Below, piece by piece: positions 1-37,263 of a stretch of DNA of 37,263 nucleotides. Both the position numbers and the translations under genes were made by a program. The stretch lies in assembly GCA_947630115.1 (NCBI GenBank), contig CANRGG010000019.1, positions 1 to 37,263 on the forward strand, given 5' to 3'. The notes under the pieces were generated by a model. That model had not been told where the DNA came from. It ran no database searches and was given only the letters and a program-made list of their open reading frames with translations. The stretch's first letter is position 1, and each line of letters begins with the position of its first letter. Source of the DNA: an uncultured Clostridia bacterium (GTDB lineage Bacteria; Bacillota; Clostridia; Christensenellales; Borkfalkiaceae).

Positions 1-2
1 CA

Positions 3-1946
3 CTCACCCATGCGATCGAGGCATATATCGGCAGAGGCGGAAACGGAGGGACGCGCAAAGACGCTTTGGAGGCGATCAAGCTCGTTTTTGAAAATCTCGA
101 GAAGTCCTATGACGGCGACAGGGCAGCGGCGAAGGCAATGCTCCTCGCGTCGCACAAGGCGGGGAGAGCGTTCAGCAAAGCCTATGTCGGCTATGTTCAC
201 GCGCTTGCGCACCCGCTCGGAGGGAAATACAACATTGCGCACGGGCTTGCCAACGCGGTCATTTTGCCCGTCGTTTTAAGAGAATACGGCAAAGCCGTTC
301 ATAAAAAGCTATGGAAAATCGCCTTGTTCTGCGGACTTGTCGACAAGAATGCGTCCTATGCGCAGGGAGCGGAGGCCGTGATCGGGAAGATCGAGGCAAT
401 GAACGCAGCGTTCGGCATCGGCAGTACCTTCCACGAAATTCGCCGCGGCGATATCGAAGAACTTGCAGCTTACGCCGAAAAAGAGGCAAATCCGCTCTAT
501 CCCGTCCCCGTCTTATGGGATAAAGAAAAACTCAAAGCGATGTATTTGAAACTTCGCGGCGAAAATATCGACGAAACGGATATTCCCACGATCGTGGAGC
601 GTCAAAGACTGTATTTTGAAAGCGGCGCAACGCTATCCGTAAAGCGCCGCAAAAAAAGGTTGACGGCTCTCTATTCCGCGATCAAAGCGAATTTGTCTGC
701 ATTGCACGAAGGACTGAAAGCCGATTTGGGCAAAAGTGGGACCGAGAGCTATATGTGTGAAACGGGGCTTGCCATGAGTGAGCTTTCCTATATGATAAAG
801 CATATCAAGAAGTTCTCAAAGCCGAAAAGAGTGAAAACTCCGCTTGCCCAGGCAATTTCAAAGAGCTATCGTCTGCCGTCGCCCTACGGAACGGTGCTCG
901 TCATGAACCCGTGGAACTATCCCTTCCTGCTCTCCATGGATCCGCTCATCGACGCGATCGCGGCGGGCAATACCGTGGTGCTGAAATTGAGCGCCTATTC
1001 GCCGAACACCAACAGAGCGATCAAAGAAGTGATCGACAGCGTATTTCCGCCCGAATATGTCACGGTGCTCTTCGGCGGTGCGCAGATCAATCAGGCGCTG
1101 ATGGAAGTCAAGTTTGACTATGTCTTCTTCACGGGGAGCAAGAAAGTGGGGCAGCTCGTCTATGAAAATGCAGCCAAAAGGCTGACGCCCGTGACGTTGG
1201 AGCTCGGTGGAAAGAGCCCCTGTATCGTGGACGAAACGGCAAATTTGAAACTTGCCGCAAAACGGATTGTATGGGGAAAATTCCTCAATCTCGGTCAGAC
1301 GTGTGTCGCGCCCGACTATATTTATTGCTCGGAAAAGATTCACGACGAGCTTCTTGTCGAGCTGAAAAAACAGATCATAGCGCAGTTCGGGAATAACCCC
1401 CTTGAAAATCCGACCTATGGCAAAATGATAAACGAAAAGCATTTCGTCCGCGTTTCGGCGCTTATCGACAAGACGAAGGTCGTACACGGCGGAGCGGCGG
1501 ACGCGGAGAGCTTGAAAATAGAGCCCACTGTTTTGGACGGCGTGTCGCACACCGATGCCGTCATGCAGGAGGAAATTTTCGGACCTGTCCTGCCTATCCT
1601 GACATACAGAGACGAGAGCGAAGTCGTGAAGTATATCAAGGAGAACGACGCACCGCTCGCGCTCTATGTGTTTTCGGCCGACAAGTCGGCAGTCAAGCGA
1701 TTGACCTCGGAAATCGGCTTCGGGGGCGGCTGTGTCAATGACGTGGTCATTCATCTTGCAACGCCGTATATGCCGTTCGGCGGCTTTGGTGCGAGCGGAC
1801 TTGGATCCTATCACGGCAAAGCGGGCTTTGAAACGTTCAGCCACGATAAGAGTATCGTCGATAAATCGACGCTCTTGGACTTGCCCATGCGCTATCAGCC
1901 TTATCAAAAAGGAAACGAAAAGCTGATAAAGTTTTTCCTGAAATGA
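3..1946 (+). CDS. Iron-containing alcohol dehydrogenase fused to aldehyde dehydrogenase (5' end outside window)
   Basis: This bifunctional enzyme probably interconverts alcohol, aldehyde and carboxylate in the cytoplasm. The frame is open from the window edge. The first residues (LTHAIEAYIG) are the interior of a group III iron alcohol dehydrogenase, so the TTG at 66 is not the real start. The ADH part runs to about nt 570 and shows the iron-site signatures HALAHPLGG and HGLANA. The frame continues without a stop into a full-length class-3-like aldehyde dehydrogenase (about nt 590-1946). That part has the nucleotide-binding FTGS (nt 1130), the catalytic Glu in ELGGKSP (nt 1200) and the catalytic Cys in GQTCVAP (nt 1302-1304). 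The order ADH then ALDH is opposite to AdhE, and the ALDH is of the NAD(P)-dependent fatty-aldehyde type rather than the CoA-acylating type. Domain identities are secure; the in vivo substrate is unknown. Confidence 0.92.
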   Translation, partial: LTHAIEAYIGRGGNGGTRKDALEAIKLVFENLEKSYDGDRAAAKAMLLASHKAGRAFSKAYVGYVHALAHPLGGKYNIAHGLANAVILPVVLREYGKAVHKKLWKIALFCGLVDKNASYAQGAEAVIGKIEAMNAAFGIGSTFHEIRRGDIEELAAYAEKEANPLYPVPVLWDKEKLKAMYLKLRGENIDETDIPTIVERQRLYFESGATLSVKRRKKRLTALYSAIKANLSALHEGLKADLGKSGTESYMCETGLAMSELSYMIKHIKKFSKPKRVKTPLAQAISKSYRLPSPYGTVLVMNPWNYPFLLSMDPLIDAIAAGNTVVLKLSAYSPNTNRAIKEVIDSVFPPEYVTVLFGGAQINQALMEVKFDYVFFTGSKKVGQLVYENAAKRLTPVTLELGGKSPCIVDETANLKLAAKRIVWGKFLNLGQTCVAPDYIYCSEKIHDELLVELKKQIIAQFGNNPLENPTYGKMINEKHFVRVSALIDKTKVVHGGAADAESLKIEPTVLDGVSHTDAVMQEEIFGPVLPILTYRDESEVVKYIKENDAPLALYVFSADKSAVKRLTSEIGFGGGCVNDVVIHLATPYMPFGGFGASGLGSYHGKAGFETFSHDKSIVDKSTLLDLPMRYQPYQKGNEKLIKFFLK

Positions 1947-1982
1947 TCTTATCCCATAAATCATCATCAAGGAGGATTTTTT

Positions 1983-2095
1983 ATGGACGTAGTAGAAATC
2001 GTATTCAGTCCCACAGGAGGGGCTGAAAAAGTCGCCGATGTTATCGGAAAACACTGGAACGAAAACCGGCAAAGATTGATTTGAGCGACACCTAG
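1983..2095 (+). pseudogene. Truncated, frameshifted flavodoxin/EFR1-type ferredoxin stub
   Basis: A strong ribosome site (AAGGAGG near 1970) precedes an ATG that encodes MDVVEIVFSPTGGAEKVADV. This is the FMN-loop start of EFR1-type flavodoxin-ferredoxin proteins (FSPTGGT-K-A). The frame ends after 33 codons at TGA 2082-2084. A +1 frame continues the expected strand with KIDLSD and then meets TAG at 2093-2095. Nothing resembling the rest of a flavodoxin or a 4Fe-4S domain follows before the next gene. I infer a decayed gene that lost its body by deletion and gained a frameshift. Confidence 0.7.
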
Positions 2096-2182
2096 ACGCC
2101 CGGGCGCTCAAAAAAGCCTGCTCTGTCAGAAAAGAAAACGAGTTGTTCCTGTAAGGCGGAATAAGTGTAAAGGTGATGTGTT

Positions 2183-3022
2183 ATGAAAAACGGAATTATA
2201 GATGTAGGCGGCGGATTCCGGGGAATTTATGCCTGTGGCGTACTGGACTACTGTCTGGATCAAAATATTCGATTTGACCTTGGGATCGGCGTATCGGCGG
2301 GGAGTGCAAATCTTGCCTCCTTTATCGCCGGTCAAAAGGGACGCAACTTTACTTTTTATACGGAATACGGTCTCAGAAGGCAGTATGCGAGTGTATGGAA
2401 TTTCATCCGAAAAAGATCCTTTATTGATATGGACTATGTCTATGGCACGCTCAGCAATCACGACGGTGAAAATCCTCTTGATTACACCGCTTTGCGAAAT
2501 AATCCAATGGAATTCATCGTGGTGGCGGCAAATGCCGAAACCGGCGAGGCAAAGTATTTTGATAAGCGGGATATTCGGCAGGATGATTACAGCATATTGA
2601 AGGCGTCCTCGTCTATCCCGTTTGTCTGCAAACCCTATTTTATTCAGGGTACGCCCTATTACGACGGAGGGCTGGGCGACCCTGTTCCGGTGGAAAAGGC
2701 GTTTGCGTTCGGGTGCGACCGTGTGGTTTTATTGCTTACCAAGCCGGAAAATGTTCTCCGCACCTCCGAGCAGGACGAGAAGCTGGCTGCCCGCATTCGC
2801 AAAAAGTATCCTAATGCGGCGGAAAAGCTGAGGCAGAGAGCGAACCGATACAACGAAAGTGTTGCGCTGGCACAGGAATATGCAAGACAAGGGAAAGTTC
2901 TGATTGTCGCGCCGGACGATACCTGCGGCGTCAGTACGCTGTCCCGCGACCCGGCAAATATGAAACGGCTTTATGAAAAAGGCTATGCCGATGGAGAAAA
3001 AATTAAGTCGTTCATGTATTAA
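2183..3022 (+). CDS. Patatin-like phospholipase family protein
   Basis: A predicted 279-residue cytoplasmic serine acyl hydrolase of the patatin (RssA/YjjU-like) family, expected to hydrolyse lipid esters with a Ser-Asp dyad. Visible signatures are the glycine-rich oxyanion loop GGGFRG (residues 9-14), the nucleophile elbow GVSAG with Ser38, and the Asp-Gly-Gly motif in YYDGGLGDP near residue 160. The length fits the single-domain bacterial form. AGGTGAT lies just upstream of the ATG. The gene appears to stand alone, followed by hairpins at 3051-3085 and 3225-3258. The natural substrate cannot be read from the sequence. Confidence 0.93.
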   Translation: MKNGIIDVGGGFRGIYACGVLDYCLDQNIRFDLGIGVSAGSANLASFIAGQKGRNFTFYTEYGLRRQYASVWNFIRKRSFIDMDYVYGTLSNHDGENPLDYTALRNNPMEFIVVAANAETGEAKYFDKRDIRQDDYSILKASSSIPFVCKPYFIQGTPYYDGGLGDPVPVEKAFAFGCDRVVLLLTKPENVLRTSEQDEKLAARIRKKYPNAAEKLRQRANRYNESVALAQEYARQGKVLIVAPDDTCGVSTLSRDPANMKRLYEKGYADGEKIKSFMY

Positions 3023-3050
3023 GCGCTATGTGTTGAATTTTATATTATAA

Positions 3051-3085
3051 AAACAGCGGTTGCGGTTCATTCGCATCCGCTGTTT
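3051..3085. terminator. Possible bidirectional hairpin downstream of the patatin gene
   Basis: A 14-bp inverted repeat (AAACAGCGGTTGCG and CGCATCCGCTGTTT, one mismatch) surrounds a 7-nt loop. On the minus strand it is followed by TTTTT; on the plus strand the T-run is short. It may end transcription of the patatin gene, but the tail is weak for that direction. Confidence 0.4.
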
Positions 3086-3224
3086 CCATTGAATTGGGCT
3101 GCTTTCATTCCTGATTTTAGATTTTTGTGTCCATTTGAACGCTCAAACCCTACAAAAGAAAAAGCCGCGGAAGTAAGCGGACTGCCCGCTGCCGTGACCG
3201 GCACAGAAACAATGGAAAACGAAA

Positions 3225-3258
3225 GAGCCGATCTGCCCGGGATCGGCTCCGTTTTTTC
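3225..3258 (+). terminator. Rho-independent terminator
   Basis: A perfect 9-bp stem (GAGCCGATC / GATCGGCTC) with a 7-nt loop is followed by CGTTTTTTC. It lies 200 bp past the patatin gene. The rest of 3023-3374 contains no gene I can support. Short open stretches on the plus strand (for example before 3265 and before 3364) look like decayed coding sequence but match nothing I recognise. Confidence 0.65.
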
Positions 3259-3374
3259 AAAAACATGAGGTAGAGTATTTTTTGGGGAAAGAAAGTGCCC
3301 CGCAAGGCGCCCCCTCAGCGATTTCTTTGACAAGCTGCCGAACTTTTTGATGAAAGGCCCATAAGAGGAGATCC

Positions 3375-3716
3375 TCAGCGGTTGCCTTTCTCCTTGCCCG
3401 CCAGAAATTCAAGATAGTCAAAGGCGGCCTGCTGCCGTTCGACGGAAAGTTTGCCGTAAAGCTGCAAAATAATTCTCTCCCGCTCCGTCAGCTCCCGCAC
3501 CACGCTCACGTTTCCGAAATCGTCCTCCCGCCCCAGCAGATAATCCGCCGAGCACTCGAAACAGTCCGCAAGCGCGCAGATAAACCGCGCCGTCGGTTCG
3601 GCGGCGCCCTTTTCCCAATAGTCGATCGATTTTTGGCTGCATCCGATCTTCTCCGAAAGATCGCGCTGGCTCATATCGTGTTCGAGCCGCAGTTGTTTGA
3701 TCCTGTTCGTCATCAT
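3375..3716 (-). CDS. XRE/Cro-CI family HTH transcriptional regulator
   Basis: A 113-residue regulator. The N-terminal helix-turn-helix of the Cro/CI type occupies roughly residues 3-58 (RIKQLRLEHDMSQRDLSEKI, then SQKSIDYWEKG, then ADYLLGR). It is followed by a short C-terminal helical part with LTERERIILQLYGKL, probably for dimerisation. I chose the ATG at 3716; an in-frame TTG at 3737 is possible but lies in promoter-like DNA. The gene diverges from the PH-domain membrane protein at 3842. The shared intergenic region holds a perfect 18-bp palindrome and an isolated half-site near this gene's own promoter, which suggests the protein represses its neighbour and itself. That role is inferred. 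Confidence 0.9.
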   Translation of the reverse strand: MMTNRIKQLRLEHDMSQRDLSEKIGCSQKSIDYWEKGAAEPTARFICALADCFECSADYLLGREDDFGNVSVVRELTERERIILQLYGKLSVERQQAAFDYLEFLAGKEKGNR

Positions 3717-3746
3717 CTTGAATAATATTTTACTCAATTATAAAAA

Positions 3747-3755
3747 TATTTCTCA
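3747..3755. promoter_or_regulatory. Candidate operator half-site near the regulator promoter
   Basis: TATTTCTCA here repeats one arm of the perfect palindrome at 3801-3818. Read on the minus strand, it sits just upstream of a TATAAT-like element that could be the regulator's own -10 box, consistent with autoregulation. Confidence 0.4.
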
Positions 3756-3762
3756 AAATTGC

Positions 3763-3791
3763 TTGACAGAGAAAAGTCTTTCCGTTATAAT
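3763..3791 (+). promoter_or_regulatory. Sigma-A promoter for the PH-domain membrane protein
   Basis: A consensus TTGACA (3763-3768) and TATAAT (3786-3791) are separated by exactly 17 bp. Transcription should start near 3798, immediately before the palindrome at 3801. Confidence 0.85.
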
Positions 3792-3800
3792 AAGAAAAAA

Positions 3801-3818
3801 TGAGAAATATATTTCTCA
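3801..3818. promoter_or_regulatory. Perfect 18-bp palindrome, probable operator of the XRE regulator
   Basis: TGAGAAATATATTTCTCA is a perfect inverted repeat just after the expected transcription start of the membrane-protein gene. A bound dimer there would block initiation or early elongation. The adjacent divergent XRE gene makes that regulator the obvious candidate, by inference. Confidence 0.65.
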
Positions 3819-3841
3819 AATCAACAAAGGAGAAACATGAA

Positions 3842-4669
3842 ATGAGTCAGTATGCAGAGAACAATTTAGGCAATGATGAGACGCTTGTTGTCGTGGCAAA
3901 GAAAACCCCAAAATTCTTGATCGAGCCGTTAATCAGTTTGGTGATCCTTATGGTGATTGCGATCGTGTTGACGGTTCTGTATGGCGCTGCAAATTTGTTT
4001 AAGGGTACGACATATTCTCTCAATCGCACGATTGCTACTATAATTGTAGACGAAGGTGCTATGAAGAGTATTGACAGTCTATCGGATGAAGATCAACAAT
4101 TTTTGTTCGAGTTAAATGAGGTCTCCTCTCGTTCGGAGTATAGAGAGAAGATGATCGATGAACAAGAAAAAGAATGTGAAAAAATGGCGATCCAAGTGAA
4201 TATGCTTGCAGTGGAAAGATTTGGTGTCAGTGAAGCGCAGGTTTATTTGCGATTTTTCCTTCCGATGATGGCAACGATTTTTTGGTTCATCTTCGCGATG
4301 GTAGCTCTTGCGTTTTGCTCAAAAGCGTCGAGGCTTCTTTCCACAGAACTTGTTGTTACAAATAAACGCGTCTTTGGTAGGATTGGAATTTTTCAGAGAA
4401 GCTCGATTGATATTTATATCGATAAAGTAAATCAAGTCGAAATCAAAGAGACTTTTATGGGAAATCTTTTGAATTATGCTTCTCTTCTTGTCAAAAGCAA
4501 CGTAAATGAGAAGAAAAAAGAAAACGAAGAAGTATTCGCGGGAATTCGCAATGCAAAAGAGATCAAAGACCGCGTTATGGAAATGATCGAACAGCATGCG
4601 CAAGAAGCCAGAAAAAAACAAGCCCAGGAACTCGCGCAAATCATTAACAATCAAGAACTTAAAAATTGA
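3842..4669 (+). CDS. Membrane protein with bacterial PH (bPH2/DUF304) domain
   Basis: A 275-residue membrane protein. Transmembrane segments lie near residues 27-50 and 138-158, with a charged loop between them that may form helices. A bPH2-type domain follows at about 165-250, including ELVVTNKRVFGR and the hydrophobic IYIDKVNQVEI strand pair. The tail is rich in Lys, Glu and Gln and probably coiled. I start at ATG 3842 because AAAGGAG (3826-3832) is 9 nt away; the earlier in-frame ATG at 3800 overlaps the operator and transcription start. The gene is visibly more AT-rich than its neighbours and has its own regulator, so the pair may be acquired. bPH2 proteins are membrane-associated and poorly understood; a role in envelope stress is only a guess. 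Confidence 0.85.
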   Translation: MSQYAENNLGNDETLVVVAKKTPKFLIEPLISLVILMVIAIVLTVLYGAANLFKGTTYSLNRTIATIIVDEGAMKSIDSLSDEDQQFLFELNEVSSRSEYREKMIDEQEKECEKMAIQVNMLAVERFGVSEAQVYLRFFLPMMATIFWFIFAMVALAFCSKASRLLSTELVVTNKRVFGRIGIFQRSSIDIYIDKVNQVEIKETFMGNLLNYASLLVKSNVNEKKKENEEVFAGIRNAKEIKDRVMEMIEQHAQEARKKQAQELAQIINNQELKN

Positions 4670-4714
4670 TATAATCTTGAAATAATTTTATCCTTGTTCG
4701 CTCATATTGACGGT

Positions 4715-5296
4715 ATGGGCGAACTTTTTGTTTATTCTCTCTTTTTCGGGACGCTCCTGTTTCTCTTCCCGATCTTCGTCTGTCTCGACGCCTATGTCGA
4801 CGCCGCGGAGAATAAATGCTGGTTCGCGCTCAGCCTGTTCAAATACCTGAAAGTGTTCGGCGGCTATCTGCAGATCAAAAAAGAGGGGATCGTCTTTCAT
4901 ATCACCGAGAAAAAGGCGGTCATCCTGCCGTTCCGGCAGATCGCGCCCATGCGGAAAAAATTCGAGATCACCAAGGGCTTCCAGCTCTACCGCTTTCACC
5001 AGATCGTCGAGACGGGGGGCGAGGGCAAACCCTCGGGGATCTTTCTCGCCGCGGCGCTCCAGGCGGCGAGCGGACAGATCTTTTCGGTCATGAACGCCCG
5101 TCATCCCTTTCTTTCCCTCAAAAACGGCGTTTTGCTGAACGAAAACACCGCTTTGAAGGTCACTTTGCAGGCAACGACCGTATTCAACGGGCTCATTCTT
5201 TCGATCGCGGTCGGAAAAAAATTATTGGAGGCATTCTTAAAATGGATCAGAAAAAAAAGATTGACAGCATCATGGAAAAAACAGCCGAGCAATTGA
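4715..5296 (+). CDS. Membrane-anchored protein, DUF2953/YtfI-like by position and layout
   Basis: A 193-residue protein with one N-terminal transmembrane helix (about residues 3-24), a soluble mixed alpha/beta body, and a hydrophobic then basic C-terminus (GLILSIAVGKKLLEAFLKW and onwards). It directly precedes a ytfJ gene and overlaps it by 55 nt; in other Firmicutes a DUF2953 protein (YtfI) occupies this place. Sequence identity to that family is not obvious by eye, so the family call is tentative. The start is uncertain: neither ATG 4715 nor the in-frame TTG 4694 has a good ribosome site. Confidence 0.72.
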   Translation: MGELFVYSLFFGTLLFLFPIFVCLDAYVDAAENKCWFALSLFKYLKVFGGYLQIKKEGIVFHITEKKAVILPFRQIAPMRKKFEITKGFQLYRFHQIVETGGEGKPSGIFLAAALQAASGQIFSVMNARHPFLSLKNGVLLNENTALKVTLQATTVFNGLILSIAVGKKLLEAFLKWIRKKRLTASWKKQPSN

Positions 5297-5640
5297 CGAG
5301 CCTCATCGACGTCAACACCGTCATCGGCAAGCCGCTTTTTTCGGCGAGCGGCGCGCAGATCATCCCCCTCACCAAGGTCACGATGGGGTATTTATCGGGC
5401 GGCGGGGAGTACGGCGAGGTCAAGGCGATCAAGGAGGACGAGTGCTTTCCCTTCGCGGGCGGCGCGGGGACGGTCATCAAGCTCAAACCGGCGGGCTTTC
5501 TCATCGACGACGGCAAGCACTGCCGCCTGCTGAAAGTCACCGACGACCCGCTCGACGGGCTCATCGAAAAGGCGGGGGACCTCATCTCGGGGCTCGTGAA
5601 TCGGTCCGGCGGGCAAGAGGACGGAACGGAAGATGAATAA
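5242..5640 (+). CDS. ytfJ: YtfJ/GerW family sporulation-associated protein
   Basis: A 132-residue protein of the YtfJ/GerW family. Recognisable features are the opening IDSIMEKTAEQLTSLIDVNT, then VIGKPLFSASGAQIIPLTKV, then a glycine-rich GYLSGGGEYGE, then PFAGGAGTVIKLKPAGFLI. The open frame extends upstream to 4816, but the start must be ATG 5242, which has GGAGG 11 nt before it; the upstream part overlaps the preceding gene in another frame. In Bacillus YtfJ/GerW is a forespore-expressed protein linked to spore germination. Presence here hints at a sporulating ancestor or organism. The stop overlaps the start of dacF by 8 nt, so translation is probably coupled. Confidence 0.93.
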   Translation: MDQKKKIDSIMEKTAEQLTSLIDVNTVIGKPLFSASGAQIIPLTKVTMGYLSGGGEYGEVKAIKEDECFPFAGGAGTVIKLKPAGFLIDDGKHCRLLKVTDDPLDGLIEKAGDLISGLVNRSGGQEDGTEDE

Positions 5641-6643
5641 ACGGCTGCTGTCCGCATTTGCCGCGGGGCTCGTCTGCCTCGCGGCGTTCGGCGCGCCCGT
5701 CTCCGCCCAAAAGGCGGCGGCGGAGGGCCCTGCCGCAAAATCGCGGGCGGAATGCGTCCTCGAAGTCTCTTCCCGGCGGATTTTGAGCGAAGAGCAGGGC
5801 GATTTGCCCCTTCCCATGGCGAGCACGACCAAGATCTTGACGGCGATCATGATCATCGACGACTGCGACCTTTCGGAAAAGATCGAGATCCCGCAGGCGG
5901 CGGCGGGCGTCGAGGGCTCGAGCGTCTATCTTCGCGCGGGGGAGATCTATTCCGTCGAAGAGCTCTTATACGGGCTCATGCTGCGCTCGGGGAACGACTG
6001 CGCCGTCGCGCTCGCCCTGCACCACAGCGGCAGCGTCGAACGGTTCGCCCAGGCGATGAATCAAAAGGCGGCGCGGCTCGGGGCGGAGGACAGCTTCTTT
6101 CGCAACCCGCACGGGCTGCCCGCCGAAGGACATCATACGACGGCGCGCGATCTTGCCCTCATCGCCGCCTACGCCATGGAAAATCCCACCTTCCGTAAGA
6201 TCGTCTCGACAAAATACTACGAGCCGCGGGGCTTCCGGAACAAGAACAAGATGCTCGGGAGTTTCGAAGGCGCGACCGGGGTCAAGACGGGCTACACAGT
6301 GCAGGCGGGGCGGTGCCTTGTCACGAGCGCGGAGCGCGGCGGCATGACCCTCGTGTGCGCGGTCCTCGACTCCCCCGAGATGTACGAGCGGAGCGCGGAG
6401 CTGCTTGAGGCGGCTTTTTCGCGCTATTCGATGAAGGAACTCGTCAAGGAGGGACAGATCTTCGACGGCTGCGCCGCAAAGCGAGGCTTTTCCTATCCGC
6501 TCGCCGAAGAGGAGGGGGAAAAGATCGTCTTTCGCGCGGAAAAACTCTCTCCCTTGCCCGAAAAAAGAGGGGAATTTGCGGGCGTTCTGGGGATTTATCT
6601 TGAAAACAGCTTGATTTTTTCGCAGAATTTGTATATCATGTAA
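5633..6643 (+). CDS. dacF: D-alanyl-D-alanine carboxypeptidase (DacF-type, peptidase S11)
   Basis: An exported penicillin-binding protein that removes the terminal D-alanine from peptidoglycan stem peptides. All three active-site motifs are present: SxxK (STTK, Ser64-Lys67), SGN (119-121) and KTG (218-220). An N-terminal signal peptide (residues 1 to about 26, ending near VSAQ) directs export. The C-terminal region after about 260 is short and lacks an obvious amphipathic membrane anchor. The 336-residue length is a little below typical DacF. The position after ytfJ suggests a role in spore or general cell-wall modification (inference). Confidence 0.94.
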   Translation: MNKRLLSAFAAGLVCLAAFGAPVSAQKAAAEGPAAKSRAECVLEVSSRRILSEEQGDLPLPMASTTKILTAIMIIDDCDLSEKIEIPQAAAGVEGSSVYLRAGEIYSVEELLYGLMLRSGNDCAVALALHHSGSVERFAQAMNQKAARLGAEDSFFRNPHGLPAEGHHTTARDLALIAAYAMENPTFRKIVSTKYYEPRGFRNKNKMLGSFEGATGVKTGYTVQAGRCLVTSAERGGMTLVCAVLDSPEMYERSAELLEAAFSRYSMKELVKEGQIFDGCAAKRGFSYPLAEEEGEKIVFRAEKLSPLPEKRGEFAGVLGIYLENSLIFSQNLYIM

Positions 6644-6680
6644 GAAAACGCCGACCCGGGACGGGCGGCGCGGAGGAAGC

Positions 6681-7385
6681 ATGCGGATCAACAAATTTCT
6701 TGCGGAACAGGGGATCGCCTCGCGCCGGGGGGCGGACGAGCTCATCTTGAGCGGCAGGGTTCGGATCGGGCAGAGGACCGCAAAGCCCGGCGACGACGTT
6801 TCCCCGGAGGACGAAGTGTATCTCGACGGGAAACTTTTGTCCCATAAAGTCAATTTTGAGTACTATCTTCTCAACAAGCCGAAGGGCTGCGTCTGCACGG
6901 TGAAGGACGAAAAGGGCAGAAAGACGGTGCTCGATTTTCTCCCGCCGGGCGCGGGAAGAGTCTTTCCGGTCGGGCGGCTCGACTACGATACCGAAGGGCT
7001 TTTGATCCTCACGAACGACGGAGAGCTCGCCTACCGGCTCACCGCGCCGCAGAGCGAGATCCCCAAGACCTATCTCTTGCGCGTCGAGGGGACGGTCACG
7101 CAGCAGCAACTCAACCGCCTGCGGGCGGGCGTGGAGATCGAGAAGGGCGTCGTCACGAAGAAGTGCAAAATCACGGTCGTTGAGACCGACAAGGCGTTCA
7201 CCAAGCTGCACATCACCCTCACCGAGGGCAAGAACCGCGAGATCCGCAAAATGTTTTCGGTGGTCGGCAAAGAAGTGGACTTTCTCAAACGAGTGCGGCT
7301 CGGCGATCTCACCCTTTCGGGGCTGGACCGCGGCGCCTGCCGCAAATTGAGCGCCGAAGAGGTGTATTATCTGAAAAATCTGTAA
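6681..7385 (+). CDS. RsuA/RluB-family pseudouridine synthase
   Basis: A 234-residue enzyme that converts a specific rRNA uridine to pseudouridine. It has an N-terminal S4 RNA-binding domain (RINKFLAEQGIASRRGADEL), then the catalytic domain with the family signature GRLDYDTEGLL, where Asp101 is the predicted nucleophile. The C-terminal GKNREIRKMF motif is also typical. GGAGG lies 4 nt before the ATG. Its place near dacF matches a common Firmicutes order in which rluB follows spore-maturation genes; here spmA and spmB are absent between them. RluB (23S rRNA) is more likely than RsuA, but the target is not certain. Confidence 0.93.
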   Translation: MRINKFLAEQGIASRRGADELILSGRVRIGQRTAKPGDDVSPEDEVYLDGKLLSHKVNFEYYLLNKPKGCVCTVKDEKGRKTVLDFLPPGAGRVFPVGRLDYDTEGLLILTNDGELAYRLTAPQSEIPKTYLLRVEGTVTQQQLNRLRAGVEIEKGVVTKKCKITVVETDKAFTKLHITLTEGKNREIRKMFSVVGKEVDFLKRVRLGDLTLSGLDRGACRKLSAEEVYYLKNL

Positions 7386-7415
7386 AATTTTGGCATGAGG
7401 AAGTCATGGAAAAAG

Positions 7416-7448
7416 CGCCGCGCCGCCCGTTTTTCGGGCGGCGCGGCG
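7416..7448 (-). terminator. Perfect 14-bp GC hairpin, probable minus-strand (perhaps bidirectional) terminator
   Basis: CGCCGCGCCGCCCG pairs perfectly with CGGGCGGCGCGGCG around a TTTTT loop. Read on the minus strand, the stem is followed by CTTTTTCC, so it can end the aquaporin transcript. It lies 31 bp past the convergent pseudouridine synthase gene and may serve both. Confidence 0.65.
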
Positions 7449-7540
7449 TGTAAATTTCGAGGGACATTGCGTAAATTTTGAGGGATATCGTGCAAATTTT
7501 GAGTGATGGTTTTGTAAATTTTGGGAGACATTGTGTAAAT
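7449..7540. repeat. Short 21-bp imperfect tandem repeat array in convergent intergenic region
   Basis: Four units and a partial fifth follow the consensus GTGTAAATTTTGAG-GGACATT. The TAAATT (once CAAATT) cores start at 7451, 7472, 7493, 7515 and 7536, giving steps of 21, 21, 22 and 21 bp. The array lies between the aquaporin stop codon (7646) and the minus-strand hairpin. From 7541 to 7645 I see no gene; two further ATAAA elements near 7565-7576 may be decayed units. Confidence 0.75.
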
Positions 7541-7645
7541 CGAAAAGCGGCGGAGCGGATACCGATAAAACGATAAATGGGCGCGCCGCGTTCTGTTCCG
7601 AGAAAGAATTTTCCTCGTGCCGTTTTGGGCAAAAGGCCCTCCGCG

Positions 7646-8374
7646 TCAGTTGTTTTCCGTCTTGTTTTCGGTTGCGGGAGCCGCTTCCTTCCGTCCCTCG
7701 AGGAACCGGTACAGGATCGCCGCAAGCGCCGCGCCGAGAAGGGGACCGACAAGGAAGATCCAGATCTGCGAGATCGCCGTGAAATCTCCCGCAAACATGT
7801 TGACGATCGCCGGGCCGAGCGAGCGCGCCGGATTGACCGACGTTCCCGTCAAACGGATCCCCAAAAGATGAACGAGGGTCAGCGAAAGCCCGATCACGAC
7901 GCCCGTCACCGCCTTATTTTCCGTCTTGGAGGTCACGCCGAGGATCGCCAGCACAAACGCGAAGGTGAGCACGATCTCGACGATGAGCCCGATGAAGAGG
8001 GAACCGGTGTCCCCGTAGGCAATGATCAGACTCTGCTGCACCGCGTTCTGCCCAAGAGAGCCGGCGGAGCGGAAGAAGAGCGCCAAAATGAGCGAGCCGA
8101 CGAGCGCGCCGAGGACCTGGCTCAGGACATAGCCCAAAAATTCTTTCGCCTTCATCTTTTTGTCGATCAGCATCGCAAACGAGACCGCAGGGTTGATATG
8201 ACAGCCCGAAACGTTCCCAATCGAGTACGCCATCGCGACGATCACGAGCCCGAAGGCAAGGGCGGTCGCCACGATCCCGGCGTTCCCCTCGCAGCCGGTC
8301 GCGACCGCAACGCCGCAGCCGAACACCACAAGGACCAACGTGCCGATGAATTCCGCAACACATTTTTTCAGCAT
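7646..8374 (-). CDS. Aquaporin (MIP family, AqpZ-like)
   Basis: A 242-residue channel with six transmembrane helices and both NPA half-helix motifs: HINPAVS (NPA at 61-63) and SVNPARS (near 181). The residue after the second NPAR is Ser rather than the Asp typical of GlpF-type glycerol facilitators, which favours a water channel. The start is ATG 8374, with AAGGAG 9 nt upstream on the minus strand; the frame extends upstream without a site. The C-terminus is polar (KEAAPATENKTENN). It is a single-gene unit with its own promoter at 8404-8432. Confidence 0.94.
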   Translation of the reverse strand: MLKKCVAEFIGTLVLVVFGCGVAVATGCEGNAGIVATALAFGLVIVAMAYSIGNVSGCHINPAVSFAMLIDKKMKAKEFLGYVLSQVLGALVGSLILALFFRSAGSLGQNAVQQSLIIAYGDTGSLFIGLIVEIVLTFAFVLAILGVTSKTENKAVTGVVIGLSLTLVHLLGIRLTGTSVNPARSLGPAIVNMFAGDFTAISQIWIFLVGPLLGAALAAILYRFLEGRKEAAPATENKTENN

Positions 8375-8403
8375 TTTTTCATAACTCCTTTTTGTTTTTT
8401 TCG

Positions 8404-8432
8404 ATTTTACCACACGCTTCCGCAAATGTCAA
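8404..8432 (-). promoter_or_regulatory. Sigma-A promoter for the aquaporin gene
   Basis: On the minus strand TTGACA (8427-8432) and TAAAAT (8404-8409) are 17 bp apart, placing the start of transcription about 25 nt before the ATG at 8374. Confidence 0.75.
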
Positions 8433-8457
8433 CGTTTGCAAATTAAAATCGCGCCGT

Positions 8458-9411
8458 TTAGGCGGTTTTTTCTCCGAAAAGACGGCGGATGGGCGCTTTC
8501 AGTCGGAAAAGCCGTGCGGTGTGCGTCCGGCAGGCAAGCAATAGCCAGACGAGGAGGGCGCAGAACAGAGAGAAGAGAAGCCCCGAGTCGATTTGGGCGA
8601 ACAAGCTCGGCGGGGCTGCTTTGAGGCACAGCAGGGCGGCGCCGCGCAGAAGCTCCGCAAGCGCCTGAAAATAGCCGATCCCTTCGAGGAGCCGCGTCGC
8701 ATATCCGAGGCTCAGAAAGAGGAGCAAAAAGGCATACAGTCCGTACAAAAAGCCGCGCTCGTTGAAGAAAAAGCCGATCCGTTTCCGCGTCCTGCGCCAA
8801 AACCGCAGCGGCGCGCTCTGTTTCAGCTTTGCCCAGAAGCGGGAGGAGCCGATCATCTCGAAGAACCGCAGAAAATGCAGCAGCCGGACGAGGTGCAAAA
8901 CGCCCATCACCGGCGAATAGGGGAGGATGGAGATAAGCTCCAAAATGTTCTCCTTGAAATAGTCCCCCTTGCGCGGACAGAGAAAGAGCCGTGTCAGATA
9001 TTCCATCCAGAGGAGCGCCGTGATCGCAAGGTCGATCCAAAAATAGGGGGGCTCTTCGAGGTCGATCGCGCCGATCAGTCCGAGCAAGTTGAGCGAAAAA
9101 CTCGTCGCAAGCAGCAAAACGATCGCGACCGAATAGAGCGCAAACCACAATTTTTTTGCGCTTTTTTTGTCCGCCGTTCCGCCGCTTTCTCCGCCGGGCG
9201 TATCGCTGTTTACCTCGCCGGGCGTATCGCTGTTTACCCCGCTGGGCGTATCGCTGTTTACCTCGCCGGGCGTTCCGCCGCTTTCTCCGCCGGACGTATC
9301 GCTGCTCACCCCGCTGGGCGTATCGCTGCTGACTCTGCCGGGCGTTTCGCTGCTGACTCTGCCGGGCGTTCCGCCTTCCGGCGCTGTTCTGTTTTCCGTC
9401 GTTTCCGTCAT
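8458..9411 (-). CDS. Voltage-sensor-like integral membrane protein without a recognisable potassium filter
   Basis: A 317-residue membrane protein. Residues 15-78 form a hydrophilic tail of eight octapeptide units (type TPGEVNSD). The membrane part begins near residue 88. It has the layout of a voltage-gated cation channel: an S1-like helix, an S2-like MEYLTRLF, an S3-like KENILELISILPYSP, and an S4-like LHLVRLLHFLRFFEM with regularly placed Arg/His. Two later helices resemble S5 and S6, but between them, where TVGYG is expected, the sequence is LLRGAALLCLKAAPPSLFAQ. I therefore call it channel-like only. The start is ATG 9411, with GGAG 5 nt upstream on the minus strand. Confidence 0.82.
   Translation of the reverse strand: MTETTENRTAPEGGTPGRVSSETPGRVSSDTPSGVSSDTSGGESGGTPGEVNSDTPSGVNSDTPGEVNSDTPGGESGGTADKKSAKKLWFALYSVAIVLLLATSFSLNLLGLIGAIDLEEPPYFWIDLAITALLWMEYLTRLFLCPRKGDYFKENILELISILPYSPVMGVLHLVRLLHFLRFFEMIGSSRFWAKLKQSAPLRFWRRTRKRIGFFFNERGFLYGLYAFLLLFLSLGYATRLLEGIGYFQALAELLRGAALLCLKAAPPSLFAQIDSGLLFSLFCALLVWLLLACRTHTARLFRLKAPIRRLFGEKTA
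9178..9369 (-). repeat. 24-bp in-frame tandem repeat encoding eight octapeptides
   Basis: Eight consecutive 24-bp units encode TPGRVSSE, TPGRVSSD, TPSGVSSD, TSGGESGG, TPGEVNSD, TPSGVNSD, TPGEVNSD and TPGGESGG. Units 1-4 and 5-8 run in parallel (unit 4 matches unit 8), which suggests a duplication of a four-unit block. The encoded tail is expected to be disordered and probably cytoplasmic. Confidence 0.85.
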
Positions 9412-9430
9412 GTGCGCTCCGTATTTTTTT

Positions 9431-9459
9431 ATTATAAACGATTTCCGGCGATTTTTCAA
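9431..9459 (-). promoter_or_regulatory. Sigma-A promoter for the voltage-sensor-like gene
   Basis: On the minus strand TTGAAA (9454-9459) and TATAAT (9431-9436) are 17 bp apart, about 20 nt before the ATG at 9411. Confidence 0.7.
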
Positions 9460-9548
9460 GACTTTTTCGCAAATTTCCGGCAGAAACGTCCCGGCCGCGG
9501 CGGTTCATAGGATACAATGCGGGTATGGTCGCATAGGGAGGTCGGACG

Positions 9549-10190
9549 TTGAACGGAACGGAATCGCTTTATTCGCTCTTTTGCAGGACGCTGCAGGGCA
9601 GCTACATCGAACTTGCGGAGGAAAAGGCTTCCTACCGCGCCGAGCGGAGGGGAGACGTTTTGTATCTCTTCTTCGAGAAGAGCAACGGTGCGGCGGATTG
9701 GCGCAACAACCTCGATTTTCCCGCAAAGCCCTATCGGGAAACGGAGGAGCGCTGGTACGTTCACCGCGGCTTTTTGCGCGTTTTCAAGGCGATCGAACCG
9801 CAGATCGCGCCCATGATTTGCGATAAAAAGCTCCGTCGCATCGTCCTTTCTGGCTATTCGCACGGCGCGGCGCTCGCCCTTTTGTGCCACGAATACTGCG
9901 TGTTCCACCGCCCCGATCTGGCGCGGCAGATCTTCGGTTTCGGCTTCGGCTGTCCCCGCGTCGTGTTCGGGAAGTGCGGCAAAAAACTCGCCGCGCGCTT
10001 TGAAAATTTCTCCGTGATCCGCTGCGGAAAAGACCTCGTGACCCATCTCCCGCCCGCGCTCTTCGGCTACCGGCACGTCGGGCGGATGATCAAAGTCGGA
10101 AAGGGGCTTCGTCGGGGGCCCGTCGCCGCCCACAGGCCCGAAAGCTATCTTTCCGCGCTGAAACCGCAAAAAGGAGAGAAAGATCCATGA
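9549..10190 (+). CDS. Class 3 (fungal-type) lipase-fold alpha/beta hydrolase
   Basis: A 213-residue serine hydrolase of the lipase class 3 fold. The nucleophile elbow is GYSHGA with Ser104. A plausible catalytic Asp lies in KDLVTHLPP, and His in AAHRPESY near the C-terminus. No signal peptide is visible, so it should act in the cytoplasm, perhaps on membrane lipids. The start is TTG 9549, supported by GGGAGG (9536-9541) 7 nt upstream; no ATG is available nearby. Its stop overlaps the start of the next gene (ATGA), so the two are probably translated together. A TACAAT at 9513 could be a -10 box, but I see no good -35. Confidence 0.88.
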   Translation: MNGTESLYSLFCRTLQGSYIELAEEKASYRAERRGDVLYLFFEKSNGAADWRNNLDFPAKPYRETEERWYVHRGFLRVFKAIEPQIAPMICDKKLRRIVLSGYSHGAALALLCHEYCVFHRPDLARQIFGFGFGCPRVVFGKCGKKLAARFENFSVIRCGKDLVTHLPPALFGYRHVGRMIKVGKGLRRGPVAAHRPESYLSALKPQKGEKDP

Positions 10191-10513
10191 ACGTTCTTTC
10201 GATCGTCGTCACGAGCGCCGTTTCCAGCCTGATTTCGGGCGGGCTCGCCTTTCTCCTTGCCCGCATGCGGGGAGGAATCAAGCGCGAACGCGCCCTGCAG
10301 GAGGGGGTCAAGAACCTTCTGCGCGGCAAGCTCATCGACTACTACGAAAAATATTCGGAAAAGGGCGTCTGCCCGATCTATGCCAAGGAATCCGTAAGAA
10401 GAAGCTATGAAGCCTATCACGAACTGGGCGGGAACGGCGTGATCACCAAGCTCTATGAGGAGCTGATGGCGCTGCCCGCGGCCGGCAGGGAACCCGAAAA
10501 CGAAGGGGATTGA
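10187..10513 (+). CDS. Small holin-like single-span membrane protein
   Basis: A 108-residue protein with one N-terminal transmembrane helix (about residues 4-26), then a basic stretch (RMRGGIKRERALQEGVKNLL). A conserved-looking domain follows: LIDYYEKYSEKGVCPIYAKE and ELGGNGVITKLYEELMALP. This arrangement (single helix, then a short domain with CPIYA and GGNG) is common among small proteins in Firmicutes prophages near lysis genes, often annotated as holin-like or unknown. No other phage gene is nearby. AAGGAG lies 10 nt before the ATG, and the start overlaps the lipase stop by 4 nt. Confidence 0.82.
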   Translation: MNVLSIVVTSAVSSLISGGLAFLLARMRGGIKRERALQEGVKNLLRGKLIDYYEKYSEKGVCPIYAKESVRRSYEAYHELGGNGVITKLYEELMALPAAGREPENEGD

Positions 10514-10528
10514 ACGTTCCCCGAAAGC

Positions 10529-10564
10529 GCCGCCCGGCGGAGATCTCCGCCGGGCGGCTTTTTT
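10529..10564 (+). terminator. Rho-independent terminator of the lipase-small protein unit
   Basis: A perfect 13-bp stem (GCCGCCCGGCGGA / TCCGCCGGGCGGC) with a GATC loop is followed by six T residues, 15 bp after the stop codon. Confidence 0.92.
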
Positions 10565-10668
10565 AAGAGCGGTTTTTTCGGAAAATTTTCCCGTGGGAAA
10601 AGTGGGGAAATTTTTCAAAAAAATATAAAATCTTTCGAAAATTTCACAAGAAGTTCATAATCAAACTA

Positions 10669-10698
10669 TTGACAGCGCCCCCTGTTTCGTGATAGAAT
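10669..10698 (+). promoter_or_regulatory. Sigma-A promoter of the first giant lipoprotein
   Basis: TTGACA (10669-10674) and TAGAAT (10693-10698) are 18 bp apart. AGGAGG (10719-10724) follows, 6 nt before the ATG at 10731. Confidence 0.78.
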
Positions 10699-10730
10699 AA
10701 AATTGTTTAATTCTATATAGGAGGATTGGA

Positions 10731-13700
10731 ATGAAAACACTTCGGAAAAGCATGCTGCTTGTCCTTGTCGCGGTTTTTTCGTTGGCAGTCGGGCTGTTTG
10801 CGGCAGCTTGCGGCGGAAGCAAGATCACGGTCTCGTATGACCTTGGGACCGGCGCCGCTGCGACGACGAACGAAGTCACGCCCGGTGCGGAAATGGAAAT
10901 GCCCGCTCCTTCGCGTGAAGGCTTCTTCTTCGGCGGATGGTACGAAAACGCACAATTCACCGGCGAAGCCCTTCAAGGCAAGACCACCGCGCCCGAGAAA
11001 GACACGACATACTATGCGCGCTGGCTGAAAGGGTACAATTTGACCTTGAAACCGAACGGCGGAATGGTAAACGGCAGCACGGAAGATCGCACGTTCTCCG
11101 TTCCCGAAACGGGCAACCTGCTCGAATGGATCGGCAAGAATACGAACGGCAATCCGCAGAGAGGTTCGCTTACCTTCGGCGCTTGGCTCAACGGCGAGAC
11201 GGAGATCGGAGAATCGGATGTCATGCCGTCGGCGGATCTTGTCCTGACCGCGGGATTTAAGGTCGATTATTCGGTCGAGGTCTATGCGCAGACGGCGCCG
11301 CACGGCACCCAGTATGAAAAGAGCGAGGAGCTCTCTTTCACGGACAGTGGCTATCTCAACACGACCATCGATCTCAGACAGCATGATTTCGTGAACTACA
11401 TCGTGAACGAAGATTATGCGAGCGAGGAACTTCCCGCAAAAGTTTCCGGCACCCTGTCTGAGAATTCGTCCGAGAACGCTTTCCGCGTCTATTGCGACAG
11501 GGCGCAGTTCTCGCTCGTCTACAACGTCAACCTGCCCACGGGCGGGCTGGAATTCACCGGGAAGATGACCGACTCCTACTTCACGTTCGGGGAATCGGCG
11601 ACGGTCTCGAAGAACCACTTCGAGATCACGGGTTACCGCTTCACCGGCTGGTCCTCGTCCGCAAACGGCAGCGTCGAATTCATGCCCGGCGATACCATCT
11701 CGAGCGGCGACCACATTTTGTACGCCGTCTGGGAGAAGGGCTACGGCGACGTGTTCGGCTCGACGGACTACATCTTCTTCCCCACGCGGGCGACCGACCC
11801 CGAAGCGGTCCTCGTGCGCGGCGGGTATGAATTTGCGGGCCAGCGCGGCAACGTCGATCAGGAAATGCACTTCTCGCCTGATCCCGCGGGCAGCTTCGTC
11901 TCCTTCCGGGACGGGCAGATCATCGCAAAACTCATCGGAGAAAAGTTCTCGCTCTATTTTGCGGACCGGATCGGTGAGTACACCTACTACGAAGGCTATT
12001 ATAAAAAGGAAGGGGAGAGCCATTTCAACGAGAGCATCAAGCTCACGCTCGACGGTTTCAATACCGCAACGCTCGATGAAAACGGCTCCACGAAGTCTGG
12101 CACCTATGAATTCGATCCCGAAAAGGGCGAGTTCGTCCTCAAACTCAGAGGAAGTTCCGACAGAAACTTCACCTTCGGCGTGCAGGGAGACAAGAAGGTA
12201 TTCTCCTATCTCGGAAGAGAAAAGGGCGAATACAGCCAGTTCGTCCGCGCCGGCGTCGGCGGGACCTACTACCTCGGGACGCAGTCCTTTGAGCTCGACG
12301 GATACGGCAACGCCGTCCGCAATGTGGAAGGCTATGCGCCCCAGTACGGCACTTATGAAGCGCCCGATATGAACGACGCGAACCCCATCGTCACGATGCA
12401 CTTTGGAAGTTTCGACGCCCGGATCTGCCTTGACATCATCAACAGCGCAGATTATGACACTTGCGTCGTCGTCGACGACAGCCTCAACGCGCAAGTGTTC
12501 ACGAAAGACGACGAAACCTTGCAGCTCGACGGGATCGGCGCGTTTGCAGACAGCGCCATCTACACCCATGACGGACAGACGGAGCAGTTCGACTACTACT
12601 ATGAGAGTACGCTGCTCGGCGCGTACGTCCATCTGACCCTCAACTTCGACGAAGAGCATTATTGCTTCCGTCTTGACGAAGAGAATCACACCTTCTCGGT
12701 CGACGAAGTGGAGACCAAGACCTATCAGCTCGTTATCGGCAACGGCTCCTACAACAGCCTTGCCGGCGCTTATCTCGTCCTTTATGATGAGGCTTATACC
12801 GAGCCCGAAGCCGGCGACAACGGCGTTTTGAGAAAGGACGCAACGGGACAGGAAGCGGAGAAAGATCTTAAAGTTCCCGACGGCGCAATGCGGGCGGAGA
12901 TCTATATCAACCCTGCAAACGCCAATGGAGGTTGCATTTACAAGGGCTATACCTATACCGATCCCAACTATGGTCTGCCTCGGTTCCATACGACCTGGTG
13001 GATGAAGGGCCGTGCGGACTCGTTCTACACCGACTTCATGTACTGGACGAATACGAACTTCGCGCAGGGCCCGCTCTTCTACATCTTCCTTGATCAGTAT
13101 GTGAGCATTGACTCGGAAGGAAAACCGATCGAGGGCGTTTCCAAGACGAGCTCCTTCTACACGATGTGGGATAAGAGCGTGAACTACGACAAACGGTTCG
13201 ACAGCTACTACTTCATGTGGAACTCGACCATGGCGACGGCGCCCGGCAGCGGGTTCGAGGGCTTCGGCAACTTCTTCGTGGACGAGAACGGAAAGATCTA
13301 TGAAGGAAGTATCGACTACTACGTGCTCAGCGGTACGGAGCAAGCTCTGTTTGAGGCGGCGGCGCTGTTCGACTTCACCTATCGGGATGAGGTCGACCCG
13401 CTCCAGTTCCATCATTTCTACTTCGCGGCGAACATAGACGAGACGTACGGCGGAACGTTCGTGCTTCTCGATTCCGAGCCGATCAGATTGATGCTCATGT
13501 ACGACGAGATGAAGGCAAACACCTTCAGCGCAGGCTATAACAGCCTCTTCCTTCTCGGCGACAAAAATCAGAACGCGGTCTATTTCCGTTCGGAAGAGGA
13601 CTACTCCGATAACAACAACGGGGTCAATGGCAGATACGACGCGATCGGCGACCAGAACGGCCGTCGCGCATACAGATTTACCCCGCTCAACGAGCCCGAT

Positions 13701-16472
13701 GTCCAGCCCTTCGAATTTACGATCGAAGAGCTCGGCGAGGGCTGGCAGGATGGTTTCCTGATGTACCGTCTCTACAACGTGGACGACGACAAGGTCTTTA
13801 CGATCGAGGGCGGCGGCACCTTCGCCATTGACGGCTTCGGCTATGCGGCCTACACCGACAAAGACGGGAAGATGCTCGAGGGCGGCTATATCTACTCCGA
13901 CGGCAGAGAGCAGATCGCGCTCTACACCCCGACGGACAATGGAATTTCCCTCGATTACGCCTTCACGATCTCGCCCGACGACGAGAACGTCCTCATCCCG
14001 CAGAAGGAAGAGGAGAAGTCGAGCTACTTTGTTCTGTTCAATTCGGCGGGCGTGTTCCCCGACGGATTTGCGCAGGCGGCGGTTCTGTTCCATGCCGACG
14101 AAGGCACGATCGAGATCACCGAGATCGGCGAGTACATCTGGTACACGCAGGGTCACGTCAACGATGACGGCTCCATTGTGGATTCCTATCATCTGTTCGC
14201 GTCCGGCACCTATGTCCTTGTGGACGATGAAGATCATCTCTATGATCTCACCCTTGTCACCTACGACTTCCACAGCGGCGACGTTCTGAGCACCAACGTC
14301 AAATGGCGTGTGAGGCTCGAACAGGGCTACTGCTTCCTCATGGACGCGGAGGACGTCTACGGTTCCTATGCGAACGAGGATAGCGCCGTGTTCTATCTCG
14401 ACGGCTGGGGCAACGGCTGCTACATCGACCCGATGGGCAACCGCTATGAAGGCAGCCACAACATCATCGGCTTCGGCGACAACGACCGTTACTTCTACGG
14501 CGTGTTCGGCGGCGTCGAAGAAAATCCCGAACTTCTCTATGCCGCAAGATACGACAAAGAGACCAAGACGTTCGTCATCACGAACGATCCCGAAAAGGAC
14601 GGCTGGGTCACCTACTATGCGGAGGACTTCGGCGCGATCGAGTTCTGCCAGGTCTTTGCGATCGACAACGCGATGATCGGCTATTGGTTCCTCGATGAGA
14701 ACGATAAACTCCTGATCTATGAGCTTGACTGGGAGAGCGGTTATCAGCGGATCGACAGCCAGTATCCGACTCCTGATTTCGACGATAAGAACGAGGTTCT
14801 CTACTACGACGCTTCAAATCAGGATAGAGGCTTCTACCGCTGGAACGAGGGCGACAAGTTCACCTTCACCGGCAAGGTCGTCTTTGACGCCTTCAAGGGT
14901 CAAACCCTGGAAAGCGGCAAAATGCCGACCGAGATCAATAACCTTACGCTGGAATTTGTTCCCGACGGCACGGCGCTTCTGAACGCACCCGCAACCATGC
15001 ACTTCAAGTATGGCGATAAGGAGCAGGATATTCAGTACACGATCGTCGTGTCCCATCCGACGACGGCGCAGAACGCGAACGGCTATCTGAAGGCGGAAGC
15101 GTACTACGATGACGTTCCGTTCTATATCGAGCTCAACTACACCCATGCGAACGAGGGCGGAAACACCTTCGTGTTCCATGCGGCGGGCGCGGATTATGTG
15201 TGGTCGGATTTCCTTTCCACCGTGCTTCCCGATTACGTGCTGTACACCTATGGCTCGATCACGAGCGGCTTGACCTACTCGATCGGACCGATCGAATGGA
15301 AGTTCGATGAATGGGATCCTTCGAAGGGCGGCGAAAATCCCGACATGCTCATCTCCTGCGTTCTCTACGTTCCCGACGAGAACGGCAAACTTCTCACCTT
15401 CAGCATGTTCTATGAAGATGTCTTTGGGAAGGAGGAGACGGACGATAAGGGCGGTACGAAACTTGATGAGAGCAAGATCGTCACCCACGACGCGACGCTT
15501 TCTTCGCTCGTCGGCTTCAACCAGAACGATCTGCCCGTCTATGAGGTCAAGTTCAAGGGCGACGATGGCCGCACGTATTCGGTCTGGCTCGAAAAGCTGA
15601 CGGATACTTACGGAAATTGGAGCTCGCTCATCTATGCGGTCAACGTCTATAATGAGACGCAGGGAACGGGCGATAATTCGCAATACACCTACAAGGCATG
15701 GCAGTTCTGCGGTGCATATTATGCAAGCTTCGAGCAGATGTCGATCTACACGCTTGACATTGTGAAGAAAGAGGGCGACAAAGAAGTGAGCGTTCTTGAG
15801 GGCTACAACGGCGCAAGCTGGTTCGACAACGACGTCATCTTCTATTATGCCGACGAGAACGGCGCGCCGCTTGCATCGGTCAAGGAACCCGAACCGACGA
15901 CGGGCGAAGGCGGCACGGAAGGCGGCGCTGCAGCTGCGGCTGAGACGAACGACAAGGATCTCGAAAAGAAGAAGAGCGACTTCACGTTGGTCCACTTCGA
16001 CTTTGACGAAAAGACCAGAGCTATCACGGGTGCGACCCATACCAAGGATGTCAAGTACGTCGAGCTCAAAGCTAAAGGAAATGACACCATGGACGGCGGC
16101 ACCAGCGAGATGACCTTCAAGTTCTTCATTTCGAAGGGCGCGGACGGCAAGATCGACAAGGCGTACATCAACGGCTTGACCTGGGTGGTTTCGCAGACCG
16201 ATGCGGATACCGGCAACGTCAACAAGACGACGAACGAGTTCTCGAACGAGCTCACGAACCGCGTGAACTACCAGAGAGGCAGAAAGTCGAAGAAAGAAGC
16301 CGATACCTTCCTCTTCTACTTCACGAATCCCGTCTCGATCACGATCAGACTGTCCGGCGATTACAACAACCCGAAGGTAGAATACGAGATGATGAAGCTG
16401 GACTTCGAGGGTGAAGAGCAGGCTTCCGGCGGCGGCGCGTCGATATCCGGCGGCTCTCAGAGCGGAAACTGA
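10731..16472 (+). CDS. Giant InlB-repeat lipoprotein A with seven LDG-type motifs
   Basis: A 1913-residue surface lipoprotein. The signal peptide (residues 1-26) ends in LFAAAC, so Cys27 should be lipidated. Two InlB/Listeria-Bacteroides-type repeats are visible at about 35-98 (FFFGGWYENAQFTG...TYYARW) and 290-335 (FTGWSSSANGS...YAVW). Beyond them I recognise no known domain, but a motif of the form hydrophobic-LDG-aromatic-G followed by a Gly-x-Tyr strand recurs near residues 438, 521, 598, 841, 948 (degenerate), 1031 and 1221. A later shared block contains FDAF and LNAPAT (about 1390-1430). The end is a Gly/Ala/Glu linker near 1725 and a Gly/Ser tail. It is rich in Tyr, Asp and Gly, which suggests beta-rich modules. 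The next gene is a colinear paralogue. Function unknown; adhesion or glycan binding is a guess. Confidence 0.92.
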   Translation: MKTLRKSMLLVLVAVFSLAVGLFAAACGGSKITVSYDLGTGAAATTNEVTPGAEMEMPAPSREGFFFGGWYENAQFTGEALQGKTTAPEKDTTYYARWLKGYNLTLKPNGGMVNGSTEDRTFSVPETGNLLEWIGKNTNGNPQRGSLTFGAWLNGETEIGESDVMPSADLVLTAGFKVDYSVEVYAQTAPHGTQYEKSEELSFTDSGYLNTTIDLRQHDFVNYIVNEDYASEELPAKVSGTLSENSSENAFRVYCDRAQFSLVYNVNLPTGGLEFTGKMTDSYFTFGESATVSKNHFEITGYRFTGWSSSANGSVEFMPGDTISSGDHILYAVWEKGYGDVFGSTDYIFFPTRATDPEAVLVRGGYEFAGQRGNVDQEMHFSPDPAGSFVSFRDGQIIAKLIGEKFSLYFADRIGEYTYYEGYYKKEGESHFNESIKLTLDGFNTATLDENGSTKSGTYEFDPEKGEFVLKLRGSSDRNFTFGVQGDKKVFSYLGREKGEYSQFVRAGVGGTYYLGTQSFELDGYGNAVRNVEGYAPQYGTYEAPDMNDANPIVTMHFGSFDARICLDIINSADYDTCVVVDDSLNAQVFTKDDETLQLDGIGAFADSAIYTHDGQTEQFDYYYESTLLGAYVHLTLNFDEEHYCFRLDEENHTFSVDEVETKTYQLVIGNGSYNSLAGAYLVLYDEAYTEPEAGDNGVLRKDATGQEAEKDLKVPDGAMRAEIYINPANANGGCIYKGYTYTDPNYGLPRFHTTWWMKGRADSFYTDFMYWTNTNFAQGPLFYIFLDQYVSIDSEGKPIEGVSKTSSFYTMWDKSVNYDKRFDSYYFMWNSTMATAPGSGFEGFGNFFVDENGKIYEGSIDYYVLSGTEQALFEAAALFDFTYRDEVDPLQFHHFYFAANIDETYGGTFVLLDSEPIRLMLMYDEMKANTFSAGYNSLFLLGDKNQNAVYFRSEEDYSDNNNGVNGRYDAIGDQNGRRAYRFTPLNEPDVQPFEFTIEELGEGWQDGFLMYRLYNVDDDKVFTIEGGGTFAIDGFGYAAYTDKDGKMLEGGYIYSDGREQIALYTPTDNGISLDYAFTISPDDENVLIPQKEEEKSSYFVLFNSAGVFPDGFAQAAVLFHADEGTIEITEIGEYIWYTQGHVNDDGSIVDSYHLFASGTYVLVDDEDHLYDLTLVTYDFHSGDVLSTNVKWRVRLEQGYCFLMDAEDVYGSYANEDSAVFYLDGWGNGCYIDPMGNRYEGSHNIIGFGDNDRYFYGVFGGVEENPELLYAARYDKETKTFVITNDPEKDGWVTYYAEDFGAIEFCQVFAIDNAMIGYWFLDENDKLLIYELDWESGYQRIDSQYPTPDFDDKNEVLYYDASNQDRGFYRWNEGDKFTFTGKVVFDAFKGQTLESGKMPTEINNLTLEFVPDGTALLNAPATMHFKYGDKEQDIQYTIVVSHPTTAQNANGYLKAEAYYDDVPFYIELNYTHANEGGNTFVFHAAGADYVWSDFLSTVLPDYVLYTYGSITSGLTYSIGPIEWKFDEWDPSKGGENPDMLISCVLYVPDENGKLLTFSMFYEDVFGKEETDDKGGTKLDESKIVTHDATLSSLVGFNQNDLPVYEVKFKGDDGRTYSVWLEKLTDTYGNWSSLIYAVNVYNETQGTGDNSQYTYKAWQFCGAYYASFEQMSIYTLDIVKKEGDKEVSVLEGYNGASWFDNDVIFYYADENGAPLASVKEPEPTTGEGGTEGGAAAAAETNDKDLEKKKSDFTLVHFDFDEKTRAITGATHTKDVKYVELKAKGNDTMDGGTSEMTFKFFISKGADGKIDKAYINGLTWVVSQTDADTGNVNKTTNEFSNELTNRVNYQRGRKSKKEADTFLFYFTNPVSITIRLSGDYNNPKVEYEMMKLDFEGEEQASGGGASISGGSQSGN

Positions 16473-16518
16473 TCGAACAAGGCAAGATCTTTGCGTGAAA
16501 GATCGCGCAGAGAAAACG

Positions 16519-16549
16519 AAAAAAGACAGGCAAACGCCTGTCTTTTTTT
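16519..16549 (+). terminator. Rho-independent terminator after giant lipoprotein A
   Basis: GACAGGC and GCCTGTC form a stem around an AAAC loop, extended by A/T pairing and followed by TTTTTTT. Confidence 0.93.
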
Positions 16550-16612
16550 GGTAAGACCGCCCCGGGTTTCAACAAAATATTTTTTTTTCACAAACTAATC
16601 ACAGTCAGACAG

Positions 16613-16641
16613 TTGACTGTTCGCGGCGGGTATGGTAAAAT
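16613..16641 (+). promoter_or_regulatory. Sigma-A promoter of the second giant lipoprotein
   Basis: TTGACT (16613-16618) and TAAAAT (16636-16641) are 17 bp apart. AGGAGG (16673-16678) lies 6 nt before ATG 16685, the same layout as in the paralogue upstream. Confidence 0.75.
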
Positions 16642-16684
16642 AGAATTGTCTTATAATAGACAGATTATAAACAGGAGGACTAAA

Positions 16685-19600
16685 ATGAAAACACTTCGGA
16701 AAAGTATGCTTCTGATACTTGTCGCTGTTTTCTCGCTTGCGATCGGTTTGTTTGCAGCCGCTTGCGGCGGAAGCAAGGTCACTCTTTCGTTCGATTGGGG
16801 CGAGAATCGGGTTGACAAGTTTGAAGTTGCTCCCGGGGAAGAAATGCAGCTTCCCGCCAACGGCGACCGCGACGGGTATTTCTTCATGGGCTGGTACGAT
16901 AACAGCAGCTACACGGGAACAAAGTACGAAGACAAACTCACTGCGCCCGAAAAGGATACGACGTACTATGCTCGTTGGGCGAAAGGGTACACCATTACGC
17001 TCGATATCGAGACGGGCGGGACGATCGACGGCGGTCTGTCCGTTCTGGTTCCCGAGGGCGGAAATATCCTGGAATATCTGAACGGACATACGGCGTCCAT
17101 GAGCGGGCTTGCCTTCGGCGCATGGTTCAACGGGGACACGGAGATCACTTCCGAAAGCTCCATGCCTGCGGCCGATTTAACGCTCACCGCGAAATTCAAG
17201 GCGGATTACACGGTGAAGGTCTTTACGCAGGAGCAGCCCTACGGCACGACGTATGCGGAAAACAGCGAGCTTTCCTATACCGGTCAGGAATACGTCGGCA
17301 AGCAGCTCAGCCTTGCGTCCCGCACGATCCCCAACTATGTGATCAATCACAACTATGTGGGGGCGGACGGCTCCAAGACGATCGAGGAACTTGCCATCAG
17401 CAAGAATTCCGCCGAGAACCTGTTCGTTCTCTACTGCGACAGGGAATCCTATACGATCATCTATGACGCCAACGCGCCGCAGGGCAAGACGGTCATCGGC
17501 AAGATGGCGGATCAGCGTTTTGTCTATGAGGAAAAGGCGAGCGCACTTGAAAACGGCTTCTCCGTCGAGGGATGCCTGTTCGCAGGCTGGTCCACCGACA
17601 GAAGCGGCAGTATCAAATATCAGCCCGGCGAGGAGCTGGAGGGGGCAAGCTACACCCTCTATGCGATCTGGGATATCGGCTATGCGGATATGTTCGGCGG
17701 ATCGGACTACCTCTATTTCCCGCGCCTCACGCCTGACACCGTGGTGCTCATGCGCGGCGATTACAGAATGGAGGGCACTTTCGATAGCGCGACGTCCATT
17801 GCGACCTTCGGCGATCTGAAAGCGAAGGTCCTTGGCGACAAATTCGCATTCTACAGCGAAGCGCGCGCCGCTTCCTATAAACTTTATAGCGGCTACACGG
17901 ACGGAAAGATCGAGACGACGCAGCTCACCCTCGACGGATACTTCGGCGCAACGCTCAGCGACGGTTCGACCGGCACGATCTCTTACGACGCGGCGAACGG
18001 CTGCTACACGCTCGACATCGGCGGGCGCACGAGCGACATTCTGTTCAGCGAAGTGAACGGAGAGAACGTGTTCATGTACATCGGCAGCGAAGCCGGCACG
18101 TACACCGCATATGAGCTCAGAGGCAAGAGCACCGAGCTTCTGTTCAATGCGCAGCTTCAGTTCACGCTTGACGGCGTGGGCGGGATCGTCAGATACAATT
18201 TGGCGACCGGCATGCGTTCGTCGGGTACGTACGAACAGCCCGACATGCTGCAGGAGCCCGTTCCCTTCAAGGCTACGCTCACGGACGGAGAGAAAGTCGA
18301 GTTCCTGCTCTACAACGGGATCGCCCTCGTCAAGAACCAGACCTATTCGGACGTCTATACTTTGAAAGACGGCAAGGATGTGATCTATCTTGACGGCTAT
18401 AACGGTATGGTGGGAAGCTACTATACGCCGGATGGCAAAGACGCGATCGAGTGCAACTATTATATTGAGAACAGCATTCTCGGCGACATCGCGCACATCC
18501 TTCCGATGGACGGTAGCGACGAGCTTGCGTTCCTTCTCAAAAATGAAGGCGACAAAAAGACCTATGAAGCAACCTCTGTGTTCACTTCTTACCGCATGAT
18601 CGCGGGCACGGTCGTCGGGAACGATTATACCAACCAGTTCCTGCCGCTCGTCATGATCATTAAGGAAGAGGCTTATAACGGAGAGGGCGCGCCGAGCGGT
18701 GCGAAGGTCGCAAGCCTCTACTATGATGACAGTATCAGCGACGTCGAAGAAGTCACGACGGAAGAGCTTTATGACGGCTATGTCATTGACAACATCGGCT
18801 CGATGACCGAACCGTTCTCCACCTTCAAGGCGGTCGGCGAGAGCAAAACGAATATCGAAGAGCTTCAGATCGAAATGCCTTACACCGAGTTCTACTTCCA
18901 TACCTCCGACCAGTTCGGGATCGGCAACGTGTTCTATACCTATGGCGAAGCGGAAGTGACGGACGAGGACGGCACGACGACGAAGCAGAAAGACTACATG
19001 GTCTATGAGGATCTGAACGGCCAGGGCCAACTCATCGTTGGATCTTTGAATGCGGCGGAAGGTTACGGCGTCGAAGGCTTCGGTTCCTTCTACAAGACCT
19101 CGTCCGGATATATTGAGGGCGGCGTCAGCGCGTACTATTCGCAAAGCCTTGATACCCAGGAGTTTGGCGTGTATCAATATCTCGTGTTCCAGGTCCGCAA
19201 TCAAATGGATTACTCTTTGGTAAGCTATTATTACGCGGCGTACGGCGAGACCGATACCAAGATCGAGATGTTGAGCGAGCCGCCTCGCTTCCTTACGAGA
19301 ATCTTTGAATCCGCAACGGAGAGCGTGGCGGACGATTACGTCAGCCTGAAGCTCGACGGCAAGGGCAACGCGGTCTACTATCAGTCGAGAGAGGACGCGG
19401 AAAGCAGAGTGAACAAAGTCGAGGGAACGTACAGCTTCGTCACGAAGATCCAGATCGGAAGCTATGAAGAAGATCTCTACATGTTCAATTCGAGCGACAT
19501 CAACTTCACTTTCGTTCTCAACTCCATGATCCCCGAGGGCTACAACCTCGAGAGCGAAGTCTGGGAGGAGGGCTCCTACACGTTGACGAACGGCGAAACG

Positions 19601-21862
19601 CTTGAACTCGACGGCTACGGCGCATACGCCCGCTACACCGACAAGTACGGCAACGTGATCGAAGGCTTGTACCTCTACCAGGAGAGCGGCGATGCGCGGA
19701 GATTGGTGATCTACGATCCGAATAACACCGACCAGCAGGGCGGCATTATTGCCAGCATGGCCTTCGATGTGGACGCGGAAAAGAATATCACAGTTCTTAC
19801 GATGGAGTCGCAGGCGCAGTATTGGCTCCTGATCAACTCCGCTTACGAATACTACTTCGGCCGGACGCAGATCGCCATCAGCTTCACCGAAGGGAAGTAC
19901 GTCTCGCTCGTGGACATCAATACGGGCGAAGCTTTCGGTACGGGCACGTACGACGCGCTCGATTCCGAGGGCAGATATCTGATCAATGTCATCCTCAATG
20001 CGAACAACGAGTCGCATGAATGGACGGTCCAGCTCAGCGTGTATGCGCAGCAGATCCCGGTCTGCATGATCCAGGATGAGGACGTTTTCGGCTCCTATCT
20101 TGCAGGCGACAGCTCCGTCATCTATTTCGACGGCTTCGGCGGCGGCTTCATGGTCTCTCCCGATGGTTACAGAACGGAAGCCGGTTACCGCGTGCTCGAT
20201 GATGACTATGCAGTCTTTGAGACCGACGAAGAGGGCGAGATCTTCGTTGTCAAATACAACAAGACCGCTAAAACCTTTGAGGTCGTCAACAAGGACGAAA
20301 AGACTTACAGGACCTACTACTCCTCCGAGTTCACGGCAGTCGAATTCGGCGAAGTGCTCCGGATCAACGGTACGGTAGTCGCTTATTGGTTCCTTGAAGG
20401 CGACAAGCCCGTCTATTACTCGATCGATCAAGAGACCGGCGAGCTCAAGCGTTTGGACACGATCCCTTACGAATACAAGCCCGATGCAGAAACCTACGAG
20501 ATTGGTGAGGGCGATAATAAAGTCACGTACTCGCGTTGGAAGGGCACGGAAGAGTTCACTTTGAAGGGTAAGCTTGTCTTTGACGCCTTCAACAAGGCGG
20601 AGAACGGAGAGAACAAGGGCGAATGGGGCGACATGGAGCTTACGTTCAAGCCGGACGGCACTTCCGAACTCAACGCACCCGCAACCTTCAAGTTCAAGCA
20701 CGAGAACGAGGAGCAGACCTACACGGGCATTTACCGCGTCGTGATGGAGTTTGCGAACACCTCGAGCTCGACCCTGCATTTCACCTATCTCGTCTGCGAG
20801 AACGTTTCGCTCAGACTTGAGATGAACTATAAGGGAAACACTACGGAGGAGAACACCTTCGTGCTCCATGCGGCTGTGACGCAGGATATGAACTTCCTGG
20901 ATTATATCGGCGAGAACGGCGGACGCCGCACCGGTACGATCTATGTCGGTACGAGCTACACGATTGGCATGAAGAGCTGGCCTGTCACCAATTGGGACGA
21001 AAAGACGACTGCGCTCCTTTACGGCAGATTGAACATCTTCGACGTGAAGGGACAGTATCTCTCCTTCGAGGTGAATTATTACGACGCGATGGATGAGGAC
21101 AATATCATCGGAACCGATCAGAACTTCGGAAGTTCGATCTACCGTATCCTGACGAAGGGCTCGGATGATGTCGAGTACTCGGTCAATATCGAACTGATCT
21201 CGACGGGCAGCTACTACGTCTTTATCCCGTACTCGATCTGCGTGTACAAAGAAGTGGACGGCGATAACGGTGATAAATATGTTGTTGAGCAGTTCATTTC
21301 CTCCTATCAGACGGAAGAGTTCCCGTTCCTCGGCGTCTGGACCTGCAAGATTTTGAAGAACGGCAGCACGGGCGAAGAGAACGATCTTCTCAAAGATTAC
21401 GAGACGAACATTTGGGATACGAACATTGTCCTCAGCAAGTACAAAGGCGAAGACAAAGATTCGAAGAAGCCTGAATACTACGTCGTTTGGTTCGAGCTTG
21501 ATGAGAACAATCACGTTAAGAAGGGCCATTACAGAGAAGGTTCGAGCTTGACTGTCGAAGCAGAGGACTTCCAGCTTGAAGCGGTAGTTGTGTATGACAG
21601 CAACGGCAACAACATTGACGGATTCATCCCGCTCAAGGTTTCGAAGAAGGACACGGCAGGAAAGTTCCAGGAAATCGCGCTTGCGGGCTGGGAGTACGAT
21701 AAGGACAGCAAGTCGTACACGATCGTTTACAGCGTCAGCCAGACCTCGCAGGACTTCAAGGCGATCAAGATCTCCATCACGGGAACGAAGGGCAATGCCA
21801 CGTTGACGGTCGAAGATATTGATGTTAACACGCTTGGACCCGACGAGGACGAGGGCAACTAA
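16685..21862 (+). CDS. Giant InlB-repeat lipoprotein B, colinear paralogue of A
   Basis: A 1725-residue lipoprotein. Residues 1-31 differ from protein A at only a few positions (MKTLRKSMLL and GLFAAACGGSK are identical), giving a lipidated Cys27. InlB-type repeats lie at about 36-98 and 297-332. The LDG-type motifs recur near residues 414, 493, 567, 795, 888, 973 and 1146, in the same order and with nearly the same spacing as in A. The FDAF and LNAPAT block is also shared, near 1300-1340. The C-terminus is acidic (DEDEGN) and lacks A's Gly/Ala linker. The start is ATG 16685, after a perfect AGGAGG; the open frame runs upstream to 16613 through the promoter, which is not translated. It has its own promoter and two terminators. 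Function unknown; probably surface-exposed and beta-rich. Confidence 0.92.
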   Translation: MKTLRKSMLLILVAVFSLAIGLFAAACGGSKVTLSFDWGENRVDKFEVAPGEEMQLPANGDRDGYFFMGWYDNSSYTGTKYEDKLTAPEKDTTYYARWAKGYTITLDIETGGTIDGGLSVLVPEGGNILEYLNGHTASMSGLAFGAWFNGDTEITSESSMPAADLTLTAKFKADYTVKVFTQEQPYGTTYAENSELSYTGQEYVGKQLSLASRTIPNYVINHNYVGADGSKTIEELAISKNSAENLFVLYCDRESYTIIYDANAPQGKTVIGKMADQRFVYEEKASALENGFSVEGCLFAGWSTDRSGSIKYQPGEELEGASYTLYAIWDIGYADMFGGSDYLYFPRLTPDTVVLMRGDYRMEGTFDSATSIATFGDLKAKVLGDKFAFYSEARAASYKLYSGYTDGKIETTQLTLDGYFGATLSDGSTGTISYDAANGCYTLDIGGRTSDILFSEVNGENVFMYIGSEAGTYTAYELRGKSTELLFNAQLQFTLDGVGGIVRYNLATGMRSSGTYEQPDMLQEPVPFKATLTDGEKVEFLLYNGIALVKNQTYSDVYTLKDGKDVIYLDGYNGMVGSYYTPDGKDAIECNYYIENSILGDIAHILPMDGSDELAFLLKNEGDKKTYEATSVFTSYRMIAGTVVGNDYTNQFLPLVMIIKEEAYNGEGAPSGAKVASLYYDDSISDVEEVTTEELYDGYVIDNIGSMTEPFSTFKAVGESKTNIEELQIEMPYTEFYFHTSDQFGIGNVFYTYGEAEVTDEDGTTTKQKDYMVYEDLNGQGQLIVGSLNAAEGYGVEGFGSFYKTSSGYIEGGVSAYYSQSLDTQEFGVYQYLVFQVRNQMDYSLVSYYYAAYGETDTKIEMLSEPPRFLTRIFESATESVADDYVSLKLDGKGNAVYYQSREDAESRVNKVEGTYSFVTKIQIGSYEEDLYMFNSSDINFTFVLNSMIPEGYNLESEVWEEGSYTLTNGETLELDGYGAYARYTDKYGNVIEGLYLYQESGDARRLVIYDPNNTDQQGGIIASMAFDVDAEKNITVLTMESQAQYWLLINSAYEYYFGRTQIAISFTEGKYVSLVDINTGEAFGTGTYDALDSEGRYLINVILNANNESHEWTVQLSVYAQQIPVCMIQDEDVFGSYLAGDSSVIYFDGFGGGFMVSPDGYRTEAGYRVLDDDYAVFETDEEGEIFVVKYNKTAKTFEVVNKDEKTYRTYYSSEFTAVEFGEVLRINGTVVAYWFLEGDKPVYYSIDQETGELKRLDTIPYEYKPDAETYEIGEGDNKVTYSRWKGTEEFTLKGKLVFDAFNKAENGENKGEWGDMELTFKPDGTSELNAPATFKFKHENEEQTYTGIYRVVMEFANTSSSTLHFTYLVCENVSLRLEMNYKGNTTEENTFVLHAAVTQDMNFLDYIGENGGRRTGTIYVGTSYTIGMKSWPVTNWDEKTTALLYGRLNIFDVKGQYLSFEVNYYDAMDEDNIIGTDQNFGSSIYRILTKGSDDVEYSVNIELISTGSYYVFIPYSICVYKEVDGDNGDKYVVEQFISSYQTEEFPFLGVWTCKILKNGSTGEENDLLKDYETNIWDTNIVLSKYKGEDKDSKKPEYYVVWFELDENNHVKKGHYREGSSLTVEAEDFQLEAVVVYDSNGNNIDGFIPLKVSKKDTAGKFQEIALAGWEYDKDSKSYTIVYSVSQTSQDFKAIKISITGTKGNATLTVEDIDVNTLGPDEDEGN

Positions 21863-21897
21863 AGACCCCGAAGCAGCGGCAAGGCTGCAAAATGTAC

Positions 21898-21936
21898 GAA
21901 GAAGCGGCGGATTTTCCGCCGCTTCTTCATTTTTTT
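21898..21936 (+). terminator. Rho-independent terminator after giant lipoprotein B
   Basis: A perfect 13-bp stem (GAAGAAGCGGCGG / CCGCCGCTTCTTC) with a 5-nt loop is followed by ATTTTTTT. Confidence 0.94.
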
Positions 21937-21952
21937 GCCAAGCTATTTTTAC

Positions 21953-21981
21953 AAAGGATCCGGATTTCCCGGATCCTTTTT
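21953..21981 (+). terminator. Second, tandem terminator
   Basis: AAAGGATCCGG and CCGGATCCTTT form an 11-bp perfect stem with a 5-nt loop, followed by further T residues. It acts as a backup to the terminator just upstream. Confidence 0.75.
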
Positions 21982-22376
21982 GTTCGTATGAAATGGGCCG
22001 TCGGGGAGAACATAGAGGGCGCCGCCGGGAGAAACGGGGCCGCTTTCGGGAAAACGTGAGGAGAGCCGCAGCCAGGTGGGGCGTCGTCGATAAATTTGGA
22101 AGGCATCTGCAAAAACTTGTGGAATGGTGGTAGACAAAAAGAGGGTCCGTCAATTTATGGAGCGCGTTGGGGAAACGTGGGCTGTCTGTGAGACCCGCTG
22201 CCGGGAGAACTTGTATATCCGAAGGAAGAAACGGCGGGCGCTGCCGGAAAACGCGGCCTTTGTGAACCCCGTCGCCGCGATAAACTTCCAGGGCGGGTGG
22301 CGGCAACGGAAGGCGCCCCTGATAAAGCATTTTGCCTTGTTTTTTGTCGGACGCCGACGCAGGTTCCATGAAAAAG
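21982..22376. other. Non-coding stretch with weakly phased A-rich islands
   Basis: I support no gene here; open frames in this stretch have no ribosome site or recognisable product. Short A-rich islands (for example near 22032, 22052, 22092, 22113, 22135, 22153, 22173, 22229, 22248 and 22282) alternate with GC-rich blocks, often about 17-23 bp apart. This may be a more decayed or different version of the array at 22441-22948. The periodicity is weak and could be partly my choice of anchors. Confidence 0.35.
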
Positions 22377-22410
22377 CCGCCCGTTTTCGACTTTCGTCGA
22401 AAACGGGCGG
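22377..22410 (-). terminator. Perfect 14-bp hairpin, probable terminator of the minus-strand VWA operon
   Basis: CCGCCCGTTTTCGA pairs with TCGAAAACGGGCGG around a 6-nt loop. On the minus strand it is followed by CTTTTTC. It lies about 540 bp past the operon's last stop codon, beyond the periodic array, so the array would be transcribed as a long 3' untranslated region. Confidence 0.65.
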
Positions 22411-22440
22411 TAATCTTTCCACAATATGAAAATGGGGGGG

Positions 22441-22948
22441 ATTTGGGACGGGAATCCGGAGTTAGGACGGTTATTTCTCGGTGCCGGGGCCAAAATTCTT
22501 TGGAGTTAGAGCGGAAATTCATGGATTGGGCGGCATTTGCCAGGTTGGAGCGGGATATTACCGAGTTTGGCGGAAAATTCCCGAAACAAAAGCAATCACT
22601 TCTTGAAGTAAGAGCGGATAATTTCCGAAGCTGGGGCGGTTATATCTCAGAGCTGACGGAAATTTTCCTAAATCGAGGCAGATATTCTTTGAAATCAAAA
22701 ACAATTATTCCCGCATTCGGACGGTAGTGTCCTGGCGTTGGACGGATATTCTCGAAAGCGAGCTGTGATTTCCCTGGAGCCAAAGCTGTTTCACCGAAGT
22801 CGGAGCGAAAAACTGCCAGAGACAAAGCGGAAAAATCTCAAAGTCCTTTCCAATAACCTTTATTATCACATTCCAGCGGCAATTCTCCAAACCCAGAGCG
22901 CATACTTCCCGCAATCGGGGACAGTCATTTTCCCGCGGTCAAAACCAA
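22441..22948. repeat. Degenerate tandem array, about 24 units of 21-22 bp
   Basis: The whole stretch can be cut into about 24 diverged units. Each has an A/T-rich core of type ATTTTCCCGAA followed by GTNGGAGCGG. The GCGG/ACGG-type anchors end near 22451, 22470, 22491, 22514, 22533, 22553, 22573, 22594, 22617, 22639, 22659, 22680, 22703, 22724, 22745, 22765, 22788, 22808, 22830, 22852, 22879, 22901, 22924 and 22947. Steps are 19-27 bp, averaging about 21.6. No two units are identical. Steps are not multiples of three, so the array is not a coding repeat. It abuts the VWA gene's stop codon. Confidence 0.72.
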
Positions 22949-25867
22949 TTACTTGCCGGAGATCGCTTGGCGCTGTTTGCGGCTCTCAAGCCATTCGTGG
23001 GGCCACTTGAATTTGAACTTCCTCACCGCAATGTCTAGCAGGAACAGCACAATTGAGATCGAGATGAACAGGATCCGCGGGTCCCATTCCTGCCGCCTTT
23101 TCACAAAGACGCCGAGCAGCTCTTCTGCGTCGTAGATCAGCTTCCCTTCGCCCGCCGCGTCGTCTCTGGAAGAAAGCGCGATCAGAAGCTCTTTGCCCGC
23201 CGCATAGGAGTCCGGCTGCGGATCGTATTCCTCCGAATAGGAAAAGACCCGATAGCTCTTGCAATAGGAGAGGATCTCTCCCTGCGGAACGTCCCCGGCG
23301 GTTTGAATGCCGCTTTTCATCACGTCAAACGAGCGTGGCACTTTCAAAATAGTGACGGTATGAACGCCTGCCGCACGGTTTTCAAAGGTGAAACGGTTCC
23401 CGCTCAGGGAAAGCTCAAGAAGATCGAACTTCTGCACCGCGGAAGGGGAACTTCCGACAGCGCTTCGGGGCGGCTCCACAAAGGCGATGAGCTTTTTGTC
23501 GGGCTCTTCCTTCGGGTCGAAACCGTAGACGCTCACCTGCGTGCGATAGTTGTCTTCGATGAACCTTGCGTCGAGCGTTTGGGAACGGATACTCTGAACG
23601 GGCATCAGCCCCTTGACGACATTTTGCAGGAACCGCGCGCCCGCCTCGCTCTCCGTAAATTCCCGCGACCAGAAACCTTCGAGATCGCAGAGGAAACTGC
23701 CGACTTTCCCGTTCCCGTAATTCCACTGCGCATAGAGCGGCGCGTAGGTTGCGTTGAGGACAAGCTGCACGTCGTCCGAGGCCTTGGTGCGCGACCCGAA
23801 AAAGCCGTGCAGGGTGACGGCTTCGAGCGAGCTTTGTTCCACGCCGTCCAAAACATCGGTATGCGAACGGACGGTGGGGTGGAAATCGGTCACGACGGCG
23901 CCCGAAAGCTGTTCCATGAAGATGTCCGCTTTCAGGATTTGATCCAGAGTGAGCACTTCGCTCCCCATGAGTTCCTGCGCGCTGCCGTCCCCGATCTTTG
24001 CAAGCTCGATGAGATCCTCGGAGAGCTCATGGCCGATGGAGATCACCGTCAGGGTAATGCCGAAATTGTCGTGATAGCGCTTCATGATCTTGCCGTAGCC
24101 TTCTCCGCCCTCCCAATCGTCGAAGGCGTCTCCCGGCTGGCTGTCGGAGATGAGAAGAATGTGCTTGCGCTCGACGCTTGTCATGGTGCCGAGCGTCCTG
24201 CCCGCATGCTCGATCGCCGCGCCGTAGTTGGTGCCGCCGCCGTCGCCGTCCGCAATGCGGCGGATCGCCGTCACAATCCGGCTCTTCTGGGTCATCGGGG
24301 TCATGTCGAGCTTCACCGCATAGGAATCCTCGAGCGTCATGACGCCGACAAAATCGCGAGTGGAGAGGGCGTCCAACCCCTTGATCGCGCCACGGATCGC
24401 AAGATCGAGCATGGAGCCGCCGACGTCCGCCTCGTAATCCATGGAGTTGGAGCGGTCGATGATGATCGCAAGCGCGACGGGCGGCGTGTAGGAGACGGCG
24501 TCCACGGGCAGCATTTGCTGGTAGAGGGTATCTTGAAGGTCGGCTTCGTCATAGGCGTGCGGCTTGGGGACCGCTCCGCCCTCGGCGCCCTGCGCATAGA
24601 GGACATTCCCGTTTTCGTCCCGCTCGAATCCGCCGACGGTGAAGAGTCCGCCGCCGCGCGTTTCCACGTATTTTTGAAGGTTTTCCTCGAAGCCTTCGGG
24701 CATATCCGCATGGGAGACGTTGACAAGGACGATTTCGTCGTAATTCTGCATTGCTTCGAGGCTGACGGGGAGCCGGTCTCCGTCGCCGATCCGCACCCGG
24801 TCGAGGACGAGATCGCTCTGTCCCTGCGCCGCCAGCAAAATTTCGGCAAGTTCCTTGGACTCATCCGCATATTTTTCAATGAGAAGGAGTTTGTTTTCCT
24901 CGCTCAGGTCGCAATAGGCGTAAAAGACGTCATTTTCGGCGATCCCGTCGCCCGCCGCGGAGAGACGGAACTCGATCTCGTGATGACCCGCCGCGGAGAA
25001 GCTGTGGGGGAGAGTGACCGTCTGCAAGCCGAGCTTGATGGGAACGTTTTCCTGCCGAAAGACGCGGTCCTGCTCGTTTTCGCAGCGGTCGGTGAAGGAG
25101 AGATCGGCGTTTCCTTCGAAATTGCTGCTGATCGTGAGGGTAAATTCGAATTTTTCGCCGGGAGACAGGCTTTTGTCGGGCCGCGAGACGTTCGTGATCC
25201 GCATGTCGCTTGCCCCCGTTCCGGGGAAGAAGGTGGTGTCCACATGGATCCCGTCCATGGAGATCCGGCGGATCACGCTCATCGCGTCGCGGTCGGTCTG
25301 AACGCCGTCGCTGACGAGGAGGATCCGCGCATTGTCGGGAGAGTCTATGACGGCTTTTCCGGTCTCCCCGCCGCTCTTGTCATAGTCGGGATCCCAGACA
25401 AAGGTGAGCGCCGAACAGATGTCCGTCGCGGAAGTGTCGGGAAGGGGAGCGGAAAGATAGTCTGAAAAGGCGCGTTCGGGGTCGTGATCGTCCATTTCTA
25501 CGGCGATTTTTTGGTCGTATCCGAAGGTGACGACGGCGATCTTGCTCCGCCCATCGTTCGAGGAGAGGATGTCGTGCACAAACCCGTCGACGGAGGACTT
25601 TGCGCCCTGCTCGCTGAACGACGCGTCGATCAGAAGGACAAGCTCGTTGGACGGATCGGGCGCCTCCCAGGAAAAATACATGCCCGAGAGCACGCAGATA
25701 CAGAGGGTGAGCACGGTGGTATGAAGGATCATGGAGAGAATGCGGTTCCTCGTCTTGCGGTAGCGCTTTTCCATGCGGAAATAGAGGAACAGCGTGACCG
25801 CAAAGGCGGGAAGGAGCAGAAGCAGGAGATATCCGCTGACGGTGAATCGAATGGAAAAGTTTGTCAT
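22949..25867 (-). CDS. Membrane protein with two VWA domains and a glutamine-amidotransferase-like region
   Basis: A 972-residue protein anchored by two N-terminal helices (about 12-30 and 43-64) and a C-terminal one (about 925-945). The first VWA domain begins near residue 75 and has an intact metal site, DASFS. A beta-sandwich-like stretch follows (SLSPGEKFEFTLTIS). Then comes a region with RGGGLFTVGGF that resembles the class-I glutamine amidotransferase fold seen in such proteins. The second VWA domain begins near 463, with DRSNS, TNYG and ISDSQPGD. Relatives sit with BatA, DUF58 and MoxR ATPases in envelope-associated loci. The start is ATG 25867, after AAGGAGG; the upstream BatA-like gene ends 11 nt before. 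It is the last gene of the operon; the periodic array follows its stop. Confidence 0.9.
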   Translation of the reverse strand: MTNFSIRFTVSGYLLLLLLPAFAVTLFLYFRMEKRYRKTRNRILSMILHTTVLTLCICVLSGMYFSWEAPDPSNELVLLIDASFSEQGAKSSVDGFVHDILSSNDGRSKIAVVTFGYDQKIAVEMDDHDPERAFSDYLSAPLPDTSATDICSALTFVWDPDYDKSGGETGKAVIDSPDNARILLVSDGVQTDRDAMSVIRRISMDGIHVDTTFFPGTGASDMRITNVSRPDKSLSPGEKFEFTLTISSNFEGNADLSFTDRCENEQDRVFRQENVPIKLGLQTVTLPHSFSAAGHHEIEFRLSAAGDGIAENDVFYAYCDLSEENKLLLIEKYADESKELAEILLAAQGQSDLVLDRVRIGDGDRLPVSLEAMQNYDEIVLVNVSHADMPEGFEENLQKYVETRGGGLFTVGGFERDENGNVLYAQGAEGGAVPKPHAYDEADLQDTLYQQMLPVDAVSYTPPVALAIIIDRSNSMDYEADVGGSMLDLAIRGAIKGLDALSTRDFVGVMTLEDSYAVKLDMTPMTQKSRIVTAIRRIADGDGGGTNYGAAIEHAGRTLGTMTSVERKHILLISDSQPGDAFDDWEGGEGYGKIMKRYHDNFGITLTVISIGHELSEDLIELAKIGDGSAQELMGSEVLTLDQILKADIFMEQLSGAVVTDFHPTVRSHTDVLDGVEQSSLEAVTLHGFFGSRTKASDDVQLVLNATYAPLYAQWNYGNGKVGSFLCDLEGFWSREFTESEAGARFLQNVVKGLMPVQSIRSQTLDARFIEDNYRTQVSVYGFDPKEEPDKKLIAFVEPPRSAVGSSPSAVQKFDLLELSLSGNRFTFENRAAGVHTVTILKVPRSFDVMKSGIQTAGDVPQGEILSYCKSYRVFSYSEEYDPQPDSYAAGKELLIALSSRDDAAGEGKLIYDAEELLGVFVKRRQEWDPRILFISISIVLFLLDIAVRKFKFKWPHEWLESRKQRQAISGK

Positions 25868-25878
25868 AGGGCGCCTCC

Positions 25879-27855
25879 TTACACGATATCGCGGAATTGC
25901 AAAATCCATTCCGCAAACAGCAGCGCGACGGCTGCCGCCGCAAACCAGAAGAAGAGATCGCGGGAGTCCGTGCCCGCCGCCTCGCCCGTTTCCAGCGCGG
26001 CTTTGAGGTCGGAGACCCGGAAGATCCCGCTCTCTGCCTGCGGGATCCGAACATAGAGCTTTCGGATCTCGTCCGGCTTTTCGAGGCCGAAACGGGTCCT
26101 GAACGTGTACGTTCCCGTCTGCAAAAGTTCAAGACGGGCGGGAAATTCCTCTATGCGTTGGGCACTCCCATCCGGAAGGGTCGCCTCGAGAGAGGTGCCT
26201 TTGCAGCTGAGATTTGCGCTCTCGCCGATCTCATAGGCGTACTTTTCGAGGGTGCGCGGCATGAAATAGTTGATAAGATCATAGAGAAAGGTGACGAAAT
26301 CCCGTTCAAAAGAAAGATTGGATTGGTTGATACTGAATGCGACAAGAATGATCTTTTCATTCTCCCCGTCTTTGACGAGGAGCAGCGGATCCTCCCCGCA
26401 GAAGAGCAGGGGACGGAAACTTTCGTCGTATCCGGTGATCTTCCGGTATTCGGAGACGCCGATCCGCGAGGCGTCCAGATACTGCGTGAGGGGATGAGGC
26501 GCGCCGCTGTTGAGATAGGTGAAAGCGGGGAGCTTGACCGTCTCGCCGAAATGCACGCCCAGCCCTTCGATCTCCCGGTCGGGGTCCCAGAGAAGGACGA
26601 CGCCGTCCCGCGGGAGCCCGCTTTTTTCGATCTCTTTGGGAATGTTGTGCTCGAAAATGTAGTAGTCGAACCCGTTCAGCTCTGGGGTTTCCCCCTCATA
26701 GACCTGCCGGAAGGAGAGATCGCGCTCTCTTTGCATGACGTCCATGAGGATGTGAAAGCCCAGATAAAAATAGGTGTTCGGGTCGGAACTTTGGTATTGT
26801 ATTTTGACGCTGTCCTTTTCCCCGCCGTAGATCATGGCCGAATCGTCGTCCGAAATGGAGTCGTTCAAGCCCGAAAAATAGACGGAGACTTCCTCGAAAG
26901 AGGAGAAATATTGATCCTGTTTGCCGCCGCAGGCGACGTCCGTCGCGCGGACGCGGACGGTCTTTCGCAGCTGTTTTTCGGCGCTGTTGGCGTCCACTTC
27001 GAATCCGACGGCGGTCCTTAAAGCATAGTCAGTCTTTTTGCCGTCCCCGTTTTGCGCGCCCTTGATGTCAACGTGCAAAATCCGCTCCCCCGAAATGTTC
27101 CCGAACGCGCCGACCTCGACGGAAAAGACGAATTCATTCTCCTCGATCGCCGCCGAGCAGTTCAAGACCGCGATGTTCCATTCGCGGCTCGGATCCGCCA
27201 GATTTTTCACCGTGACCGCCCCGCCCAGATCGCCGTACTGCGTCCCCGTATAGAGGGTGACCTTTGCGGAAGGGGAGAGGAAGAGCTTCTCCTGCGCCAA
27301 AACGAGCGCCGTCTCCATGTCGGCGGCGCCGGAGGAACAGACCGCACCGTCGAGCGCGGAAACGACCTCGGAAAAGTCCTTTCTGCCCGCTCCCTCCACG
27401 AGAAAATGGGGGGCTTTGTCCGCTAAAATGACGGAGATCACGCCGTCGTCGCGGATGAGCAGGTCATTGATCTTGAGTTTGACGTCCTGCACCGCGCGCT
27501 CGAACCGGGTCTCCGCCCCCTTTTCGCCCGCAAATTTTGCGCGCATGCCGGCGGAGGCGTCGAGAATGACGATCTCTTCCTCGCTTGTATGGAGGGCGCT
27601 TTCCGAGATGAGACGGGGCTGCGCCAGAATGAAGGAACACAAGACGAGAACGAGCGTCTGGAAGAGAAAGACCAGAATGTTGCGGAAGGGGTCGATCGGG
27701 ATCTTTTTTTTGCGGTATCGGAGCGCCAGCTGCCAGACAAAGGTGCTCGACACGAATTTTTGCTGATATTTCGGCTTTAAGAGGTAGATGAGAATGAGGA
27801 CCGCGATCCCCGTAAGCCCCAAAAAACCGAGAAGATTGAGCCAGATCAATACCAC
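25879..27855 (-). CDS. BatA-like membrane protein with degenerate VWA domain
   Basis: A 658-residue protein. The N-terminal BatA-type region has a first helix (about 5-27), the basic LLKPKYQQKFVSSTFVWQLA segment, and a second helix (57-78). A VWA domain begins near residue 94, but its metal site reads DASAG, so the last Ser of DxSxS is missing. The large remainder (200-620) is extracytoplasmic and resembles aerotolerance-operon proteins that end in a C-terminal helix (about 633-652). The start is GTG 27855, with AAAGGGG upstream on the minus strand; no ATG fits. It is 24 nt downstream of the acidic membrane protein and 11 nt upstream of the two-VWA protein, so the three are co-transcribed. 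Confidence 0.87.
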   Translation of the reverse strand: MVLIWLNLLGFLGLTGIAVLILIYLLKPKYQQKFVSSTFVWQLALRYRKKKIPIDPFRNILVFLFQTLVLVLCSFILAQPRLISESALHTSEEEIVILDASAGMRAKFAGEKGAETRFERAVQDVKLKINDLLIRDDGVISVILADKAPHFLVEGAGRKDFSEVVSALDGAVCSSGAADMETALVLAQEKLFLSPSAKVTLYTGTQYGDLGGAVTVKNLADPSREWNIAVLNCSAAIEENEFVFSVEVGAFGNISGERILHVDIKGAQNGDGKKTDYALRTAVGFEVDANSAEKQLRKTVRVRATDVACGGKQDQYFSSFEEVSVYFSGLNDSISDDDSAMIYGGEKDSVKIQYQSSDPNTYFYLGFHILMDVMQRERDLSFRQVYEGETPELNGFDYYIFEHNIPKEIEKSGLPRDGVVLLWDPDREIEGLGVHFGETVKLPAFTYLNSGAPHPLTQYLDASRIGVSEYRKITGYDESFRPLLFCGEDPLLLVKDGENEKIILVAFSINQSNLSFERDFVTFLYDLINYFMPRTLEKYAYEIGESANLSCKGTSLEATLPDGSAQRIEEFPARLELLQTGTYTFRTRFGLEKPDEIRKLYVRIPQAESGIFRVSDLKAALETGEAAGTDSRDLFFWFAAAAVALLFAEWILQFRDIV

Positions 27856-27879
27856 TTTGCGACCCCTTTGAAAAATTTT

Positions 27880-29001
27880 TTACGGTTTCAGACTGTCGAA
27901 ATAGCCGCCGAGCGCGTCTTTGAGGTCGGAGGGAATGGAGTCGTCGCCCTCAACGTCGTTCATGCTTTCGTCGTAGTCGAATTCGGTGTGGTAGTCGGTC
28001 TTGCCGTCGATGACGCTGTTGTTGTCGCCCGAGCCGATCGTTCCCGCGCCGAGCGAAGGCTTGTCGGGATCCTGATCACTGTTGTCGTCGCTCTCGCTCT
28101 CGTCCCCGTCGCCCTCCTCCTTGTCGCCCGGGTCCTCGGAATCCTCGTCCTCCTTGTCGCCCTTGCCGTCGTTTTCCTGCTCGGAGGGCTGTTTGCCCTC
28201 GCCCTTGTCGCTGTCCTTGTCGCCGCGGTCGTTTTCGGTCGGCTGCAGGAAGATCGCCTCGACCGCAAAGCTCTCCTCGACGTTCAGATCCCACCGTTCG
28301 GGGGTGGGAACGCCGTCGCTCCACTGCAAAAAGGCGTAGCCCTCGTCGGGAACTGCCCGGACGGGGGAGGCGTCCGAACCCTTTTCGATCCGCTGTTCCG
28401 CCTCGCCCTCGATCCTGCCGTTCGCGCGCGCCAGATAAGTGACTTCCACATACTCGCGCTCCCGCTCCTCCGTCGAAGGGGACACCCATTCCTCAAAGAC
28501 TTCGTTGCCGTGTTTGATCGCGCCGAGCGAGGCGAGCGAAGAGACGGACGTCATCGCGGCGCAGAGCACGAAGGAGAGCGCAAGCACAAGAAGCGCCGTC
28601 TTGGGGATCCAAAGGCGCAGCTGCGTTTCCCGGACGGTTTTGAGCTGTTTTTCGGCGTCATCGCGCTGGCGGCGGGCGATGAAGGAGTCGTCGTTTTCAA
28701 GTTCCAACATCGTGACCGTGCGCTCTTCGAGCCCGAGACGGTCCACTTCCCGCGCGGTTTTCCGCTCGGTCGGGCGGAACCGGAGGAAATAGAGGAGGGG
28801 GAGGACGGCGGAGAAGGTCAAAACGCCTGTCCCCGCGATGATCAGCCACAGCCCCCAGGCGGGCAGAACGAAAAACCAAACGCAGAAAGCGGCGAGAAAA
28901 CTCACCGAAAGCGCGAAAACGAGCGCATAGATCGCCGACTTCAAAAGCCCGATTTTTTTCAGTCTCGTCCGGTATTTTCCGAGAAGGTTATTCTGTTTCA
29001 T
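27880..29001 (-). CDS. Membrane protein with DUF4175-like helical segment, InlB-type repeat and acidic tail
   Basis: A 373-residue protein. Two helices lie at about 22-46 and 50-72. Then comes an amphipathic segment (VDRLGLEERTVTMLELENDD, then SFIARRQRDDAEKQL) that resembles a stretch in DUF4175-type proteins of MoxR/VWA loci. A third helix is near 130-155. The C-terminal half is outside: a divergent InlB-type repeat (about 185-240; PDEGYAFLQWSDG and VEAIFL) and then a highly acidic Asp/Glu/Ser/Gly tail (about 245-320). The ATG at 29001 follows GGGAGG. It is the second gene of the LRR-VWA operon. The DUF4175 resemblance is from memory of the motif and is not certain. Confidence 0.83.
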   Translation of the reverse strand: MKQNNLLGKYRTRLKKIGLLKSAIYALVFALSVSFLAAFCVWFFVLPAWGLWLIIAGTGVLTFSAVLPLLYFLRFRPTERKTAREVDRLGLEERTVTMLELENDDSFIARRQRDDAEKQLKTVRETQLRLWIPKTALLVLALSFVLCAAMTSVSSLASLGAIKHGNEVFEEWVSPSTEEREREYVEVTYLARANGRIEGEAEQRIEKGSDASPVRAVPDEGYAFLQWSDGVPTPERWDLNVEESFAVEAIFLQPTENDRGDKDSDKGEGKQPSEQENDGKGDKEDEDSEDPGDKEEGDGDESESDDNSDQDPDKPSLGAGTIGSGDNNSVIDGKTDYHTEFDYDESMNDVEGDDSIPSDLKDALGGYFDSLKP

Positions 29002-29026
29002 ATTTCCTCCCGAGATGTTTGTTCGG

Positions 29027-30400
29027 TCAGTCTCCCAGACAGATCACGCTTTGAGAGATCTGGTTGGGGGTGCTGTAATTCCACCAATCCGCCTTCTCAA
29101 TGGCATACCATTCGCTCGTCGTGCCGGAGTAGGTGATGGTGTTGAGAGAAGAGCAATAGAAAAACGCGCAAAAGCCGATCTTTTTGATCGAGCGCGGGAT
29201 GACCAGCGTTGAAAGGGCGCGGCAATTCGTAAAGGCGTATTCCTCGATCGAGACGGCGTTTTCGGGGATCGTCACCTCGGAAAGCGCCGTGCAGTTGTAA
29301 AAGGCAGCGTACTCGATCTTGGAAAGATTGGCGCTCAGACGCAGCCGGCTCAGGGAAACGCAGTTGTAAAAGGCCTGGAAGCCCATCTGCGTCACGGTAT
29401 CCGGCATGATCGCCTCGCTCAGCGAAAGACAGGAGGAAAACGCCGAGTTTCCGAGATAGACGAGATTTTTCGGAAGAGAAAATTCTTTGAGCGCCTCGCA
29501 TTCAAAGAAAGCATAGTTCCCGATCCGGGTGACGGAGGCGGGGATGTCCAGCCGTTCGAGGGACAGACAGTGATAAAACGTCTTGTTGCCGATGAGGGTG
29601 AGCCCCTCGGGAAGAGAGACGTTTTGAAGCGAAATGCAGCCGCTGAACAGCTTATAGCGGAGCGCCGTGATCCCCTCCGGGATCGCGATCGTCTCCAGCG
29701 CCTTGCAGTCGGCGAACGCCCATTCGTCGAGATCGTCCATGCGGGCGGGGAGGGTGACGTCCTTCAGCTTTTCGCAGCCGTAAAAGGCGCGGTAGCCGAC
29801 CGTCCGAACGCTTTCGGGGAGGACGATCTTTTCAAGCGCCCCACACCCCGCAAAGCCGTCCTCGCCGATCTCGACGACGGGAAGAGAGTTGTGTTCTTCG
29901 GGGATCTCGATCTCCGTCTTGTCCTTCCAATCGCCCGCAAAGACGGAGAGCCCCTTGTTGCCCGCCTCGTCGACGATCTCGCGGTATAGGAGCCCGTCCC
30001 GGTAGACGTTTCCCGTCTCCTCGCCGTGACTTCCGCCCTGGCTCTCGCCGGGGGTCGGCTCTTCGCCGCCGGGCTTCTGTTCTTCGCCCGGCTCCTCCTT
30101 TCCGTCGTCGCCGGGCTTTGTGCCTTCGTCGTCCTCGTCGCCGCCGGGCTCTTCGTCCATGGGCTTTTGATAGCCGCAGAGGGTGCAGAGCCCGTCCTTG
30201 TTGAAATTATGGATGGAGAGCGCGTCGGGCTCGTCGGTGTCGCCGCAGGTCGGGTTGCGCCAATGGACGAACTCGTTCATCGACCAGGCTTCCTCGTAGG
30301 TGTGCTCGTGCTTTTTGCAGGCGGAGAAAGGAAGGAGCGCGAAAAGCGCCGCGGTGAGCGCCGCCGCCTGAACGATCGTTTTTCCCTTGTTTTCTCTCAT
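29027..30400 (-). CDS. BspA-type leucine-rich-repeat surface lipoprotein
   Basis: A 457-residue lipoprotein. The signal peptide ends in LLPFSAC, so Cys28 should be lipidated. After it lies a His/Cys cluster (KKHEHTYEEAW, HWRNPTCG, HNFNKDGLCTLCGY), which looks like a small metal-binding or disulfide motif. An acidic Pro/Gly/Glu linker spans about 80-130. About ten BspA/LRR_5 repeats of roughly 23 residues run from about 165 to 440 (pattern IGNYAFFECEALKEFSLPKN). Such repeats mediate surface protein or host interactions in other bacteria. I start at ATG 30400 because the longer frame runs through the promoter at 30432-30460. It is the first gene of the VWA operon; the next gene starts 25 nt after its stop. 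Confidence 0.92.
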   Translation of the reverse strand: MRENKGKTIVQAAALTAALFALLPFSACKKHEHTYEEAWSMNEFVHWRNPTCGDTDEPDALSIHNFNKDGLCTLCGYQKPMDEEPGGDEDDEGTKPGDDGKEEPGEEQKPGGEEPTPGESQGGSHGEETGNVYRDGLLYREIVDEAGNKGLSVFAGDWKDKTEIEIPEEHNSLPVVEIGEDGFAGCGALEKIVLPESVRTVGYRAFYGCEKLKDVTLPARMDDLDEWAFADCKALETIAIPEGITALRYKLFSGCISLQNVSLPEGLTLIGNKTFYHCLSLERLDIPASVTRIGNYAFFECEALKEFSLPKNLVYLGNSAFSSCLSLSEAIMPDTVTQMGFQAFYNCVSLSRLRLSANLSKIEYAAFYNCTALSEVTIPENAVSIEEYAFTNCRALSTLVIPRSIKKIGFCAFFYCSSLNTITYSGTTSEWYAIEKADWWNYSTPNQISQSVICLGD

Positions 30401-30431
30401 AATAGGCCCCCAAATAGAATTTCCCGCTTCC

Positions 30432-30460
30432 ATTATACCACAGCGAACGCGGTTTTGCAA
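30432..30460 (-). promoter_or_regulatory. Sigma-A promoter of the LRR-VWA operon
   Basis: On the minus strand TTGCAA (30455-30460) and TATAAT (30432-30437) are 17 bp apart. The transcript would start near 30425, about 25 nt before the ATG at 30400. Confidence 0.75.
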
Positions 30461-30489
30461 TAGGATTAAATTTATTCGCGTTTCCAAAT

Positions 30490-30518
30490 AAAAACTCCTG
30501 CGGCCGGGAGCGCAGGAG
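30490..30518 (-). terminator. Rho-independent terminator after smpB
   Basis: CTCCTGCG and CGCAGGAG form an 8-bp stem. On the minus strand it is followed by TTTTTATTT, 18 bp past the smpB stop codon. Confidence 0.88.
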
Positions 30519-30535
30519 AGATCGGATCTGAAGGT

Positions 30536-30988
30536 TTAGCGGAACGCCTCTTTGGCGGCGCGGTCCATGGCGCGTTTTTCGTCGCGTTCGGCGAGCGTGC
30601 GCTTCTTGTCATAGGCGTGTTTGCCCTTGCAGAGGGCGATCTCCACCTTGACGAGAGCGTCGCGGAAATAGACTTTAAGCGGCACGAGGGTGTAGCCGCG
30701 CTCGTTCACCTTTCCCGCGATCTTGGAGATCTCCATCTTATGCAGCAGCAGCTTTCGATCTTTCCGGCTGTCCCGCGTCGAGAACGCGCCGCTCTTGTCG
30801 TAGAGGGCGATGTGCATGTTTTTGAGTAAAATCTCCCCGCGGCGCAGCTCGCAGAAGCTCTCCGAAAGGGAGGCCTTGCCCGCGCGCAGCGATTTCACTT
30901 CCGCGCCCTCGAGCACGACGCCCGCCTCGAATTTTTCCTCGATAAAATACTCGAACGAGGCCGATTTGTTCACTGCGATAATCTTCAT
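30536..30988 (-). CDS. smpB: SsrA-binding protein SmpB
   Basis: A 150-residue RNA-binding protein that brings tmRNA to stalled ribosomes for trans-translation. It is recognised by its full length and by the conserved segments AVNKSASFEYFIEEKFEAG, then VVLEGAEVKSLRAGKASL, then ERGYTLVPLKVYF, and by the basic C-terminal tail after KGKHAYDKKRTL. Its ATG overlaps the stop of rnr by 4 nt (ATGA), so translation is coupled. It is the last gene of secG-rnr-smpB. No ssrA gene is in the window. Confidence 0.97.
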   Translation of the reverse strand: MKIIAVNKSASFEYFIEEKFEAGVVLEGAEVKSLRAGKASLSESFCELRRGEILLKNMHIALYDKSGAFSTRDSRKDRKLLLHKMEISKIAGKVNERGYTLVPLKVYFRDALVKVEIALCKGKHAYDKKRTLAERDEKRAMDRAAKEAFR

Positions 30989-33084
30989 CCTTCCCTCCTT
31001 TTTTCGAGCAGCGCAAAGATGGGACGTTTCGCGCCGAAGTCCACCCCCGCGACCTTGATCCGGAGCTTTTCTCCCAGGCGGAAGGTGTGCTGCCGCCCTT
31101 GGAGGATCCGCTTTTCTTCAAGAAATTCGTAAAAATCGTCGGGCAGCGTCTCGATGGGGATCAGCCCTTCGACGGTGTTGGAAAGCTCCGCAAAGATGCC
31201 GAAGGAGGTTACGCCCGAGATCGCGGCGTCGTATTCCTCGCCGATCTTGTCCTTCATGTAGAAGGCGATATAGAGATCGTCCGCGTCCCGTTCGGCGTCC
31301 TGCGCGGTGCGCTCGCAGGCGGAGGAGCGACAAGAGGCGTCCTCCGCGAATTGTCCGTATTTTTCGCAGAGAGCTTTCCCATCGGTCCCGCGGAGACTGT
31401 CCTTGATGATCCGGTGGATCGCCAGATCGGGATAGCGGCGGATGGGGGAGGTGAAATGACAGTAACAGTCGGAAGCAAGCCCGAAATGCCCGACGTTTTC
31501 GGGCGAATATTTCGCCTTGCTCATCGAGCGTAGCATGACTTTGCTCAAAAGGGGAGAGAGCGGCGTCCCTTCGAGGCCGCTCAAAATTTTCTGATAGTCT
31601 TTGGGGGAGACTTTTTCGGGATCCAGCCGTTCTTTGATGCCGAGCTCCGACAAAAAAAGCTTGAGCTCCCGCGCCTTTTCGGGGGAGGGAGATTCATGGA
31701 CCCGGTAGACGAACGGCGCCTTTTTTTCGGTCATGATCTCGGCGACGCTCTCGTTCGCGAGCACCATGAACTGCTCGATCATCTCATGCGAGATCGTCCG
31801 CGGCGCGTCGGGGATTTCGATCTTTCCGTTTTCATAGAGGATCTTCGCCTCTTTGAGGTCGAGCACCACCGCGCCGTTTGCCCGTCTCTTTTTCTGCAAA
31901 ATGCGGGTGAGCGCTTCCGCCGCTTCCACCGTCTCGGCAAGATCGGGATACTTTGCGCAGGTCTCTTTCTCGCCCTCGCAGAGCTTGGTCACCTCGGTGT
32001 AGGTCATGCGGTGCCGCGAACGGATGACAGAGGGGACGATCTTTTTTTCCAGCACGTTGCCGGTTCCGTCCACCGTCATGAGACAGGAGAGGGTGAGCCG
32101 GTCCTCGCCTTCGTTGAGGGAGCAGATCCCGTTCGAGAGCGCCTTCGGCAGCATGGGCAGCACGCGGTCGGGGAAATAAACGCTCGTTCCGCGCAGGAAC
32201 GCCTCTTTGTCGAGCGCGCCCGCGCGCCGGACGTAGTGGGTGACGTCCGCAATGTGCACGCCGAGAAAATATTTCCCCCCGCGGAAGGAGATGGACACGG
32301 CGTCGTCGATGTCGCGGGTGTCCTCGCCGTCGATCGTGATCGTGAGCGTTTCCCTCAGATCGAGGCGGCGGGAAAGCTCCTCCTCGGAAATACCCTTGGC
32401 GGCGACTTTATCCGCCTCTTTCAGAACATCCGCGGGAAATTCTTCGCGGAGCGCATGAGCGCGGATGATCGCAAGCTCCTCGGTAAAAAGATCGCCTCCT
32501 TCGCCGAGGATCTCCGTGATCTCGCCCTTGGGCTGCCCGTCCTCGAAGGACAGGATCTTCGCGACCGCCTTGCAGCCGTTTGTCGCGCCGTTCCTCATCG
32601 CGGCGGGGATGAAGATCTCCGCATTGTATTTGCGCTCGTCGGGACGGAGAAATCCGCCTCTTCCCTCCGCGCGGTAGGTGCCGACGATCTCCGTCATGCC
32701 GCGGGAGAGTATAAAGAGCACTTCGCCCTCGTCCTCATCCGGCCCGCCGCAGGGAAAGGCGAGAACGGTGTCGCCGTGCAGAGCGCCGTTGGCCGCCCGG
32801 CGCGGGATGAACAGATCCTCCCCGCCGTTTTCCGGGGTGAAGAAGCCAAATCCGCGCTCATTGCCCGAATAGACGCCCTTTTGGGCGCCGAATTGTTCCG
32901 CGGTCCCAAATCTTCCCCTGCGATCGCACAAGATTTCTCCCGCGCGGCAGAGAGATAGGAGCATGCTTTTGACAGCAAGCGCCTCGCGCCGCCCGAGACG
33001 GAGCGCGCGCACGATCTCCCCATGGGTCATGAGGGCGAAGGAGCCGTCTTTGATTTTTTCGAGAATGGATTGTTTTGCGTTCAT
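30985..33084 (-). CDS. rnr: Ribonuclease R (3'-5' exoribonuclease)
   Basis: A 699-residue processive 3'-5' exoribonuclease of the RNase II/R family, working in RNA turnover and in degrading mRNAs released by trans-translation. An N-terminal winged-helix/cold-shock region (FGFFTPENGGEDLFIP) precedes the RNB catalytic domain. The magnesium-binding site GEDTRDIDDAVS is near residue 258. A C-terminal S1 domain ends the protein (GVTSFGIFAELSNTVEGLI). The frame is open far upstream, but the start is most likely ATG 33084 (MNAKQSILEKI); the ribosome site is weak. It lies downstream of secG and overlaps smpB, the classical Firmicutes order. Confidence 0.96.
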   Translation of the reverse strand: MNAKQSILEKIKDGSFALMTHGEIVRALRLGRREALAVKSMLLSLCRAGEILCDRRGRFGTAEQFGAQKGVYSGNERGFGFFTPENGGEDLFIPRRAANGALHGDTVLAFPCGGPDEDEGEVLFILSRGMTEIVGTYRAEGRGGFLRPDERKYNAEIFIPAAMRNGATNGCKAVAKILSFEDGQPKGEITEILGEGGDLFTEELAIIRAHALREEFPADVLKEADKVAAKGISEEELSRRLDLRETLTITIDGEDTRDIDDAVSISFRGGKYFLGVHIADVTHYVRRAGALDKEAFLRGTSVYFPDRVLPMLPKALSNGICSLNEGEDRLTLSCLMTVDGTGNVLEKKIVPSVIRSRHRMTYTEVTKLCEGEKETCAKYPDLAETVEAAEALTRILQKKRRANGAVVLDLKEAKILYENGKIEIPDAPRTISHEMIEQFMVLANESVAEIMTEKKAPFVYRVHESPSPEKARELKLFLSELGIKERLDPEKVSPKDYQKILSGLEGTPLSPLLSKVMLRSMSKAKYSPENVGHFGLASDCYCHFTSPIRRYPDLAIHRIIKDSLRGTDGKALCEKYGQFAEDASCRSSACERTAQDAERDADDLYIAFYMKDKIGEEYDAAISGVTSFGIFAELSNTVEGLIPIETLPDDFYEFLEEKRILQGRQHTFRLGEKLRIKVAGVDFGAKRPIFALLEKRREG

Positions 33085-33116
33085 GATGATTTTCCCGTCC
33101 GAAAAGGTAAACGAAA

Positions 33117-33135
33117 GGGCAGCTTTGCGCTGCCC
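33117..33135 (-). terminator. Weak hairpin between secG and rnr
   Basis: GGGCAGC and GCTGCCC form a 7-bp stem with a 5-nt loop; on the minus strand TTTCGTTT follows. It may reduce read-through from secG into rnr rather than stop it. Confidence 0.35.
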
Positions 33136-33151
33136 TGCTTCCGCATGTTGA

Positions 33152-33469
33152 TTAGGTCCAGATCCATTCGCCTTGCAGAATGAAGAAGAGCACTGCAAGA
33201 ACGGCGAGAACGACGAGGCAAACGACCGTCCATCTCTTGAGATGGGATTCCATGGATTTGCCCTTGTTTTTGCCGTAGAAGGTCTCGCTCGAACCGCCGA
33301 GGGCATCGATCCCGTTGGAGTTGCCGGGCTGGAGCATGACGAGCACAATCGCCGCGAGCGCCGCAACGAACATCAGAATGATGAAGGTCAGAGAGAGCGC
33401 GATGTGGATCTTCCCGAGCGCTTCCGTCCTGTACGGCGCGAGTAAACTTGAAAAAATGACGAATTTCAT
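33152..33469 (-). CDS. secG: Preprotein translocase subunit SecG
   Basis: A 105-residue accessory subunit of the SecYEG export channel. It has two transmembrane helices (about 23-47 and 80-100) joined by the hallmark loop MLQPGNSNGIDALGGSSETF with YGKNKGKS. An N-terminal extension of about 20 residues precedes the first helix. The start is ATG 33469; a TTG seven codons upstream is in frame but less likely. Its own promoter lies at 33503-33531, and rnr follows after 67 bp. Confidence 0.95.
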   Translation of the reverse strand: MKFVIFSSLLAPYRTEALGKIHIALSLTFIILMFVAALAAIVLVMLQPGNSNGIDALGGSSETFYGKNKGKSMESHLKRWTVVCLVVLAVLAVLFFILQGEWIWT

Positions 33470-33502
33470 GATTTTTTTCCTTTCCTGCAAAATACAGATA
33501 GC

Positions 33503-33531
33503 ATTATAACATACCGCGCAGGAAAAAACAA
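33503..33531 (-). promoter_or_regulatory. Sigma-A promoter of secG-rnr-smpB
   Basis: On the minus strand TTGTTT (33526-33531) and TATAAT (33503-33508) are 17 bp apart, about 34 nt before the secG ATG. Confidence 0.7.
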
Positions 33532-33610
33532 GTTTTTTTGCGCCGATTTTGAAATTTACGCAAAAAAAGCCGAAAATCTTCCGATTCCTCCCGTTTGACC
33601 CTTCTCTTTC

Positions 33611-33639
33611 TTGACATTTTTTTCCGCTTTGTTTATAAT
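33611..33639 (+). promoter_or_regulatory. Sigma-A promoter of gltX-thyA-folA
   Basis: Consensus TTGACA (33611-33616) and TATAAT (33634-33639) are 17 bp apart. GGAGG then lies just before the gltX ATG at 33673. It is divergent from the secG promoter. Confidence 0.88.
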
Positions 33640-33672
33640 AAGAAAGATCAAACGAAAATTTTTGGAGGGAAA

Positions 33673-35307
33673 ATGGATCATCGGAAATTAGCGGAGCGGC
33701 TTCTGCCCGGGGAGTACCCCGACCTTTCTTTCTATGAGGAAAAATATCCGCCGCGCGCCCTGCCCAAGGGCGCGGAAGTGACGCGGCTCGCCCCTTCGCC
33801 CACGGGCTTTATCCATCTCGGGAACCTCTTCGTCGCGATCGCGAACGAGCGGATCGCCCATCAATCGGGAGGGATCCTGTATCTCCGGATCGAGGACACC
33901 GACCTAAAGAGAAAGGTGGAGGGCGCCGTCGAGGCGGTGAAAAACGCTCTTCGCTATTTTGACGTCAAATTCGACGAGGGCGCCGAGATCGGCGGCGACG
34001 ACACCTATGGGCCGTGGTATCAGCGCAGCCGCGCCGAGATCTATCGCGCCTTTGCAAAACATCTCGTCGCGATCGGCAGGGCCTATCCCTGTTTCTGCAC
34101 CGAGGAGGAGCTCTCCGCCCTCCGCGAAAAACAGACCGCGAACAAGGAGATTACCGGCTATTACGGAAAATATGCAAAGTGCCGCGACCTTCCCGAAGAG
34201 GAGATCTACCGCAATCTCGACGCGGGCAAGCCCTTCGTCATTCGGCTGCGCTCCCTCGGAGATCCCGAGAAAAAGATCAGATTTCAGGACGAGATCAAAG
34301 GGGAGATCACCGTCACCGAGAACGACCAGGACGTCGTCATTCTGAAATCGGACGGGATCCCGACCTATCACTTCGCCCATGCGATCGACGACCACTTCAT
34401 GCGCACCACCCTTGTCCTTCGCGGCGAGGAATGGCTCGCTTCCCTGCCTATCCATCTGGAGCTTTTCGACGCACTCGGTTTTTCCCGTCCCCGCTACGGG
34501 CACAACTGCTCCCTCATGAAACAGGATGGGGAGACGCGCAGGAAGCTCTCCAAGCGGAAGGACCCCGAGCTGTCCCTCGAATTTTACCGCAAGGAAGGAT
34601 ATTATGCGCGCGCGGTCAAAGTATATATGCTCACCCTCCTCAACAGCAACTTTGAGGAGTGGTATCTGAAAAATCCCGACGCACCGCCCGAAAACTTCAA
34701 GTTTTCGGCCAATAAAATGAGCAAAAGCGGCACGCTGTTCGATCTGGACAAGCTGAACGACATCTCGAAGAACGAACTTTCCAAGCTCTCTGCGGCGGAG
34801 ATGTTCGACTTTTTGCAAAGCTGGGCGGCGGAGTACGGCTCGGAGGAGGAGAAGAGCCGTTTTGCAGACCGCGAATACTTCCTCAAAGTGCTCGACCTGT
34901 GCATGGGCACTTCGGGCAAAAAGCGGCGGAAAGATTTTGTCACCGCCTCTCAGGCGATGAGAGCGATCGCCTACTTTTTCAAGAGAGTTCCCCGTGAGGA
35001 CGAGCCCCGTTTTGACGAACAGACCCGCCGGGAAGTTTTTGAAGCGTTCTTGCGCAGCTATTGCTTTGCGGACGACGCGCAGGTCTGGTTCTCCAAGGTC
35101 AAAGAGGTCGCAGGCAGTCTCGGCTTTGCCGCGGAGATGAAGGATTACAAGGCAAATCCCGACGCCTATCGGGGGAGCGTTTCGGATGTTGCGGAACTGC
35201 TCCGGATCGCCGTGACGGGCAGGGCGAATACCCCCGATCTTTATACGATCATGCAGATCCTGGGCGAAGAGGAGACGAGAGCGCGGATCGAGGGAGCCCT
35301 TTCATGA
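33673..35307 (+). CDS. gltX: Glutamate--tRNA ligase
   Basis: A 544-residue class I aminoacyl-tRNA synthetase that charges tRNA with glutamate. The HIGH-type motif is present as HLGN (48-51, in PSPTGFIHLGN), followed by YLRIEDTDLKRK. The catalytic KMSKS motif is KLSKR (about 291-296). A second stretch, NKMSKSGTLFDLDKLND near 348, lies in the linker before the anticodon-binding domain. The start at ATG 33673 has GGAGG 5 nt upstream; the open frame continues upstream only through the promoter. Whether it charges tRNA-Glu only, or also tRNA-Gln for transamidation, is not visible. The stop overlaps the thyA start (ATGA). Confidence 0.95.
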   Translation: MDHRKLAERLLPGEYPDLSFYEEKYPPRALPKGAEVTRLAPSPTGFIHLGNLFVAIANERIAHQSGGILYLRIEDTDLKRKVEGAVEAVKNALRYFDVKFDEGAEIGGDDTYGPWYQRSRAEIYRAFAKHLVAIGRAYPCFCTEEELSALREKQTANKEITGYYGKYAKCRDLPEEEIYRNLDAGKPFVIRLRSLGDPEKKIRFQDEIKGEITVTENDQDVVILKSDGIPTYHFAHAIDDHFMRTTLVLRGEEWLASLPIHLELFDALGFSRPRYGHNCSLMKQDGETRRKLSKRKDPELSLEFYRKEGYYARAVKVYMLTLLNSNFEEWYLKNPDAPPENFKFSANKMSKSGTLFDLDKLNDISKNELSKLSAAEMFDFLQSWAAEYGSEEEKSRFADREYFLKVLDLCMGTSGKKRRKDFVTASQAMRAIAYFFKRVPREDEPRFDEQTRREVFEAFLRSYCFADDAQVWFSKVKEVAGSLGFAAEMKDYKANPDAYRGSVSDVAELLRIAVTGRANTPDLYTIMQILGEEETRARIEGALS

Positions 35308-36134
35308 GCCGCGCAGACGAGATTTTCCTTGAAAATTGCAAAGATATTTTGCAAAACGGCGTCTGGGATACCGACCGTGAGGTCCGTCCTCGCTGGGAGG
35401 ACGGCGCGCCCGCGCACACCGTCAAAAAATTCGGGATCGTCAACCGCTATGATCTTTCCGAGGAGTTTCCCATCCAGACCGTCCGCCGTATCGCGTTCCG
35501 TTCGAGCGTCGACGAGCTCTTATGGATCTGGCAGAAGAAGAGCAGCAACGTCCATGACCTGCATTCCCACATCTGGGACAGCTGGGCGGATGAAAACGGC
35601 TCGATCGGCAAAGCTTACGGCTATCAACTTGCGAAGAAGGCGGTCTATAAGGAGGGAGAGTTCGACCAAGTGGATCGGGTCCTGTACGATCTCAAACACG
35701 ACCCCGCCTCGCGGCGCATTTTGACCAACCTCTACAACTTCGAGGATCTCCATGAGATGAATCTCTACCCTTGCGCCTATTCAATGACGTTCAACGTCTC
35801 GGGGAGGACCTTGAACGGGATCTTGAACCAGCGCTCGCAGGATATGCTCACCGCGAATAACTGGAATGTCGTGCAGTACGCCGTGCTCCTTGTGATGTTC
35901 GCGCAGGTGAGCGGACTTCAAGCGGGGGAGCTCGTCCACGTCATTGCGGACGCCCACATCTACGATCGCCACGTTCCCATCGTGGAGGAGCTGCTGAAAC
36001 GGGAGCCAAAACCGGCGCCGAAGCTCGTCGTCGACCCGAATGTTCGGAATTTTTACGACTTTACCGTGGACAGTTTCCGCCTCGAAAACTATCAATTTAC
36101 GCCGCTCGAGACGAAGATCCCCGTCGCGGTCTGA
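35304..36134 (+). CDS. thyA: Thymidylate synthase (ThyA type)
   Basis: A 276-residue enzyme that methylates dUMP to dTMP using methylene-tetrahydrofolate. Recognisable are the early IQTVRRIAFRSSVDELLWIW segment, the catalytic Cys157 in NLYPCAYSM, and the substrate-binding NQRSQDML, NVVQYAVLL and HIYDRHV. The usual PCH motif is PCA here, a variant I believe occurs in a Firmicutes branch of ThyA. The start is ATG 35304, overlapping the gltX stop by 4 nt; the open frame upstream is a shadow of gltX. Dihydrofolate reductase follows and would recycle the dihydrofolate that this reaction makes. Confidence 0.95.
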   Translation: MSRADEIFLENCKDILQNGVWDTDREVRPRWEDGAPAHTVKKFGIVNRYDLSEEFPIQTVRRIAFRSSVDELLWIWQKKSSNVHDLHSHIWDSWADENGSIGKAYGYQLAKKAVYKEGEFDQVDRVLYDLKHDPASRRILTNLYNFEDLHEMNLYPCAYSMTFNVSGRTLNGILNQRSQDMLTANNWNVVQYAVLLVMFAQVSGLQAGELVHVIADAHIYDRHVPIVEELLKREPKPAPKLVVDPNVRNFYDFTVDSFRLENYQFTPLETKIPVAV

Positions 36135-36201
36135 CCCCGCAGCGCTTTCTTCAAAAGGAAGAGCAAAAAACTATCAAAAAGAAAAATAAGGAGAAAACTT
36201 T

Positions 36202-36699
36202 ATGCGCGCGATCTTTCACGCTGACAGGGAATGGGGGATCGGGAAGAAGAACGGTCTCATGTTCCGCCTTCCCGAAGATATGAAATTTTTCCGGGAGACG
36301 ACGGCAGGCAAAGTCGTCGTCATGGGACTCAACACGTTGCGCTCCTTCCCCGGAGGGAAGCCGCTCAAAAACCGCGTCAATATCGTGCTTTCGCCGGAGC
36401 CCGTCGAAGAGGACGTCGTCCGTGCCGCAAACCTTGCGGAACTCTTCGAAAAGATCAAAGAATATCCCGAGGACGATGTGTTCGTCGTCGGCGGGGCGAG
36501 CGTCTACCGCCTCTTGATCCCGTATTGCACCGAGGTTCTCGTCACGAAGGTGGACGAGGCGGGCGGCGCCGACGTGTTCGCGCCGGATCTGGATGCGGAT
36601 CCCGCTTTCCGTCTCGAAAAGCAGAGCGAGCCCAGGGAGGACAACGGGCACACGATCAGGTTTTGCACCTATCGCAACCTTGCGGTCAAAAAGCACTGA
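36202..36699 (+). CDS. folA: Dihydrofolate reductase
   Basis: A 165-residue NADPH-dependent enzyme that reduces dihydrofolate to tetrahydrofolate. Visible family features are WGIGKKNGLMFRLPEDM with the acidic substrate residue, the cofactor-binding VVVMGLNTLRSFPG, and FVVGGASVYRLLIP. Its length is typical. AAGGAG lies 8 nt before the ATG. It is 67 bp after thyA and followed by a terminator, so it ends the gltX-thyA-folA unit; thyA-folA pairing is a common functional link. Confidence 0.96.
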   Translation: MRAIFHADREWGIGKKNGLMFRLPEDMKFFRETTAGKVVVMGLNTLRSFPGGKPLKNRVNIVLSPEPVEEDVVRAANLAELFEKIKEYPEDDVFVVGGASVYRLLIPYCTEVLVTKVDEAGGADVFAPDLDADPAFRLEKQSEPREDNGHTIRFCTYRNLAVKKH

Positions 36700-36721
36700 G
36701 CCGGACAAAAAAGTTTCGGTG

Positions 36722-36756
36722 CGGGGACGGAAAATGTTGCGCCGCCCCCGTTTTTT
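36722..36756 (+). terminator. Rho-independent terminator after folA
   Basis: CGGGGACGG and CCGCCCCCG pair with one mismatch around an 11-nt loop, followed by six T residues. Confidence 0.75.
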
Positions 36757-36757
36757 G

Positions 36758-36786
36758 TTGTCAAACGCAAGCAAAAGTATTATAAT
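36758..36786 (+). promoter_or_regulatory. Sigma-A promoter of typA
   Basis: TTGTCA (36758-36763) and TATAAT (36781-36786) are 17 bp apart, placed directly after the folA terminator. Confidence 0.8.
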
Positions 36787-36808
36787 TTTCGGTGGAAATT
36801 GAAAAAAA

Positions 36809-36859
36809 GCGTCTTTGGGACGCAAAAAAGCGCGAAAGAATCGAGATATGCGCGCTTTT
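36809..36859 (+). promoter_or_regulatory. Two hairpins in the typA leader
   Basis: In the roughly 85-nt leader, GCGTC/GACGC (36809-36823) forms a small hairpin. AAAAGCGCG and CGCGCTTTT (36826-36834 and 36851-36859) then form a 9-bp stem ending in T residues, 18 nt before the start codon. They could affect translation or early termination of typA. The role is inferred only. Confidence 0.4.
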
Positions 36860-36877
36860 CAGAGGGTTTTATTTTTT

Positions 36878-37263
36878 ATGGTAAGAGAAGATTTACGGAA
36901 TATTGCGATCATCGCGCACGTCGACCACGGCAAGACCACGCTCGTCGACCAAATGCTCCGCCAGAGCGGGACTTTCCGCGAGAACCAGGCGGTCGAGGAG
37001 CGCGTCATGGACAGCGGCGATCTCGAGCGCGAGCGCGGGATCACCATTCTCGCCAAGAACACGTCCATCCATTACAAGGGCGTGAAGATCAACATCGTCG
37101 ATACCCCGGGTCACGCCGATTTTTCGGGCGAGGTGGAGCGTTCGCTCAAAATGGTTTCGGGCGTGCTTCTTTTGGTGGACGCGGCGGAAGGCCCCATGCC
37201 GCAGACCCGTTTCGTCACCCAGAAGGCGCTCGAACTCGGGCTCAAACTCATCATCGTCGTCAA
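36878..37263 (+). CDS. typA: Translational GTPase TypA/BipA (3' end outside window)
   Basis: The first 128 residues of a ribosome-binding GTPase related to elongation factor G, involved in stress adaptation and ribosome assembly. The sequence opens [20 protein letters not shown]. It carries the P-loop AHVDHGKTT, the switch I region ending RGITILAK, and the G3 motif [14 protein letters not shown]. The pattern [18 protein letters not shown] is specific to TypA rather than EF-G or LepA. The frame stays open to the window edge. The ribosome site (AGAGGG) is weak and distant, and hairpins precede it. Confidence 0.95.

Follow-up and report, generated by a model that had tools for sequence, protein, structure and literature searches.

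Tandem giant lipoproteins with arrays of an LDG-marked repeat unit in an uncultured Borkfalkiaceae bacterium, and a MoxR/VWA gene set beside some of their relatives

Two giant lipoproteins, A and B, are encoded in tandem in the window, i.e., the whole 37,263-nucleotide stretch of an uncultured Clostridia bacterium analysed here (GCA_947630115.1, contig CANRGG010000019.1). By their alignment they are paralogues, old duplicates of one another, and their central regions carry runs of a repeat of about 85 residues, the LDG unit, also present in many related giants. It is reasonably probable that the family as a whole comprises lipid-anchored surface giants with arrays of DUF5640-like units, whose assembly is aided by MoxR/VWA proteins. 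For A and B a surface scaffold or adhesin-like role is most likely, their assembly being perhaps linked to MoxR/VWA.

Both proteins start with MKTLRKSMLL...FAAAC, read by eye as a signal peptide and a lipobox with Cys27, and are 93% identical over these 27 residues. Export, lipidation and outward display follow from such a signal and lipobox; hence A and B would be exported via Sec, anchored to lipid and displayed outward. The claim that the pair must be important for the surface of the cell is plausible. No LPXTG-type sorting motif or hydrophobic tail was seen by eye in the last 40 residues of either protein. The N-terminal InlB-type repeats mentioned in the earlier note are present in both, with matches above cut-off to PF09479 (Pfam) and TIGR02543 (NCBIfam); as no LRR match was obtained at E 1 with Pfam, A and B are not internalin- or BspA-type LRR proteins. 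The predicted layout continues with approximately 250 residues and the run of LDG units, of which five or six were confidently detected and nine or more may exist; the C-terminal part is predicted to be all beta. The FDAF/LNAPAT block that the same note had described as common to A and B is visible in their BLASTP alignment, and the corresponding region of B (residues 1290-1380) shows a weak DUF5640-like profile match (19.4%, P 0.0012). The features are listed in Table 1, where the length of B is counted from the ATG, the start given by the ORF program being a TTG at 16613. On the reverse strand, the window also encodes a membrane protein (8458-9459) with a repetitive N-terminus rich in Ser, Asp, Thr, Gly and Pro, followed by an ion-channel-like part (by eye).

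Table 1. Proteins A and B, their domains and the neighbouring genes (positions within the window)
Feature	Position	Strand	Evidence
Protein A, giant lipoprotein, 1913 aa	10731..16472	+	ORF and translation; lipobox Cys27
InlB B-repeat domain of A, residues 33-96 (best stretch)	10827..11018	+	PF09479, 62.3 bits for protein, cut-off 27
LDG unit of A, residues 407-502	11949..12236	+	
LDG unit of A, residues 506-555 (part)	12246..12395	+	E 1.5e-5
LDG unit of A, residues 577-675	12459..12755	+	E 9.8e-15
LDG unit of A, residues 1011-1104	13761..14042	+	E 1e-14
LDG unit of A, residues 1200-1306	14328..14648	+	E 1.9e-15
FDAF/LNAPAT block of A, ~residues 1381-1435	14871..15035	+	BLASTP alignment with B
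Protein B, giant lipoprotein, 1725 aa, paralogue of A	16685..21862	+	Translation; BLASTP
InlB B-repeat domain of B, residues 34-96 (best stretch)	16784..16972	+	PF09479, 76.1 bits for protein, cut-off 27
LDG unit of B, residues 387-488	17843..18148	+	E 3.1e-8
LDG unit of B, residues 461-543 (start overlaps preceding unit)	18065..18313	+	E 8.2e-8
LDG unit of B, residues 548-641	18326..18607	+	E 2.9e-9
LDG unit of B, residues 883-947	19331..19525	+	E 1.4e-8
LDG unit of B, residues 962-1060	19568..19864	+	E 6e-14
LDG unit of B, residues 1126-1223	20060..20353	+	E 3.6e-17
FDAF/LNAPAT block of B, ~residues 1295-1355	20567..20749	+	BLASTP alignment with A
986-aa VWA protein, convergent to B and homologous to the second VWA protein of the operon	22949..25909	-	PF13519, PF00092 over cut-off
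BatA/VWA-like membrane protein, 658 aa	25879..27855	-	PF07584 24.9 bits (cut-off 25.9), PF13519 21.6 (27), both below; homologues
373-aa homologue of the first membrane gene in the operon, N-terminus with hydrophobic stretches (by eye)	27880..29001	-	
BspA-type LRR lipoprotein, 486 aa	29027..30487	-	PF13306, E 1.5e-91

A and B are 32% identical over nearly their whole length (640 bits, BLASTP), the N-terminal part being better conserved (44%) than the unit region (30-31%); between B and its orthologue the respective values are 72% and 48-53%. A related genome, G036, carries both orthologues, A' and B', in tandem, and in the tree A groups with A' and B with B', each with 100/100 support; therefore, the duplication predates the split of this species from G036. 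This history bears on the earlier note, which had listed seven LDG-type sites in each protein with closely matching gaps. The positions are right and the similarity of the gaps is real. However, the letters vary: strict LDG occurs at four of the seven sites in A (438, 521, 598 and 1221) and five of the seven in B, the variants being IDG at A 1031, EG at A 841 and B 795, and FDG at B 1146, while A 948 lacks LDG. Nor are the gaps independent observations, as A and B align nearly end to end: the motifs have the same order and spacing because of tandem duplication and common descent. Equal motif order was thus ruled out as independent evidence for function, full-length homology accounting for it. 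When A, B and the two orthologues were aligned, four of the seven sites fell into the same column, two were one column apart and one was nine apart. The pattern [LIVF][DE]G[YFWAGVI]G occurs six times in A, compared to a mean of 0.28 in shuffled sequences (at most 2 in 500 shuffles), and four times in B (mean 0.25, maximum 3); plain LDG is less striking, with four occurrences in A (mean 1.07, maximum 6) and five in B (mean 0.84, maximum 5).

The motifs mark an internal repeat. A unit profile was started from 100 seed segments around LDG motifs and iterated for four rounds over 43 giants, which had been chosen from 403 ORFs at BLASTP E 1e-8. At E <1e-3 it found 248 units in the 43 proteins and none in reversed sequences, with three to nine copies per protein, six being the commonest number (18 of the 43). 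The consensus core of the unit is GTYTDEDGETLTLDGYGNATYTDGDGETVEGTYTV, with more strands after the core. Alignment A1 contains 36 of 114 filtered units; alignment A2 contains 41 of the 43 family rows (L038 and L039 left out), and alignment A3 contains 33 of the 43, ten being omitted as short, truncated or much longer there. A profile built without A, B and the G036 orthologues still recovered five units in A and six in B (<1e-3). At the same threshold the controls gave three matches in 400 locally shuffled copies and seven in 290 neighbour ORFs (Z=1), which makes any single weak unit uncertain. The unit profile was also compared with 90-residue windows cut from the family alignment; this comparison, partly circular as these windows hold rows used to train the profile, yielded (by window start, B numbering) 96-99% for 345-570, 0.3-63% for 615-750, 88% for 795, 79% for 840, 93-99% for 885-1155 and 61% for 1200. 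With this circularity in mind, the units seem to stand nearly back to back in two blocks, and seven may be an undercount, as windows between the motifs match the profile, too.

The source genome contains five such giants: A, B and one each on contigs C7, C23 and C38. Counting further paralogues, as had been proposed, thus yielded three beyond A and B in this genome and many across the genus, where units were found at E 1e-6 in 45 of the 61 genomes drawn from it. At the level of the order, units were detected at E 1e-3 in 18 of 151 genomes drawn, representing 10 of 91 genera. In a different family of the order, one genome has two LDG ORFs in tandem, which contain 7 and 11 units (L162, G130:C1, 2824-12525); no MoxR gene was found in that genome at E 1e-20. 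A lipoprotein of 542-593 aa comes before each giant in a clade of ten (L044, L046-L053, L074). The idea that these partners of about 550 aa are LRR proteins was rejected, since Pfam finds a C-terminal AhpC-TSA/thioredoxin-like domain in the two scanned (L044, L046). Cysteine content showed no clear difference between clades of giants. A scan of genome contigs gave one weak locus, which has just the InlB part in common with the giants. Neither the LDG family nor an operon of MoxR and a giant was described in the literature matches listed, which consist mostly of starts of abstracts.

Within the genus, 20 of the 41 places with a MoxR gene show one order of genes on one strand: a membrane protein (TM), MoxR, DUF58, BatA/VWA, VWA, an LRR lipoprotein and an LDG giant. 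The distance from MoxR to the giant, measured by script, is 8.4-9.1 kb in 19 of these 20 loci. Of the remaining places, five end at a contig edge, and the other 16 have a VWA gene without any LDG giant in the 12 kb downstream. These counts come from one search at E 1e-30 over 61 genomes drawn from a larger genus, with both L065 and L081 standing for G033; L096, scored as having no giant, has an ORF with two units about 12.8 kb downstream, past the 12-kb limit. Clustering of the neighbour genes and inspection of the ORFs placed MoxR, DUF58, BatA/VWA, VWA and an LRR_5 lipoprotein before many giants, and Pfam confirmed each of them in the L080 operon, where MoxR has the Walker A motif GVPGVGKT and DxSxS is found in BatA, VWA and DUF58. 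The same gene order occurs in G111 and G070, members of two other families of the order. MoxR was detected in four of the 13 LDG genomes outside the genus, two of them (L158, L159) having the whole order and two (L160, L161) no giant beside MoxR; in the other nine, none was found at E 1e-20. In the source genome, DUF58, BatA, VWA, LRR and giant genes follow one another on C23 (L078) and C38 (L038), the contig ending where MoxR would lie, and the giant on C38 is truncated by the end of its contig. These breaks, in or just past DUF58, are perhaps assembly gaps at near-identical copies. In some of the 16 loci without a giant, including the C6 locus of the source genome (L116), another large lipoprotein follows the LRR gene; in the stretches 7236-13868 of L116 and 7736-14269 of L113 it is about 1115 aa long, that of L113 having a Big_3 domain. 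The place of the giant in the operon seems exchangeable. The set MoxR-DUF58-BatA-VWA is also kept in L110, L111, L115, L118 and L119, from genus members that have no LDG units at E 1e-6; the next gene in L110 and L115 encodes a lipoprotein of 523 and 482 aa, respectively.

The operon link holds at the level of the family and extends to A and B only indirectly, because the neighbouring copy is convergent and lacks MoxR and DUF58. No full MoxR-BatA/VWA operon stands ahead of A and B themselves; the VWA, BatA, TM and LRR genes lie 1.1 kb away. The BatA protein of the window has DASAG where that of L080 has DSSAS. In G036, a similar cluster (BatA, TM and LRR in the stretch read) is located about 14 kb from A' and B' on the same strand.

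From the gene order we infer that MoxR/VWA proteins act on LDG giants. The operon genes may be co-transcribed, and the VWA membrane proteins, with energy from MoxR, would assist in assembling the LRR and LDG lipoproteins or in keeping them at the envelope, the unit array forming an elongated or stacked scaffold with binding surfaces shown outside the cell. A bolder version of this model, which we regard as somewhat unlikely, takes the operon for a MoxR-powered surface-assembly machine, with MoxR and DUF58 inside the cell and two VWA proteins in the membrane. The LRR and LDG giant lipoproteins would be cargo dedicated to it or form its outer part, with the LDG array as the exchangeable working end; A and B would be a branched-off pair, which either the MoxR-less side cluster or, in trans, the main machine would serve. 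Rather doubtful, too, is the opposite possibility, that the giants form a stand-alone family of surface adhesins or decoys, which diversifies by duplication and binds host, mucin or neighbour-cell ligands, the linkage to MoxR being historical and functionless. Many giants do lie elsewhere: of the 43 tree rows, which were chosen by best BLAST match, 11 come from the operon context (forming one clade with 100/100 support), and the MoxR-less LDG genomes outside the genus, as well as the better conservation of the N-terminal part than of the unit region, are in line with such a family. However, order, strand and spacing are kept in the 20 genus loci and in two other families, which is hard to explain without selection holding the genes together.

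As to the structure, the AlphaFold2 model of B residues 355-1275 (41 rows; pLDDT 84.6, pTM 0.68) consists of nearly all strands. Comparison of the motif segments in this model, a check proposed in the earlier note, revealed a similar order of short strands in the well-aligned units (GxY, LxLDG, xATY, GxYxx, later FxFxL and TF), with about seven to eight strands per unit; two stretches, from 770 and from 1064, fit the unit profile poorly. The guess of repeated small beta domains is thus backed by both the repeat profile and the model, and the unit is probably a small beta-meander, which may close into an eight-stranded antiparallel barrel of the lipocalin/calycin type or form another beta architecture. 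The model of B 1236-1720 is mostly beta as well (pLDDT 83.4, pTM 0.78). Foldseek comparison of B 355-1275 with PDB gave 36 matches at E <0.001 among the best 50 of 511, beta-propeller and Rhs/teneurin chains reaching E 1.9e-8 with TM-scores near 0.1; the best 50 of 384 in BFVD included five at E <0.001, and the best 50 of 533 PDB matches of the C-terminal model included one. None of the best 50 in any of these searches superposed (TM-scores at most 0.21, rmsd mostly >20 Å), and the beta-propeller, Rhs/teneurin and other beta-rich chains were for this reason not accepted as relatives. A PDB sequence search with A was without result.

That the units belong to no known family, as was stated earlier, is true at the cut-offs of the curated collections: no Pfam model matches them, in whole proteins or in 36 single units, and no NCBIfam model covers the LDG region of the whole proteins. 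However, the proposed profile search of the segments brought up, besides this absence of curated matches, a weak tie to DUF5640 (PF18692), and descent from a DUF5640-like domain is likely, as far as profiles can tell. Among the faint Pfam matches of the 36 units (E up to 1; 16 families), DUF5640 appeared for two units and Lipocalin_4 and Triabin for one each; the units miss the DUF5640 cut-off of 28.5 bits, the best E being 0.052. The hhalign score of unit versus DUF5640 reaches 19.5 for 36 rows and 20.4 for 248 (probability 13-21%), compared to 12.4 for the best of 60 and 10.7 for the best of 100 column-shuffled controls; the best of 18 other windows of the giants reached 17.6 with the units, not far below DUF5640 (19.5). 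Along B, DUF5640 peaks at residues 1020-1110 (69%, P 4.4e-5, best of 36 windows). In the opposite direction, the unit profile matched L135 and L139, both over Pfam's DUF5640 cut-off, at E 2e-4 to 1.5e-3 in the course of six rounds; L155 came next (0.002-0.008), the rest of the 26 DUF5640 loci were weaker, and the best reversed sequence had E 0.025. Alignment A4 contains 13 of the 26 DUF5640 places.

The LDG unit may therefore represent a known small domain in divergent form, and the arrays would have arisen by its repeated duplication. The rival view, a wholly new fold unrelated to DUF5640 and lipocalin-like domains, we consider improbable. It fits the failure of the units at the Pfam and NCBIfam cut-offs, the PDB profile search with no significant match (best E 0.025) and the lack of superposition among the best 50 PDB matches of either model. 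Against it stand the DUF5640 profile ties and a 1442-aa ORF of G065 (L163) with a weak match of each kind, an LDG unit at E 2.9e-4 and DUF5640 at 20.5-21.4 bits, below cut-off; a repeat of the unit search on L163 did not recover the LDG unit.

Small tandem beta domains on a lipid anchor are common in binding proteins, and the C-terminal model has weak Foldseek matches to sialidase and levansucrase among the best 50 of 533; however, nutrient capture, in which LDG units would bind glycans or other nutrients and pass them to a transporter, is very unlikely, as these matches have TM <0.2 and E of at least 3e-3 and, among the ORFs around A and B (judged by eye, four of them scanned with Pfam), none stood out as a carbohydrate enzyme, SusC/D-like or ABC binding gene.

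Assembly of scaffold-like surface giants with MoxR/VWA assistance thus being the preferred reading, two points deserve attention. First, the LDG unit, an unnamed repeat, now has a defined profile and a possible ancestor. Second, to our knowledge the targets of MoxR/VWA systems are known in few cases, and a gene set from MoxR to the LRR lipoprotein with a giant lipoprotein next, its order kept in three families, provides a concrete client candidate.

The described domains closest to those of A and B are DUF5640 and the InlB B-repeat/List_Bact_rpt domain. The DUF5640 model has 85 positions, with a GtW/GtY start, a hydrophobic strand, a DG turn and a later GtY strand as in the LDG unit. However, its 14 places over cut-off in the order are open frames of 112-172 aa, whereas LDG units, which remain below Pfam's cut-off, occur in runs within lipoproteins of about 1200-2400 aa. 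InlB-type proteins share with A and B the N-terminal domain, but it makes up only a small part of both, and the LDG region is another repeat.

For the gene set, MoxR/VWA pairs are presented as chaperone-like remodelling systems in the excerpts of three papers (PMC3893208, PMC9976466, PMC8430577). The Bat (Bacteroides aerotolerance) operon and Borrelia bb0170-bb0176 likewise combine MoxR, DUF58 and BatA-type VWA membrane proteins, but the excerpt of PMC5700661 names no giant LDG or LRR lipoprotein there, and BatD or TPR had no match in the five L080 proteins scanned. The nearest published layout met, again in an excerpt (PMC8430577), is the PFNA operon of bifidobacteria (pkb2, fn3, MoxR, DUF58, tgm), in which a large secreted protein is likewise clustered with MoxR and DUF58. 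Neither the L158 giant nor any of the five L080 operon proteins scanned matched kinase, transglutaminase or Fn3 domains, and in the LDG operon MoxR and DUF58 are accompanied by BatA/VWA proteins and an LRR lipoprotein. In the same excerpt, the authors regard the PFNA MoxR as a chaperone possibly involved in folding FN3 (PMC8430577).
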